Part shown: positions 1 to 64,000 of the stretch, one piece after another | How the letters are laid out: each line of letters starts with the position of its first letter | Position numbering within the stretch: the first letter of the stretch is position 1 | DNA from: Paraburkholderia agricolaris | Lineage (GTDB): Bacteria > Pseudomonadota > Gammaproteobacteria > Burkholderiales > Burkholderiaceae | Length of the DNA stretch: 64,000 nt | Assembly (NCBI RefSeq): GCF_009455635.1 | Contig: NZ_QPER01000001.1 | Location: 1 to 64,000, forward strand | Direction: 5' to 3' | Notes under the pieces: generated by a model | Database searches by the model: none | Seen by the model: only the letters and a program-made list of their open reading frames with translations | What the model was told of the DNA's origin: nothing | Translations under genes and position numbers: made by a program

Positions 1-1635
1 ATGAACGATTTCTGGCAACACTGTTCCGCATTGCTGGAGCGTGAGCTTACGCCCCAGCAGTACGTGACGTGGATCAAACCGTTGGCCCCGGTCGCCTTCG
101 ACGCCGCTGCGAACACGCTTAGCATCGCCGCGCCGAATCGCTTCAAGCTCGACTGGGTCAAGAGCCAGTTCTCCGGCCGCATCGCGGATATGGCCCGCGA
201 TTTCTGGCATACCCCGGTCGACGTGCAATTTGTGCTGGACCCGAAAGCCGGCATGCGCGCCCCCGCGGCAGCGTCGTCGGCGCCGTCGCGTCCGGCTTCC
301 GCGCCTGCTTCGATGGGCGCTGGGCATTCGTCTGGTTCGAACGGCGGCGGGGCCGCCGTGGACGCAGCCGTCGGCGCCGTGCAGGCGTCGCAGGCCGCGC
401 GCGCCAACAGCGCGAACAGCGCCATGGCGAATCTCAACGCGAATGCTCGCGCTGCGGCTGACCACAACGCAAACGCCCGCGCGGCCGCTGACGATGCCGC
501 CGACCTCGATCTGCCCAGCCTCGACGCGAACGAAGCCGCGGCCGCACGCCGCACATGGCGTCCGGGCCAGAGCGCCAGCTCGAACGGCAACGGCGAGAAC
601 GACTCGATGTACGAGCGCTCGAAGCTCAACCCCGTGCTGACCTTCGACAACTTCGTGACCGGTAAGGCCAACCAGTTGGCGCGCGCCGCGGCGATTCAGG
701 TCGCGGACAACCCGGGCATCTCGTACAACCCGCTGTTTCTCTACGGCGGCGTGGGCCTGGGCAAGACCCACCTGATCCACGCGATCGGCAACCAGCTTCT
801 GATGGACAAGGCCGGCGCGCGGATTCGCTACATCCACGCGGAACAGTATGTGTCCGACGTGGTGAAGGCCTACCAGCGCAAGGCGTTCGACGACTTCAAG
901 CGCTACTACCACTCGCTCGACCTGCTGCTGATCGACGATATTCAATTTTTCTCAGGCAAGTCGCGCACACAAGAGGAATTCTTCTACGCGTTCGAGGCGC
1001 TGGTCGCGAACAAGGCGCAGGTGATCATCACCAGCGACACGTATCCGAAGGAAATCTCCGGCATCGACGATCGCCTGATCTCGCGCTTCGACTCTGGCCT
1101 CACGGTGGCGATCGAGCCGCCCGAGTTGGAAATGCGCGTCGCGATTCTGATGCGCAAGGCGCAATCCGAGTTCGTGAGCCTGAATGAAGACGTCGCGTTC
1201 TTCGTCGCCAAGCATCTGCGCTCGAACGTGCGTGAACTGGAAGGCGCGCTGCGCAAGATCCTCGCGTATTCGAAGTTCCACGGCCGCGAAATCACGATTG
1301 AAGTGACGAAAGAAGCGCTGAAAGACCTGCTGACGGTGCAAAACCGGCAGATTTCGGTGGAAAACATCCAGAAGACCACGGCTGACTTCTACAGCATCAA
1401 GGTCGCGGATATGTATTCGAAGAAGCGTCCGGCGAACATTGCGCGGCCGCGGCAGATCGCGATGTATCTGGCGAAGGAGCTGACCCAGAAGAGTTTGCCG
1501 GAAATCGGCGAGCTGTTTGGCGGGCGCGACCACACCACCGTGCTGCACGCGGTGCGCAAGATTGCCGCCGAGCGCGGCACGGACGCGCAGCTGAACCACG
1601 AACTGCACGTGCTGGAGCAAACGCTGAAAGGTTAA
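1..1635 (+). CDS. dnaA: Chromosomal replication initiator DnaA
   Basis: DnaA binds DnaA boxes at oriC, melts the origin and loads the DnaB helicase. The 544-aa product has the full architecture: N-terminal DnaB-interaction domain (about 1-85), a long low-complexity linker (about 85-205) rich in Ala, Asn and Ser, an AAA+ core with Walker [10 protein letters not shown] near residue 250 and Walker [11 protein letters not shown] near 310, and the C-terminal box-binding helix with signature [11 protein letters not shown] near 505. It is longer than E. coli DnaA (467 aa) because of the linker, as usual in Burkholderiales. The window begins exactly at its ATG, so the promoter and probable origin lie before the window; I saw no clear DnaA-box cluster in the 219 nt between dnaA and dnaN. 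Confidence 0.99.
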
Positions 1636-1854
1636 GCAGGTTGTATGGGAAATTCGACCTGTTTATTTCGGAACTCGCCCCCATTTTAGTGGAGCGGTTC
1701 CGTTTTCAGGCACAATACAGGTTTAACCGCCCGGCGGCCGCGGGCGGAATTCACGCCGTGACAGGCGCTGCGTGGCGCCGGCGGGGAGCCGCGGCTGCGC
1801 GCTGTAAGGCTGGCAAGTCAGGCGCGCAGGCCGTCATATCAACGAAGGAACTCT

Positions 1855-2958
1855 ATGCAACTGGTCAAGACCGAACGCGATAACCTCCTCAGGCCGCTGC
1901 AAACCGTGAGCGGCATCGTCGAACGCCGCCATACGTTGCCGATCCTCGCCAATTTGCTGATTACCAAGAACGGCCCTGACGTGTCGTTCCTGTCGACCGA
2001 CCTCGAGTTGCAGATCACCACGCGTGCCGATTTTGGCGTGGGCGGCGATTCGGTCGCGACCACGGTGGCAGCAAGAAAGCTCCTCGACATTTTGCGCGCG
2101 ATGCCCGACGGGCAAGTTACGCTGACCTTGAACGACAAGCGTTTGACCGTGCAATCCGGCAAGAGCCGCTTTGCGCTGCAAACTCTCGCGGCCGACGAGT
2201 TCCCGACCGTCGCTCAGGCTAAAGACTACGGCGCGAACCTGGTGGTTCCCCAGAAAACGTTCCGCCAGTTGCTCGGCATGGTCCATTTTTCGATGGCCCA
2301 GCAGGACATTCGCTACTACCTGAACGGCATGCTGCTGGTGGTAGATGGCGACCAACTGATGGCAGTCGCAACCGACGGCCACCGCCTCGCGTTCTCGTCG
2401 ATGAAGATCGAAGGCTCGTTCGCGCGTCAGGAAGTGATCATTCCGCGCAAGACGATTCTGGAACTGCAGCGTCTCCTGGAAGACATCGACGACACGCTGA
2501 AGATCGACATCGCGCCGACGCAGGTGAAGTTCACCTTCGGCCAGGTCGAACTGGTGTCGAAGCTGGTGGAAGGCAAATTCCCCGACTTCCAGCGCGTGAT
2601 TCCGAAGTCGCACAAGAATCAGTTCGTGATCGGCCGTGAAGAACTGCAGCGTTCGCTGCAACGCGCCGCGATTCTGACGTCGGACAAATTCAAGGGCGTG
2701 CGCTGCATTATCGAGCCGGGCCAGTTGAAGATCATGTCGACCAACGCCGATCAGGAAGAGGCGCAGGAAGAACTGGAAATCGCGTACGACGGCGACAGCG
2801 TCGATATCGGGTTCAACGTCACGTATCTGCTCGACGTGCTCGCGAACCTGAAGGTCGACATGTTGCAAGTGAGCCTTGGCGACGCCAGCTCCAGCGCGTT
2901 GATCACGATTCCCGAGAACGACGAATTCAAATACGTCGTGATGCCGATGCGCATCTAA
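1855..2958 (+). CDS. dnaN: DNA polymerase III beta subunit (sliding clamp)
   Basis: The beta clamp encircles DNA as a dimer and tethers polymerase III and other clamp-binding proteins to the template. At 367 aa it is the standard family length, starts with MQLVKTERD and ends in the conserved VMPMRI tail, whose last residues contribute to the protein-binding cleft. The three-domain clamp fold is continuous with no interruption. An AAGGAA ribosome site lies about 6 nt before the ATG. It follows dnaA after a 219-nt gap and is probably co-transcribed with it. A GC-rich hairpin lies just downstream. Confidence 0.99.
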   Translation: MQLVKTERDNLLRPLQTVSGIVERRHTLPILANLLITKNGPDVSFLSTDLELQITTRADFGVGGDSVATTVAARKLLDILRAMPDGQVTLTLNDKRLTVQSGKSRFALQTLAADEFPTVAQAKDYGANLVVPQKTFRQLLGMVHFSMAQQDIRYYLNGMLLVVDGDQLMAVATDGHRLAFSSMKIEGSFARQEVIIPRKTILELQRLLEDIDDTLKIDIAPTQVKFTFGQVELVSKLVEGKFPDFQRVIPKSHKNQFVIGREELQRSLQRAAILTSDKFKGVRCIIEPGQLKIMSTNADQEEAQEELEIAYDGDSVDIGFNVTYLLDVLANLKVDMLQVSLGDASSSALITIPENDEFKYVVMPMRI

Positions 2959-2983
2959 CGCGTCCAAAAACCAAGAACACACC

Positions 2984-3012
2984 AAGGGGCGCAGCGCCCC
3001 TTTGGCGTTTTT
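2984..3012 (+). terminator. Hairpin with T-tract after dnaN
   Basis: A near-perfect palindrome, AAGGGGCGC then A then GCGCCCCTT, is followed by TGGCGTTTTT. The stem is strong but the T-tract is short and offset, so this could be a partial terminator or attenuator between dnaN and gyrB. Confidence 0.6.
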
Positions 3013-3024
3013 ATGGTGTTTTGA

Positions 3025-5544
<2,520 letters not shown>

Positions 5545-5688
5545 CAATGTTGTTGTCGCAAAGGGCGCCAGAGTAAATGTGACTGGCGCCAAAGGTTTGC
5601 GACGGGTACGACCGCTTAATGCGTTTGACTTCGTGTCTGCCCTTGAAACTTCCGCAGAATTCGAGGCACTTCCGAAGAAGTCCGAAAA

Positions 5689-5720
5689 CCCCGTGTCCCG
5701 AAAGGCTCACGGGGTTTTTT
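5689..5720 (+). terminator. Rho-independent terminator after gyrB
   Basis: CCCCGTG (5689-5695) pairs with CACGGGG (5708-5714) around a 12-nt loop and is followed directly by six T residues, a textbook intrinsic terminator. The rest of the 414-nt stretch between gyrB and hsdM (5545-5958) shows no convincing gene. It marks the boundary between the replication core and the restriction island. Confidence 0.9.
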
Positions 5721-5958
5721 GTTTCCATTTCGGGAGGATAGATCCCGTGGACAGCTGAGGACCTTTCGGAGCAGATTGGGGCATCGGGCTAATTTTCGGC
5801 TCGGCCAGAAATGTATGCCCCCATGCCCGGAGCGGTGTCCGTTGGATCTTCCGCGATGAATCTTTTTAATCGTCGTTGTGTTCATGTGTCTTAGAATTCG
5901 AAACCGTACATTGCCCGACTGATTAGGCAGAGACCGACTCCCGTTCCCATACGAGCCA

Positions 5959-8382
5959 ATGGCAATCAAGAAATCCGAGCTTTACTCTTCCCTCTGGGAA
6001 TCCTGCGACCTGTTGCGCGGAGGGATGGACGCGAGCCAGTACAAGGACTACGTGCTGGTCCTGCTGTTCATCAAGTACGTCAGCGATAAATACGCCGGGC
6101 AGCGCTATGCGCCAATCACGATTCCCGACGGTGCCAACTTCGCGGACATGGTTGCCCTGAAAGGCAAGCCGGACATTGGTGACCAGATCAACAAGAAAAT
6201 CGTCGGACCGCTGGCCGCAGCTAATAAGCTGTCGGACATGCCGGACTTCAACGATACCGGCAAACTCGGCACGGACAAGGATATGGTCGCGCGCCTTACG
6301 GAACTGATTGCCGTGTTCGAGAACCCCGATCTGGATTTCTCGAAGAACCGTGCCGACGGTGACGACATTCTCGGTGACGCGTACGAATACCTGATGCGTC
6401 ACTTCGCAACGGAAAGTGGCAAGAGCAAGGGGCAGTTCTATACGCCAGCCGAAGTCAGCCGTATTCTGGCCGCTGTCATCGGTATCGGCAGTGCGCAGAC
6501 CAGCACAGACACCACCGTGTACGACCCGACATGCGGCTCCGGCTCCTTGCTGCTGAAAGTGGGCGATGCGGCGCACACCGCAGTCACCCTGTACGGTCAG
6601 GAAAAGGATTCGGCGACCAGTGGTCTTGCGCGCATGAACATGATCCTACACGACAACCCCACGGCGTTGATCGGCCAGGGCAACACGCTGACCGACCCAA
6701 AGTTCCGGGATGGTGCCGCCCTGAAGACCTTTGACTTCGTGGTCGCAAATCCGCCGTTCTCCGACAAGCGCTGGAGCACGGGGCTTGATCCGCTCCACGA
6801 CCCGTATGGGCGTTTCGATACGTTCGGCGTGCCTCCGGCCAAGCAGGGCGACTACGCCTATTTGCTGCATATCGTGCGCAGCCTGAAATCCAACGGCAAG
6901 GGCGCGTGCATCTTGCCGCACGGCGTGCTGTTCCGTAGCAATGCGGAAAGCGAAATCCGCAAAAACCTGATTCGCCACGGCTACATCAAGGGCATCATCG
7001 GCCTGCCGGCCAACCTCTTCTACGGCACGGGCATTCCGGCCTGCATCATTGTCATCGACAAGGAAAACGCCCAGGCACGCAAGGGTATCTTCATGATCGA
7101 TGCCAGCAGCGGCTTCATCAAGGATGGTCCCAAGAACCGCCTGCGCGAGCAGGATATTCATCGCATTGTGGACGTGTTCAACCGCCAGGACGAGAGCGAT
7201 CCGCGCTACGCCCGCATGGTGGGTCTGGCCGAGATCGAGAAGAATGACTTCAACCTCAACCTGCCACGCTACATCGACAGCAGCGTGGTCGAGGATATTC
7301 AGGACATTCACGGCCACCTGCAGGGCGGCATCCCTCTGGCAGACGTGGAAGCCTTGAGCGACTACTGGGCGGTCTGCCCGCAGCTTAGACGCGCACTGTT
7401 CAATCCGCTGCGGGAAGGCTATGCCACGCTGGCCGTGGACAAGGCCGCCATCAAGCTCACCATCTTCCAGCACCCGCAGTTCGCTGCTTATCTCGAGAAG
7501 ATGGGACAACACTTCGGTGCTTGGCGGGCGCAGGCCGTTCTCGAGCTGAAGGCGCTGGACAAGGGCTTTCACCCGAAGCAGCTCATTGTTGAGCTGGCCG
7601 ATGGCCTGCTCAACCACTACGAAGGAAAGCCGCTGATCGATGCCTACGACGTGTACCAGCACCTGATGGATTACTGGGCGGAAACCATGCAGGACGATGC
7701 TTACCTGCTGGCAGCCGATGGTTGGGTGGCACAGACCTATCGTGTCATCGAGAAGACGAAGAAAGGCAAGGGCGACAACGCCAAGGTAGTCGAAAAGGAC
7801 AAGGGGTGGGCGTGCGACTTGGTACCCAAGCAGTACGTCGTGGCGCGTTATTTCGCTGCGGAGCAGAAGGCGATTGATGAGGCGAGCGCCACGCTGGAAG
7901 CCGCCAGCAGCGCCCTGGCCGAGCTGGAGGAAGAACAAAGCGGCGATGAAAGCGCGTTCAGCGGCTTCGACAAAATCAACGCGGCGGCAGTGAAGGAGCG
8001 TATCAAAGAAATTGGCAAAGACGAAGATGCTTCCGAGGAACTTGCTGTGTTGAAGCAATGGCAGTCGCTGTCCGATAAGGAATCGGGGCTGAAGAAGACG
8101 CTCAAGACACTGGAAGCCGAGCTGGATGCCAAGGCTTACGCGCAATACCCCAAGCTCACTATCGAGGAAATTAAGGCGCTCGTTGTCGAGGATAAGTGGC
8201 TCGCGGCTTTGTCTGCGACCGTGTCCGGTGAACTTGAGCGTGTATCGCAAAAGCTCACCAGCCGTGTTCGCGACTTGGCCTTGCGCTATGAATCCCCATT
8301 GCCAGTGTTGGTCGATGACGTCGCCGCACTGTCTGCTCGCGTTGAGGAGCATCTACGCAAGATGGGGGCGGTGTGGAACTGA
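5959..8382 (+). CDS. hsdM: Type I restriction-modification methyltransferase subunit HsdM
   Basis: HsdM transfers a methyl group from S-adenosylmethionine to adenine within the site chosen by HsdS; M2S acts as methylase and R2M2S as restriction enzyme. The 807-aa product starts with an HsdM_N helical domain (SLWESCDLLRGGMDASQYK), then the N6-adenine methylase domain with SAM-binding motif DPTCGSGSLLLK near residue 190 and catalytic motif NPPFSDKRW near 265. The C-terminal 300 residues are an extended helical region with a likely coiled coil around 635-665, making it longer than E. coli HsdM (529 aa). Its end overlaps the hsdS start by 10 nt, so the two are translationally coupled. Confidence 0.96.
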   Translation: MAIKKSELYSSLWESCDLLRGGMDASQYKDYVLVLLFIKYVSDKYAGQRYAPITIPDGANFADMVALKGKPDIGDQINKKIVGPLAAANKLSDMPDFNDTGKLGTDKDMVARLTELIAVFENPDLDFSKNRADGDDILGDAYEYLMRHFATESGKSKGQFYTPAEVSRILAAVIGIGSAQTSTDTTVYDPTCGSGSLLLKVGDAAHTAVTLYGQEKDSATSGLARMNMILHDNPTALIGQGNTLTDPKFRDGAALKTFDFVVANPPFSDKRWSTGLDPLHDPYGRFDTFGVPPAKQGDYAYLLHIVRSLKSNGKGACILPHGVLFRSNAESEIRKNLIRHGYIKGIIGLPANLFYGTGIPACIIVIDKENAQARKGIFMIDASSGFIKDGPKNRLREQDIHRIVDVFNRQDESDPRYARMVGLAEIEKNDFNLNLPRYIDSSVVEDIQDIHGHLQGGIPLADVEALSDYWAVCPQLRRALFNPLREGYATLAVDKAAIKLTIFQHPQFAAYLEKMGQHFGAWRAQAVLELKALDKGFHPKQLIVELADGLLNHYEGKPLIDAYDVYQHLMDYWAETMQDDAYLLAADGWVAQTYRVIEKTKKGKGDNAKVVEKDKGWACDLVPKQYVVARYFAAEQKAIDEASATLEAASSALAELEEEQSGDESAFSGFDKINAAAVKERIKEIGKDEDASEELAVLKQWQSLSDKESGLKKTLKTLEAELDAKAYAQYPKLTIEEIKALVVEDKWLAALSATVSGELERVSQKLTSRVRDLALRYESPLPVLVDDVAALSARVEEHLRKMGAVWN

Positions 8383-9617
8383 GGCCGGGATACAAGCAAA
8401 CGGAAGTTGGTGTTATCCCAGAGGATTGGGATGTGACACCGCTTGGTCGATTGGTCACGTCCGTCGAATATGGTTCGTCAGCAAAGTCCAGCACGAAAGG
8501 TTTGGTGCCAGTGCTACGCATGGGCAACCTGCAAGGCGGCAAGATCGATTGGAACGACCTTGTTTACACCGCTGACGAGAGAGAAATTGCGAAGTACGCG
8601 CTTCGCTCCGGTGACGTTTTGTTCAATCGCACGAACACGATTGACCTAGTGGGCAAGACATCCATCTATCGTGGGGAGCAGCCTGCAATCTTTGCTGGCT
8701 ATCTGATTCGCATAAACGCCAAGAAGGATCTCTTGGATTCGCACTTTCTCAACTACACCCTGAACACGGAACTAGCCAAGAAATACAGCTTCAAGGTTTT
8801 GAGCGTTGCTGTCGGCCAAGCGAACATCAACGGCCAAAAACTCAAGACCTATCCAATTCCGCTTCCGCCTACCACCGCCGAACAATCCGCCATCGCCACC
8901 GCCCTGAGCGACGTGGACGCCCTGCTGTCGGGCGTGGACAAACTCATCGCCAAGAAGCGCGACCTAAAGCAGGCTGCCATGCAGCAGTTGCTTACGGGTA
9001 AAACGCGGTTGCCGGGGTTTGATGGGGAGTGGGAAGTGAAGCGGCTCGATCAGCTTGCGAACATTCGCAGCGGTGGAACGCCAAGCACCAGCATTGCCCG
9101 ATTCTGGGATGGCGGAATTCCGTGGTGTACGCCAACGGACATCACGCAGCTGAATGGCTCCAAGTACCTTGCGCAGACGAGCCGCACGATTACGCAGGAC
9201 GGCCTGTTGAACAGTTCTGCGGAATTGATTCCGGCCAACTCCGTGGTGATGACGTCACGTGCCACCATCGGTGAGTGCGCCATCAACTCAGTTCCCGTCA
9301 CAACAAATCAAGGCTTCAAGAACTTCGTGCCGTTCGAGGCTACGGACGTGGAATTTCTCTATTACTTGCTGCAAACGCAGAAGCAAGGATTCGTTCGCTT
9401 GTGCGCAGGCAGCACATTTCTTGAAATAGGCAAAACGCAGTTGGCGGCTTATGAAGTCCAGCTGCCAACAACGAAGGAAGAACAAGCCGCGATTGCAGAA
9501 GTGTTGAGCGACATGGACGCCGAACTCGCAGCGCTGGAGGCGCGGCGCGACAAGTCCCATCTGCTGAAACAGGGCATGATGCGGGAACTGCTGACCGGCA
9601 AGACACGGCTGGTGTAA
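8373..9617 (+). CDS. hsdS: Type I restriction-modification specificity subunit HsdS
   Basis: HsdS recognises the bipartite DNA target. The 414-aa product has two target-recognition domains (about 5-170 and 213-385), each followed by a conserved helix: the first ends in QQLLTGKTRLPGFDGEWEV and the second in RELLTGKTRLV. These repeated LLTGKTRL ends are the classic internal repeat of two-domain HsdS proteins and are where domain swapping changes specificity. I chose the GTG at 8373 because it gives the expected RPGYKQTEVGVIPEDW opening and sits inside the end of hsdM. The target sequence cannot be read from the protein alone. Confidence 0.95.
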   Translation: MELRPGYKQTEVGVIPEDWDVTPLGRLVTSVEYGSSAKSSTKGLVPVLRMGNLQGGKIDWNDLVYTADEREIAKYALRSGDVLFNRTNTIDLVGKTSIYRGEQPAIFAGYLIRINAKKDLLDSHFLNYTLNTELAKKYSFKVLSVAVGQANINGQKLKTYPIPLPPTTAEQSAIATALSDVDALLSGVDKLIAKKRDLKQAAMQQLLTGKTRLPGFDGEWEVKRLDQLANIRSGGTPSTSIARFWDGGIPWCTPTDITQLNGSKYLAQTSRTITQDGLLNSSAELIPANSVVMTSRATIGECAINSVPVTTNQGFKNFVPFEATDVEFLYYLLQTQKQGFVRLCAGSTFLEIGKTQLAAYEVQLPTTKEEQAAIAEVLSDMDAELAALEARRDKSHLLKQGMMRELLTGKTRLV

Positions 9618-9626
9618 GGGACTCCA

Positions 9627-12600
9627 ATGACGGATGAGATCGGAAAATCAGAAAAAGCCACGCAGAACCGGGTCATCAAGCTGTTCACCGAGCAGCTAGG
9701 CTACGCCCCGCTCGGCGATTGGACTGATCGCGCCGGTAACAGCAACATCGAAGAAGCGTTGCTGGCGGCGTACCTGCTTGAGGCCGGTTATCGTCCTGCG
9801 CAAATCAGCCAGGCAATTTACCGGCTGAAGACCGAAGCCAACCATCCGCAGCGCAAGCTGGACGCAAACAACGAGGCGGTCTATCAGCTTCTTCGCTACG
9901 GCATCCCGGTGAAGGTCGAAGGCGACAAGGTGGCCGACACGGTCTGGCTCATCGATTGGGAACACCCGTCCCGAAACCACTTCGCGATCGCCGAGGAAGT
10001 CACCCTGGAAGGCGGGCACGAGCGCCGTCCTGACATCGTGCTCTACGTCAACGGCATCGCCATTGGCGTGCTGGAACTGAAAAACAGCCGGGTCAGTATC
10101 GGCAATGGCATCCGGCAGAACCTGTCTAACCAGCTGCCCGAGTTCAACGAATGGTTTTTCAGCACCGTGCAGTTCGTCTTTGCCGGGAACGATTCGGAAG
10201 GGTTGCAATACGGCACGACAGGCACGCAGGAAAAGTTCTTCCTCCATTGGAAAGAGGACGAAGCGGATAACAGCGGCTACAAGCTGGACAAGTATCTGCT
10301 GAAGATGTGCGAAAAGGCACGCCTCGTCGAGTTGATGCACGACTTTATCCTGTTCGACGGCGGCATCAAAAAGCTGCCGCGTGTGCACCAGTATTTCGGT
10401 ATCAAAGCAGCGCAGGAGCACGTGCGCAAACGCCAGGGAGGGATCATCTGGCACACCCAGGGGGCGGGCAAGAGCATCCTGATGGTGCTGCTGGCCAAGT
10501 GGATTCTGGAAAACAACCCGCACGCTCGTGTCGTCGTGATCACGGACCGCGACGAACTGGACAAACAGATCAAGCGTGTCTTTGAGAGTAGCGGGGAAAA
10601 GATCCATCGCACCAGTAGCGGGCGTGACCTGATGACCCGGCTGAGCGACCCGACACCGCGCCTGCTGTGTTCGCTAGTGCATAAGTTCGGCGCCGGCAAG
10701 GGGCTTGGGGACGGAGATTTCGATACCTTCATCAAGGAGCTGCAATCTCAGTCGGGCAAGACGGTGGGCGATCTCTTTGTGTTCGTGGATGAATGTCACC
10801 GCACCCAGGGTGGTCGCCTCAACCGGGTGATGAAAGCGATGATGCCATCGGCCGTGTTCATCGGCTTTACCGGCACGCCGTTGCTGAAGAGGGATGCGGC
10901 AACCAGTCTCGAGGTGTTTGGTAGTTACATCCACACTTATAAATTTAGCGAGGCGGTGGAAGACGGTGTCGTGCTTGATCTGGTCTATGAGGCACGGGAC
11001 ATTGACCAGACGCTCGGCTCCCAGGGCAAGATCGATACTTGGTTCGAAGCCAAAACCAAGGGCTTAAACGACTGGCAGAAAAACGAACTGAAGAAGCAGT
11101 GGGGCACGATGCAGCACGTGCTCAGTTCGCGCTCGCGCATGGATCGGGTTGTCGAAGACATTATTTACGACTTCAGCACCAAGCCTCGGATATCCGACGA
11201 ACGCGGCAATGCGATGCTCGTGGCATCGAGCATCTACGAGGCGTGTAAGTATTTCGCGTTGTTCCAGAAAACCCCGTTCAAGGGCAAGTGTGCGGTTGTC
11301 ACGTCGTATAACCCACTGGCGAAAGATGTGACGCTCGAAGAGACCGGGGCGAATACGGAAACCGACAAGCAGTTCATCTACAACACCTACACCGAACTGT
11401 TGAAGGACGTGCAGCCGAAGGCGGGCATGTCCAAAACGGAGACGTATGAGGATCAGGCCAAGGCCAGGTTCATCAAGGAACCGGCCAACATGAAGCTGCT
11501 GATCGTCGTGGACAAGCTGCTGACCGGATTCGACGCCCCACCCTGTACATACCTCTACATCGACAAGTCCATGCAGGATCATGGCCTGTTTCAGGCCATC
11601 TGCCGCACCAACCGGCTGGATACAGACGACAAGGATTTCGGCTATATCGTCGATTACAAGGACCTGTTCAAGAAGGTAGAGAACGCCATCGCCGTGTATT
11701 CGTCCGAGCTTGACCACAGCGCGGGCGGCGTCGAACCGGAAGTCCTGCTCGAGAGTCGGATCCATAAAGGCCGGGAGCGTCTCGACGCGGCATTGGAAGC
11801 CTTGGCGCTGCTGGTAGAAAAGGTAAAACCACCCAAGGGCGAGCTGGAATACATCCACTACTTCTGTGGAAACACCGAGATCGCGGACGACTTGAAAGCC
11901 CGCGAACCGCAGCGGGTCGCCTTTTATACCGGCGCGGTCGGCTTGCTCCGCGCCTATGCCTGTATTGCCGATGAGCTCGACGAAGCCGGCTACAGTACCG
12001 CGCAACAGGCGTTGATCCGGCAGAAACTGGAGCAGTACGTGAAGCTGCGCGAGACGATCCGCCTCGCGAGCGGCGAGACGCTGGATCTCAAGCCGTATGA
12101 GGCGGACATGCGCCACCTGATTGACACGTACATCCAAGCCAGTGAGCCGCGCAAGATTTCCGAATTTGAGAATATCGGCTTGCTTGACCTGATCGTGAAG
12201 ACTGGCATTGCCGATGCAATCGCGAAGAAGCTCAGTGAGATTAAAGATCGGCAGTCAGTTGCCGAGACCATTGAGAACAACGTCCGCAGCAAGATCGTCA
12301 AGGATCACCTGACCGATCCGGCGTACTTTGCAAAGATGTCCGCGCTGCTGGATGAGATCATCAAGAAGCGCAAGGAAAAGGCCGTCGACTACGAGGAATA
12401 TCTGAAGCAGATGGCCGATCTGGCGACGAAGGTGCACAACGGCAAGGCTGGCGATACTCCGGCGGCATTGGATACTCCCGGCAAGCGGGCACTGTTCAAT
12501 AATCTGAAAATTGCCAACGGCCGTACACCGGAACAGGCGCTGGCGCTTTCGCTCGAATTGGATGCGGCCGTCAGGCGTGTGCGTCCCGACGGCTGGCGTG

Positions 12601-12713
12601 GCGTGTTGCCTCGTGAGAACGTCATCAAGCAGGCGCTTTGGGACGTCTTGAAGGAAGATGGCGAGGTCGAGCGCATATTCCTGATCATCGAAACCCAGTG
12701 GCAGGAGTATTGA
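9627..12713 (+). CDS. hsdR: Type I restriction endonuclease subunit HsdR
   Basis: HsdR is the ATP-dependent translocase and nuclease of the complex; it pulls DNA towards the bound enzyme and cleaves at a distance. The 1028-aa product has an N-terminal nuclease domain with a D...ExK signature (RPDIVLY then VLELKNSR, about 135-155), followed by a superfamily 2 motor: Walker A HTQGAGKS near 280, DEAD-type box FVDECHRTQGG near 390 and motif III FIGFTGTPLL near 412. The C-terminal third is the helical assembly domain. It starts 9 nt after hsdS in the same operon (order M-S-R) and appears intact. Confidence 0.97.
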   Translation: MTDEIGKSEKATQNRVIKLFTEQLGYAPLGDWTDRAGNSNIEEALLAAYLLEAGYRPAQISQAIYRLKTEANHPQRKLDANNEAVYQLLRYGIPVKVEGDKVADTVWLIDWEHPSRNHFAIAEEVTLEGGHERRPDIVLYVNGIAIGVLELKNSRVSIGNGIRQNLSNQLPEFNEWFFSTVQFVFAGNDSEGLQYGTTGTQEKFFLHWKEDEADNSGYKLDKYLLKMCEKARLVELMHDFILFDGGIKKLPRVHQYFGIKAAQEHVRKRQGGIIWHTQGAGKSILMVLLAKWILENNPHARVVVITDRDELDKQIKRVFESSGEKIHRTSSGRDLMTRLSDPTPRLLCSLVHKFGAGKGLGDGDFDTFIKELQSQSGKTVGDLFVFVDECHRTQGGRLNRVMKAMMPSAVFIGFTGTPLLKRDAATSLEVFGSYIHTYKFSEAVEDGVVLDLVYEARDIDQTLGSQGKIDTWFEAKTKGLNDWQKNELKKQWGTMQHVLSSRSRMDRVVEDIIYDFSTKPRISDERGNAMLVASSIYEACKYFALFQKTPFKGKCAVVTSYNPLAKDVTLEETGANTETDKQFIYNTYTELLKDVQPKAGMSKTETYEDQAKARFIKEPANMKLLIVVDKLLTGFDAPPCTYLYIDKSMQDHGLFQAICRTNRLDTDDKDFGYIVDYKDLFKKVENAIAVYSSELDHSAGGVEPEVLLESRIHKGRERLDAALEALALLVEKVKPPKGELEYIHYFCGNTEIADDLKAREPQRVAFYTGAVGLLRAYACIADELDEAGYSTAQQALIRQKLEQYVKLRETIRLASGETLDLKPYEADMRHLIDTYIQASEPRKISEFENIGLLDLIVKTGIADAIAKKLSEIKDRQSVAETIENNVRSKIVKDHLTDPAYFAKMSALLDEIIKKRKEKAVDYEEYLKQMADLATKVHNGKAGDTPAALDTPGKRALFNNLKIANGRTPEQALALSLELDAAVRRVRPDGWRGVLPRENVIKQALWDVLKEDGEVERIFLIIETQWQEY

Positions 12714-12715
12714 GC

Positions 12716-13438
12716 GTGGAGCTATGCAGTAGCATTGACTTGGGCGACATGCAAGTCGATGTGGTGAGGAAGGACATCAAGCATGTCCATCTGAGCGTGT
12801 ATCCGCCAGATGGTCGTGTCCGTATTTCCGCCCCCCTGCACATGGCGCCCGACATCATCCGGGTGTATGCCATTACCCGGCTGGACTGGATCAGGCGACA
12901 GCAACGCAAGCTGCTTGCTCAGGAACGGGAGACGCCCCGTGAATATCTGGACCGAGAGAGCCATTACGTCTGGGGCAAGCGTTACCTGTTGCGTATAGTC
13001 GAAACCGATGCGGCACCGACGGTGAAGCTGAAGCATTCCACGCTCGAACTCGGTCTGCGTCCTAGCAGTGACGTCAACAAACGCCGTGACGCGCTTGATG
13101 CATGGTATCGGGCGCAGCTGAGGGCGGCTGTCCTGCCGCTACTGGGGAAATGGGAGCCGGTGCTGGGAGTCAAGGCCCAGCATATCCTCATCCAGCACAT
13201 GAAGACGAAGTGGGGCAGCTGCAACCCGGTGTCCGGCAATATCCGCTTGAATACGGACCTGGCGCTTAAGCCGTCAGAGTGCTTGGAATACATCCTCGTG
13301 CATGAGCTGCTGCACTTGATCGAGCCAACCCACAATGCGCAGTTTCAGTCGTTGATGGATCGGTTCATGCCGCAGTGGCGGCAAGTGCGGGATCAACTGA
13401 ATCGCCTGCCGGTGCGGCATGAAAAATGGGGGTATTAG
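12716..13438 (+). CDS. YgjP-like M48-type zinc metallopeptidase of the hsd operon
   Basis: This is a predicted zinc metallopeptidase of the YgjP/DUF45 family. I chose GTG 12716, two bases after the hsdR stop, giving 240 aa; an in-frame upstream ATG lies within hsdR and is less likely. The C-terminal part carries the zinc site VHELLHLIEPTHNAQF, with HExxH plus a third ligand downstream, after the family hallmark KTKWGSCNP. Family members are often encoded next to type I restriction genes; the substrate is unknown and control of the restriction complex is only a hypothesis. It is the last gene of the hsdMSR unit. Confidence 0.88.
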   Translation: MELCSSIDLGDMQVDVVRKDIKHVHLSVYPPDGRVRISAPLHMAPDIIRVYAITRLDWIRRQQRKLLAQERETPREYLDRESHYVWGKRYLLRIVETDAAPTVKLKHSTLELGLRPSSDVNKRRDALDAWYRAQLRAAVLPLLGKWEPVLGVKAQHILIQHMKTKWGSCNPVSGNIRLNTDLALKPSECLEYILVHELLHLIEPTHNAQFQSLMDRFMPQWRQVRDQLNRLPVRHEKWGY

Positions 13439-13562
13439 TCGGTGCGTGACCGATCGCCGTGCGGTAGTTTCAGTCGCCCCACTATTCGGCGAAGAGCCGG
13501 TATCGACGCGGCTTTTGTTCCGTGGGAGACGGTAACTAGGCGAGCGAGAATAGGCATTAATC

Positions 13563-13703
13563 ATGAGCCGTGACGAGAAAAGGCCGCGCATCTCACTGAA
13601 CTACCTCTTGCCAGCAGAATTCGCCGAGAACTATCGGGCAAACGGCGGATGCTCCTGCCGCAGTTTAGGAGCGGATGAAGGGACGTTGCTAGAAGCCGGC
13701 TGA
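13563..13703 (+). mobile_element. Possible IS3-family transposase C-terminal relic
   Basis: A 46-codon open frame contains RPRISLNYLLPAEFA, which resembles the RPHSSLGYLTPEEFA ending of IS3-type transposases (OrfB). The usual His is lost, no upstream catalytic DDE region is present and I saw no terminal inverted repeats, so this would be a decayed remnant. The rest of the 13439-13791 gap holds no convincing gene. Recognition rests on a short motif only. Confidence 0.4.
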
Positions 13704-13791
13704 GTCCAATTGGACGGGGCGCGTCATATGGGTTTGCCAAGGTGTTGAATTCAACAATGCATCATGGCGATGCTGCTCGGGAAATCAAATT

Positions 13792-15129
13792 ATGAAAAAG
13801 CGAGAAGAAATCTCTTTTCTGGGCTATGGGGGATTCATTCTTACGTTCGAGCCTGCGCGAACCGAGAGAGTCGCAGAGATTCTCGCGGAGTACGGGGAAG
13901 CGTCTGAGTCGTTTTCCGCAGAGGACTGGGCATTCGAGCGATGCGAATTTGTGTTTTTGATCCGTCGAAATCCGAACTTAGCGATATTCGCTGCTGCGCT
14001 AATGGCACGAATGAGGGGGAGTGGAGGTACGAGACGAGTCAAGATGCGTCTAAGCGACGCCGTGATTTTTCAAGATCCAATTTCGGTTCACGAGGCAAAC
14101 AACAGCAATGGATTTGTTGAGAAGATCTCGACCGCAGAACAGCTGCAGCGCATTGACGCTCAAGCGTGGACGGCACTTATAGACTTGGTTAAGAAGCTGC
14201 GTCCATTGCGTGCGCAGGACATTGATCGACTCGTCGCAAAGCGCTTGGAAGAACGCCGACTGCTTGGAGACGACAATCGTATGAGCCGGCTTACGGAGCA
14301 GCGAGATGCGGTCGGACTTTGCCTCGACATTGCAGGTTTGGATCGTAGGGCGATTTTGCGATCTGGAAACGCGTCGCGTGCGGATAGCGCGCTCTCCGTG
14401 TTGGACCTATTGGATGCTCAACCCGTGTCTGAACGCTCCCTGATAGAGCGAGACGCAAGGGTTTTTGAAGCCGCACTGGCGATAGGGAGCGTTACAGGGG
14501 AATTTGTCGGAGCAGCTGGCCGGAGCGTTCGAACATATGTTACAGACGCGACACCGATCGAGACCGCTACTGGTGTCGACCTCCTGATTTTCCAGGAGCA
14601 ATACAACAGCTTCCTGATGCTCCAATATAAAGGTATGCAGAAGGACGATGTCGTGCGAGGTTGGAGCTACCGCGTTGATGGGAGCAATCTCGATCACCAA
14701 ATTTCGACGATGAAGCGAATCCGTTCAGCTTCGCCTCCACCCGCAGGACTCACCGCACTGAGAGATCTGCGGCTTAACGACGAGCCCTTCTATTTCAAGT
14801 TTTGCGAGCGTACGAGACCAGACGCAAGTGACGATAGCTTGATCGCTGGGATCACGATGAGCGCCCCCCACATCGAGCATTTTCTTTCACTTCCGGAAGC
14901 AACCCAGCAAGGCCGCGGCCGACGAATTGGTTATGAAAATTGCCCAAGGTATTTCAATAATTCAGAGTTTGTTACCTTGGCACGTTCAGGTTGGATCGGC
15001 TGTGGCGCGGCAACCACGAGCCTGATGGCAGAAATCCTTTCTGTTCGCGAAAGAGGGCGCTCGGCTATTCTGGCGGTAATCGGGGGTCCTTCGGAACTCC
15101 GGGCGTCGGATCGGGGGCGACGCGTTTGA
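13792..15129 (+). CDS. Unrecognised 445-aa protein with nuclease-like D...QxK motif
   Basis: I cannot assign this to a named family. Residues 261-281 contain GVDLLIF, a 9-residue turn, then SFLMLQYKGM. This is a beta hairpin with Asp263 and Gln278-x-Lys280, a pattern seen in PD-(D/E)xK nucleases (compare the D...QxK of Mrr). Upstream is a mainly helical region (110-235) with an acidic helix ERDARVFEAAL that could supply the helix Glu common to such enzymes. The first 100 residues look like a separate alpha/beta domain. The last 20 or so residues are Arg/Gly-rich and may reflect a frameshift near the 3' end. It lies between a type I system and other nuclease genes, so a defence role is plausible but unproven. 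Confidence 0.7.
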   Translation: MKKREEISFLGYGGFILTFEPARTERVAEILAEYGEASESFSAEDWAFERCEFVFLIRRNPNLAIFAAALMARMRGSGGTRRVKMRLSDAVIFQDPISVHEANNSNGFVEKISTAEQLQRIDAQAWTALIDLVKKLRPLRAQDIDRLVAKRLEERRLLGDDNRMSRLTEQRDAVGLCLDIAGLDRRAILRSGNASRADSALSVLDLLDAQPVSERSLIERDARVFEAALAIGSVTGEFVGAAGRSVRTYVTDATPIETATGVDLLIFQEQYNSFLMLQYKGMQKDDVVRGWSYRVDGSNLDHQISTMKRIRSASPPPAGLTALRDLRLNDEPFYFKFCERTRPDASDDSLIAGITMSAPHIEHFLSLPEATQQGRGRRIGYENCPRYFNNSEFVTLARSGWIGCGAATTSLMAEILSVRERGRSAILAVIGGPSELRASDRGRRV

Positions 15130-15740
15130 GCTAGCGAAATTGCACGTCGCCAGCATAATGGAATTTCTGCCATTAGAGTCGACCTTTCCGTTCGGCACTT
15201 GTGTGATAGCGGCCAGCGGCTGGGAATTCGCGCGTTAACTGCGGTCCCGAGTGCTGGCGGTTACACCTAGAAACCTCATCCGACCGGCCTGGTTAGTTGC
15301 TGGAGAACAGCTATATTGAGTTTCAATGGATACTTCCGGGGCGAATGCCAGCCAGCCTGCGCGTTTGAGCAATTCGTTAAAATGCGAGCGAAACCCAAAT
15401 TGCACTCCTTAACTCATCCGCGGGCCGTGTACGACTGCTTTGCGAAACTGGGGTACCCACGAATGTGGGAGGGGCGTCGCCTTGCGGCTACCTATATCAC
15501 GATTTCTTTGTACCAAGTAACCGCTGCGCAGCCAAATTTCATCCGCTCCGATCAGCGTAGATGCATATCAAATTTGTGCTAACCGGAACGAGAGCGACCT
15601 GGATAACAGAGAGGGCAATTACCGGCATGGTTCGGCAAGCGTGAATGAGTTGGATGACTCACATGTGCCTGCCGACCGCCGTAGCCAGCGACTTACTCTA
15701 CAGGCGAAAAGGCAAATCCCACAAATGGAGAAACTGTATC
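15130..15740 (+). other. 611-nt stretch without a convincing gene
   Basis: Short open frames occur here (one of 88 codons at 15316-15582) but none shows a ribosome site, recognisable motif or codon bias like its neighbours. It may carry the promoter of the two-gene unit that starts at 15741. Confidence 0.5.
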
Positions 15741-16208
15741 TTGACTGACTACAAGAAACTTTTCGAGGACGTTTCCGAGTTCTTAACTGCGCGTGGCTAC
15801 TTGGTCGTCGTAGAGCAGGTGCGAGACGAGCTTGCAACAGGTCGACTCTCTGAAGAAAAGATTCAAACGCTCAAGGAGGTTGACGGTCGAACTATTTCGA
15901 TGTTGGATGACGCGACATTTAAAAGAAGTCCGCCTGCGGAGTTTGTGCGCCGGCAAGACTACTCAGACACTGAAGCGCTAGTACTTCTTGTGGAAGCTGC
16001 AAGGCGCGCGATCGTTGATGGCTCGGCAATGGCAGCACATATCAAATCGGATCTAGAAGATTTTGGCCTTCAAGGCCTTACATTCGAATCTGATCGAGTT
16101 GATAGGCAAGGCTACGTCGTTCCGTTAGACAGCCTTGATAGCTTGATCGTTGCGAGGGAGCGAGCATTGGCGATTGATGAACTTATCCGTTCGATCCGGG
16201 AGTCCTAA
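15741..16208 (+). CDS. Unrecognised 155-aa partner of the downstream nuclease-like gene
   Basis: No family recognised. I chose the TTG at 15741, giving LTDYKKLFEDVSEFL, because a GGAG lies 10 nt upstream; an in-frame ATG at 15645 would add 32 low-quality residues. The product is acidic and mainly helical, with no signal peptide or membrane segment. Its TAA stop is directly followed by the ATG of the next gene, so the two are almost certainly co-translated. A partner, inhibitor or specificity role for the downstream nuclease is inference from gene order only. Confidence 0.65.
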   Translation: MTDYKKLFEDVSEFLTARGYLVVVEQVRDELATGRLSEEKIQTLKEVDGRTISMLDDATFKRSPPAEFVRRQDYSDTEALVLLVEAARRAIVDGSAMAAHIKSDLEDFGLQGLTFESDRVDRQGYVVPLDSLDSLIVARERALAIDELIRSIRES

Positions 16209-16862
16209 ATGTTGACGGAAATTTCATCTGTCCTTGGAGCGGCCATTTCCGCTTCTCCGATTGCTTCGTCTGCTTTGTCCGACATTTTCGAAGCCTATAT
16301 TTTTACGCTTCTTGTCCGAGCAGCTCGCGATGAAGGCGCTACGATCAATTTCAAAAGCCGCAGCGGCGGAGCTGCAACTTCACTCATTCTCCGAACGTCT
16401 CCTGGCTGGCTTTATTCTTCAGCGCAGGATTACACGCATGCACTTCTCGAATTCCCTGGGCGACCAGCTCTGGAAGCTCACACAGGAATCAAGGTGGCGG
16501 GCAAGTCCGGTGTCCTGCATGAGTTGGATGTAGCGGTACTTGATCGAGCCGAAGCTGAGAACTGCCGCTTTAACCGTGTTTCTCCACGCTCTTCAAGGGT
16601 TCTTGTCGGGGTTGAATGTAAGTTCTACACGTCTGCATTGCAGTTGCATTTGGCTCGTGGGTTTATAGGGCTAGTCGCTGACGTGTCCTGCAAGAGTCCA
16701 TTTTTTGTCACGAACACCTCATCCCCGAGTGTGGACAAGCTGCTCAGCCACAGAGCCAAGAACGGATGGGAGAGAGATATTTCGCCGACATGTAAGAACT
16801 CTGAGGTTGAAAGGCTGGTGCATGCGTTTCGAAGCACTTTTAAGAACTACAAGGCACAGTAA
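16209..16862 (+). CDS. Candidate PD-(D/E)xK nuclease, 217 aa
   Basis: The protein shows the layout of a restriction-type nuclease core: an N-terminal helix with Glu28 (SDIFEAYIFTLL), then a strand with Asp107 (VLHELDVAVLD), then a strand with Glu136-Cys-Lys138 (VLVGVECKFY), followed by a helix and a further strand (SPFFVTNTSS). This matches E-x(n)-D-x(n)-ExK active sites. I do not recognise the specific family. It begins immediately after the stop of the 155-aa gene, forming a two-gene operon inside the defence island. Target and mechanism are unknown. An alternative is a solitary archaeal-Holliday-junction-type or Mrr-like fold. Confidence 0.72.
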   Translation: MLTEISSVLGAAISASPIASSALSDIFEAYIFTLLVRAARDEGATINFKSRSGGAATSLILRTSPGWLYSSAQDYTHALLEFPGRPALEAHTGIKVAGKSGVLHELDVAVLDRAEAENCRFNRVSPRSSRVLVGVECKFYTSALQLHLARGFIGLVADVSCKSPFFVTNTSSPSVDKLLSHRAKNGWERDISPTCKNSEVERLVHAFRSTFKNYKAQ

Positions 16863-17631
16863 GCATTTCATTTTTCACTCGAATCTTGGAGCGTAGACAG
16901 TGGCTATAAGCGCTAAAGCTCATGTCGTTGTCCGCGCGCTCCGAAAGAGCTAGCTATGTAATGACCCGTACATTGACGCCCATGGTTTGCCCACGTCGTG
17001 AATGTGACTGTCCTTCACCCAGTACGGTGAAATCTGTGGGGCAAAATGTAAGCAGGCGCTGGGGGACGATGATCCACCTCTGATCGACCAGTACGTTATT
17101 GCGGAACGGGCATAACGGCCAGCGCTAGGCTGCCGGCCGTATCGCAGGCAGGGGTTTGCAGTAAGCTGGTCATGCCGTTGCGCTCGCGGTGTCTCGTACC
17201 GGAAGGGCGCGATGGGCACCAAGTGGCACTAGGTTCGATAGTAGATCAAAGCGCCCTCGCCTAAGCCTCACGTTGGGGGCACTTTCAAAGATCAAAACTC
17301 CTCTCGCCTGCCCTGCAGGCCTAAGCGAGATTGTTCGATTCTCTTCCTCGGCCGGCCGTTGCCGAGCGCTCTGTTACGCGGCCCTCATGTGCTAGCTGTA
17401 GTGAACACGACAGCAGCTCTTACGTTCATGCTGCTGCCTTAGCTAACTGCAGGACTGGCATTGGATCGCGTGAGGACCGTCATAAGCGCGCAACAGTCTT
17501 AATGATTTAAGATTGAAATTGACGAGTATGCCGATTCTGGCTCAAGCTATTTCCCAGAATGCGTGTTCATCATGCTAATGAATTCATTGTCTGCAGCAAT
17601 TCTCAACTATTCCCGAGAAATTTTTCATCCC
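16863..17631 (+). other. 769-nt stretch with possible gene debris
   Basis: No intact gene found. A coding-looking fragment on the plus strand at about 17009-17116 reads YGEICGAKCKQALGDDDPP then LIDQYVIAERA and a stop, with a CxxxC pair, but has no start codon. It is probably a remnant. The segment nearest 17500-17630 is AT-richer and may hold the mrr promoter. Confidence 0.45.
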
Positions 17632-18543
17632 ATGGCCATCCCTGACTATCAGACTTACATGCTTCCTCTCCTTCGCCACTTGGCGGACGGAAAGGAGCAC
17701 TCGCTTCGAGAGACTGAAGATGCACTCGCTGAGCATTTCAAGCTCTCCGCAACCGAGCGCGCAGAACTGTTGCCAAGTGGCCAACAGGGGATCTTCAAGA
17801 ACCGTGTGGGCTGGGCACGAACGTACCTAAAGAAGGCGTCTCTTCTTGACGCTCCGCGACGTGGTGTCTTCAAGATCACCGAAAGGGGAATTCAGACGCT
17901 CGCATCTAATCCGGCCCGCATTGACGTGAAATATTTGGAGCGCTGGCCTGAATTTATCGAGTTTCGCGACACGGCAAAACCGCCCGGCGAATCAGCTCCG
18001 GCTGCCGACTTACCCGCTACAAAGAATACCCCGGAGGAAGCGATTGAACTTGCCTATCAGGGACTACGGGAACAACTTGGGCTGGAACTGTTGTCTCGGA
18101 TACTTTCGTGCTCACCTACATTTTTTGAGCAACTTGTCGTTGAGTTGCTCGTGGAGATGGGCTACGGTGGGTCGCGCCGCGATGCCGGGGAAAGAGTGGG
18201 CCAGACCGGTGACGGAGGTATTGACGGAATTATCAAGGAAGATCGCTTAGGACTCGACACAATTTTTATCCAAGCGAAGCGTTGGCAAGGAACAGTTGGT
18301 CGTCCTGAGATCCAGAAGTTCGTGGGGGCACTTCAGGGGCAGCGTGCCAAGAAAGGTGTTTTCATCACGACCTCGACCTATACCGCGGAGGCGACAGAAT
18401 ACGCTTCACGGATCGATACGAAGGTGGTTTTGATCGATGGAAAGCAGCTCACCGAGCTTATGATTGACTTTGATGTCGGGGTCTCAGGCTCCGCATCGTA
18501 TATCGTCAAGCGTATCGATTCGGATTACTTTGAGGATGCCTGA
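17632..18543 (+). CDS. mrr: Mrr-type restriction endonuclease
   Basis: Mrr-type enzymes cleave methylated foreign DNA, and Mrr is also triggered by stress. The 303-aa protein (ATG 17632, MAIPDYQTYMLPLLRHL) matches E. coli Mrr in length (304 aa) and layout: an N-terminal winged-helix DNA-binding Mrr_N domain (about 1-95), a linker, then the catalytic domain with Asp in GDGGIDGIIKED and the QAK of IFIQAKRW, followed by GRPEIQKFVGAL and the KGVFITTS strand. The catalytic D...QxK set is present, so it is likely active. An in-frame upstream ATG at 17575 is less likely because it adds residues unlike the family start. Confidence 0.92.
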   Translation: MAIPDYQTYMLPLLRHLADGKEHSLRETEDALAEHFKLSATERAELLPSGQQGIFKNRVGWARTYLKKASLLDAPRRGVFKITERGIQTLASNPARIDVKYLERWPEFIEFRDTAKPPGESAPAADLPATKNTPEEAIELAYQGLREQLGLELLSRILSCSPTFFEQLVVELLVEMGYGGSRRDAGERVGQTGDGGIDGIIKEDRLGLDTIFIQAKRWQGTVGRPEIQKFVGALQGQRAKKGVFITTSTYTAEATEYASRIDTKVVLIDGKQLTELMIDFDVGVSGSASYIVKRIDSDYFEDA

Positions 18544-18654
18544 GACGCTCATTATTCCCCTCTCGACTTGTGACGCAGCGAAGAGTTTGCGAAGCGGACA
18601 TTTCATTCACTGATTCGGAGCTGGCAGTCTCCGCGGCTGCCAACGATGGTTTGT

Positions 18655-18897
18655 TTAAGTGGGCGTAATAACCAACCTGCCGTGCTGTATATCTACCCGA
18701 ATCCTCCCACTAATCTCAAACCCCGCCTCCTCCAACCACCTCCCCGAAAGCCGAATCCAAGGCGCGGGCGGCAAATCTGGAAAAAATTTGACATGATCCG
18801 GCGCGAACGTTTTCATCGGCCGTGGGCGTCTTTGTGACGAAATGGTCAAGATGCGTTGGGTTACGGATGCAACTGCTTTATGATTGGCGTCAGCCAT
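18655..18897 (-). CDS. SymE-like toxin, type I toxin-antitoxin family
   Basis: SymE in E. coli is an SOS-induced toxin with an AbrB-like fold, repressed by the antisense RNA SymR and located beside the hsd and mcr genes. The 80-aa product here has the conserved SymE core: PWIRLSGRWLEEAGF near 46-60, then RIRVDIQHGRLVITPT at the C-terminus. ATG 18897 is chosen because AGGAG (18904-18908, minus strand) stands 6 nt before it. It is convergent with mrr. An antisense RNA would be expected on the plus strand over the 5' end, but I see no convincing promoter for it by eye. Confidence 0.8.
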   Translation of the reverse strand: MADANHKAVASVTQRILTISSQRRPRPMKTFAPDHVKFFPDLPPAPWIRLSGRWLEEAGFEISGRIRVDIQHGRLVITPT

Positions 18898-19667
18898 GAT
18901 CAACTCCTAGTGAAGTTAGGGTTGTTTGCGGTCAGCGGGTCGTGTGGGTGGCAGCCCATGCGTCCCGCGCTTCATCTCCTTCCTCGTTCTCCTTGATGCT
19001 CGGGTCGGCGCTTTTGCGTCTCCTTCTACCTTCCAGCGAACCAATCGTTCAGTGATGCTTTATAAACTTAACGCGGCGTGATGATCGGCTATGTTGTTAG
19101 GCATCCGATACATTTTCGCGCATTGTCGAGGGTTGTGCAACAGTATCGAACGCTCGATGAACAGCAGAACAGGGCGCACATTTCATCGCCAGCTTTGAGA
19201 CAGGCTCGCCCTGACAGACGTCGTATGAGGTCAAGCTGGTCGAAGCCCGACCGACGCCCCGCATCGCTCGACTTTCCGCCCTAAGCAGATCCAACCAAGC
19301 CTCAATAAAACCCACCGCAATGCCTAATGCATATTAGAGCGTCTATATAAGAGATATTTAACATTTTTCAATAATTCAATTTGCGCCACCCCGTAAATGT
19401 TTTGTAAAATCGCGCGATTAGCGAGGCGCGTGAAAAGCAAAGCGAACTAAAAAGAGGCGGCACATGTGAGCACATCACATAAGCAGTAGCGTGAGCGGCG
19501 GCGCCAAGCCCAGCGCCTCACAACAAACGCATCAACCAAATAAATCAGCCGTTTAAATCCGAGCAACAAATCCGGCAATAAGAGAAATACTCAAAACAAA
19601 AGCCCGCCAGAACCCGAGAGCCAAACAACCCATAACGCCCCCGCGACAGACACCCAAAGAGACCACC
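18898..19667. other. 770-nt intergenic region with AT-rich leader of the T6SS locus
   Basis: No convincing gene. The first part should hold the symE-like promoter. From about 19310 to 19420 base composition turns sharply AT-rich compared with the flanks, as often seen in front of horizontally acquired or H-NS-type-silenced operons. It ends in a long 5' leader of vgrG. Confidence 0.55.
19381..19410 (+). promoter_or_regulatory. Candidate sigma-70-type promoter of the vgrG locus
   Basis: TTGCGC (19381-19386) and TAAAAT (19405-19410) are separated by 18 nt within the AT-rich patch before vgrG. This would give a leader of roughly 250 nt. Prediction by eye only. Confidence 0.35.
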
Positions 19668-22475
19668 GTGAATTCCGCCGACCTGCTCCGCGCCTTTGCC
19701 TCCCCGTCCCTGACGCAAGCCAATCGCGCCTTCCGCCTGCACTGGGGCTCAGCCCAGTCGAGCCTTGAGCAAGTGCTGATCGCGCATCGCATCGACATCA
19801 GCGAGGGCCTGTGCTCAGGCATTGTGGGTCACGTGACGTGTCTGTCGACGCGCGCGGACTTGCCGCTCAATGCGTTCATCGGCTTGCCGCTGTCGGTGCA
19901 GATGGTCACCGACCGTGGCGCCTTGCACCCGATCTGCGCGATCGTCACCGACGCGCGCGCGGGCCAGTCGGACGGGTCGCTGGCGACCTACCAGTTGACC
20001 ATGCGCGATGCGTTATCGGTGCTGGAGGGGCGAACCAATACGCGCATCTTCCGCACGCTGAGTGTCCCCGATGTGATTGAGAAGCTGCTGGGCGAATGGC
20101 AGAAAAAGAGTCCGGCGCTCGCGCGCGCGTTCGATTTCGACCTGTCGTCGCTGGATCGCGCGAAGTATCCGGTGCGCGAGACGCTGTTGCAGTTTCACGA
20201 GTCGGACGCGGATTTCATCCGGCGGCTGTGCCGGCGCGATGGCATCGCGTGGTTCACGGCGGCGGGCAAGCGGGGCGCGGCCCCATCGTCCGACGGCGCC
20301 GGTGAGTCGCCGGTGCACACGCTGGTGCTGCTGGACGACCCGATGAAACTGCCGAAGTCGTCGGCCGGCACGGTGCGCTATCACCGCGACGCGGCCACCG
20401 AAGCGCGCGACTCGATCACGCTGTGGTCGGCCTCGCGTCAGCTCGTACCGGGCAACGTGCAGCGCGCGAGCTGGGACTACAAGAGCGCGACGGTGGCGCA
20501 GGCGTCGGAGACGAGCATCGTCGATCAGGGCGAAGCCGGCAACGACCTCGCGCAGCTGCTGCGCGATGCGGTCATCGACGTGCCGCACGCGGGCGATTCG
20601 TGGTCGGACTATGAGCGCGTCAGCAAGGCGCGCATGCTCGCCCATGAGTTGCGCTCGGCGAATGTCGATGGCGTGAGCGGCGTGCGGGATCTGGCTGTCG
20701 GCAGATGGTTCGAGTTGACCGGGCATCCGGAGGTGGATACCCATCCGCAGGAGGAGCGGCAGTTTATTGTCACCACGCTGCATCATCGTGGAGAGAATAG
20801 TCTGCCCAAAACGCTGAATGAGCGCGCGCAGGCGTTGTTTGAGGCGAATCGGTGGAGGGTGGAGGGGCCTTCGAAGGTGGCTGCTTCTGCATCGTCGGCT
20901 GGGCAGGGAAGGGCGGCGAGTAGTGCGGATGAGGAAGAGAGCCGCTATGAGAACACCTTCAGTTGCGTGAGGCGTGGTGTGCCGCTGACGCCGGCCTATG
21001 ATCCGCGGATCGATTTGCCGCGGGTTTATCCGATTACCGCGCTGGTGGTCGGGCCGCAGGGCGAGGAGGTGTATTGCGATTCGCTTGGGCGGATCAAGGT
21101 GCAGCTTCAGGGCCTGGATCCGGATGATCATGCGCACGCGCAAGGGGCGGGTACGAGCGGGACGGATAAGGACAGCGCGTTTGTGCGGGTGAGCAGTAGT
21201 TGGGCTGGGACGAACTACGGGCACGATACGTTGCCGCGCATCGGGATGGAGGTCGCGCTGGATTTCCTGAATGGGGATCCGGACAAGATGTTTGTCACCG
21301 GTGTGCTGCACAACGGGCCGAATAAGCCGGCGACGTTTAGTCATACCGGGGCGTTGCCGGGGAATCGGTTTTTGTCGGGGGTGAAGACGAAGGAGATTAA
21401 GGGTGCCCGCTATAACCAGCTCCGCTTTGACGACACGGCAGGGGAGATCAGCAGCCAACTGGCGAGCGAGCATACCTACAGTCAGTTGAACCTCGGGTAT
21501 TTAACGCAACCCCGCGATAACGGTACCGGCGAAGCGCGAGGCGAAGGCGCGGAATTGCGTAGTGACGCCAACGTCGCAATTCGCAGCGGCAAGGCGATGC
21601 TGATTTCGGCGTGGCAGCGGTTGAACGCGAAGGATGGGCAACTGGCGCGCGATGAGTACCTGCAGCTGATGCAGGAATGCGTCGAACTGTTCAAGAGTCT
21701 GGGCGACTACGCCGCGCAGCATCAGGGCGTCGCGATGGACACGCAGCCGCAGACCGATCTCGCGACTGCGGTGAAGTCCTGGAGTGACGGGAAGACATCG
21801 AGCGGCAGTGGTGATGCGTCGTCACAAGCCGTTGTCGGCGTGACTGCGCCAGCAGGGATCAGCATGGCGACGCCGAAGACCGTAGCGACTTATGCCGGCG
21901 GCAACGTGGATACCGTCGCACAGAACCATCTTCAACTGACTGGCGGCCAGCGCGTCAACGTCAACGCGGGCCAAGGCGTCTCGCTGTTCGCACATCAGAA
22001 CGGCGTGTCGGCGATCGCGAATCTCGGCAAGGTGCGCCTACAGAGTCAGGCCGACGATACGCAGATTGATTCTGCGAAGAACATCCTGCTCACCGCTGCG
22101 GGTGGAAAGCTGTCAGGTATGGCAAGCGATCAGGTCGTGCTGGTCACTTCCGGCGGCGCGTATCTGAAGCTGCAAGGGGCAAATATCGAACTCGGCTGCC
22201 CAGGCAGTTTCACGGTCAAGGCCGCAGGTCATACGTGGGCGGGTCCGGCCAGTATGAGTGCCGACATGCCGAAGTTCGACAACGCGCCGCTTGGACGAGT
22301 ACCGAAGCTTGTACGTGCGACCGATGGGCAGGCCGTGACAGGCATTGACGCAGAGGTACAGAAAGCCGCTGGCGACGTCGTCAAAGGTCAAACCGACGCG
22401 GCCGGCAAGCTATCGCCGATCAGCAGCGACCAGTTCCAGCAACTGGCCGTGAAATTCTTCAAAAAACCTACCTAA
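19668..22475 (+). CDS. vgrG: T6SS spike protein VgrG (Tle3-type locus)
   Basis: VgrG trimers form the spike of the T6SS and carry effectors. The 935-aa product has the gp27/gp5-like Rhs-Vgr module (about 1-600, with KVQLQGLDPDD and RVSSSWAGTNYG near 480-520), a DUF2345 beta-helix region (about 745-875) and a C-terminal extension of about 50 residues starting RATDGQAVTGID. Such tails, often transthyretin-like, dock lipase effectors in other VgrGs; that role here is inferred. It starts with GTG (VNSADLLRAF). The next gene, 25 nt downstream, is the Tle3-like lipase. A fragment of this gene recurs at 26491-26875. Confidence 0.95.
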   Translation: MNSADLLRAFASPSLTQANRAFRLHWGSAQSSLEQVLIAHRIDISEGLCSGIVGHVTCLSTRADLPLNAFIGLPLSVQMVTDRGALHPICAIVTDARAGQSDGSLATYQLTMRDALSVLEGRTNTRIFRTLSVPDVIEKLLGEWQKKSPALARAFDFDLSSLDRAKYPVRETLLQFHESDADFIRRLCRRDGIAWFTAAGKRGAAPSSDGAGESPVHTLVLLDDPMKLPKSSAGTVRYHRDAATEARDSITLWSASRQLVPGNVQRASWDYKSATVAQASETSIVDQGEAGNDLAQLLRDAVIDVPHAGDSWSDYERVSKARMLAHELRSANVDGVSGVRDLAVGRWFELTGHPEVDTHPQEERQFIVTTLHHRGENSLPKTLNERAQALFEANRWRVEGPSKVAASASSAGQGRAASSADEEESRYENTFSCVRRGVPLTPAYDPRIDLPRVYPITALVVGPQGEEVYCDSLGRIKVQLQGLDPDDHAHAQGAGTSGTDKDSAFVRVSSSWAGTNYGHDTLPRIGMEVALDFLNGDPDKMFVTGVLHNGPNKPATFSHTGALPGNRFLSGVKTKEIKGARYNQLRFDDTAGEISSQLASEHTYSQLNLGYLTQPRDNGTGEARGEGAELRSDANVAIRSGKAMLISAWQRLNAKDGQLARDEYLQLMQECVELFKSLGDYAAQHQGVAMDTQPQTDLATAVKSWSDGKTSSGSGDASSQAVVGVTAPAGISMATPKTVATYAGGNVDTVAQNHLQLTGGQRVNVNAGQGVSLFAHQNGVSAIANLGKVRLQSQADDTQIDSAKNILLTAAGGKLSGMASDQVVLVTSGGAYLKLQGANIELGCPGSFTVKAAGHTWAGPASMSADMPKFDNAPLGRVPKLVRATDGQAVTGIDAEVQKAAGDVVKGQTDAAGKLSPISSDQFQQLAVKFFKKPT

Positions 22476-22500
22476 TTGAACCTCGGGGCATCACAACAAC

Positions 22501-24690
22501 ATGGCGTTCCTGAATCCAGACAATCGAGTGCAAGTAGGATCGTGCCAGGGAACCACGCTCTTCGATACCCAGAACGAACTGATCGGCGTCATGCAAATGC
22601 CGCTGCCGGGTATCGTAATCTTCGTACACGGCGTGAACTCAGATGGCGAATGGTTTAAGGCGAGCGAAGAAGGGTTGTGTGCCGGACTGAATCGCCGGAT
22701 GGGCCGCTATGACGACCAGTTGTTTCACTTCGGCCCCGTTGCGGGACAAATGTCACCGGCTAGCTACATCGAAAGCTTGACCGCCGACGGCTTCATCAAT
22801 CCCAATATGAAGCCGGACACCTACATCAATCCCGATCCGTCGTTTTCACCGGTGATCCATTTCAGGTGGGGGTACAAGGCGAACAAGGAGGAACTGAAGC
22901 GGTACGGCGATAAGGTTATGCTCAATGAGCAGAACTATTGGGGAGGTGGCCCCTTCGCGAACGGCTGTTCGAGCCTTCCGGATCTGTGGCACGAAGGATT
23001 GAACGATCGGCTGTTTCTCTGGATCACCGTCCAGCATTTGAACTCAGTCAATGCCCGCAAGGTGTACGCTACGCCGCCCCGCACGTACGGGGTGCTCGCG
23101 GCACTGCGGCTGGCCAAACTGATCGAATCCATCCGGAAGAAACAGGCAGACGTGCCGATCACAGTGGTGTGTCACAGCCAGGGGAACATGGTGGGAATTG
23201 CCGCCGCTTTTCTGGGCGATCGCCTACCCGAAGTAACCGATCCACTTGGGAAGAGCGGTCGCTGTGTCGCGGATAGCTATGTCCTCGCCAATCCGCCATA
23301 TAGTCTTGTCGCTGAATTGGGCACAGACAACTGGGCGCAACGCGGTGTTCGCGACTCGTCTGGCAATGTGGGGCGCGAGATATTCGAGGCTCGCAAAGAG
23401 ACGTTGAAGGAGTATTTCAATATTCTGCGAGCGCGGGCAGATCTGGAGATGGAGGCGGCGGAACTCGACCAGGCTATGGCGAATTCACGTCCTTCGAAAA
23501 ATGGCGGCAAACCGTACGCTGCAGCGACAGATCGTGCGGCACATGGATTGAACAACAAGACCTACGGGCGGGTGACGCTCTATTGCTGTCCTCACGATCA
23601 GGTCATTTCCGCAACGACGGTACAAGGGATCGGTTGGAGAGGATTGAATCAGGACGAGATCGAGAAGACCGGAGGAGATGGTGTGTTCACGCAGCGAGTG
23701 TTCGCCTCGGGTTTCGAGGTAGGCGGCGACCAACCCTCTTATGGCTATTGGAAAGATGACTGGCGCAAGGACAAGAACCAGACACAAGGGTTTTGGTTTC
23801 CGCCATCGCCGAAAGCGCGCTTTGCGCTGGGGCGCGCGCTGCATTCGAATCAATCGACCGGGGCCAAGGTGATGACAGCTATCACCAGTCCGGTTCTCTA
23901 TCTCTTCAATTTTACTAGCGTGCCCGTAAATGCTGATCCGCCAAGGGATTGGGTCGTGCCAGTAACAGCACCCAAGCTTGATGAATCGACACGGTTCAAG
24001 CCGCAGGCGATTCGGTACGGAAAAGTGTCCGAAGTGAAAGACGGCGATGATACTAGCGATTTTAACGAGGGATACGACCCGTCTGCCGCTGCACGCAACG
24101 CGGATAAAACCAACCTTCAGGACAGTGACCCCTACGACAGCTTCAAAGGAACTGGCGCGCTAGCTGCGCAAGGCAACGAGCAAACCGAAGCGGCACAGAG
24201 GTATGAGGACCACGCGGTGTTGCGGATGGAAGCTCGACGGACCAAGAACGATGGATGGCTTGACGAACAGGGCAATGTGGCGGGTGAGGATGATCCGACC
24301 AAAGCATCCGCGGACTATACAAAATGGCGAGATGAACAGATAACGGAGTTCCTTCGCGAAGGCGAGGAAAACAATCCGACTAATCACTCGACGATCATGA
24401 CTAACCCGATGCATGCGGAGAAAGCACTGGCATATGATGTGGCAGTTGGTCTGTGTTATCTGTCGGACGCCGATCTACATGATCTGCGCTTAGAAGCTGA
24501 CTGGCGGTTCGTCAGCGGGTTGAGCAAAGACAATCCGAGCGTGAAATTTGCTGAGTATTTCCAGTATGGGAAATATCAGAAAGTCTTTCTGTCAGACTGG
24601 GTCAAGACGGACGCTGACGCGAAGATCCCTGAGAAGATCCATGACCAACGTGATGGTGGCTTCTTCTTGAAGGTGGGAGGCTATCTATGA
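22501..24690 (+). CDS. Tle3-like T6SS lipase effector (DUF3274 alpha/beta hydrolase)
   Basis: Tle3-family effectors are antibacterial lipases delivered into the target periplasm. The 729-aa protein opens with a hydrolase core: oxyanion-type segment IVIFVHGVNSDGEWF (38-52) and nucleophile elbow VVCHSQGN with Ser226, then a DUF3274-type C-terminal half. There is no signal peptide, as expected for T6SS cargo. The order vgrG-tle3-tla3 matches the Pseudomonas aeruginosa VgrG2b/Tle3/Tla3 cluster in content. The last 4 nt overlap the Tla3 start (ATGA), so effector and adaptor are translationally coupled. The immunity gene is not adjacent; the Sel1 lipoprotein downstream is the best candidate. Confidence 0.87.
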   Translation: MAFLNPDNRVQVGSCQGTTLFDTQNELIGVMQMPLPGIVIFVHGVNSDGEWFKASEEGLCAGLNRRMGRYDDQLFHFGPVAGQMSPASYIESLTADGFINPNMKPDTYINPDPSFSPVIHFRWGYKANKEELKRYGDKVMLNEQNYWGGGPFANGCSSLPDLWHEGLNDRLFLWITVQHLNSVNARKVYATPPRTYGVLAALRLAKLIESIRKKQADVPITVVCHSQGNMVGIAAAFLGDRLPEVTDPLGKSGRCVADSYVLANPPYSLVAELGTDNWAQRGVRDSSGNVGREIFEARKETLKEYFNILRARADLEMEAAELDQAMANSRPSKNGGKPYAAATDRAAHGLNNKTYGRVTLYCCPHDQVISATTVQGIGWRGLNQDEIEKTGGDGVFTQRVFASGFEVGGDQPSYGYWKDDWRKDKNQTQGFWFPPSPKARFALGRALHSNQSTGAKVMTAITSPVLYLFNFTSVPVNADPPRDWVVPVTAPKLDESTRFKPQAIRYGKVSEVKDGDDTSDFNEGYDPSAAARNADKTNLQDSDPYDSFKGTGALAAQGNEQTEAAQRYEDHAVLRMEARRTKNDGWLDEQGNVAGEDDPTKASADYTKWRDEQITEFLREGEENNPTNHSTIMTNPMHAEKALAYDVAVGLCYLSDADLHDLRLEADWRFVSGLSKDNPSVKFAEYFQYGKYQKVFLSDWVKTDADAKIPEKIHDQRDGGFFLKVGGYL

Positions 24691-26168
24691 GCGCATTTAT
24701 CGCGACTCGACCGCGCCGCTTGGGTTTGGCGATCAGCGTCATGCTGCTTGCAGCCGTGCTGTCGTTAGTATTCATGGTTCGTTCGAACGGGGTAGCCCTA
24801 CAACTTTCGAGTACCGAGGAATTGATGAAACGTCTGGTCGTGTTGCCTGGCCTACTGGCCATTGCCTTCTTTGTGTTGACCACCGCGCTGGTCAGTCAAC
24901 GGGCGCAAGCAAGTTCCACGGTGCCAGCTGCCACGCCAGTCGCAGCAACCGGAACTACTCGCTCTTTTACCGCGCAAGTGGTCGGAGTCGAATGGCTGAA
25001 CCCGCTGCAGCGACGCGACTATCCGACCGAATGGCAATTGCTGTGGACGCTTGGGCTTGTTAAACCCAACAAGAACGACGACATGGTGAAGGCCGACGCA
25101 ACGAAGTTCACCACGCTTCAAGCGGTTGCTTCTATCGCTGACGCAAGTAGCGGCCGGGAAACACTGAACGGTTACTACCAGAAATACATCGACCAATTGC
25201 TGGTACTGTTTGGCGATCCCTATGTGATGAACCCCAAGTACTTTTATACCGTCAAAGCGGAGGATCGCAGGAAGTGGCGTGAACTGGCTGGCATGCGTGT
25301 GGAGTTGGCAATACCCAGCGGACGCCTTGATCCCGAAGAGGCAAAAAAGTACTTGCGCGATCAGGTCGTGAACGCATTTGAGATCGGGAACCGTTCGGCT
25401 ACCGATTTGTGGAGCCACGATACACCTCCCGACGTACACGTCACATCCGGCGGCCCCAACGCAGGTTTCACGTCCTTAAACGCTGCACTCGACTATCTTC
25501 AGACTCGTCCTCAACAGAGCGTCTGGGTAATGAACTGGGACGCCCCGAGTTACCCGCCGAAGTTCCGGCAAATCAACGAGAACCTGGTCTTGCTGATTCT
25601 GGCCGGACCTGAAATGAAGACCGAGCGCGAACCACTCGCGTGGATCGGCCGGGCGGCAACGGGCAATGTGAAGGACTTTGACGCGAAGGCAGGCACAACG
25701 CGCGCTGTACAGGCATGGAAATCGACCATCGAGGCCGCAGCGCAAAACGCCGGCAAGAATCTGCATGATATTCAGTACATCATCCACGATGCAGGGAAAG
25801 GCTCGGATGCAGCGTCTGAACGTATCGGTTCACTGTCCCGTACGCTAACGGAAAACTTGCCTGAGTTCGACTATCAGAAACAGACGTTCAATACGGCGGG
25901 ATTGCTAGGCGATATGGGCGCGGGGAGCGCGCTGACAAACGTGGCGCTGGCAATTGCACGCGCAAACCATCTCGGCGGCAGCGTACTTGTTACAGGGACG
26001 GCCGATCAAGACCATCCGGTTGCCGTTGTGGTATCAGCACCGTCAAAACTCACGCCCATCGTTGCGGATCAGGACTGGTTTCGCGCCCGTGGTGAGAACA
26101 ACGCCTATCTTCCGTGGTGGGGGCGTCGTCATGACACGGACTATAAACAGCAAGGCTACTCGTACTAG
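24687..26168 (+). CDS. Tla3-like lipase adaptor (DUF2875), copy 1
   Basis: In P. aeruginosa the DUF2875 protein Tla3 is the adaptor that brings Tle3 to VgrG2b. This 493-aa protein has two N-terminal hydrophobic segments (about 12-32 and 48-70), then a globular region beginning VGVEWLNPLQRRDYPTEWQ. The DNA from about 25410 to the gene end is almost identical to the third copy at 32069-32827, whereas the first half is clearly diverged from it, a sharp identity boundary. Overlaps tle3 by 4 nt; a PAAR gene follows 11 nt later. The adaptor role is transferred from the family and not shown by the sequence. Confidence 0.85.
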   Translation: MSAFIATRPRRLGLAISVMLLAAVLSLVFMVRSNGVALQLSSTEELMKRLVVLPGLLAIAFFVLTTALVSQRAQASSTVPAATPVAATGTTRSFTAQVVGVEWLNPLQRRDYPTEWQLLWTLGLVKPNKNDDMVKADATKFTTLQAVASIADASSGRETLNGYYQKYIDQLLVLFGDPYVMNPKYFYTVKAEDRRKWRELAGMRVELAIPSGRLDPEEAKKYLRDQVVNAFEIGNRSATDLWSHDTPPDVHVTSGGPNAGFTSLNAALDYLQTRPQQSVWVMNWDAPSYPPKFRQINENLVLLILAGPEMKTEREPLAWIGRAATGNVKDFDAKAGTTRAVQAWKSTIEAAAQNAGKNLHDIQYIIHDAGKGSDAASERIGSLSRTLTENLPEFDYQKQTFNTAGLLGDMGAGSALTNVALAIARANHLGGSVLVTGTADQDHPVAVVVSAPSKLTPIVADQDWFRARGENNAYLPWWGRRHDTDYKQQGYSY

Positions 26169-26431
26169 GAGCGGGTCAGATGCGCGGCATCATTCGTGTG
26201 GGAGACGCAACCAGTCATGGCGGCAGGGTGACGACCGGCAGCGCAGTGAGTGAGGTCATGGGCAGGCCAGTCGCACGAATCGGCGACATGTGTATATGTC
26301 CCATCGCGGGTCATCAGACCTGCGTGATTGTGGAAGGGGATCCAAACGTGAACGTCGACGGAAAACCTGCGGCCTTTGACGGACACAAGACATCGTGTGG
26401 TGCGACACTCATATCGTCGATGCCGACGTCG
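25410..26431 (+). repeat. 1.02-kb near-identical repeat, copy A
   Basis: This segment matches 32069-33090 at a constant offset of 6659 bases, with two base differences noticed (about 25424 and 26316). It covers the C-terminal half of Tla3 copy 1 and nearly all of the following PAAR gene, ending abruptly at GATGCCGACGTCGG. Such identity beside diverged flanks indicates recent recombination or gene conversion. Confidence 0.9.
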
Positions 26432-26443
26432 GGAATAGCGTAG
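26180..26443 (+). CDS. PAAR-domain spike tip protein, copy 1
   Basis: PAAR proteins cap the VgrG spike and sharpen it with a bound zinc. The 87-aa product opens with IIRVGDATSHGGRV, has the central CPIAGHQTC and ends with KTSCGATLISS, so the usual His/Cys ligands are present. It is a stand-alone PAAR without a fused toxin. GGAG lies just after the Tla3 stop. It differs from copy 3 by Gln/Arg in the central loop and by the last few residues, where the repeat breaks. Confidence 0.93.
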   Translation: MRGIIRVGDATSHGGRVTTGSAVSEVMGRPVARIGDMCICPIAGHQTCVIVEGDPNVNVDGKPAAFDGHKTSCGATLISSMPTSGIA

Positions 26444-26490
26444 AAACCGGACAATTCTGGGTGTCATCGTCGGCATCTCCTCCACACATC

Positions 26491-26875
26491 TTCCGCCTGC
26501 GCTGGGGCTCAGCCCAGTCGAGCCTTGAGCAAGTGCTGATCGCGCATCGCATCGACATCAGCGAGGGCCTGTGCTCAGGCATTGTGGGTCACGTGACGTG
26601 TCTGTCGACGCGCGCGGACTTGCCGCTCAATGCGTTCATCGGCTTGCCGCTGTCGGTGCAGATGGTCACCGACCGTGGCGCCTTGCACCCGATCTGCGCG
26701 ATCGTCACCGACGCGCGCGACTCGATCACGCTGTGGTCGGCCTCGCGTCAACTCGCGCCGGGCAACGTCGATCAGGGCGAAACCGGCAACGACCTCGCGC
26801 AAGTGCTGCGCGATGCGGTCATCGACGTGCCACACGCGGGCGATTCGTGGTCGGACTATGAGCGCGTCAGCACGG
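26491..26875 (+). pseudogene. Truncated vgrG fragment with two in-frame deletions
   Basis: 26491-26719 matches 19731-19959 of the upstream vgrG with one difference seen (26501). It then skips 450 bases to continue at about 20403, and later skips a further 63 bases to continue at about 20524; both gaps are multiples of three and have short homology at the joints. The match stops near 26875, corresponding to VgrG residue about 317. The frame stays open (180 codons from 26395 to 26937) but no good start or spike C-terminus exists, so it is most likely a recombination remnant. Confidence 0.85.
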
Positions 26876-26997
26876 CGATGCAACAGTGGGTTTCCTCATT
26901 CCTTTTCATGACACCCGCACCAGCAATATTCGTTTGAGCTGACATGTTATGCATGCCGTACGGCGTGCCAATTATTCGGATCTGCCCGCGAGGCTCC

Positions 26998-28644
26998 ATG
27001 AATTTGACATCAATTAAGCGGAAACAGTTACGAGTCTTCGCGTTGTTGCCTCTCATATTCCTTTCTTTTGCTGCTTGCTCTATGGATGACCTGCCCCGCA
27101 ACATGTCCCTGAAGGCCTTCGATCCGCATCGCGCCGATTTCGTGTGCAAGCACGAGGCAGATGCTGTTCCACCGGTCGATCCAGAGGCTGAGAAATGGTT
27201 TGAGGAAGGCCTGTCTTTAACCAGCCCACTGTTGTGGCCGGATAAGCGCGACTACAAGAAGGCTGTCGAACTTTGGACGAAGGCAGCAGATCGCCAGCAC
27301 TGGAAGGCCATGATCAATTTGGCTAACGCATATGCCGAAGGTGAGGGAGTTGACCGCGACACTGAGCATGCGGTTCAGATTGTCGAAGCAGCTATGAAGT
27401 TAGGAATCCCGGCCGCCTTTGATTTGATGGGCACATATCATATGAACGGCGTGGGTGTGAAACAGGACGCGAGCCGTGCTTATGCTTTCTGGGAGTTGGC
27501 TGCTGACAAAGGCAGTCCGAGTGCGCAAGCATATATCGGTTCAAAGCTGGTAGGAACGTACGACGATCCTAAGGCCGGGTTCTGGGGGAACCGAAAAATA
27601 GCACTGAAGATGCTGGAATGCGGTGTTGCGCAAGGCAACGGTGACGCCGCGTACGCCCTCGGCGTTACCCTAAAAGGGACGCGCCGCGAATTGGACGAGG
27701 ACAATCAGCGAGCAGTCAGAGTCCTTCAGGAGGGCGTCAAATTCGGTAACGCCGACAGCGCAAATTACCTGTTTTCCGTCTTTAACAACGGCGACGTCAT
27801 GGTTAATCACGTGATCGACCACGCACGAGCGGAAAGATATAACGTGCTGGGCGACGTCCTTGAGCGCAATCCTGACCTCAGGTTCCCCAACCTCGATAAA
27901 GTGCTTCCTCTGCCGCCAGCGCCACTTCCTAAATGGGATGGAAATAAACAGACTCTAATTGATGCGGCTAAGGCAGTTGTGCCGAAGGTATCAGCGCTGA
28001 CTGAGCCAGCATCACACTCTATCGCCCAACTGAGTGGCCGAGCTCATATTCCGGAGGGCTTCACTCTCCCCGCCAAGCCGTTGATCGCAGTCCCCGCTCA
28101 ATATGAAACAACGGCCGCACCTGTGACCGGCTATTGGCTGGCGCAACTGACTCACCCTCGCAGCGAACGCCACACTCAATGGAATACCCAACAGGTTGCT
28201 TTGCGTTATGAAAAAGACGAGCTTTTCGATCGCACTCGCCCTGGACTTGTACCGGAAGACGGCCGGCTCCTGTTTCACTACGTGGGGGAACCGATACCGC
28301 AAGCGATTCCAGCGTCAGCGAACACACATCCTCGTGTGGCACAAGGATTAGCTCGCGAAGCGACATTTGCCGAACCGGCGATTCAATGTCGTGGCACGCG
28401 TGCCTGTCCGTCGACGGGTATCTGGCAAGGCACTGTTTCAGCCGATCATCCGCAAGCCGCGACCTTCAACCAATGGTATCGACAGGCTTATGTACTGCAG
28501 GGGCAGCCGTTCCCGGATCCACGCGACGTTCATCTCAGCGTTGAACCAAATCAGATCACTTGGGTTTGGTGGAACCAGGCCAACCATCTCGGCTTCGGAA
28601 AGATTCCGCAGGTGAGCGTGGGTGATCAGGTACTCGAAGCGTAA
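26998..28644 (+). CDS. Sel1-repeat lipoprotein, candidate Tle3 immunity protein
   Basis: The 548-aa product has a lipoprotein signal peptide (LLPLIFLSFAAC, lipid-carrying Cys near 23), so it should be membrane-anchored in the periplasm. Sel1-type helical repeats follow (AMINLANAYAEGEGVDRD near 101 and AFDLMGTYHMNGVGVKQD near 138), then a segment resembling DUF6396 (FPNLDKVLPLPPAPLPKW) and a C-terminal domain of unknown fold. A periplasmic lipoprotein beside a periplasm-acting lipase is the expected place for its immunity protein, but pairing with Tle3 is an inference. ATG 26998 is preferred over upstream 26944 because it gives the clean signal peptide. Confidence 0.75.
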   Translation: MNLTSIKRKQLRVFALLPLIFLSFAACSMDDLPRNMSLKAFDPHRADFVCKHEADAVPPVDPEAEKWFEEGLSLTSPLLWPDKRDYKKAVELWTKAADRQHWKAMINLANAYAEGEGVDRDTEHAVQIVEAAMKLGIPAAFDLMGTYHMNGVGVKQDASRAYAFWELAADKGSPSAQAYIGSKLVGTYDDPKAGFWGNRKIALKMLECGVAQGNGDAAYALGVTLKGTRRELDEDNQRAVRVLQEGVKFGNADSANYLFSVFNNGDVMVNHVIDHARAERYNVLGDVLERNPDLRFPNLDKVLPLPPAPLPKWDGNKQTLIDAAKAVVPKVSALTEPASHSIAQLSGRAHIPEGFTLPAKPLIAVPAQYETTAAPVTGYWLAQLTHPRSERHTQWNTQQVALRYEKDELFDRTRPGLVPEDGRLLFHYVGEPIPQAIPASANTHPRVAQGLAREATFAEPAIQCRGTRACPSTGIWQGTVSADHPQAATFNQWYRQAYVLQGQPFPDPRDVHLSVEPNQITWVWWNQANHLGFGKIPQVSVGDQVLEA

Positions 28645-28653
28645 GGAGGCACG

Positions 28654-28932
28654 ATGCGAACATCAACATTGGGGAAGCTCGTCACTCTGGCCGGTGTGGC
28701 TATAGCGGTTTGGTCAGTATTGGCCACTATGGCGGCGGTGGTCTGGACAGCATCCGGCTCGACAGAAACCAGCCCCACGGCGGATTTTGCGTCACAAAAC
28801 CTCTTCGTTCCCGGCGTACTCGTGTTTGGTATCGGCGTGGTGATGTGGATTGCGGGGCGACACAACGAAAGCGAGGAACCATCGTCCGAGAACGCCGAGA
28901 GGCGAGACAGTTCTGAGTCGGCGGAACAGTGA
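28654..28932 (+). CDS. Small two-helix membrane protein
   Basis: No family recognised. The 92-aa product has two transmembrane segments (about 8-32 and 50-67) and an acidic Ser/Glu-rich tail (about 70-92). A strong AAGGAGG site precedes the ATG by 5 nt. It lies 9 nt after the Sel1 lipoprotein and 10 nt before the pentapeptide-repeat gene, so it belongs to the same unit. It could assist immunity at the inner membrane; this is only positional inference. Confidence 0.7.
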   Translation: MRTSTLGKLVTLAGVAIAVWSVLATMAAVVWTASGSTETSPTADFASQNLFVPGVLVFGIGVVMWIAGRHNESEEPSSENAERRDSSESAEQ

Positions 28933-28942
28933 CGGACGCATC

Positions 28943-29446
28943 ATGAGTTCTCAAGAAATAATTCTTAAGCACGATATGTGGCGCAAGGGTGTTGGCGGGG
29001 CGCCAGCCGGACTTTCTGGGCAGTCCGATAGCTCGTCCTATAGCGGCCTGGATCTGGGGCTAGCGCAGTTCGTCGGCAGTACGTTTTCGGGTAGCAGTTT
29101 CACTGGCATTTCGTTCAAGCAGGCTGTGTGGACGAATTGCCAGTTCACCAACTGCACGTTCAGCACTTGCGATTTCTCAAACATAGCGATTACTGATTGC
29201 ACTTTCGACCACTGCACGTTGGAAGAAGCGCAGTTTAAGGACAGTACGCTGGGGAAGGTCCGATTCAACCAGTGCAGTTGGAACGGCATCAACTTCGATC
29301 ATGGACAATGGAGCGACGTCCAAGTGCTCGGCTGCACCGGCACTACCGTAGAAGCCCACGGCTTGAAAGGCGAGCGTGTGGACTTTACAGGTAGCTATTT
29401 CGAGCATCTTGAGTTTGAAGACACGTTGCTCAACGTCGGTAACTGA
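28943..29446 (+). CDS. Pentapeptide-repeat-like protein
   Basis: The 167-aa product (ATG 28943) carries a run of about fifteen degenerate pentapeptides with Phe, Leu or Ile at the centre, for example FTNCTFSTCDFSN then CTFDHCTLEEAQF, predicting a right-handed quadrilateral beta-helix. It is Cys-rich and has no signal peptide. Such proteins occur near T6SS effector genes, but the exact role is unknown. Its neighbours are the small membrane protein upstream and a second Tla3-like gene downstream. Confidence 0.78.
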   Translation: MSSQEIILKHDMWRKGVGGAPAGLSGQSDSSSYSGLDLGLAQFVGSTFSGSSFTGISFKQAVWTNCQFTNCTFSTCDFSNIAITDCTFDHCTLEEAQFKDSTLGKVRFNQCSWNGINFDHGQWSDVQVLGCTGTTVEAHGLKGERVDFTGSYFEHLEFEDTLLNVGN

Positions 29447-29576
29447 CGCTTGAAGAGGCACTACGACTCGAGTTGTGGATACAGGGCATAAGAAACACTC
29501 GCGGCCGACGAGGCACTTTCTCAATTCCTCTATGGCTGGACGGTCCGCCTGATGTGTCGGGGACACAGATATCGAT

Positions 29577-31049
29577 ATGAGTGAACATGTACGAGGTTGG
29601 CTGATTCCGCTGCTGATTTTGGTGGCGGTCGTTATGTTTGGACACGCCGCAATTGCGGGTACTTCAAAACAAACGCAAGGCAATGAGAAGTCACCGACTG
29701 ATCCACTCGGCGCTGCGTCCGCGCTCGTGGTGACACCAACCGACGCACGCTTCACACTTGAAATTCGCGGCCTTGGCGTGGTGGTGGACAAATATCGACA
29801 AGGGGCTCTACTGAACCGCCTGGATGAAACTGGTCCTAAGGGCACGCTGCTATCACAGAATCCAAAGGACTATCCATGGCCAAGAAATGACCGCTCGTTT
29901 GCAGCCGATCAACGCGAAGGCAATGCATTGGAATATGCACTGCCGAACGGATGGGTCGAGCGCTGGCCGATCCCAACGATGGTCATCGGTCCCGCACGCA
30001 ACGAACAAGACAAAGATGCGGACCGAATTGAAGGCCATGTCGTCTCCGCCCGTCAGAAAGCGGGGCTGGGAATCACGCTCTTCGTCCAGCTTGGTGCCAT
30101 TCAGGCCAATGACAGCGACAGCGGTATTCGCACCTTGTTTCGAACATTTGAGCAGCACCCGGACTTGCCCGCCGTCGTCGTACTGGTAAATGATGGTGTC
30201 TGGACCCGCAACTATATGGGCACTCCCGGGACGGAGCGACCTGAGAACGGCAATTCGGTGCCTAAACAGCCAGACAGCATTGTGGCGCTGCTGGTAAGCA
30301 GGAAAGATCGCGTCGATCGCGACGTACGTCCCTACGTTATCGATGTTCCGTACAAAATCAATTTAAACGATACCAGGTACGACGTTATCAAACTGTGGAA
30401 CTACTATTGGACACAGGAAAAAATCTTTGACAAGACTCATCCTGGATTCATGACATCGGACTATTGGCAAAAGCTGGTGCCCGGATTGGAGAACCAGGTG
30501 GACAACCGAGGCCCCGGCGACTTCAAACCGAATCCATGGGTACCGATCCGCTGGACCGACTGGCAGCTTAAGCAATATGACGACGCACCGCTGCTTGGCT
30601 ATCTCCATCGCCCGGTTGAAGTGTCCTTCACCGACGAACAGGGCGCGCCGCTGAAGCGCCTCGCGCGCGTCGCCAAACTGAAAGAAGGCTGGACGCAGGC
30701 AATAGGCGCCCTTCCGGAGGGGCAGGCACCCTCACGTGTGTTCTTCGACCCGGGTTCATCGTCCGATTCGTGGATCGCGCTTACGCAGGCTCTGCACGGC
30801 AATGAACAACATCTGGATCTTGACGATCCGGAGGAAGGGTTCAACACGGCGCAACGCGTTGGCGATACTGGGACCGCTTCGCCGTGGGTACAGATCGGAC
30901 TTGCTGTCATGCGTGGATATGCAAAGGGCGGAACGACTGCGACGGTGAATCTGCGGAACCCCAATCACGCCAGCATTGTGATGGTCAGCCCGCCTGATGA
31001 CGCCTATCGCCAAAAGCATCCGCAACTGTTCGACTACGGCGTCAAGTAA
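29577..31049 (+). CDS. Divergent Tla3-like protein (DUF2875), copy 2
   Basis: The 490-aa product has an N-terminal membrane segment or uncleaved signal (about 8-28, WLIPLLILVAVVMFG) and a globular part that I place in the DUF2875/Tla3 family from its layout (ITLFVQLGAIQANDSDSG and WTRNYMGTPGTERP regions, C-terminal MVSPPDD motif) and its position before a PAAR gene. It shares little direct identity with copies 1 and 3. It may serve a different effector not encoded here. Confidence 0.68.
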   Translation: MSEHVRGWLIPLLILVAVVMFGHAAIAGTSKQTQGNEKSPTDPLGAASALVVTPTDARFTLEIRGLGVVVDKYRQGALLNRLDETGPKGTLLSQNPKDYPWPRNDRSFAADQREGNALEYALPNGWVERWPIPTMVIGPARNEQDKDADRIEGHVVSARQKAGLGITLFVQLGAIQANDSDSGIRTLFRTFEQHPDLPAVVVLVNDGVWTRNYMGTPGTERPENGNSVPKQPDSIVALLVSRKDRVDRDVRPYVIDVPYKINLNDTRYDVIKLWNYYWTQEKIFDKTHPGFMTSDYWQKLVPGLENQVDNRGPGDFKPNPWVPIRWTDWQLKQYDDAPLLGYLHRPVEVSFTDEQGAPLKRLARVAKLKEGWTQAIGALPEGQAPSRVFFDPGSSSDSWIALTQALHGNEQHLDLDDPEEGFNTAQRVGDTGTASPWVQIGLAVMRGYAKGGTTATVNLRNPNHASIVMVSPPDDAYRQKHPQLFDYGVK

Positions 31050-31063
31050 GCGCGCGGATCACC

Positions 31064-31324
31064 ATGTCTAAACCATTTATCCGTGTTGGAGACACACACA
31101 GTCATGGCGGACAGGTCGTCGCTGGCGCACCGAATTCCAACGCGAGTGGCAAAGCCATCGCTCGCGTTGGAGATCCTGCGATTTGCCAGATTCACGGGCC
31201 GACTACTATCGTGACGGGGGACAGTAACGTCAAATACGACAGCCAGTTCGTCGCCCGTGAAGGGGACAAACTGGCCTGCGGTGCGTCGTTGATTGTGAGT
31301 CAGGCTAAGACTGGCAGTCTTTGA
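31064..31324 (+). CDS. PAAR-domain spike tip protein, copy 2
   Basis: The 86-aa product has the PAAR pattern IRVGDTHSHGGQV, central CQIHGPTTIV and C-terminal KLACGASLIVSQ with the zinc-ligand His and Cys residues. It is clearly diverged from copies 1 and 3. It follows Tla3 copy 2 by 14 nt, repeating the Tla3-PAAR arrangement. Confidence 0.93.
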   Translation: MSKPFIRVGDTHSHGGQVVAGAPNSNASGKAIARVGDPAICQIHGPTTIVTGDSNVKYDSQFVAREGDKLACGASLIVSQAKTGSL

Positions 31325-31450
31325 AATCATGGGCCTTCAAGAACCCGAGGTCCTACATCGATTCGCGCAGGACTCCAGGCCGTGCCGCAGTCAGTCCGCA
31401 TGACAGATGCCATACCATAACGGGATGGCACCGCGCGTGTTTTTGACAGC

Positions 31451-32827
31451 GTGTCCCCGCAACCGGTAAGCATTGAGGATTTAATGAAACGTCTGGACAA
31501 GTTGCCACGCCTGCTTCACTTTGTCGTGCTTGCTTTAACCGCCGTATTCTTGAATCACGAGGCGGACGCGGTGCTTCCGATGACAGACCAGACGCTAGCC
31601 AATTCAACTGGCACGGGATATCCCTTTGCTGCCCAGGTAGTCGGAGTCGAATGGCTGAATCCGCTGCAGCGACGCGACTATCCGACCGAATGGCAACTGC
31701 TATGGACGCTTGGACTTGTTAAGCCCAACAAGAACGACGACATGGTGAAGGTCGACGCAAAGAAGTTCACCACGCTCCAAGCGGTCGCTTCTATCGCTGA
31801 CGCAAACGGTGGCCGGGAAACGCTGGATGGTTACTACGAGAAATACATCGATCAGTTGCTTGTGCTGTTCGGTGATCCTTACGTCATGAACGCGAAGTAC
31901 TTCTATTCCGTTAAAGCGCAGGATCGGAGGAAGTGGCGTGAACTGGCCGGTATGCACGTGGAGTTTGCGATTCCGTCTGGCCGGCTCAATCCGACTGAGG
32001 CTGGGCAATATTTGCGCAAGGGCATCGTCAGCGAGTTCAATATAGGTAATGACGAATTCACTGACCTTTGGAGCCACGATACGCCTCCCGACGTACACGT
32101 CACATCCGGCGGCCCCAACGCAGGTTTCACGTCCTTAAACGCTGCACTCGACTATCTTCAGACTCGTCCTCAACAGAGCGTCTGGGTAATGAACTGGGAC
32201 GCCCCGAGTTACCCGCCGAAGTTCCGGCAAATCAACGAGAACCTGGTCTTGCTGATTCTGGCCGGACCTGAAATGAAGACCGAGCGCGAACCACTCGCGT
32301 GGATCGGCCGGGCGGCAACGGGCAATGTGAAGGACTTTGACGCGAAGGCAGGCACAACGCGCGCTGTACAGGCATGGAAATCGACCATCGAGGCCGCAGC
32401 GCAAAACGCCGGCAAGAATCTGCATGATATTCAGTACATCATCCACGATGCAGGGAAAGGCTCGGATGCAGCGTCTGAACGTATCGGTTCACTGTCCCGT
32501 ACGCTAACGGAAAACTTGCCTGAGTTCGACTATCAGAAACAGACGTTCAATACGGCGGGATTGCTAGGCGATATGGGCGCGGGGAGCGCGCTGACAAACG
32601 TGGCGCTGGCAATTGCACGCGCAAACCATCTCGGCGGCAGCGTACTTGTTACAGGGACGGCCGATCAAGACCATCCGGTTGCCGTTGTGGTATCAGCACC
32701 GTCAAAACTCACGCCCATCGTTGCGGATCAGGACTGGTTTCGCGCCCGTGGTGAGAACAACGCCTATCTTCCGTGGTGGGGGCGTCGTCATGACACGGAC
32801 TATAAACAGCAAGGCTACTCGTACTAG
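31451..32827 (+). CDS. Tla3-like lipase adaptor (DUF2875), copy 3
   Basis: The product is 458 aa from GTG 31451; ATG 31484, preceded by GAGGA, is an alternative that gives a signal-like N-terminus (MKRLDKLPRLLHFVVLALTAV). Compared with copy 1 it lacks the first membrane segment. Residues up to about 206 are homologous but diverged; from there to the end the protein is identical to copy 1 because of the near-identical DNA block. Both coupling to a PAAR gene and the WDAPSYPPKFRQINEN segment are shared with copy 1. Confidence 0.82.
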   Translation: MSPQPVSIEDLMKRLDKLPRLLHFVVLALTAVFLNHEADAVLPMTDQTLANSTGTGYPFAAQVVGVEWLNPLQRRDYPTEWQLLWTLGLVKPNKNDDMVKVDAKKFTTLQAVASIADANGGRETLDGYYEKYIDQLLVLFGDPYVMNAKYFYSVKAQDRRKWRELAGMHVEFAIPSGRLNPTEAGQYLRKGIVSEFNIGNDEFTDLWSHDTPPDVHVTSGGPNAGFTSLNAALDYLQTRPQQSVWVMNWDAPSYPPKFRQINENLVLLILAGPEMKTEREPLAWIGRAATGNVKDFDAKAGTTRAVQAWKSTIEAAAQNAGKNLHDIQYIIHDAGKGSDAASERIGSLSRTLTENLPEFDYQKQTFNTAGLLGDMGAGSALTNVALAIARANHLGGSVLVTGTADQDHPVAVVVSAPSKLTPIVADQDWFRARGENNAYLPWWGRRHDTDYKQQGYSY

Positions 32828-33090
32828 GAGCGGGTCAGATGCGCGGCATCATTCGTGTGGGAGACGCAACCAGTCATGGCGGCAGGGTGACGACCGGCAG
32901 CGCAGTGAGTGAGGTCATGGGCAGGCCAGTCGCACGAATCGGCGACATGTGTATATGTCCCATCGCGGGTCATCGGACCTGCGTGATTGTGGAAGGGGAT
33001 CCAAACGTGAACGTCGACGGAAAACCTGCGGCCTTTGACGGACACAAGACATCGTGTGGTGCGACACTCATATCGTCGATGCCGACGTCG
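32069..33090 (+). repeat. 1.02-kb near-identical repeat, copy B
   Basis: Partner of 25410-26431. It spans the C-terminal half of Tla3 copy 3 and most of the PAAR copy 3 gene. Upstream of 32069 the two loci drop to obviously lower similarity, and downstream of 33090 similarity stops. Confidence 0.9.
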
Positions 33091-33120
33091 GTGCTATCTC
33101 CATCAACGTCGAGAATTTAG
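32839..33120 (+). CDS. PAAR-domain spike tip protein, copy 3
   Basis: The 93-aa PAAR protein is nearly identical to copy 1 (one Gln to Arg change in the central loop) until MPTS, where the repeat ends and a new tail VLSPSTSRI is read. Zinc-ligand residues are retained. It closes the plus-strand Tle3-type region; no immunity gene follows, and the next genes are on the other strand. Confidence 0.92.
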   Translation: MRGIIRVGDATSHGGRVTTGSAVSEVMGRPVARIGDMCICPIAGHRTCVIVEGDPNVNVDGKPAAFDGHKTSCGATLISSMPTSVLSPSTSRI

Positions 33121-33296
33121 GCTCTCGGAGCGGATCAGCCGCGTGCGAATGGTCGTTGTGTAAATAGGCGCGAGCAGCGACTTCAATCAGAGGCTCGTCC
33201 GCGTAACAAGCAGTCGATACGTTTCGAGTTCGTCGGCAGTTGAAACTCGAGCATGACGCCCTGGTTGCCTCAACCCGGCGCGCGAAAGTTTGATTC

Positions 33297-33653
33297 TTAG
33301 TCTTGGTAATCGGAGTACTTACGCGAATCTCCCCGGACTTTTTCGGCGGGATATTTCACCCCATTGATATCCATTTTTTCCAGGCAGGCTTGATAGAGGT
33401 CGACATCGAGCTTGTCTGCAAGTCGGACGAGGTAGAGCAATACGTCCGCCATTTCGTGACGAATGGCGGTTTGTTTGCCGTCGTCCAGTTCGCTCTTGTG
33501 TCCGGTGGTCAGCCACTGAAATGGCTCCAGTAGCTCACTCGCCTCGACGCTTAGAGCAGTCGCCAGATTCTTTGGCGTGTGAAATTTGTCCCAGTCGCGT
33601 TCATCCGCGAATTGACGAACGAGGTCACGCAAGCTAGCAAGGTCACTTTGCAT
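33297..33653 (-). CDS. MazG-like nucleotide pyrophosphohydrolase
   Basis: All-alpha NTP pyrophosphohydrolases of this group (dCTPase/RS21-C6 type) hydrolyse dNTPs to dNMPs and pyrophosphate. The 118-aa product from ATG 33653 (MQSDLASLRDLVRQFADERDW) has EASELLEPFQW and HEMADVLLYLVRLADKLDVD, which supply the ExxE and ExxD magnesium sites. Upstream in-frame starts at 33683 and 33686 exist and abut the previous stop. The family is usually housekeeping or anti-mutator, and its presence in a T6SS region could be incidental. Confidence 0.88.
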   Translation of the reverse strand: MQSDLASLRDLVRQFADERDWDKFHTPKNLATALSVEASELLEPFQWLTTGHKSELDDGKQTAIRHEMADVLLYLVRLADKLDVDLYQACLEKMDINGVKYPAEKVRGDSRKYSDYQD

Positions 33654-33686
33654 TTCAAAATCTCTTCGGGGTGGTGGCTTCATCAA

Positions 33687-34286
33687 TCAATCGGCAAACA
33701 TCCCTTCCGTCAGTTTCACCGGTTCGCCATTGACAGAAAACTTGTACTGCATGATGTTCTTGTTCTCCAACGTGGAAAAGGAGATTGCCGCGCCGCTAGT
33801 CGAAAATTTCTTATTGACCTCTTCGCCTGCGATTTTTCCCGAAACAATAGCGGCAGAATACGGCGACAGAGCAGGGGGCATGCTCAAGTCTTTCACCAAT
33901 TTGCGCATCTTCGGATTCTGCGCGGACTGATCGACAAGGCTCGCTTCGTAGATATATTTCCAGCCGGTGATCTTCTTGAGGTGACCCGCGATGTCGTCAT
34001 CCCACCGATATTTTTTCAGCAACTCCGCCAGCGTGATAGACGAATTCCTGCTGACTTTCACGCAACAAAGCACGCTGTTCTTTGTACCGGCATCCACCAG
34101 CCCGCTGAACACCGTATCGTCGGCAATTTTTTGATCGACGAAAACAATATTGTGGCGCACCGCATTGGATCCCCCATTAGCATCGGCAACAGGAAGTTGC
34201 TCCCACACACCAACGATCGGGGCCTGTTGGGCATTCGCAAAATTGCAAATCAAAACGACAAAAACTGATACTGCGATCCTTCGCAT
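33687..34286 (-). CDS. Secreted protein, candidate immunity factor
   Basis: No family recognised. The 199-aa product has a Sec signal peptide (MRRIAVSVFVVLICNFANAQ) and a soluble periplasmic-looking body with a Cys pair (LCCVKV). It lies 11 nt after the end of a decayed effector-like frame (34298-34797), the position expected for the immunity protein of a periplasm-acting effector. No function can be read from its residues. Confidence 0.65.
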   Translation of the reverse strand: MRRIAVSVFVVLICNFANAQQAPIVGVWEQLPVADANGGSNAVRHNIVFVDQKIADDTVFSGLVDAGTKNSVLCCVKVSRNSSITLAELLKKYRWDDDIAGHLKKITGWKYIYEASLVDQSAQNPKMRKLVKDLSMPPALSPYSAAIVSGKIAGEEVNKKFSTSGAAISFSTLENKNIMQYKFSVNGEPVKLTEGMFAD

Positions 34287-34297
34287 AATTTTCCCTG

Positions 34298-34797
34298 TTA
34301 ATGACCCGTGTCAGACCAATGCATGTTTCCATGGGAATGATAAGTTACCCCATAGCCGTCGCCAACGTGCTTCGGGTCGGCAAATGATCTGACTTCGACG
34401 TCATGACCTGCCGCATCCTTGACTCGCTTGCCCAGGTTCCGAGTGATATTCAGATGGACTGCCGCGCCATAGTTATGGCGAGGCGCTGCATTGGCGGACG
34501 AATACGGAGTTGTACTCGATTCACTATTCGCCGCGCGACCGGTGCTGGCCGTCGCCGCAACTTGCTGCGTTGACGCTGGAAGGTTATTTCCGGCAGCGCT
34601 GTTCACCGCCGTAGCCATGGCGTGCATGGCAGAGCCAGCAACGGATTTAGCGCCGGTGACTGGGATGTGTGATTGATCGGCTGGTTGAGATTGGGCATTG
34701 AGTTAGCGCCGGCGACACTGCGGATGCGCAGACATGAGCCCCTTATGCGCGATCTCGTGAGCAAGGCCTGTATTGAAGGCTAGAGTTCGCCTCGTGC
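34298..34797 (-). pseudogene. Remnant of a metallopeptidase-like effector
   Basis: On the minus strand the frame reads FNTGLAHEIAHKGLMSAHPQ, with a zinc-type HEIAH at 34745-34759, then a TAA stop. In the same frame it continues through a Ser/Ala-rich stretch (an internal ATG at 34627 opens a 109-codon frame) to the C-terminus GVTYHSHGNMHWSDTGH. The 5' part is missing: the frame is closed by a stop next to the Imm52 gene. I read this as a truncated and interrupted effector gene; the two pieces could alternatively come from different genes. Confidence 0.5.
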
Positions 34798-34815
34798 GCT
34801 AAATTTCAGTCCGAC

Positions 34816-35535
34816 CTACAGTTCGGCATACAACGGCAATAAATCCTGATCGACCAACCGCAGTTCAATCGCATTCGCGGCCGCCACATGCTCCTCCTTC
34901 GCCGCCGAAAACGGTTCATCGACGACACTGACCACAATTGTCCCTTTCTGCAACTCGCCATCCATCACAGGAATGAGGGAAGCGGCTTCCGGCACTTGCC
35001 GTGACGTGAGAACTCTCGGCAAATAAAGCATCCAACCGGCGCCGGGTCGTTTTTCGAAAGCTTGCTGCTGCGAAAAATACTTGAATGGCCCGACCTGAAC
35101 GCTCGACGCGGACCAGATGCGCGCCGCTTCCGAAACAACGTCCGCGACCAGTGTTGTCTGCTGAAATCCGACAATGCCTTTCATCTGGAAGGTCACCGAG
35201 CACACACTGTCAATGCCCTGCGAGTCGGAAAAAGCAGCTTCACCGTCTCCCTCCAAGCCATTCCACACCCCGAGCGACCTGACTCTAGTGCCATTGGATA
35301 AAGCGGAACTCTTGGCCATGGCAATCGCCGCGCTGGTCGGTCCATTGGCATCGAAGGCCGCGTTTTGCAACGACGCTTTTTTCGTATCCGCCGCTGGATA
35401 CCATTTGTCCACGGGGAAGCCGGCTCGCGTCAGGACGTTCGCAAACTGCCAAAGTCGATCGTACCCCGACTCGATGGTCGGCAATTGCGGGGCAGCTACG
35501 CGATAGGTGACATCAATGTTCAAATGAAAGGCCAT
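34816..35535 (-). CDS. Imm52-family immunity protein
   Basis: The 239-aa protein (ATG 35535, MAFHLNIDVTYRV; a TTG at 35544 is possible) resembles Imm52 immunity proteins of polymorphic-toxin and T6SS loci, with GYDRLWQFANVLTRAGFPVD and the following WYPAADT in the first 50 residues. It has no signal peptide, so the matching toxin should act in the cytoplasm. No intact cognate effector is adjacent; upstream are only truncated PAAR and DUF4123 genes. It looks like an orphan immunity gene kept after its toxin was lost. Confidence 0.72.
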   Translation of the reverse strand: MAFHLNIDVTYRVAAPQLPTIESGYDRLWQFANVLTRAGFPVDKWYPAADTKKASLQNAAFDANGPTSAAIAMAKSSALSNGTRVRSLGVWNGLEGDGEAAFSDSQGIDSVCSVTFQMKGIVGFQQTTLVADVVSEAARIWSASSVQVGPFKYFSQQQAFEKRPGAGWMLYLPRVLTSRQVPEAASLIPVMDGELQKGTIVVSVVDEPFSAAKEEHVAAANAIELRLVDQDLLPLYAEL

Positions 35536-35563
35536 GTTCGTCAACGTTCAGTGTTCGTACTCG

Positions 35564-35725
35564 TCAAAGTGGCTTCAATTCTGTGTTGACCAGCGGCGCG
35601 GTGGTGCGAAAGCTGCGGCCGAAATGCTGTTCGTACTGCAGGCCATCGACCAGCGCATACGCACGCAGCCCCGACGCATCCGCACGCAAACGCTCCAGCC
35701 GTTCAGCGAGAGTCGTTGGGATCAT
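35564..35725 (-). pseudogene. Truncated DUF4123 adaptor gene
   Basis: Only 53 codons remain (MIPTTLAERLERLRADASG, then YALVDGLQYEQHFGR), matching the N-terminal part of DUF4123 T6SS adaptors, which normally run to about 280 aa. The start overlaps the end of the truncated PAAR frame by ATGA, preserving the original coupling. The rest of the gene and the effector expected after it are deleted. Confidence 0.68.
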
Positions 35726-35943
35726 GAGCGCACGACAGTGGAAGCGCCCGTTTCTGCGGCATGAGCGAGGCACTCGCGACACAAGGTCGGCGCGACTGTG
35801 GACTCCGCCGCCGCGGCTGTCGTGCCCTGCATCGACGCAGGTACATTGCCGGTGGTCTCGGATTGCGCGGCGATCAACACCGCACCGCACGAAATCTTGT
35901 CGCCGTGCAACGTGCTATCGCCTTCACATGCGATCGAAGTCAC
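35722..35943 (-). pseudogene. Truncated PAAR gene
   Basis: The 73-codon frame begins GTG and reads IACEGDSTLHGDKISCGAVLIAAQ in two adjoining stretches, the C-terminal half of a PAAR domain, followed by a Thr/Ala-rich tail with a CRECLAH motif. A stop codon lies directly upstream, so the N-terminal half with its first zinc ligands is gone. Confidence 0.7.
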
Positions 35944-35986
35944 AAGTCACCTGCCATCAATCTCGAATATCGAATCACGTTCAAAG

Positions 35987-36919
35987 CTAGGTCCGTTTGC
36001 TGTGGCGCCCACCGCTGAAGTCGACGGTGCTGACAAAGAACACACCAACGGCGAAGAACGGCAAGCCGATGACAAAGAGGATGGCAGGCAGTCCCCAGTG
36101 CTCCCAGAAGCTGTCGATCATCGCGCGATCGGGCGTATTCGCATCGTAGAGAACACTGACCTCATCACCGCTGCCGAGATCGTTATGCGATGACGACGAA
36201 CCCTGCGCAAAGGTGACTTCTCTCCCCGTCGCGGTTTTGAACGCGACAATCGCCGAGTACATGTGCGAGCGCGGCTGATAAGGCCGCTCGGCTTCCTGGA
36301 CTTCGACGACCTTGCCAGTCGTGCGCGTATAGCTTCCAATGATCTGCCGTTCGCGCATCGCCGAAGCGGCAGCGCCCAGCAGAAATCCCGCGCCGATGAC
36401 AATCGGAATCAGGCAGATCAGTAGATTCTGTCGGCCGCGTTTGCGCCTCGCCTGCGAGTACGACGAAGGCGCGACATCTTTAACCTTGCCGCGCTCGATT
36501 ACGAACATCACCACGCCAATCGCCGAAAACACCACGCTGAGCAACATCACTACGCCGACAGGAAACCAGCGCTGCCCAAAGTCGTCGATGATCGCCGAGT
36601 GTGCGGGGTCCGCAGGGTCGTAGAACACGCGCAACTTTTGGCCGATATCGTAGGCCGGCTGCGTCGACGACGTCTGGCCCGTGATCTGTTCGCGCTCGCC
36701 GCGTGCGGTCGTGAAGACAATCACGGGTTGATACGAACGCCAGCTCCGGCCGCCCTGGTCGTAACTCACCACGGTTCCTTCGGCGACCGTCATGCGATGC
36801 GTGGCGATCAGCGAAGACACGAGCCAGCACAGCGAAAAAAGCAGCGCGCCGAGACTGAGCGTCAGGATGACGAGCGTGCTTCGGCTGTGCGGCGACGGGG
36901 CGGCGGCTGAATTCATCAT
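35987..36919 (-). CDS. DUF3592 membrane protein
   Basis: The 310-aa product has four predicted membrane helices in two pairs (about 17-40, 118-140, 168-188 and 276-300). Each pair encloses a soluble domain with the DUF3592 pattern: a VVSYD or VVEVQ strand and then LRVFYDPADP or VSVLYDANTP. It is thus a tandem duplication of DUF3592. Function unknown; such proteins are common near T6SS effectors and toxins and are candidate inner-membrane immunity proteins. It follows the SUMF1-like gene by 30 nt on the same strand. Confidence 0.78.
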   Translation of the reverse strand: MMNSAAAPSPHSRSTLVILTLSLGALLFSLCWLVSSLIATHRMTVAEGTVVSYDQGGRSWRSYQPVIVFTTARGEREQITGQTSSTQPAYDIGQKLRVFYDPADPAHSAIIDDFGQRWFPVGVVMLLSVVFSAIGVVMFVIERGKVKDVAPSSYSQARRKRGRQNLLICLIPIVIGAGFLLGAAASAMRERQIIGSYTRTTGKVVEVQEAERPYQPRSHMYSAIVAFKTATGREVTFAQGSSSSHNDLGSGDEVSVLYDANTPDRAMIDSFWEHWGLPAILFVIGLPFFAVGVFFVSTVDFSGGRHSKRT

Positions 36920-36949
36920 GAGTGGACGGTTGGAGCGTGCGTGCGCATC

Positions 36950-38032
36950 TCACTGACCTGTTGGCGAAGACGGGTTGAGCACGCATCGAAACCCGAGATC
37001 GGCCTTCGCGGTATCGGGCGCGAAGCCCGTGCGGTCGATGACGAGTCGCGTGCGGCTATCGGTTGCATACCGGACGCTGCGCAGGCTGCCTCGCTCCGGA
37101 CCTCGCGGATCGTGCGGCGCCGCGTGGCTATAGTAGTTCTTGTCGAACCAGTCATAAGTCCATTCCTTGCCGCGGCCAAACACGTCCGACACGCCCAGCC
37201 GATTGTCGCCATACGTGCCTACCGGCCGGCTAGCCAGCGGCTCCGGGCTGGTGCCGTTCTCTTCCATTTTATCGATGATGTTGTCGAGCTGTTCGAGGTT
37301 GTATTTGCCGTCGACAACCGGCACCGCGGCGCTGGGAATCACCCACAACTCGCCGCGCGAACGTGCTGCATATTCCCACTGCGCCTCAGTCGGCAAATCG
37401 ACCGGCAGACTCACGAGCTTACCGACCCATGCGCAGAAATCGCGCGACTGTTGCCACGTGATATGCGCCACGGGGTAGTCGGGGAAACGGAACTCCAGGT
37501 CTCCGTGTTTGCTGATCGCGATCGGCGGCAAGCCATTGGCGCGTGTGTAAAGGTCATAGTCGGCGTAAGTCACGCGATGCTTGAAAATCGAGTAACTGTC
37601 GAGCGTTACGTTGTGTGCGGGCGCGGCGCCGTCGTTGGCGGAGTAGGGCAGTCTTTCCTGCGACTTTTCCGGACCGAAATCGCCCATCAGGAACTGGCCG
37701 CCTTTGACGAAGACCAGTTCGCGATGCACCTTGTCCTTGAATCTGGCGAGTTCGTCATTAGAAGGCGGCGGCAACGACTTGAAGTAATCCTGCAAGATGC
37801 GGATGGTGTCGTCGTACGGCTTACCGGTTCCCCAGTTCAGCACAGTGCTGAGATGTTCCCACGTGTCCTTCTTCGGTGATGGTGTCGTAATCTCGCGGAT
37901 CAATCGATCTTTGTCAGCGGGTGCGTTCACGTCGACTTTCTGTGCAAAAACGCTGCCCGACAACAGCAACGATATTCCAGCAACCAACAGCACCCGTGAT
38001 TTCTCTTGAGCCAGACGAGACCGATAACCCAT
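36950..38032 (-). CDS. Secreted SUMF1/formylglycine-generating-enzyme-like protein
   Basis: The 360-aa product has a signal peptide (LLLVAGISLLLSGSVFAQ-like segment, about 14-30) and a C-type-lectin-like SUMF1 domain: FVKGGQFLMGDFG near 108, YPVAHITWQQSRDFCAWVG near 185, LPTEAQWEYAARSRGE near 213 and the terminal LGFRCVLN. Catalytic formylglycine-generating enzymes use a Cys pair near the C-terminus; only scattered Cys are present here, so it is probably a non-catalytic binding protein. It directly follows a broken effector gene and may be its immunity partner; this is inference. Confidence 0.82.
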   Translation of the reverse strand: MGYRSRLAQEKSRVLLVAGISLLLSGSVFAQKVDVNAPADKDRLIREITTPSPKKDTWEHLSTVLNWGTGKPYDDTIRILQDYFKSLPPPSNDELARFKDKVHRELVFVKGGQFLMGDFGPEKSQERLPYSANDGAAPAHNVTLDSYSIFKHRVTYADYDLYTRANGLPPIAISKHGDLEFRFPDYPVAHITWQQSRDFCAWVGKLVSLPVDLPTEAQWEYAARSRGELWVIPSAAVPVVDGKYNLEQLDNIIDKMEENGTSPEPLASRPVGTYGDNRLGVSDVFGRGKEWTYDWFDKNYYSHAAPHDPRGPERGSLRSVRYATDSRTRLVIDRTGFAPDTAKADLGFRCVLNPSSPTGQ

Positions 38033-38074
38033 ACAGCACCACTCCTGTATTCTCTATTGAACCGATGTCGCCGC

Positions 38075-38634
38075 TCAAGCCATCTGGGAGCCGTCGCCCG
38101 CGGTCGTTTTTGGATCCATCCAGGCGGGCGCGGTTCCTTGTTGCATCTGGTACGCGGCCGAATCGTTGACGACAAAGCCGAAACCCGGCGCCGGATCGAC
38201 ACGCATACGGCTTTCCACCATCGCCAGCTGGCCGTGCCGACGACCTGTCCGATCTCATTGCGCGCAACTTGCGCATTGCCCTTAACCGCAATTTCCGACG
38301 AGGTGAACGGGTAGACGTTCTCCAGTTCGTTCCTTATCTGGGCGGCTGCAAGAATACGGCTGATCGCATCGGTCGCTTCCAGCCGCCATTCGTCGAATCG
38401 GTCGACGATGGACTTTAACGCATAAACGATATAGCCTTTCACCTCCGCAAGACTGTTCAGCAGTGAGTCATGCGCGTTCCTGATTGCGTTGAGAAATGCC
38501 CGAGGCTGGGTACGGATAAAGTCGGTCAGCTCGGTTCTCATTTCGTCGAACGACTTGATGGTGCTTTCCGCTTTGGCGCTGGCGCGAGCGCTCGCAATAA
38601 GCACACTATGGAGCACGGGTTGCTTCTCGAGTGA
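38075..38634 (-). pseudogene. 5'-truncated, frameshifted effector-like gene
   Basis: The minus-strand frame starts abruptly inside coding sequence (GSLEKQPVLHSVLIASARAS) and runs as a helical domain to about 38232 (NEIGQVVGTA). There the sense continues in another frame as QLAMVESRMRVDPAPGFGF to a TGA at 38075-38077. An indel near 38230 therefore breaks the gene, and its N-terminal part is missing. The 3' end is 42 nt before the SUMF1-like gene. Family unknown. Confidence 0.6.
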
Positions 38635-38635
38635 A

Positions 38636-39016
38636 CCCGGCGCCTACGGACCGTACAATGTGATTGGCTACAACTACACGGAACGAAGTATCGCCAGTTT
38701 TTGGGTCAATGGTTTCTGGGGAGCCAATTCTACGGCTCATCAGCCTGCAGGAGGCGGAAAGATAACCTGCTGCTTGAGTCTGTCAAGACGAGCAAATAAT
38801 CTGCACGTCAAGATCAGATACGAACTAACGAAGGAACAGTTCGAGAACGATCTGCCGGGAGACGTCTTCAAAACAGACATTCCCATGCCTTCACTGCCAA
38901 ACAAGCATGACGGATTTATCGAGTTCCACTTTCTGCCGAATCAGCGGATTGAGGCAAAGTGGGTCGACTTTCCGACAAAGCCGGAAATCCCTAATGTCGG
39001 TTCAGCAAAGCGCTAG
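38636..39016 (+). pseudogene. 5'-truncated DUF3304 gene
   Basis: The plus-strand frame reads VIGYNYTERSIASFWVNGFWG, then GGGKITCCLSL and a Lys/Asp-rich tail, matching DUF3304 proteins such as the one at the right edge of the window. The lipoprotein signal peptide is absent: upstream the frame runs into antisense of the truncated effector gene. An open frame from 38489 exists but its N-terminus is antisense sequence, so the expressed product, if any, would lack export. Confidence 0.68.
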
Positions 39017-39248
39017 TTGTTCATTCGGCAACATACGGGTCCTTGAGCACGCTACGGTGAAACTCGGGACCTCGTTTTTCGCGTGATCCCCAACTGAAGG
39101 CGTTCGTTGTTACGAAGCACATTTGTAAGGGAAGCGGCAGTCGCTCGCCGATCTCAAGCCAGGTAGGGCCGTAGCACTCAGTATTTCGTATCGAGCGTCG
39201 ACAGGGGCAACCGTGTCGGCCGCACCTTTTGAAGTTTGGGAGTTAACG

Positions 39249-39698
39249 ATGTTGGGCACCTTCAATTTTTTGACCGGTGAACTGGATGTCGGCACCGGGC
39301 TCGTACTCGCCCCTGGCCGCACGACCGTGCCGGATTTGATCGCAGCGGGATGGAAGGCACTGGACGCTCGCAACGGCTGGGAGTCGTTCAGCGTCGACGA
39401 GATAGTGATTTGGCGGCACTCATTTGCAGTGTCGGCCCGCTTTCGTGAGGGGACGTTCGTCGCAATCGACAGCGTTTGGAAAGACGGAAGCATTCGCAAA
39501 CAGGACTGGTCGGCAACAGATGACGACCTCGTTCGTGAAAAGAAGACGTTAGCGAAACTGATCATGACAGAGGCACAAACGACGCGCGTCGCCACTTCAC
39601 AAGGTGTCGATTCGTTTGTATTCAACTGGGGGACGATATCGGTACGCGCCGATCCGCGGTCAATGATGGTCATGCTCACCATCGCCTATACCGGGTAG
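39249..39698 (+). CDS. Hypothetical protein, 149 aa
   Basis: No family recognised. ATG 39249 (MLGTFNFLTGELDVGTGLVL) is chosen because GGGAG stands about 7 nt upstream; a longer frame from 39213 lacks such a site. The product has no signal peptide or membrane helix and looks like a small alpha/beta protein (YTG end, FVFNWGTISV strand). It sits between DUF3304 and DUF6843 genes in a toxin-immunity-rich area, so it may be an immunity protein. Confidence 0.62.
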   Translation: MLGTFNFLTGELDVGTGLVLAPGRTTVPDLIAAGWKALDARNGWESFSVDEIVIWRHSFAVSARFREGTFVAIDSVWKDGSIRKQDWSATDDDLVREKKTLAKLIMTEAQTTRVATSQGVDSFVFNWGTISVRADPRSMMVMLTIAYTG

Positions 39699-39867
39699 CC
39701 AGCGAAGTCTACGGTGACGATCTTCCAAGAAGCGAGCCTCTCATCGAGAATCTCTATGAGAGACAGGCTTCTTCTCAGCGCTAATGTGTGGATCGACACG
39801 CCTGTCACCTACCTACGCCGGTGCAACGAGAAGCGCCCCCGCGGTATCGAAAACCTGACTCCTACCC

Positions 39868-40662
39868 ATGGAAGAAGTAACACCGCTCAATACTCCGAAG
39901 CGCCGTATCGACCGGCGCTACTTTGTCCTGGCTGCTCTGGTGGTTCTTGCCGCAATAGGATTCGGATTGGATAGGAGTCGACGCGTACCGCTAATTTACG
40001 TGATTCCAGAAAGCTACGTGGGTCCGGTCGTGTCGTTGTTCGATCAACCGGATGGTGTCGAACCGACCCACACCAAGGACGGACTCGAAGTACGTGTTCC
40101 CGAGAACGGCGTTGTCAAAATCAGAACCAATCCGACACTGGGATACTCATCGGCCTTCCCGAAGAGCACGGTCGTCTTCGAACTGGAGAAGCGTGACGGT
40201 AGCCGCACGATTCTTTCCGAGGCGGTCAATCCGTGGCAGGACTACGACCAGAATGACAATCCGCATTGGAAGGTCGGTATCCGGGATGTACAAGGAAATC
40301 TGCGCATCATTCCCGTTGCCGATCAGACAGGCGGATTTGTGTTCGACGATTTCCCTGACGCCGATAAAAACCGGCCCATGATTTTCTGGCACGAGTCCTG
40401 CCAGGATCGCGTGTTTCGTCCTGACTGGAAGACATTTACGTCAGGCGAGAAGTCCGCCGAGGAACTGCACGTTCCACCGTGTGGCGAATTTGTCGTGGGC
40501 ACAGTAAACCATGTACGGCAGTGGCCCGAGTGGATGTTTCTGCGCGGCAAAGGCAAACAGGAAAAACTCGGCATCAGCAATCCTGTTTATACGTCGATTC
40601 AGCAACTGGTCGACGAGGCCGACGCTCGTGTGGTCAGAAAAAATTCCGAGAACATCAACTGA
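39868..40662 (+). CDS. Membrane-anchored DUF6843-like protein
   Basis: The 264-aa product has one N-terminal membrane anchor (YFVLAALVVLAAIGFGL, 18-34) and an extracytoplasmic domain starting IYVIPESYVGPVVSLFDQ, the hallmark of what I recall as DUF6843. Several Cys and Trp residues follow (FWHESCQDRVFRP). It stands alone on the plus strand, convergent with the gene at 40801-41517. Function unknown; the topology fits a periplasmic-facing immunity or scavenger protein. Confidence 0.68.
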   Translation: MEEVTPLNTPKRRIDRRYFVLAALVVLAAIGFGLDRSRRVPLIYVIPESYVGPVVSLFDQPDGVEPTHTKDGLEVRVPENGVVKIRTNPTLGYSSAFPKSTVVFELEKRDGSRTILSEAVNPWQDYDQNDNPHWKVGIRDVQGNLRIIPVADQTGGFVFDDFPDADKNRPMIFWHESCQDRVFRPDWKTFTSGEKSAEELHVPPCGEFVVGTVNHVRQWPEWMFLRGKGKQEKLGISNPVYTSIQQLVDEADARVVRKNSENIN

Positions 40663-40800
40663 TTGATCCCGCATTGCTCGGCTCGAGTGCACGAGCCATT
40701 CCAGTTCGGGATGCGGTAATCGTAACGAACTGTCGGAACGTATCTGGTGTTGGCATTACCGTTTGCACCTGTCACGATGCCGCGGTCGGATAAAGCCAGG

Positions 40801-41517
40801 TTAAACATCACTAAACTGACGCGCGGTCAACGTCGTGCCAAAGAAGTTGGCCACGTTCGTCATGACACTAAGCAGTTCGAATGCGACTTCGGCCGTCCAC
40901 TGCCCGTCGAATATGAAGCTTTCAGCTTCGACGTTTTGAAGCCACGCCTTGGACGTCTGCTCGTCGCGTAGCACGCAAACTGCCCATAACTGGAAATACC
41001 CCGAGCAGCGCGCTGGCATGGCCGTTTCGAGGGCGAAACCCAGAAGAGACGCCCTGCGAAAACGAAAGCTTTCGTCGCGCCACCGGAAGCCGATCCACTC
41101 GGCGTCACGCGAGCGAAACGCGAAGAAGTGTGCAGGGTCATCGGTTGGCGATATCGATTGCCCGGCGCCGAAAGCGGCAAACTCAGCATCGCTCGTCATC
41201 GATGCGGGCGAACCTGAGCGCCCGGCCTCGATATCGGTCATTGAGCCAAACACCTTCTTCAACCCTGCGAACATTTCGCCATTGAGACGACCACCGAAGG
41301 CGCGCCATTCATCCCTGGTGGGTACGTTGATGCGCGGACGCAGTCCGATATGCTCGAACAAGGCCTCGTTGCCTAGCAATCCATAAAGGCGGTTGTCGTC
41401 GACGGGATCGCCGGCATGGCGCTTGCCGAGCGGATAAGGCAAATCTTCGGCCGGCATGCGTTTATCGGTGATTCGGGTAGCCTGCGGATCTTGCGAGGTG
41501 ATTGGCTCGGAGTTCAT
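40801..41517 (-). CDS. Unrecognised 238-aa protein after the DUF6708 gene
   Basis: No family recognised. The N-terminal part is hydrophilic with GDPVDDNRLYGLLGNEALF and RPRINVPTRDEWRAFGG, and the C-terminal part is rich in aromatic residues (WIGFRWRDESFRFRR, then YFQLWAVCVL). No signal peptide or membrane helix. It lies 110 nt after the DUF6708 gene on the same strand as the pore-forming effector cluster and may be an extra immunity or accessory gene. The first 60 residues could be debris from another gene fused in frame. Confidence 0.6.
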   Translation of the reverse strand: MNSEPITSQDPQATRITDKRMPAEDLPYPLGKRHAGDPVDDNRLYGLLGNEALFEHIGLRPRINVPTRDEWRAFGGRLNGEMFAGLKKVFGSMTDIEAGRSGSPASMTSDAEFAAFGAGQSISPTDDPAHFFAFRSRDAEWIGFRWRDESFRFRRASLLGFALETAMPARCSGYFQLWAVCVLRDEQTSKAWLQNVEAESFIFDGQWTAEVAFELLSVMTNVANFFGTTLTARQFSDV

Positions 41518-41627
41518 CGGTCAATGTTCTCGGCGATTGATTGGGTTACAGACTATGGTGTTCGCCAACGGAAACGGCACGTGACATCACCTATCCTTCT
41601 GGACCGACCTCTATCGTAACGGTCGTG

Positions 41628-42578
41628 TTACATCGTTTTCCAGAGGTTCGGAGGATTCGAGCGAGCATCCTTTGCACAAGGATCGCCAGGATCGACTGCG
41701 CACATTTCCTCTATGTTTTGTGGCCAGACCGGAATTCTGCAACTGCGCATCGCAAACCATCGCGCAAAGGAAAACAGCAGAAGGGCCGGCGACAACAGCA
41801 GTTGCGCAAAAGTTTGACCGGGCAAATTCAGGGCGAGTCGCAACAAACCAAACCGCCATGTCTCGCGCCGATCGGAAATGGGCAGATACGCCGGCGTGCA
41901 CGGTATGATCGCCGCCGCACCGTCCTCCATATATCGCCGGACGTATTCCCAATACCGGTAAAGCTCTTCTTTTACCGGCCACGCCAGCGCAAAACAGAAT
42001 GTCTCGACCACGGTCACGCCATCATCGGCGAGAACATGTCCGCGTATGTCCCATGTTTGAATGCCAAACGGTCGATTACCCCGGCCCAGGGCGAAAAAAA
42101 CCTTATCCCATGGAACGGACAGCACGGTCTCATCTAACCGGAACACATGCACTACCCTACGCTCCCGGTCGAGACGAATCGGGTAGTGCGTATACCGGAA
42201 ACACTCCCTGCAAATAAGCCAGAGCAGAACCGCAACCAGACAGATCCCTAGCAGCAACGGAATCGCGCCGAAGACAAGATTTCCAGACCGTTCGTCTGGA
42301 TTACCCAGCAATCCATCGACAAAGAAAATGTCCGCGCCGACTCCCGCTATGAACAGGCAGATCACGGTCAGGATTCCCATCACGCATGTCAGCGCGCCTT
42401 TCCAGCCGTAATACTTATCCGCAACCTCCAGGTACCGGCTATTCACCCTGATAGTGGAGCTGAAATAATTTGGGGAAACGTCCAGGCGCTTCGCGGGATC
42501 GAGACGGTTCTGACGTTCTTCGTCCGTAAGCGGGCGATTGATTTTGTACTTATTGATGAGGCCGGTGTACTCCATCAT
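41628..42578 (-). CDS. DUF6708-like membrane protein, candidate immunity to the upstream effector
   Basis: The 316-aa product (ATG 42578, MMEYTGLINKYKINRPLTD) has two clear membrane helices (about 62-85 and 103-125), then a cytoplasmic domain with YPIRLDRERRVVHVFR and VPWDKVFFALGRG, a pattern I associate with DUF6708. Start and upstream stop overlap as TAATG, so it is translated with the effector. In related loci a polytopic membrane protein directly after a VasX-type pore-former is its immunity protein; that role here is inferred. Confidence 0.78.
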   Translation of the reverse strand: MMEYTGLINKYKINRPLTDEERQNRLDPAKRLDVSPNYFSSTIRVNSRYLEVADKYYGWKGALTCVMGILTVICLFIAGVGADIFFVDGLLGNPDERSGNLVFGAIPLLLGICLVAVLLWLICRECFRYTHYPIRLDRERRVVHVFRLDETVLSVPWDKVFFALGRGNRPFGIQTWDIRGHVLADDGVTVVETFCFALAWPVKEELYRYWEYVRRYMEDGAAAIIPCTPAYLPISDRRETWRFGLLRLALNLPGQTFAQLLLSPALLLFSFARWFAMRSCRIPVWPQNIEEMCAVDPGDPCAKDARSNPPNLWKTM

Positions 42579-45349
42579 TAACCTTTCGTTGCCACGTCCA
42601 GTTGCTGCATTTCTATCTCCATGGTCTGATACTTGCCCTGCTTTGTTTTCCCCCAATACGTCAACTCCAGCCAATCCTGGATCTTGTTGTTGACGAGCAG
42701 TGTCATCACAAACGCCCAAATTACCATCAGCCCGACGACCAGCAGACCCCAGCCAGTCCAGCCGATAAACAACAGCATCGTCGCGGCGGCGCCCAATAGC
42801 CCGGACACCCCATACGCTGCGGCAGCGCCGTTGTGACCGGCTTTATGTTCCTGGTATGCACGCCATCCGTCCCATGCGGCCATCAATATCCCGGCCGCGA
42901 CGCCCACAATGCGGCCCACAACGCCGAAGATCTTGGCGCCCGCCTGCATGGTCGCCTGACCGAGCCGCACACCGGCGACCGACAATCGAGTAAGTCCGCC
43001 TTCGACGGCGTCCGCCACGGCGCCAAAAATGGCGAGGCCCTGCGTGTAGACTCGACGCAGCATCTCGTTCTTGTGTACGGTCAGCGCTTCCTCCTCGCCC
43101 TGCATGATGGAATGCATGGCCCAACCGTTAGCGAGCAGAGCCAAAACAGCGAAGGTAAAGGGAATATTCACCTTGATGCGTTCGCTCCCCCGCAGGACCG
43201 CTTCGCGATAGTTCGCCAGATTCAGTTCGTCAACTTGTTCCGGCGTCCGGATGCTCTTCGCAAGCCACTTCGCCTGATCGTCAACGCTCAGGTTTTTGGG
43301 CATGTTGCGCACTTCATCCGGGTCGATCATCAATAGCCAGGTTTTCTTGTCACTGCCTTTGGTGTCGACACCGCATATCTCCTGGCGCCGTAGTTCGTCG
43401 GCAACAGCCTTTTCCATCTTATTGTCGGGTATCGATTTCGCCTTGCCGCTCAGCTTCAGCATATTCTTGATGAGCGACGCGCGAAATGCCTTCTTCCCGC
43501 CTTCAATCGTCACCAGTACGTAGGGCTTGCGCGCCATTACCCCGAGCGCAACGAGGCCGGAGTAAATCCGCTGACTCTCGCCGACCTTCTTTAAGGTCGC
43601 GGTAATAGCGCCTGAAACCACGCTCGCAAGGCGGCCGATTTCGTCCTTTTGAGCTTCGAGCAACTGATCGAAAGTTGCCTTTCCGATGCCCATCAGTTTG
43701 TCCCATGGCAGCTCTGCCCATGCTGCAGAGTTTTGAGCGGCGCTCTGGATGGCTTTCGCCTGAGTATCCTGATTTAAGCAAAGAGCCCGCAACAGGATAT
43801 TGCGCTTGTCGGTCAGATTGCCCTGAAGCCATTCGTTATAAAGATCCGCACTACATCCCTTATCCTGGGTGCCTGCAATACATTGCCCGAACACGATCGT
43901 GTAGACGACACCGCTCGCTACAACTGTGCTGTCGAAATTACAGTCGAAATAGTTATGGAATCGATCGCCTTTGATCAAGTCGCGATGGGCCAGCGCAAGC
44001 GGACCTATAACGCTCTGGTCGAAGGACTGCAAGGCGGCATTGAAACCATTCTGCCAGTCAGTGCGTTGCTTGTCGGAATACAGATCGTCATACTTCTTCC
44101 ACGCGTCGTCACCGGCCTGACGCAATTGATCCGGCGTAATGGCGCGGTCCATTGCTGCCAGCGCAGCGTTACCGGGTACCTGCATCCCTCCCATTAGCCC
44201 GGCAGACATCGAGTAACCCTGCTCGTCGTGCTGAGCACGCTTTTCCCGATCGTCGACGAAATCTTGCTCAGCCTGAATCCGGATCGCGTCTCGAATCTGC
44301 TCGATAACGCCGGACAAAGCGGTCTTGCGAGGCCGGTCCTTATCGTTACGCTCGTCGCGCATAAACGCCTGCATGCGTATACGCATGAGAAGCGCCAGTT
44401 CAGCGGCAATGCCGGCGGGATCGGGGACGGCAACCATAACAGCTTCATACGGTTTGGCCACCTGCTTTCCCCATTCCATCAAACCCTTGGACTGATCGCC
44501 CAGGAAATTGAGGGGTTGCTGCGAAAAGCCCAACGCACGGTCCGACACGATAGTCACTTCCGGCAGCCACGTCCCTGCCATGTTCTGTTTCAGCTCAGCG
44601 AGGCGTGCCCGTGCCTCGGCCTCCTGCTTCTGTTCGACGCGAGCCGCAGAACCCGTCAACGGGTGCGCCGCTCGCGCCTGCTCCATTTGTTTGATCTGCT
44701 GCTCAAGCGTGGCGGCTTGTTTGGCAAGCGCATCGCGCGCGTTCGTTGCTCCGGTATCCGGCTTGAGTACCTTCGAGAATTCGGCCACATTCTTGAGCTT
44801 ACTGAACGTGTCCACGTGCGCAGCCGCCTTTTGTGCACGCACGTCGGCCATGTTGATACAGCGCATGTGCCGCTTTCGATAGGCGGCTTCCGAGTGTGCA
44901 GCCAGTACATTTTCCGTCCACATCACGTCGGAAAACGCCAGCCAGATATTCCCCGCCTGGGCCGCATCCTTGACCGTGATGCAGCGCGCCAGATATGGAT
45001 CGGCCTTGCGGACGCAAGCTTCGTTAAAAGTTTTGTCCGGAACCTGCGGCGGCACCTTCGCATGGATATCGAAATGGTAGAGCAGTCCCTGACCGTTCAC
45101 GATATAAGCGCCCCACTCGCCTCTGACTTCGTCGAACACGTAGAGATAGCCCGGTCGCAAAATACGCAGCGTGTATTTGGCGCTTTCGCCCGGCAAAGCC
45201 ACCTTGCCGGCATTGAACGGAGCGACGACGTCCGGGGCCTTCCCGCCGAGGTCGGTACGCGCCACTGCGTAGCGCAGCGGAAGAATCGGCAAGCCGCTTC
45301 TGTCGCAGAATGGACAGGTTTGGACCGGCGGGGTGGTGGCGGCAGTCAT
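42578..45349 (-). CDS. VasX/BTH_I2691-type T6SS effector, probable pore-former
   Basis: The 923-aa protein begins with the N-terminal domain of this effector family, including the CPFCDRSGLPILPLRYAVAR zinc-ribbon-like opening and LRPGYLYVFDEVRGEW. A long helical middle (about 190-640, coiled-coil around 205-255) leads to a C-terminal membrane part with hydrophobic helices at about 730-752, 815-835 and 850-895. That layout matches colicin-like T6SS effectors that depolarise the target inner membrane. It lacks a signal peptide. It overlaps the DUF4123 adaptor gene by 4 nt and the DUF6708 gene by 1 nt. Confidence 0.87.
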   Translation of the reverse strand: MTAATTPPVQTCPFCDRSGLPILPLRYAVARTDLGGKAPDVVAPFNAGKVALPGESAKYTLRILRPGYLYVFDEVRGEWGAYIVNGQGLLYHFDIHAKVPPQVPDKTFNEACVRKADPYLARCITVKDAAQAGNIWLAFSDVMWTENVLAAHSEAAYRKRHMRCINMADVRAQKAAAHVDTFSKLKNVAEFSKVLKPDTGATNARDALAKQAATLEQQIKQMEQARAAHPLTGSAARVEQKQEAEARARLAELKQNMAGTWLPEVTIVSDRALGFSQQPLNFLGDQSKGLMEWGKQVAKPYEAVMVAVPDPAGIAAELALLMRIRMQAFMRDERNDKDRPRKTALSGVIEQIRDAIRIQAEQDFVDDREKRAQHDEQGYSMSAGLMGGMQVPGNAALAAMDRAITPDQLRQAGDDAWKKYDDLYSDKQRTDWQNGFNAALQSFDQSVIGPLALAHRDLIKGDRFHNYFDCNFDSTVVASGVVYTIVFGQCIAGTQDKGCSADLYNEWLQGNLTDKRNILLRALCLNQDTQAKAIQSAAQNSAAWAELPWDKLMGIGKATFDQLLEAQKDEIGRLASVVSGAITATLKKVGESQRIYSGLVALGVMARKPYVLVTIEGGKKAFRASLIKNMLKLSGKAKSIPDNKMEKAVADELRRQEICGVDTKGSDKKTWLLMIDPDEVRNMPKNLSVDDQAKWLAKSIRTPEQVDELNLANYREAVLRGSERIKVNIPFTFAVLALLANGWAMHSIMQGEEEALTVHKNEMLRRVYTQGLAIFGAVADAVEGGLTRLSVAGVRLGQATMQAGAKIFGVVGRIVGVAAGILMAAWDGWRAYQEHKAGHNGAAAAYGVSGLLGAAATMLLFIGWTGWGLLVVGLMVIWAFVMTLLVNNKIQDWLELTYWGKTKQGKYQTMEIEMQQLDVATKG

Positions 45350-46218
45350 GTGCGCTCCTTCAATTGTGCTAATTCACTGCTTATGCGTTGCATGGCTGCT
45401 TCGTCCAGATGATGGCAAGCGCCAACATAAGTGAGCTCCCCGGTGAGCGCGAGAGCGAGGCAGGCTCGCATTTCCTGATGAGCGTGAATATCGGGATGAA
45501 AACGGACAGCCTGTTCCGCATAGAGCTGCCGGTCGCTGGATTCGGTCAAACGATGCACCGTCCATGCCCTGTCGAGTGCGGCGTCGATCCGCCGGGCGAG
45601 CGCTGCGTCATTCGGAAGATCAGGCGCGTTGCGCCTCAAGCGCTTGACCGTCTCGTTGATGTCGCCAAGCCTTAGCAACGTGTCCCATTGCGGCGGAGAA
45701 AAGAATAGGCGCGACTGCTCATCGCTGGTCTCCGGGGCGTGTTCGCGAGATTGCCAGGAACCGTCGAAGACCGGCCACGCCCAGCGCTGCAGAGGACCCA
45801 GCAAGCTTTCCCACTGCGAGGGCTCAAGGAGCCAGTTGAGATGCCACAGGACCCGCGGATCGTACAACCGGACGATGTCGTATGCACGGCGGGCATGATG
45901 ATATTGCGCCATCTGCCTCGTCAGATGGTCGCGCACCCTGTCGGCATCGGCTTGCGCCTGCAGCAATGAGCAAAAATAGGGGGTACCGCATTCGGCTTCC
46001 CATCGTTGCGCGCGGCCTGATAAGTCAGCGCGCGCGCGGTCGTCCATGCGGTGTAACTCGACCAGCCTGGGGAAGAGTTCGGCTTGCCCTTTGAATCGCT
46101 GAGGCACAACCGGCTCAGAGGGCAGATCGCTCCACTCGGCCTCATCCACCTGCAGCGGATTGATTAGCGCGTACGGATACGTCAGCAAGGTAGCTTCGTT
46201 TAGCAACGGCGCAACCAT
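45346..46218 (-). CDS. DUF4123 effector-loading adaptor
   Basis: DUF4123 proteins (Tap/Tec) load a specific effector onto its VgrG. The 290-aa product has the family layout: YALINPLQVDEAEW near the start, LVELHRMDDRARADL, the central RLYDPRVLWHLNWLLEPSQW and a helical C-terminus ending in a RFHPDIHAHQEM-type segment. It starts one nucleotide after the VgrG stop and overlaps the effector start (ATGA), the classic vgrG-tap-effector operon order. Confidence 0.9.
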   Translation of the reverse strand: MVAPLLNEATLLTYPYALINPLQVDEAEWSDLPSEPVVPQRFKGQAELFPRLVELHRMDDRARADLSGRAQRWEAECGTPYFCSLLQAQADADRVRDHLTRQMAQYHHARRAYDIVRLYDPRVLWHLNWLLEPSQWESLLGPLQRWAWPVFDGSWQSREHAPETSDEQSRLFFSPPQWDTLLRLGDINETVKRLRRNAPDLPNDAALARRIDAALDRAWTVHRLTESSDRQLYAEQAVRFHPDIHAHQEMRACLALALTGELTYVGACHHLDEAAMQRISSELAQLKERT

Positions 46219-46219
46219 A

Positions 46220-49060
46220 TCAGGACGCGTTCATGGTACCGGCACCGATCGCGTCGGCACCACGGGCTTTGAATTCGCAAAGCTTGGGTTCGCTTCGCGG
46301 TAGTTCGGCTTGGGCTTGCGCGCTTTTCGGCCCGGTGAGCGTGTGGCTTGCGGCATGAAACTCGACGGTGCCAGGCGCCCCCACCTCAATGCCATTACCC
46401 TCCATTTTCAGATACGCTTTGGCGGCATTGAGCAGTACGCGCTTCGGCGCTTGCAGGCTGACTCCAGACTGCGCACTGGCCAACGTCACTGCCTTCTGCG
46501 CCGACGCACTGAGCGTCCCGCCGTTCTGCGCCTGCACGCTCACCGAACCCGTCGCGGCATGCAGCGCGATGCCTTGCCCGGAGACGGGCCGGCCCTGGCC
46601 GGCTATGCCTTGCGTATAAAGCGCGATGCCCTGATTGGCAACCACGCTGGTCTTGCCCTTTGCAGTCAGTTGCAAATCCTGTCCCGCGCTAAGTACAGTC
46701 TCCGTGCCCGACACCCACACGTGACTCTTCGCGGACACCGCAGCGACGCCTTGCTCGCCATGCGCAAGCAGATGCGGACGGCTCCATGCAATGGCGCTCC
46801 CGCTGCCGCCGCCTTCGCCCGCAGCGCCGTTTTCTCGCACACCGCCGAGAGCATCGTGACTTTGCTGAATACCCTTGGCCGCAGCCAACTGCGGCGCCTG
46901 ACCGGATGCAGCGCCTTGCGCCGCGGTATCCGTTGCGCCGGGTGCCGCAGCCGAAGAGGGTGCCGCCCCCAACTCGGCTTGATCCGTGTTCGCGGTATCG
47001 GCAAGACGCTGCAATACCTGCTGACTCTGCGCGAGCACCTGGCCCGACGCCACTGCGTCCATCTGACTCACGCCTGGTGCGGAGCTGATCAGCATGCCCG
47101 ATCCGCCGCGCAGCGCGCCGGCGCCGTCGGTCTTCAGTTCGGCGCCGTACCCGCGATCCGTCTGCCGCTGGTTGTCCTGTATCTGTTTGATATGGCCTAG
47201 CGTCAAGCCGCTGTTGTGATCGGTCGTGTACAGATGCGCAGCGGACTGACCTGCCGAATCGTCGAGGAGAAACTGACGATAGCCGCCCGTGCCCTGCTGG
47301 CTCAAACTCATGTTCTGCGTCTTGAAGCCTGTGAGCGCAGCCGGGTGTCCATTGCCCGCAAACCAGGCCGCGGCATTGCCCGTGCTGCTGCTCGGGCCGC
47401 CTGCCTGGGCATTGTGCTGGGCATCGGCATTACCCTGGCCGTTGTAGAGCGCCGCCACCGCCACCGGGCGATCGGGCTGGCCCTCCAGCCATTCAGTCCA
47501 CACCTCTTGCCCGACGCGCGGGACATTCACCCCGCCCCAGTTGTTGCCGCCGACCGGAGTCAGCATCCGCGTCCAGGTGCCGGCCCCTTGATCGGCAGGG
47601 GCATTGGCCGCGTACGGATGATCTTCACGGCTGGCGGCGTTTTGCCCTCGCTGAGCATGGTGCTGAATCCGGATCCTGTGGTCCCGGTCAGTATGGACGG
47701 GATTGCCAGCGCCCACCGTGATCGCCGTTTGCGCGCCTTGTGCGACTGCAACGGGATGAGCGCGTGCGCCATGACCGGCATCCGCGAGTGGACGATAACT
47801 CTGAGTGGCCGGCAGAGCGAGAAAGCGGTTTCGATAAACCGAATCGCCGTCCGTCAATGGGCTGCTGTCGTGGGTGCCGGCGCCAAGCACCGCTTGCAAC
47901 GCCGTCGCCATGCCTTGTCCGGTCGTATCCGCGTCGCGCATCGGCGGTATCGTGCCAAGTCGTTGCGAGATCGCGCTATGAACATCCGCGTCGATGTTCG
48001 CGCGGGCTTCGTGCTGCACACGCAGGCAGATAAACGCGTCCGATGCACTCAGCGTCGGATGCTGGCTGATTGCAAAGCGCAAGCCGGGCCGCAGGTCTCG
48101 GCGCGTGCTCGCCCCTTCGCTGCGCAACGCGGCGACCCGCTGGGCATCCAATTGCTGCTGCGCACGCTGATCGCCGATTGAACCTGTCTGAAACGCGTAG
48201 GGGCCTGAGACGTCCCGGTCCACGCCAGGGACTACGGCGCCGTTCGCACGCGCGCCGGTAGGCCGGGTCGACAGGCTCCGATGATCCCAACTTGCTCGTA
48301 CGACACTGCCGATGCGCCAACGCCGCGCCGGCATGAAATGTTGAATGCTCCCTTGCGGGTCGCCGTCGCTCGTCTGGTGAAAACCAATGATCTCGGGATT
48401 GTCCGGGGTGAAGCGCTGGTTCGAATCGGCCAGAACGAGCGTGTGCTTGCCGAAGCTCGAGGAATCGGCGTCTCCCTCATGCTCGAACCAATAGAAGATG
48501 CCTTCTTCCGCCCACAGGCGCTCGAGGAAATCGAAATCGGATTCGCCGGCTTGCGCAGTGAGACTGCGCTTGCGGTATTTCGAGCGATCACCCAACGCCC
48601 AGCGCCACGCGGGGGTCACCGCGCCGCGTGTGTGGTAGCCAAAAATCTGCTCGCTGATGTCGATGACACTCGCGTCCTGATAGTTATAGCTGTCCACTCG
48701 CTGACGCAGCAGTGCGAGCCAAGGCTCCACCACCAGGCGGTAGCGGGCCAGACCACCGTTGTAGCCGACAAGCTCGGCCGCCACGACATGGCCGTGCAAC
48801 GGGCGACGCGCATCGCTGCCTTCGGCCACCAGCCATTCGGCCAGCACAGGAGCGCCGACCAACTGGGCGAGAGGCAAGCCGGGACGCTCGGACAGCGCCG
48901 TCACCTGGAACCGGAAACCGCCGTGGTCGATCGCCTCCCACCCTTGCAGGCTTTCGGCCACTAGCGCCTGGACACCCAATGACGTGGTCAGCCACAAGAA
49001 GCGGTTCTGCTGTGACCAGCCGCTGAGCAGTGCCTGCCGAATATCCAGAGTCGTCACCAT
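46220..49060 (-). CDS. vgrG: T6SS spike protein VgrG (VasX-type locus)
   Basis: The 946-aa spike (ATG 49060, MVTTLDIRQALLSGWSQQNR) has the gp27/gp5 Rhs-Vgr module (TGNPVHTDRDHRIRIQ-like and NNWGGVNVPRVGQEVW segments near 480-540) and the DUF2345 C-terminus (YLKMEGNGIEVGAPGTVEFH near 895). No toxic extension is apparent, so its cargo should be the effector loaded by the adjacent DUF4123 protein. An in-frame upstream ATG at 49075 is also possible. Confidence 0.94.
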   Translation of the reverse strand: MVTTLDIRQALLSGWSQQNRFLWLTTSLGVQALVAESLQGWEAIDHGGFRFQVTALSERPGLPLAQLVGAPVLAEWLVAEGSDARRPLHGHVVAAELVGYNGGLARYRLVVEPWLALLRQRVDSYNYQDASVIDISEQIFGYHTRGAVTPAWRWALGDRSKYRKRSLTAQAGESDFDFLERLWAEEGIFYWFEHEGDADSSSFGKHTLVLADSNQRFTPDNPEIIGFHQTSDGDPQGSIQHFMPARRWRIGSVVRASWDHRSLSTRPTGARANGAVVPGVDRDVSGPYAFQTGSIGDQRAQQQLDAQRVAALRSEGASTRRDLRPGLRFAISQHPTLSASDAFICLRVQHEARANIDADVHSAISQRLGTIPPMRDADTTGQGMATALQAVLGAGTHDSSPLTDGDSVYRNRFLALPATQSYRPLADAGHGARAHPVAVAQGAQTAITVGAGNPVHTDRDHRIRIQHHAQRGQNAASREDHPYAANAPADQGAGTWTRMLTPVGGNNWGGVNVPRVGQEVWTEWLEGQPDRPVAVAALYNGQGNADAQHNAQAGGPSSSTGNAAAWFAGNGHPAALTGFKTQNMSLSQQGTGGYRQFLLDDSAGQSAAHLYTTDHNSGLTLGHIKQIQDNQRQTDRGYGAELKTDGAGALRGGSGMLISSAPGVSQMDAVASGQVLAQSQQVLQRLADTANTDQAELGAAPSSAAAPGATDTAAQGAASGQAPQLAAAKGIQQSHDALGGVRENGAAGEGGGSGSAIAWSRPHLLAHGEQGVAAVSAKSHVWVSGTETVLSAGQDLQLTAKGKTSVVANQGIALYTQGIAGQGRPVSGQGIALHAATGSVSVQAQNGGTLSASAQKAVTLASAQSGVSLQAPKRVLLNAAKAYLKMEGNGIEVGAPGTVEFHAASHTLTGPKSAQAQAELPRSEPKLCEFKARGADAIGAGTMNAS

Positions 49061-49108
49061 TTCTCTATGCCTCAAAATCGCTGCGATGGTATGAGCCGCC
49101 GCGAGATA

Positions 49109-50038
49109 TCACTGCGCCTGTAGCTCGATCGACTGCACGTCGTTCATCGGCGTGTAGATCCTTCCCTGCATCTCAGCCGGCGCAAGAACGTCGACCGTCA
49201 TCTCACCGATGAACCGATAGCTTCCTGAAGTAACCCGACGCGAGGAAGAGGTGTCGGTGAAGGTAAGAGCGGAGTAGGGAACGGAGAACGCCAGCGTGAC
49301 CGGCTCGCCCGGCTTCACGGTGATCTCTTTGGCATAGCGCCGCGATGCTTCGCTCAGATACTTGCTGACAAGCCGAACATAAAAGCCGGTGCCCGCGCTG
49401 TTGATCGCGCCGATTCGCACGTTCAGCAGGTCGGGACGGGCGAGGTCAGGCGACCATGTGTCCGGTCCCGCGATGCTGATCTCCTTCTGCCCGTCATTGC
49501 GGAACGTCAGTTCGAGAACGAATCCGTCTCTGCCCGAGTGCGCAGCAAAGACCGGATGGAGATTGATCTCCGGGTGGCCGTGCTTCAAGGCCTTGTCGGC
49601 AATTTGATAAAGCGGGGAAAGCTTGTTGTTGAACGCTTCGCCCAACTGATAGTTATATTCGCCCTGATAGTGCTGACCGTTCCTCTCGAACGAAAAATCC
49701 AGCACGGGGCCGTTTCCCAAACCATGCACTGGCGCAAAGGTACGGCTACTCAAAGCCTCCTTCAACGAGTCGATCTGCTGCCCGGTATGCCTATCCACAT
49801 CCAGCACATATTTGCCGATCCCCACATAAGCGGTTTCGGGTAGGGCGCTCATGCTGCGCCCGCGCGAATAGAACGCAATCTTGCCTTCCTCGACCGTGAC
49901 GATCATCGGCGGGGCGGGATTGACCTCGCCTTGCCCGCTATGAATCGCGAAAGAGTCGGAGGGATTTTTACCGCTCGCCATTTCTGTCACTCCGAAAAGA
50001 AACACGGAAACCAATGCCATCAATGCAATCCGATTCAT
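49109..50038 (-). CDS. Secreted protein, probable immunity to the metallopeptidase VgrG
   Basis: The 309-aa product (ATG 50038, MNRIALMALVSVFLFGVTEM) has a Sec signal peptide and a beta-rich body (YVGIGKYVLDVDRHTG, FVLELTFRNDGQKEIS). Its start overlaps the stop of the evolved VgrG by ATGA, so toxin and this protein are coupled. A periplasmic location fits protection against a VgrG-linked protease delivered to the periplasm. No named family recognised; assignment as immunity protein rests on coupling and export signal. Confidence 0.72.
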   Translation of the reverse strand: MNRIALMALVSVFLFGVTEMASGKNPSDSFAIHSGQGEVNPAPPMIVTVEEGKIAFYSRGRSMSALPETAYVGIGKYVLDVDRHTGQQIDSLKEALSSRTFAPVHGLGNGPVLDFSFERNGQHYQGEYNYQLGEAFNNKLSPLYQIADKALKHGHPEINLHPVFAAHSGRDGFVLELTFRNDGQKEISIAGPDTWSPDLARPDLLNVRIGAINSAGTGFYVRLVSKYLSEASRRYAKEITVKPGEPVTLAFSVPYSALTFTDTSSSRRVTSGSYRFIGEMTVDVLAPAEMQGRIYTPMNDVQSIELQAQ

Positions 50039-53000
50039 TTCAACACATCCCATTCGATGCCGGTCCTGCCTTTGAACCAGTCGCGAAAGCCGTACATGTA
50101 GTACTTCGCTATCGCCGGCGCAGCGTTATACATGCCAAGCCCCATTAAATTCGTGTTGGTGGATCGCTGCCAGTTGTCGGTCAGTTCGTTCATCGTGACA
50201 TCGACAACCTTCTGAGCGTTGATGTAGCCCTTGTAGACGGCGCCTCCGTCAAGGAAGTACTCGTCCGGCCAGCCGAACAGGTGGCCTGTCTCGTGCACCA
50301 CGGCGTTCTGCGTCGAGATTGGCTTGAACTGTTGCGTCAAGCCGTCCCACGCCACCTGTACTTCCCCCCAGTTTTGGGAGTTGAAGCGGGTGCTGGTCGG
50401 AAACAGGTTGATGGTCTTGTGACATCTGCCCTGCTCGACGAACTTCACTTTCAGCGCAATAGCGACCTTACATGTGCAAGCGCCAGCGCGGGGGCAGGCC
50501 TTCGGCCGCATGTAGTACTTGCTCGCATTCAACCCGTGCTCGATCCGCTTCTGAAAGCCCGCAACTTTGGCCAGCCCTCCCGGGCGATTGACGGTCTTTA
50601 ACTGGATGCCTGGAGCGGGGCCACTGCTATCAAAGGGAATCGATCTGGGCTTACCGGCTGCGTCCATGACGACTTGTCCGTTGGCGCCGAGGAGGTACTG
50701 ATCTTTCAATGCAACCTTGATGATGACGGTGGCAGTCAACGTCGAGGTCGAAGGCGAATATTCGATGTCGAATGTCCCGCTTTGTCCCCCAAAATTCAGG
50801 AGCACGGGTTGACCGGCGCTGTTCAGAACCTTGTGGCCCGACCCGTCCGTCTGGTAATAATCGGCACAGCCCATGCTGACGGTGTAGTCGACCTGTTTTG
50901 CAGCCTGCAGTTGCTGGGCGCATACGCTCGGCGGCGGCGCGGGCTGCTTCGAAGGCGGTCCGGCCAATTCGCTGGAAATCGGTACGTAGGGCCTCGGCCC
51001 CGACGCACCCTTAGCCTGCGTCGCAGGGCCCGGTCCTGGCGGCGCAGCTGGCGCGGACGCCGATGCTGCGGCTAGTGCCGGAGCGGCTGCAGACGCCGAC
51101 GCGAATGCAGGAGCTGTTGCGGACATCGACGCCGCCGATGCCGAAGCCGATGCTGGCACCGCCGCGGACGCCGACGTCGCAGCAAGCGACGAGACGCCCC
51201 CAGCGCCGCTGCTTGTGAAGCCTCCGGCGAGAAAGTCGCAGACGTCCCCGGGTGGCGGCGTCACGGGCAGCGCGGGTAACGACACTGTCGTCGTCGCCGG
51301 CCCCGGGAAGGGATGCGAGCCCGCCTTCACGAGGAATTGCCCCGGTGTCTCGACGGTGATGTCCGCGCCCTTGAGCGTGATCCGGTTCGGTCCCTGCTGC
51401 AGCACGATGGCATCCTGCGCCAGCACGTCGAGGCGGTCTTCGGTCGACATGATGCGTACCGATTGATCCGCGAGAATCTCCATGGTGGCCGTGTGCGCCT
51501 CGATGCTCACCGGCCCCTGATTGGCGATCGCCTTGAGCCCGCCGGCGGCGCTGAACAAGCTCACGGCATCACCCGACGCACCTGCCACCGTCGCGCCGGC
51601 GGCCAGATGCGCATCACCCTGCGCAGTTAGATGCACATGCTCGGCGGCATATGAAACGGCACTGGCCGGCGTGGTGAACGCGATGTTTTCCGGCGACTCC
51701 AGCACGATGGCCGGCGTCGCGAAGCGCTCGACCGGGTCGCCGCCGTCGCGTTGCGTGCCCACTGGCCGGGTTGCGCTCTGGCCGTTGACGGCGCCCGTGT
51801 ACTTACCATCCTGCTGCGGATCGATCGCCTTCAGGAAATCGGCTTGTGCGGCGTTACCCGCGAAGCCACCGGCTTTCGCGCCGGTGGCCGAGCCGTCGAG
51901 GCGTTTGGCGGTTGCGACAGCCTGTTTCAACTGGCCCACGCTTTCGGCGACATCCATCTGGGTCGAGGTCGCTTGCGCTCGCGCGGTACTCGACACGAGC
52001 ACGCCCTCGCCGCCTCGCACGACGCTCCAGCCCTGCGTGGCCAGCTCGAATCCTTCACCGCGATACGCGCCACGCACGGCGCCCTGCTGAGCGATCAGAT
52101 AGCCCTGCGACAGGCTGCTGTTCGCAACCGAGTTGACCAACTCATGCCGCGACTGCCCCGACGCGTCGTCCATCACCCAGCGGCTGCCGGACTGGCCGTC
52201 CAGCGTCTGCGTTTGCATGCCCGACAAGGTGCCCGGGTGATTCGCACTGCTGCCTTCACCGGCGGCGAACGGCGGCTGCACACGTCCGCCGTAAACCTGC
52301 CCGAGCACCACCGGCATATCGATGTTGCCGGAGTCAAAACCGACCACCACTTCCGCACCGATCCGCGGCGTGAAGCTGTGCCCGAAATTGGGACCGGCCG
52401 TTTGCTCGGCGAGGCGTGCCACGACGCCTGACTGATGGTTGCCCGGCGCATGCCCGGCCGGATTCGAGCGGCTCGCCGTGTCGGTGAGACCGCCGGGCAG
52501 CGGAGCTACGCCCCGCATCCACGGGAACTGGATGCGCACCTGGTGATCCCGCGTACTGCTGACCCGACTGCCGGGCTCGCCGACCACGATGGCGGTCTGC
52601 ACGCCGGATACCGTCGGCCGGTCGCGATAAGGCGGCACGATCGACGCGCCCGCGGGCACCGCGATGAAGCGATTGCGATAATGCCCCTGCTCCAATTCAC
52701 CGTGCTCCAGCAGTTGTGCGATCTCAGCACCGAGGTTGTTGACCGCTTCATGCTCGATCGACAGCGGGACAAACGAAATCGTCTTGTCCAGATAGCCGGT
52801 CAGCGTATGAACCTTACCGGCCTCCAAGGTGCGCGACGAACCGGCGCCGTGATGGATCAGCTTCGGCAGACGCAAGGCGTCGAAGCGTTGCTCGGCATAA
52901 CGCTGAGCGCCGTCGACCGTGTCGAAACGCCCGGCGCGCTGCCCATCGAAAATCTCCCGGACGGGCATGACGGGCGCCCCGGAATCGGGTTGGCCCTGAG

Positions 53001-53754
53001 CGTGACCGGCGAGCGCCAGCAACTCACTGGCTTTCCAACTCGTCGCGATGACGCGGTCGGGCACGATCTGATGGCGCTCGGTGAACTGCGTCATCACGCC
53101 ATCCGGATCGCCCACGTCCTGTTGATTGAACGCAATCGTGCTGCCCTTGCCGAGCTCGGCCCGGCGGTCGAACACCACAACCGTGTGGTTGCCTGACGGC
53201 GCCGTGCCACCATCCTGCGCGTGTTCGATGCGAAAGGACAAGCCGGTTTCCGATAGCTGGCGCATCACGAAAGCGAAATCGGTCTCGCGATATTGGCCCC
53301 GCAGAGCGAACGTGCGCAGCGGCTCCTTGAGCTCGTAACGCCGGCGCGACTCCGGATAATCGCCGAATACCCGTTCACAGATACCTTCCGTATCGAGATC
53401 GGCGAAGTACAGGCAATTGCGGCGCAGATGCAGGAAGGCAAGCCACGATTCCAGCGTCAGCCGGTAGCGGGTGATCTCACCATCGCTATCGGCATAGGCG
53501 GCATGGGTGATGTAGCCGTTCCAGCAGCGTTCGCCCGCGCCGGTCGCGAGACGCAAACGCGCGGCGCTGCCGAGTAGCGGCGTCAGGTCGAGGAACGGCT
53601 CGTTCGACAGCACGTCGATTTCAAAACGAAACGATTCGTTGACGGCTTCTCGACCGTGAAAGCGTTCGACCGCAAACTTGCGCGGCAATGCGGTATCGAT
53701 CTGGATATGGCGAGTAGCCTGCGAATATCCTGTCAATGCGGCAACAAGATCCAT
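50035..53754 (-). CDS. vgrG: Evolved VgrG with C-terminal zinc metallopeptidase domain
   Basis: The 1239-aa protein joins a full VgrG (about 1-815, including DUF2345) to an Ala/Ser/Pro-rich linker (about 835-920) and a toxin-like domain (about 930-1239). That domain contains VVHETGHLFGWPDEY, with HETGH at residues 1154-1158 and a third ligand candidate Asp1164 (HExGHxxGxxD, metzincin-like), and a downstream NTNLMGLGM resembling a Met-turn. Five Cys residues around 1057-1077 (KACPRAGACTCKV) suggest disulfides. VgrG2b of P. aeruginosa is a precedent for a VgrG-fused HExxH peptidase. It overlaps the candidate immunity gene by 4 nt. Confidence 0.92.
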   Translation of the reverse strand: MDLVAALTGYSQATRHIQIDTALPRKFAVERFHGREAVNESFRFEIDVLSNEPFLDLTPLLGSAARLRLATGAGERCWNGYITHAAYADSDGEITRYRLTLESWLAFLHLRRNCLYFADLDTEGICERVFGDYPESRRRYELKEPLRTFALRGQYRETDFAFVMRQLSETGLSFRIEHAQDGGTAPSGNHTVVVFDRRAELGKGSTIAFNQQDVGDPDGVMTQFTERHQIVPDRVIATSWKASELLALAGHAQGQPDSGAPVMPVREIFDGQRAGRFDTVDGAQRYAEQRFDALRLPKLIHHGAGSSRTLEAGKVHTLTGYLDKTISFVPLSIEHEAVNNLGAEIAQLLEHGELEQGHYRNRFIAVPAGASIVPPYRDRPTVSGVQTAIVVGEPGSRVSSTRDHQVRIQFPWMRGVAPLPGGLTDTASRSNPAGHAPGNHQSGVVARLAEQTAGPNFGHSFTPRIGAEVVVGFDSGNIDMPVVLGQVYGGRVQPPFAAGEGSSANHPGTLSGMQTQTLDGQSGSRWVMDDASGQSRHELVNSVANSSLSQGYLIAQQGAVRGAYRGEGFELATQGWSVVRGGEGVLVSSTARAQATSTQMDVAESVGQLKQAVATAKRLDGSATGAKAGGFAGNAAQADFLKAIDPQQDGKYTGAVNGQSATRPVGTQRDGGDPVERFATPAIVLESPENIAFTTPASAVSYAAEHVHLTAQGDAHLAAGATVAGASGDAVSLFSAAGGLKAIANQGPVSIEAHTATMEILADQSVRIMSTEDRLDVLAQDAIVLQQGPNRITLKGADITVETPGQFLVKAGSHPFPGPATTTVSLPALPVTPPPGDVCDFLAGGFTSSGAGGVSSLAATSASAAVPASASASAASMSATAPAFASASAAAPALAAASASAPAAPPGPGPATQAKGASGPRPYVPISSELAGPPSKQPAPPPSVCAQQLQAAKQVDYTVSMGCADYYQTDGSGHKVLNSAGQPVLLNFGGQSGTFDIEYSPSTSTLTATVIIKVALKDQYLLGANGQVVMDAAGKPRSIPFDSSGPAPGIQLKTVNRPGGLAKVAGFQKRIEHGLNASKYYMRPKACPRAGACTCKVAIALKVKFVEQGRCHKTINLFPTSTRFNSQNWGEVQVAWDGLTQQFKPISTQNAVVHETGHLFGWPDEYFLDGGAVYKGYINAQKVVDVTMNELTDNWQRSTNTNLMGLGMYNAAPAIAKYYMYGFRDWFKGRTGIEWDVLK

Positions 53755-53835
53755 GTCATTTCCCCGTGTTCTTGCGCGAGCACTGCACGCTCAAGTGCAT
53801 TGCCTGCCTCGGCGATTTTGAATTGGCGATTTGCA

Positions 53836-56631
53836 TCAGGCTGCCTTCGCGGCCAAAGCACTACCCGATTCCATTGCGTGCAACAGACACTCCACGCAAA
53901 CCTTGTCGGGGAAATTGGGCATTTGCGTATCCAGCTGATCCGGCCCGTCGAACGAGTGGTCGGCTGCATGCACCACCAACGCGCCCGGGCAACCGAAGGT
54001 CACATTGCCGCCTTCGATGGTCAGATGCGCGCCACCGCTCACCGCGAGGTGCACGGTTTTCTTTGCGGCCAGCTCGACATCCGCGCCGATGGACGCCACC
54101 TTCAGCTCGTCCCGCGAACGCAGCGCCAGCGTGTCGTGCTGGGCCTGCAGGTCGAGATTGTCCTTGCCCGAGATCACGCTCAAGCCCACACCGTTCGCCG
54201 CGTTGGCGCCGGCGAGCCAGCCAATGCCCTGGCCGCTGTGCACGCGCAGTGTCTGGTTGACGGCCACGTTGGTGTCGAGGCCGCTGCCGACGGTCAGGGT
54301 TTCGCCAGCTACCCACTGCAGTGCCTGGCCGGCGAGGACACCCTGGCCGCCCTGCGCTTCGATGCCCAGCACGGCGTCGCCGGTGTGAGGCAGCGGCTTG
54401 TCCGTCGCCCGGTGCGGGGCATCGGCCACTCCTTGCTGGAAGCCGTCCGCACTTACCGTGGTCCCGAAGCTTTGTGCCAGCGCGTCGAGCGGCGCGGCCT
54501 GGCCGTTGATCGTCGACTGATTGGCGCTCGTCACGCCGCGCTGTGCTGCCAGCGGCAGGGTCTGGTGCGTGTCGGCCGTCTTGTCGAGCAGGCGGGCCAG
54601 GGTGGTTTGCTGCGCGAGCAACGACCGCAGAGGGGCAACGTCGCCCGCGGGCTGCCCCGCGCCCGCCGCGTAACTGCTGACCAGCACGCCCCGCTCGCCG
54701 CGCACGGCACCGTAAGCATCCGAGCGCAACTCGAGGCCCTGCCCACGGAAACTGCCGAGGTAGTTATCCGCCTGGTAGCGCAGATGACCCAGATTGAGCT
54801 GTGTGGCCGCATGACTCGCGCTCATCTGCAGGCGGCCCATGCCGTCGCTGTCGTCCGCCACCAGTTGATTGCTGCCCTGACCGTCAAAGCCCTGGCTCTT
54901 GAAACCCGACAGCGCGCCAGCGTGATTGTGCCGGTTCGCGCCCGCACCCGCGCCATGCCAAGCCGGACCGTGACCGCCGGAAAGATTGCCTTGAGCGCTC
55001 GCCATCTGGTCCGCCGCTTGCCGGTAGACAGATTCGTCGAGCGGCTGCCCCGGTTCGCCGCCGGGCGTCGGTGCTTCGCCGCCTTCCCCGCGGCCGTTGA
55101 ACAGGCCGCCGAGCACGATCGGCCGGTCGATCAAGCCGTGGTGGAACTGCACCAGCACTTCCTGGCCGATCCGCTGGATCTGCTGCAGCCCATGCCCGTC
55201 GCTGGCAAGCCGCTGCATGGTGCGGGTCGGATAGGTGCCGTTGTCGCCCTCGGCCTGCCAGTGAAAGCGCAGCCGCAACCGGCCCTGTGCATCCATGTGA
55301 ACCGGACCGGTCGCACCCGGACTGGACTCTCCCTGCGGACCGACCACGATGGCGGTCTGCGCGCCGAGCGCCGTCGACACCGGGTTCAAGCGCTGCCCCG
55401 TGCCGTCCTCCAGCGTGGGGCGCCAGGGCTGTGAGCGCGGTACTGCCTCGAAACGATTCGCGTAGCCTCCGGCCTTCGCCTGCTTGAGCACGCGCGAATC
55501 GAGATCTGCCGACGGCAATGCACCGAGACTCCGCTCAACCGTTTCCATGACGGTCTGCGGCAGATTGTTGACGCCGACATGCTGCACTGCTGTCAGCAGA
55601 AACGCATCGGGCACCTGTGCCCCGCCACGAACCTGCCCCCACGGCGCCTGCGTTGGCCGCAGCGCCCGGCCGGACGTGGCAGTGCGCAACGTGCTGCAGC
55701 CGGTCCAGAAGCGCGCGTCGGAAACGATCGCTTGCGCCTGGCGTCGCGCGGTGTCCTCGGCCTGACGAAGGCTGGCGAAGGCCTCCGGCCCGACGTCGTC
55801 GTACAGTTCGCGGGGCCCGCCGGGATTGCCGAGGCTCGCCGCCGCCGTGGTTGACTGGTTGCTGCGATAGTCGCTGCTGATCAACGTGAGACGGTCGGCC
55901 GTTAGCGACAGCGACTGCCCCATGCCGAGGATCATGTCGTCCGCCGCCGTTGCCATGTCGCTCAGGCGTTGCGGCACACCGCCGAGGCGAACGGAAGTAT
56001 CGTCTTCGGGAAGCTGCGTGCTGTCGTCGAAAATCAGCAACGTATGGCCGGACGGCGCATCCGCATCTTCGACGAAGCAAAAGCCCAGGCCCGCCGCGGC
56101 AAGCAGATGGCGGACGAAATCGTAGTGGCTGTGAGTGCGGTACTGGACGATGTAATCGCTCGGGCCAAGCGTCTCGATGCGCTGATTCGCATCCGTCGTG
56201 AAGCGCCATTGGGCGATATTGGCGTAATCGCCGAAGATCGTGCCGAGTACCTCGGCCACCGTCTGGTTGACGAACGTGCGCTCGTCGCGGCCGTGGGCCA
56301 ATGCCGCCAGCCAGGGCACCAATTGCAGATAGTAGCGGGCGAGGCCCGCGTCGTAGCCGATACATTCGGCCTCGGCCACGAGGCCGCTACGGGTCGCGAC
56401 CGTACCGTCGCCCAACGTGGTTCGAATCGTGGCGCGCTGACCGAGCATCGCCTCCAGATCCAGGCCCGGATCGGTGGCCAACGCGTAGACATCCCATTGA
56501 TAGTTGTTGCCAAGCGACTCGCGGCCAACCCAGCGCTCAATCTGCATGGCCGATAAAGGCCCGCTCCCCTCGAGCGAATAGAGACGATTAAACGTGCTGA
56601 ACATCGACGTGAATTGCGCGATAACGCTCAT
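53836..56631 (-). CDS. vgrG: T6SS spike protein VgrG (first of the minus-strand array)
   Basis: The 931-aa spike starts MSVIAQFTSMFSTFNRLYSL, has the gp27/gp5 module (MDAQGRLRLRFHWQAEGDNG near 445) and the DUF2345 C-terminus (HLTIEGGNVTFGCPGALVVH near 885), ending in a short tail with CVECLL. No effector domain is fused. It leads the minus-strand array of three vgrG genes and is separated from the next by 81 nt. Its promoter should lie in the AT-rich gap up to 57079. Confidence 0.94.
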   Translation of the reverse strand: MSVIAQFTSMFSTFNRLYSLEGSGPLSAMQIERWVGRESLGNNYQWDVYALATDPGLDLEAMLGQRATIRTTLGDGTVATRSGLVAEAECIGYDAGLARYYLQLVPWLAALAHGRDERTFVNQTVAEVLGTIFGDYANIAQWRFTTDANQRIETLGPSDYIVQYRTHSHYDFVRHLLAAAGLGFCFVEDADAPSGHTLLIFDDSTQLPEDDTSVRLGGVPQRLSDMATAADDMILGMGQSLSLTADRLTLISSDYRSNQSTTAAASLGNPGGPRELYDDVGPEAFASLRQAEDTARRQAQAIVSDARFWTGCSTLRTATSGRALRPTQAPWGQVRGGAQVPDAFLLTAVQHVGVNNLPQTVMETVERSLGALPSADLDSRVLKQAKAGGYANRFEAVPRSQPWRPTLEDGTGQRLNPVSTALGAQTAIVVGPQGESSPGATGPVHMDAQGRLRLRFHWQAEGDNGTYPTRTMQRLASDGHGLQQIQRIGQEVLVQFHHGLIDRPIVLGGLFNGRGEGGEAPTPGGEPGQPLDESVYRQAADQMASAQGNLSGGHGPAWHGAGAGANRHNHAGALSGFKSQGFDGQGSNQLVADDSDGMGRLQMSASHAATQLNLGHLRYQADNYLGSFRGQGLELRSDAYGAVRGERGVLVSSYAAGAGQPAGDVAPLRSLLAQQTTLARLLDKTADTHQTLPLAAQRGVTSANQSTINGQAAPLDALAQSFGTTVSADGFQQGVADAPHRATDKPLPHTGDAVLGIEAQGGQGVLAGQALQWVAGETLTVGSGLDTNVAVNQTLRVHSGQGIGWLAGANAANGVGLSVISGKDNLDLQAQHDTLALRSRDELKVASIGADVELAAKKTVHLAVSGGAHLTIEGGNVTFGCPGALVVHAADHSFDGPDQLDTQMPNFPDKVCVECLLHAMESGSALAAKAA

Positions 56632-57079
56632 GTAGGTCCCGCCCTCAAATTAAGACCGCTTTTTTTGAGTACATATTGCCGCGCAGGAAACTGAAAATTC
56701 ATTAGTCGGGCAATATGACCGCTTTCTTGAGGCGCAGGCGGCGCCACCCACGTATTCAGATGCGTGTTGATGCGGCCCCGTTTGCGGTCAGATATTTTAA
56801 ATGACAGTCCACGGCTTATGCCATAAAAACTCTGATATTTAACAAATGGCCCGACATTGGCAGCACTATGCCGAAGCAATTCAAATCCTCGATGACACCA
56901 TTGCCTTATATGAAAAAGGGGAATCGCGGATACCTCAATTAAAACGCCGGATTGGAGTATCGCTTCCTATCGGCATTAGCAAGTAAAATCGGGAATCCCC
57001 GTTTCAGCCAATCGGCCGAGTGCGATCGGTCCATCCAATACACATGGCGCAAACGGATAGAACGAAAGGAAACCAGCGC
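56632..57079. other. 448-nt AT-rich divergent promoter region
   Basis: No gene. The stretch is clearly AT-richer than its flanks (for example ATATTTAACAAATG-like runs near 56830) and separates the minus-strand vgrG array from the plus-strand PAAR pair, so it should hold divergent promoters. I could not single out a convincing -35/-10 pair. Confidence 0.55.
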
Positions 57080-57340
57080 ATGACACGTCCATTCATTGTC
57101 CTCGGCGACAAACACAGCCACGGCGGCTCCGTTACGAGCGCGGCAACCAGCGCCAAAATCGGCGGCAAGAACATTGCCCGCCGCAACGATAAGGTAACCT
57201 GCCCGATTCACGGCCCCAACCACATCGCCGACGGCGACGACACGGCCATCATCGAAAACGAAGGCGCGGCCCGCGACGGCTACAAAACCGCCTGCGGCGC
57301 GACACTGATTGCAAGCCAATCGACCACCGGCGGCGCATGA
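57080..57340 (+). CDS. PAAR-domain spike tip protein, copy 4
   Basis: The 86-aa product (ATG 57080, MTRPFIVLGDKHSHGG) has complete PAAR signatures: HSHGG, central CPIHGPNHI and C-terminal KTACGATLIAS. An upstream in-frame start at 57020 is less likely. Its stop overlaps the next start (ATGA), tying it to the membrane protein downstream. A degraded homologue sits at 62196-62384 in mirror position. Confidence 0.93.
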   Translation: MTRPFIVLGDKHSHGGSVTSAATSAKIGGKNIARRNDKVTCPIHGPNHIADGDDTAIIENEGAARDGYKTACGATLIASQSTTGGA

Positions 57341-58770
57341 GCACGGCACAGGGATCGGCAGGGGAAAGCGTGATTCAGCGTTCGAGATTGAGCACGGCCC
57401 TGACAGCGGTCGCGATATGCGTTTCTGTATGGATTGTCGCTGCGTTGTACTGGAAGACAACCTATCATCTGCCTACCTGGCGGGACCTGCTGCTATTCGG
57501 CGCGGCACTGCCCATGCTGTTGGTCGTGGGGCTCGCACTGGGCCGCAGGAGTATCGAGCGGATACGCCAGCCGGAGCGCGTCGTCCAACCCTCCGGTCAG
57601 GCGCCAGACACGGCCTCCAGCGACGATTCCGCACAACAGTGGACGATGGCGCTACTCGACAGCAGCGTGCGCCTGCCGTCGGGCATCACGCCCGAGGAAA
57701 TCGGCGAGGCTGCGCGCGAAGCGGCCGTGGTCACACTGCACCCGGATCTGGCGCGCCACGACGGCGTGAGAATCTTTGCCAGCGGGGTCGCCGCAATCGC
57801 GCCAGATCGTTTCGACGAAAGTCTGCTGCCGCCCAATTCGGCAGAGGCGTTGAACGACGAGCACCGGCGCGCGATGCTGCTGGCTGTCGAGACGCTCGAC
57901 GAGTTGATGGAGCGCCAGGCAGGCGCCGCGAGCGCTGATGCCAACATCTCGACGGAACAACCGTCGTTCAAACTGCATCTGCTATTTCCCGAACGTTGGC
58001 AGCCGGTGGCGGCAACGCTCGCCGCATGGCTCGATGCACACCTCGCCCGAGAGAAATGGATGCCGCGCATGGAGCGCGTCACCCCGGTGTGCGTGGCCGA
58101 TCCGGTCGAAGCCTTGGCGATGCTGGACCGACTGAACGAGGTCCTCCATGGGCAGCCGCTCACGACACGTCACATCGTGCTGGCTCTCGACTCATCCCTC
58201 AGCAGGGCTACGGTCGATTCGCTCGACAATCTCGGCCAACTCTACGCGCAGCAGCGCCCCAACGGGCACGTGCTCGGCGAAGGCGCCTGCGCATTGCTGC
58301 TCGCACATCCCGCCGCGGTGGATGTCGTTCCGGCAGCACAGATTCATCGGCTCGCCGCAAGCCGCCTTTCTGCTCCCATCGAGCAACCCGACCAGCAGCG
58401 CGGAGACGCGGTGATGCAATTGCTCGATTCGGCACGCAAGCACACCGCGCCTGAACTGGAGATCGCGGCTTGCGCGCTGGTCAGCGATGCCGACCAACGG
58501 ATCAGCCGGCGTGCGGAAATTACGGCTGTGGCCGAACTGGCGTGGCCAAACTCGGACACTAGCGGGCGCTGCCTGCATCTGGGTCTCGCAAACGGCGAGA
58601 GCAGTGCGGTGCTGGCGCTGAGCGCGATCGCGGTGGCCGGCGACCACAGCCTCAGGGAGCAACAGCCAACTTTCGTCGTCTCGACCAGCGATGCGACAGC
58701 ACGAGGGGTGATGCTTGTGAGTCTCCCGCAGAAGCCGCCCGCGCCGACGAACGCTCCGGTCTCGCTGTGA
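57337..58770 (+). CDS. Membrane-anchored ketoacyl-synthase-like protein, copy 1
   Basis: The 477-aa product has two N-terminal membrane helices (about 18-38 and 48-67). Its second half resembles the C-terminal half of FabF-type ketoacyl synthases: RPNGHVLGEGACALLLA matches the R-DGFVLGDGAG-LVLE segment, CALVSDADQ..SRRAEITAVAEL matches the AHGTSTPAGDKAEAQAV region with the catalytic His replaced, and LANGESSAVLALSAIA matches the GAAGAVESIYSILA helix. The nucleophile-Cys half is not apparent, so it is probably a non-catalytic relative. It is coupled by ATGA overlap to a PAAR gene and convergent with tssF. Function unknown. Confidence 0.72.
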   Translation: MSTAQGSAGESVIQRSRLSTALTAVAICVSVWIVAALYWKTTYHLPTWRDLLLFGAALPMLLVVGLALGRRSIERIRQPERVVQPSGQAPDTASSDDSAQQWTMALLDSSVRLPSGITPEEIGEAAREAAVVTLHPDLARHDGVRIFASGVAAIAPDRFDESLLPPNSAEALNDEHRRAMLLAVETLDELMERQAGAASADANISTEQPSFKLHLLFPERWQPVAATLAAWLDAHLAREKWMPRMERVTPVCVADPVEALAMLDRLNEVLHGQPLTTRHIVLALDSSLSRATVDSLDNLGQLYAQQRPNGHVLGEGACALLLAHPAAVDVVPAAQIHRLAASRLSAPIEQPDQQRGDAVMQLLDSARKHTAPELEIAACALVSDADQRISRRAEITAVAELAWPNSDTSGRCLHLGLANGESSAVLALSAIAVAGDHSLREQQPTFVVSTSDATARGVMLVSLPQKPPAPTNAPVSL

Positions 58771-58803
58771 TGTCATGGTCGTGCGTGTGCGCGAAAGTCA
58801 CGC

Positions 58804-60648
58804 TCACGTCAGAAACGCACTGCCGGTGCGGCGTGGGCATCTCAGCAATTCCTCACCGTCCTTGCCGGAAAGCAACACCAACTGGGTAAAACTATTGGTG
58901 GTCACATACAAGCTCATGAGTTCGTCCATCACTTTTGCGAAGACATGAACCCCCGTGCCGGCAAAGCAGTCCGGGTCGACGGTCAGGTGAATTTCAATGC
59001 CACGGACCATGCCCGCGAAGGGCTGGCTGGGCACCCATGCTGTTACAACTTTCTGCGTCAGATCCACCACGCCCTCTATCTGACGGGCGGAGATCGCGGA
59101 GCCCTGAAGGTCGTGAAGTTTAAGCAAATCCCGAATCGGTTCAGCGCCCCCAGTCAACAGCACAGGGTTGAGCGACAACTGCGAAATCAACCGCCACAGG
59201 GCATTGTGTCCGTGCCTGAAGCGGATCGCCTTGGTAGGCCGGTGTAGCAGGGAAATACGCCGGGCGAGCGTTCCGCCCTCCAGCGTCAAATCTCCGCCCG
59301 GCAAGCCATACTCGAGATGTGCGGGCAGGTCGCGATTACTACAGGTGAGCTTGCAATCCAGGGCATTCGGCGGTGGCGCGACTTCGAGATCGCCGTTCAC
59401 GAAACTCAAGGCTACTTCCAGACCGGGACTATTGCGCGCGGCCAGATCGTCTCTGTGCAACTTCCAGTAGATCGTGTCGCGGGTGGGACGAAGACTGTGC
59501 CGCAATGAATAAAGCGGATCGAACACCGTGACTTTATCGCCTTGCGGGGTTTGTTTCGTCTGGACGACGGAGTCGACTGAATACACCTCGTAAGCGTGCG
59601 CAGTCTGCTCGTCCACTACCAGCGGATACGCGGCCTCGGTCGATGAGGCGCTGGCCTGATCGCCAAGTTTGCCGGACGTCTCGAACAGGTTGACGACCGG
59701 CGTGCAACCCAGCAGAACGTGCTCCGTTGCGAGACCCTGCAGAACGCGCGCCTCGGCAGAATCGGCCAGAATATCCTTCAGCAACACATGCAAGGTGAAC
59801 TGTCTGCCGCCTAAACGGCCGGCCTGCCGGAGATCACAATCGAAGAAGCCGAACTTTTCCGGGTAAGCAAAATATTCGCTGAGCAGTAGATAGGCAGGAT
59901 CCGACGTTTCAGGGTACGGTACCAGCGCGTCGGCACGAGCCATTCCGGCAGCGGTGAAGGGAAAGCGGTCGAGGGCAATCCAGCGGCCGCTTTGGCCGGG
60001 TTCCACATAGGCGCATAACGCGCGCATCGACAGCGCGTCGCGAAGCGCTGCCGTAAATAGCGGTTCGCCCTGCGTGTAGAGCCGCACCGAATCCAACTGC
60101 AATTCCGTTGCCGAAGCATGGCCTGACTGGATAGCGAACGTCAGCGAAATCTGCGCGCTGGCTCCCGCTGGCGCACGAGAGAGGCTTGGCACCTGCGCGA
60201 TGGCGTGAAAGCGAGCTCCGGTCAATCGCAATGGTGACAACGTCACATCGTAGGCAGTCCGGAAGAATACCTTCGTTCCCCGTACGGGGCGACTGTAGAG
60301 CTCTGTACCGCGCGGGATAGTAACCGACGAGGACATTTGCGCGGCCCGGCTGCTGTCCACGTCGAAGCAGGCGATGGAGCAGGAGGGGAACGGGCGCAGG
60401 TAGTGCGGGTACAACGTCCCGATCAATGCTTTCGTGAACTCTGGATAGTCATCTTCGATGTTTTTTGCCGCGCGCGCCGCGAGCAACGCGAACGTTTCGA
60501 ACAGGCGCTCGGCATGAGGATCTTCGCTCCCGCTATCGCCCCGGAGGGCGAGGCGCGTGGCGATCTTGGGGTAACGCTCCGCGAACTCGCGTGCCCGCTC
60601 GCGCAAGAGGGCAAGCTCCCGTTCGTAATAGCGTACCAGGTCGTCCAT
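58804..60648 (-). CDS. tssF: T6SS baseplate protein TssF, orphan copy
   Basis: TssF (VasA/ImpG) with TssG and TssK forms the baseplate wedge around the VgrG hub. The 614-aa product has the family opening MDDLVRYYERELALLRE with REFAERYPKIATRL, the LIGTLYPHYLRPFPS segment near 95 and the C-terminal TTNSFTQLVLLSGKDGEE. Length is standard. No tssE, tssG, tssH or sheath genes are near, so it is an isolated copy, perhaps displaced or duplicated from the main cluster. It follows the second ketoacyl-synthase-like gene by 101 nt on the same strand. Confidence 0.93.
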   Translation of the reverse strand: MDDLVRYYERELALLRERAREFAERYPKIATRLALRGDSGSEDPHAERLFETFALLAARAAKNIEDDYPEFTKALIGTLYPHYLRPFPSCSIACFDVDSSRAAQMSSSVTIPRGTELYSRPVRGTKVFFRTAYDVTLSPLRLTGARFHAIAQVPSLSRAPAGASAQISLTFAIQSGHASATELQLDSVRLYTQGEPLFTAALRDALSMRALCAYVEPGQSGRWIALDRFPFTAAGMARADALVPYPETSDPAYLLLSEYFAYPEKFGFFDCDLRQAGRLGGRQFTLHVLLKDILADSAEARVLQGLATEHVLLGCTPVVNLFETSGKLGDQASASSTEAAYPLVVDEQTAHAYEVYSVDSVVQTKQTPQGDKVTVFDPLYSLRHSLRPTRDTIYWKLHRDDLAARNSPGLEVALSFVNGDLEVAPPPNALDCKLTCSNRDLPAHLEYGLPGGDLTLEGGTLARRISLLHRPTKAIRFRHGHNALWRLISQLSLNPVLLTGGAEPIRDLLKLHDLQGSAISARQIEGVVDLTQKVVTAWVPSQPFAGMVRGIEIHLTVDPDCFAGTGVHVFAKVMDELMSLYVTTNSFTQLVLLSGKDGEELLRCPRRTGSAFLT

Positions 60649-60749
60649 GAGTCATTCTCTCGCAGGGATATCGTTCGCACAGGATACGGGAAGCGCGCAG
60701 CCCATACGAACCCGGCTGCCACTCCGCGGCCCGGCTTGTGCGGATGCGC

Positions 60750-62165
60750 TCATGCGGCAGCGTCCGTTACCGCCTCGGTTTGCGCGTCCGCCGGCGCCGT
60801 CCGGGGCGCGCTGACCAGCACCACGGCGCGCGCCAGAGGGTCGGCGAGAGAAACTGCAAAAGTCGGTTGCATTTCGTTGAGGCTATGGACTGCGGCGATC
60901 GCGACCGCGCTCAGCGCCAGTACGGCACCGCTCTCCCCATTGGCGAGACCAAGGTGCTGGCACTGGCTTTGCGCATCCGAATCAGGCCAGACCGACTCGG
61001 CCACGCCGGTAATCTCGGTGCGCCGGCTGGTGCGTTGACTGGCGTCGCTGACCAGCGCGCAGGCCTTCATCTCCAGACCGGGCGCCGCCGTTTGTGCGCG
61101 CGCATTGTCGAGTAGACGCATCGTCGTGTCGTCGCGCGCTTGCGCCGGCTCGTCGGCGGAGGACAAACGCTCGGCCGCCCTCATGCGATGGACCCGCGCC
61201 ACCGGTAACGCAGCGTTTTCGCCTCGAAGTGCGAGCAGCAGGGCACAAGCGCCTTCGCCAGGAACATGGCCGTCCGGGCGATCGCGGCCGTAAAGCCGGT
61301 CGGTGCGTTCGAGAACGCTCAACTCGTCCTCGCCTAGCCACGAGTCGCACGCCAGCACGATATGACGGACCGGCGATGAGTCGCGATTGAGCGACGCATT
61401 CAGATCGTCTACTACAGCCAAGGCCTGAACTGGATTGGCGACGATCGTCACGCGCGCGCGCGTCGTACCTGGCGACCATGGTTCGCGAGCCAGGTGCGCA
61501 TCTAACCAGGCGGCGAGGGTCGGCGCCACGTCCTGCCAGCGCTTGGGCAGCAGCAGATGAAGTTCGAAGGGCGCGGCAGGGGGCGGCGGGTCTGCCTGAG
61601 CGGTGAGAGTCACGGCCGCGTGGCGTTGCATCAGATCGTCGAGCACCTCGCCGGCCAGCGTCAGCGCGCGCCTGTGCTGGTCGCCAAGGTCCGCGGCGGT
61701 GCCGTTGGGCAGCAGGCTTTCATCGAAATCGTCTAGCGAAACCGAGGCGACGTTGCTTGCAAAAATAGGGGTCTGGTCGGCCCGCTTCAGTTCGGCATGC
61801 AATCCGACCACCTGCTGTTGCCTTGCCAGCGCGCCAATTTCGTCGGAGGCGGTGCCAGCAGGCAGGGACAGGCTACTGTCGAGCACGGCCAGCGTCCATG
61901 TGGACGAATCGTCGTCGGCAATGGAGGGTGTGCGTGCGGCAGCCATTATCTTGTGGGCGCCGGGTGTTGGCGTCAGGGTAATGCCCTTGCGTACGCCGAT
62001 AAAACTGGCGATCAACAGCACCGGCAGGGCGATGCCTACCAGCAGCAGATCTTGCCCGTCAGGTACCCGGGAGATCGACCGCCAGTAAAATAGTGCGATC
62101 CCCCACACCAGGACGAACACCGTGGCCACAGCAGCCACGTTGCGTAACGTCGAACGCTGGCTCAT
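60750..62165 (-). CDS. Membrane-anchored ketoacyl-synthase-like protein, copy 2
   Basis: This 471-aa paralogue of the 57337-58770 product shares its layout: two N-terminal membrane helices (about 9-28 and 39-57), a linker with the conserved WTLAVLDSSLSLP, and the synthase-like half with RPDGHVPGEGACALLLA, CALVSDASQ..SRRTEITGVAE and LANGESGAVLALSAVA. The same segment that holds the catalytic His of FabF lacks it here. It is preceded by a degraded PAAR gene and followed by tssF. Confidence 0.72.
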   Translation of the reverse strand: MSQRSTLRNVAAVATVFVLVWGIALFYWRSISRVPDGQDLLLVGIALPVLLIASFIGVRKGITLTPTPGAHKIMAAARTPSIADDDSSTWTLAVLDSSLSLPAGTASDEIGALARQQQVVGLHAELKRADQTPIFASNVASVSLDDFDESLLPNGTAADLGDQHRRALTLAGEVLDDLMQRHAAVTLTAQADPPPPAAPFELHLLLPKRWQDVAPTLAAWLDAHLAREPWSPGTTRARVTIVANPVQALAVVDDLNASLNRDSSPVRHIVLACDSWLGEDELSVLERTDRLYGRDRPDGHVPGEGACALLLALRGENAALPVARVHRMRAAERLSSADEPAQARDDTTMRLLDNARAQTAAPGLEMKACALVSDASQRTSRRTEITGVAESVWPDSDAQSQCQHLGLANGESGAVLALSAVAIAAVHSLNEMQPTFAVSLADPLARAVVLVSAPRTAPADAQTEAVTDAAA

Positions 62166-62195
62166 GCATTTTCCCCGTTCATCGTTCTTTTATTT

Positions 62196-62384
62196 TCAGC
62201 CTGCGCCTTCAATAACAACCGTATCGTTGCCGTCCGCAATTTGATTAGCGCTGTTAATGGGATACGGGACCCTGCCGTGGCGGCGCGCAATACCTTTGCC
62301 GGCTGTCGCCGCAATTGTCGAGGCGTTAGTAACCGCGCCGTCGCGACTGTGTTTGCCGCCTAATGCGATAAATGGACGTGTCAT
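62196..62384 (-). pseudogene. Degenerate, truncated PAAR gene
   Basis: The 62-codon frame (MTRPFIALGGKHSRDG) parallels the PAAR at 57080 but ends after VVIEGAG, lacking the C-terminal CGATLIAS strand. The central CPIHGPN is YPINSAN and the second His of HSHGG is Arg, so at least three zinc ligands are lost. It precedes the second synthase-like gene by 30 nt and probably no longer makes a functional tip. Confidence 0.75.
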
Positions 62385-62627
62385 TACCGGTCTTCCCCGC
62401 GGGCAGCAATAGTAAATGAACCAGGCGAAACTCGACAGGCTGCGCCACCGTATTCCTATGGTAAATTCCATCGCAGATTCTACTGAGGATTAGCGTGGAT
62501 TTCATCTGAATACGCTCCGATCCGGCTGAAACTGACGGCAATTGGTGAGTAAATATTTCCGCAACCGGATCATCCGTTGCCGCATCGCAGGTAAATAAAA
62601 CACGCTCGAATAGGTAACGGGACCCGC

Positions 62628-62801
62628 ATGGACGCTATTTCCCAGTTAACAGCCACGCGGCTAACAACATTAATTCAGCAAGCATTCGTCGGCACGGACC
62701 AGATGCAAACGCCCCTTCCCCAATTTCCAGAGAAAGTCCGCGTCTCGTGCCTGTTGCTCGCGATGCAGTCGGATAGCCCTCTGGTCACCAAGCTCGCGTG
62801 A
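62628..62801 (+). CDS. Small 57-aa ORF coupled to DUF4123
   Basis: ATG 62628 opens a 57-aa frame (MDAISQLTATRLTTLIQQAF, later SCLLLAMQSDSPLVTKLA) whose TGA overlaps the GTG start of the DUF4123 gene (GTGA). No family recognised; no membrane helix is clear. Its 4-nt coupling and fresh AT-rich upstream region argue that it is translated. It could be the 3' remnant or a replacement of the gene that usually precedes DUF4123. Confidence 0.5.
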   Translation: MDAISQLTATRLTTLIQQAFVGTDQMQTPLPQFPEKVRVSCLLLAMQSDSPLVTKLA

Positions 62802-63637
62802 TCGTGGACGCTACCGATTGGATTGATCCGTATCCGGATGACGCGCTGGAGCAGCTGCGCAAAGCGTTCAACGAAGCGCCGTTGGGCAACGGGCGGTACT
62901 ACGCCTTGTTCGATATGGGCTTCCTGCCGTCGTTGCGTGATGAGTTGCCGTCGCTAGGTTTGGGCAGCACTGTTGTGACGCTTTACGAGGGGACGTACGA
63001 AGGCGAAGACCTGATGCAGATATCGCCTTGCCTCATGCAGCTACCTGAGTTGGCGGAGCAACGCGATGCGGTCTGTTCGGCGTTGCTGCAGCGAACCAAT
63101 GGGCGGCCGATGTTCAGTATGTTGCGCCCGACGACGTATCGGCTCGCGGAGTTGGCGTCGCATTTGCGTCGGCAACTGGAAGCGCGGACTGAAGACGGTG
63201 AGGCCTTTCTTGTGCGTTTTGCCGATACACGATGCCTGCCTGTGTGGACCAATGTGTTGACTGCGGCCCAGCGTGCGCGTTTTTTTGCTGGGATCGATGC
63301 GTGGTGGTTTTTTGATCGTAAGGGAGCACTGGTGCCGGTTGAGGCGCTGGCTTCTGTTCAAGGTGATGGGCAAGCCCATGAGTCGACTATCGCTGAAGAA
63401 AAACCCTACCAGGTGGACGCGTCGCAATTGGAGCCGCTCAAGCTGGCAGCGAAAGTCGACACGCTGATTTTTCATATTCGACAGCGACCGGAGAGTTTCG
63501 GGCAGTTCACGGCGTCACCGTCGCGAGTCCATGAGTGTGTCAGCGCGGCAATGGCGGGTGAGCTGCCATCGCCTGCGGCTGCTTCGCGGGTTGCTTTGCA
63601 GGCGCTTGAGGCGGCTGGATTGCTGGCTGAGGTTTGA
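62798..63637 (+). CDS. DUF4123 effector-loading adaptor, second locus
   Basis: The 279-aa product starts with GTG 62798 (VIVDATDWIDPYPDDALEQL) and has the DUF4123 core: YYALFDMGFLPSLRDELPSL near 34, TLYEGTYEGEDLMQISPCLMQ-like strand near 66, MFSMLRPTTYRLAELASHLRR near 104 and FLVRFADTRCLPVW near 138. DUF4123 adaptors pair with a VgrG and an effector; the effector expected next would lie beyond the window, after the DUF3304 gene. Followed by the DUF3304 start only 2 nt later. Confidence 0.88.
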   Translation: MIVDATDWIDPYPDDALEQLRKAFNEAPLGNGRYYALFDMGFLPSLRDELPSLGLGSTVVTLYEGTYEGEDLMQISPCLMQLPELAEQRDAVCSALLQRTNGRPMFSMLRPTTYRLAELASHLRRQLEARTEDGEAFLVRFADTRCLPVWTNVLTAAQRARFFAGIDAWWFFDRKGALVPVEALASVQGDGQAHESTIAEEKPYQVDASQLEPLKLAAKVDTLIFHIRQRPESFGQFTASPSRVHECVSAAMAGELPSPAAASRVALQALEAAGLLAEV

Positions 63638-63639
63638 AC

Positions 63640-64000
63640 GTGGAGCACGCGCTGGGTGTGAGGCGGTTGGCGGTGGTGAGAGCGGCTGCGTCGCTGGGGT
63701 TGGTTGTGGTTTTGCTACGCGTGGTCGTGGGGTGTTCGCGGGGGACGGGATCGGATTCGGCCGCGAAATCGGATGCGGCTTCTGCGGAACACGAGTCGAT
63801 GGGGCTCAAGCTTAATGGGCTGAATTACACGGAAGTTCCGATCGGGGATTTTTACGTTGACGGAACTTGGGGCGCGGCGATTCCCAGTCGCATCGGGAGT
63901 TGGGGAAGCAAGTTCATCTGTTGCGCCTCATTGCCTCACGAATGGCATCCTGGGCTGACGGTCACAGTGAAGTGGCAAGACGACAACTTGTATAAAAAGG
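63640..64000 (+). CDS. DUF3304 lipoprotein, cut by the window edge
   Basis: GTG 63640 begins a frame open to the window end (120 codons seen). It has a lipoprotein signal (hydrophobic AAASLGLVVVLLRVVVGC with lipid Cys) and the DUF3304 core GLNYTEVPIGDFYVDGTWG and FICCASLPHEWHPGLTVTVK, like the truncated gene at 38636. A later GTG at 63658 is another possible start. DUF3304 lipoproteins occur in T6SS effector-immunity loci; it may protect against an effector just outside the window. Confidence 0.8.
   Translation, partial: MEHALGVRRLAVVRAAASLGLVVVLLRVVVGCSRGTGSDSAAKSDAASAEHESMGLKLNGLNYTEVPIGDFYVDGTWGAAIPSRIGSWGSKFICCASLPHEWHPGLTVTVKWQDDNLYKK

Follow-up and report, generated by a model that had tools for sequence, protein, structure and literature searches.

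A cross-phylum gene pair of a predicted PD-(D/E)xK nuclease and a fast-evolving partner, probably a defence unit

Several described systems resemble parts of the gene pair reported here. NucC (PMC8682760) is a nuclease effector that cA3 activates in CBASS and type III CRISPR. In Hachiman HamAB (PMC12278908), also a two-protein system, the likeness is a partner that keeps a nuclease in check until trouble is detected, the behaviour that we propose for our pair; HamB is a helicase, whereas our partner has 155 aa and no recognised domain. PrrC and RloC share with the pair the placing of nuclease genes in type I or III restriction-modification (R-M) loci, once at an hsdR relic. They cut tRNA and bear ABC-ATPase motifs (PMC2610378), whereas here a PD-(D/E)xK protein goes with a separate partner. 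Type II restriction enzymes (BsoBI, SgrAI, BbvCI) are among the closest to the nuclease, and Mrr is a restriction-type nuclease encoded in the same island as the pair.

The pair comes from a stretch of 64,000 nucleotides of Paraburkholderia agricolaris (NZ_QPER01000001.1, positions 1 to 64,000), which we call the window. Its 217-aa nuclease has no PADLOC match at E ≤ 1 in a library that includes CBASS effector endonuclease models, and where the companion of NucC is a nucleotide cyclase, that of our nuclease is an acidic helical protein. Among the matches listed, a cyclase gene was near the pair at a single locus (L016). Unlike the type II enzymes, which have a cognate methyltransferase, the pair has none constantly beside it, and the nuclease is a single domain of 217 aa with a constant partner. 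The Pfam domains Mrr_N and Mrr_cat are unmatched by the 217-aa protein at E ≤ 1. Neither protein matched Hachiman HamA (DUF1837) or HamB at the Pfam cut-off or in PADLOC, which contains Hachiman models.

The gene pair and its window

The partner gene (15741..16208, forward strand) runs from a TTG start and encodes 155 aa with a pI of 4.65. Its TAA at 16206-16208 abuts the ATG at 16209 of the nuclease gene (16209..16862, forward strand; 217 aa, pI 9.12, PD-(D/E)xK fold predicted), as the first-pass annotation had read the junction. Shine-Dalgarno-like motifs stand ahead of both starts, GGAG at 15727-15730 for the TTG and GGGAG at 16198-16202 for the ATG. An alternative in-frame ATG at 15645 would give a partner of 187 aa; we prefer the TTG at 15741 since relatives such as P0124 start at that position. 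The annotation had also described the partner as acidic and helical, which agrees with its pI and with its predicted structure, and the Glu28, Asp107 and Glu136-Cys-Lys138 that it pointed out in the 217-aa product are present. The GC content of the pair is 50.6 per cent; 2-kb steps between 14 and 20 kb give 52.5–54.5 per cent, and the window as a whole 58.5 per cent. For both proteins, the closest named relative comes from Paraburkholderia dilworthii (97 and 86 per cent identity).

The window opens with genes that read by eye as dnaA, dnaN and gyrB (1-5544). Directly behind them is a type I R-M system, hsdM-hsdS-hsdR (5959..12713, forward strand), with matches to N6_Mtase (9.2e-99), Methylase_S (1.4e-46) and HSDR_N (8e-39). 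The 3 kb between hsdR and the pair hold a YgjP-type metallopeptidase gene and then a 445-aa ORF (13792-15129, forward strand). Beyond the pair follow the gene for an Mrr-type type IV restriction enzyme (17563..18543, forward strand; Mrr_cat 1.2e-38 and Mrr_N 3.8e-34 in Pfam, mREase_IV 5e-99 in PADLOC), a SymE-like gene (18655-18903, reverse strand; PF08845, E 2.9e-13), and a VgrG gene with a Tle3-family phospholipase effector gene of a type VI secretion system behind it (19668-24690, forward strand). Domain matches for HsdM, HsdS, HsdR, Mrr and SymE thus confirm the flanking genes that had been named from the sequence. The 445-aa ORF is family-less: at E ≤ 1 it matched nothing in Pfam, NCBIfam or PADLOC, its single PHROGs row stood at E 0.048, and the other loci compared with it contained no relatives.

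Predicted nuclease and linked partner

The structure model of the nuclease (pLDDT 91.1) consists of a helix at residues 23-41, strands at 88-97, 103-112 and 131-138, a helix at 146-158 and a strand at 163-168, the alpha-beta-beta-beta-alpha-beta core of the PD-(D/E)xK superfamily. The model resembles solved members of the superfamily, and a conserved acidic residue and the (D/E)xK motif lie on its core strands. Foldseek against the PDB returned no match at E ≤ 0.001, the best being NucC at 7.9e-3. A sequence search with the nuclease found 235 relatives at E ≤ 0.01. We aligned thirty of these, hand-picked from the 120 listed of the 235, with the window protein; residues D25, E28, D107, E136 and K138 are invariant in 31 of 31 rows. 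After removal of repeats we had 32 distinct loci (the window, L002-L016, L019-L021, L023-L031 and L033-L036). Twenty-six of these, from six phyla, keep D107, E136 and K138, and twenty-five keep E28; the six without the three residues make up one cyanobacterial clade. At L013, one of the 26 catalytic loci, the nuclease gene is split over two frames. The PD-(D/E)xK signature proposed at first reading could have failed on an unrelated fold or on homologues that vary at these residues; the predicted fold agrees with it, and the residues vary in that one clade. Judging by the model, we are confident that the 217-aa protein is a member of the PD-(D/E)xK superfamily.

Pfam, NCBIfam, PADLOC and PHROGs gave a name to neither the nuclease nor the partner, in keeping with the initial view that neither belongs to a recognised family. 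In NCBIfam neither protein matched at E ≤ 1, and in Pfam neither scored above the cut-off. A literature search of limited reach did not find the pair described.

The partner is predicted to be largely helical, at a middling pLDDT of 77.5, its residues 76-107 forming one long helix. Its predicted structure had no recognised relative, nor was its fold recognised. A single-sequence search with the window partner gave ten proteins. An ORF of about 137–161 aa (some longer, from an earlier start) lies directly upstream of the nuclease in thirteen of the first fourteen genome loci (L002-L014), and the remaining one, L015, has a shorter upstream ORF. From 22 partners (the window's, eight from the single-sequence search and those of the thirteen loci) we built a profile, A3, which matches 71 proteins, some of them rows of the profile itself. 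At 14 of the 18 loci outside the profile, A3 found a partner upstream of the nuclease, or fused to it in frame, at E < 1e-4; adding the fourteen profile loci, the partner is directly upstream or fused in 28 of 32. Scores were weak for L029 (fused; 0.099) and L031 (0.045), and of two damaged partners that of L015 scored E 8.5 and that of L016 was unmatched. The same profile had no matches on thirteen control loci. In the reverse test on 244 cyanobacterial genomes, A3 matched nine genomes once each, all nine matches being beside or inside a nuclease, and the tenth cyanobacterial nuclease (L029) bears a divergent fused partner. The conserved co-occurrence expected of a two-gene unit is therefore borne out. 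In all 18 of the 18 pairs measured, the genes either overlap, by no more than 20 bp, or are separated by at most 3 bp.

The two proteins differ in pace. Partner identity was below nuclease identity in 347 of 351 comparisons, with medians of 0.20 and 0.34. Over 21 pairs, their distance matrices show a correlation of r = 0.78, a value reached in 0 of 2000 permutations but one that shared descent alone would also raise. The partner is a second, fast-evolving family. Nuclease and partner make up a coherent module across phyla, which joins a known enzyme superfamily, with a catalytic half that is clear from its predicted fold, to a companion of no recognised fold.

A single ORF of 362–437 aa encodes both partner and nuclease at six cyanobacterial loci (L024-L029). 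The tree requires two fusion events, with L029 on a long branch of unsure placement. L029 keeps D107, E136 and K138. The active site is lost in L024-L028 (D107 to N, E136 to K, K138 to Q or E) and in the unfused L023 (E28K, E136D, K138Q), and L023-L028 form one supported group (98/93). All five dead fusions (L024-L028, listed also as L040-L044) have a DUF3352 neighbour, which had no match in the comparison stretches from the other four cyanobacterial loci; three or four of the five also share several more neighbours. Because they have these neighbours in common, DUF3352 included, the dead fusions seem to be settled and reused. They resemble a defence-type gene that has been put to a different use, the enzyme being retained past the loss of its active site.

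Defence neighbours and distribution

For the 32 pairs we took the ORFs of at least 130 aa that lie no more than 7 kb away (254 ORFs, the pair excluded and the window's five ORFs included) and compared them with PADLOC at E ≤ 1e-15. One set of 123 ORFs matched 185 models and one of 131 ORFs matched 139, whereas control stretches about 400 kb away (thirteen, from 13 of the same genomes; 122 of 123 ORFs scanned) matched nine; as PADLOC models are redundant and the locus of a match is not given, these figures count neither genes nor loci. The control models include mad, AbiLi, a reverse-transcriptase-associated model, SspH and DrmC. Near the pairs, a group II intron-like ORF at L003 may account for the reverse transcriptase model.

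Among hand-picked neighbours, defence genes were confirmed singly at no fewer than 10 of the 26 catalytic loci. The pair of L012 sits between ZorA (1.2e-192) and SIR2 (1.1e-169), with GmrSD also present, and that of L016 sits within a CBASS cluster with SMODS cyclase, ThiF and SAVED genes. Neighbours are HsdS at L008, a DrmMI/type IIG-like gene at L046, a PD-Lambda-5_B/methyltransferase gene at L049 and, as a weak case, a DUF4365 gene with a weak Aga match at L048. The window, L013, L037 (a relic) and L038 complete the ten. Reading the neighbours of L002, L004 and L007 by eye, we noticed no defence genes.

Two neighbours were seen beside these. In a Sulfurisoma locus (L009:8711-9586) an FRG-domain gene lies directly 3' of the pair, and at L013:8662-9945 a gene for a Peptidase_C70 (papain-like protease) stands directly behind the four-gene run described below.

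The distribution of the pair is sporadic. Among 84,980 species genomes, a pattern-based scan found fourteen loci. A nuclease profile (A1) was positive in 10 of 244 cyanobacteria, 7 of 200 genomes from the family of a Micromonospora genome, 3 of 350 from the phylum of a Dictyobacter genome and 3 of 149 from the family of a Sphingomonas genome; each count contains one seed, and that for the Dictyobacter phylum two. Three further sampled groups gave 1 of 149, 1 of 148 and 1 of 117, the sole match in each being the seed itself. With the window nuclease as query, only its own genome was found among 369 of its class. The window's genome was likewise the only positive among 117 of its genus, an incomplete sample in that the P. 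dilworthii protein lies outside it. Phage records (50,697) held no relatives, nor did viral contigs in the pattern scan, and there was one relative in 72,556 plasmids. In a tree of 31 rows, the window protein is closest to Acidithiobacillus and then to Variovorax. We read these nearest rows, together with rarity in its own genus, as acquisition of the window pair by horizontal transfer. Mobility is accordingly proposed from the distribution rather than from any identified carrier.

Proposed function and outlying copies

The pair is probably a defence unit, as yet nameless in the family libraries checked. With moderate confidence we favour a mobile defence nuclease of two proteins, in which the small subunit acts as sensor, guide or gate for cutting. 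The predicted fold, conserved active site, constant linkage, overlapping genes, fusions, defence company and sporadic distribution all support this reading. From them we infer a mechanism in which the 217-aa protein would be the cutting effector, a putative metal-dependent PD-(D/E)xK endonuclease. The acidic helical partner would bind it and, as a sensor, specificity or gating subunit, would decide when or where it cuts. Foreign DNA or infection would be the trigger, upon which the complex would cut DNA and so might protect against phages or plasmids. Since the pair has no methyltransferase as a constant neighbour, either the partner restrains the nuclease or the nuclease reads something that the host lacks. 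If the pair does defend, it would add a two-protein nuclease system of which the sensor half is new.

The first-pass annotation had offered two-component defence and toxin-inhibitor as alternatives. We keep the former as our favoured candidate; the latter is weakened by two loci at which the partner is broken and the nuclease intact. As a toxin-antitoxin system, the nuclease would act on the host and the acidic partner would mask it. The gene order and overlap are those of a type II system (partner first), the distribution is similarly sporadic, and acidic partners (net negative in 19 of 19) face basic nucleases (pI above 7.6 in 17 of 18, the exception being L014). However, at L015 the nuclease frame and active site are intact and the partner is reduced to a C-terminal part beside a DDE_5 transposase gene, and at L016 the same is true of a nuclease whose partner is split over two frames. 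A sequencing slip may account for the break in L016, and L015 may be silent, but as they stand these loci sit better with a partner required for action than with one required for survival. Permanent fusion, as at the six cyanobacterial loci, would be unusual for a labile antitoxin, and neither protein matched a known toxin or antitoxin family (Pfam cut-off; NCBIfam, E ≤ 1). An antidote role for the partner is thus disfavoured on these gene remains, and we consider toxin-antitoxin unlikely.

Less likely still is a guard linked to restriction, in which the pair would be silenced by a type I or III R-M system and released, as in PrrC, when a phage neutralises that system. One case for it is a cyanobacterium (L038) in which the pair is built into the R-M operon: hsdR is followed after 9 bp by the partner, which overlaps the nuclease by 1 bp, and 6 bp later come hsdM and hsdS. 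The Cytophagales locus L013 has the order res-mod-partner-nuclease, a type III R-M system; in L037 a remnant of HsdR (residues 661-797 only) lies 9 bp upstream of the partner; and hsdR is near the pair in the window. A similar pattern is reported for RloC (PMC2610378): type I or III R-M loci account for 8 of 72, and an hsdR relic adjoins one. Yet type I-III R-M genes were seen near only 7 of the 32 pairs, itself a lower bound (the window, L008, L013, L037 as a relic, L038, L046 and L049), and since only the HsdR remnant is left at L037, that pair seems to have outlasted its R-M system. Copies embedded in this way raise the question of whether restriction systems carry a second, hidden backup nuclease. 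A bolder version, which we rate lower again, would make the pair a DNA-cutting counterpart of PrrC and RloC, a PD-(D/E)xK guard with a fast-evolving sensor that is freed by phage anti-restriction and that became, in some cyanobacteria, a dead fused regulator with a fixed set of neighbours.

The least probable reading is a role outside defence, in DNA repair, recombination or the maintenance of a mobile element: the five dead fused copies with their common neighbours indicate that the fold can serve another role, and the pair of L006 adjoins AAA_27 and calcineurin-like phosphoesterase genes that look SbcC/D-like by eye, but the pair is rare in the genus and class samples, its neighbours match more defence models than the controls do, and its active site is conserved outside one clade.

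Two more loci were noted besides the 32. L079 (1044-2202) has a remote relative of the nuclease (E 2.9e-13) and an overlapping upstream ORF of 143 aa that the partner profile does not match; it is possibly an outlying branch of the family. L078 (1486-2557, reverse strand), from the Sphingomonas family sample, is an additional pair with a nuclease at E 6.2e-41. Its overlapping ORF of 138 aa reached only E 0.62 with the partner profile, yet it resembles the broken partner of L016.
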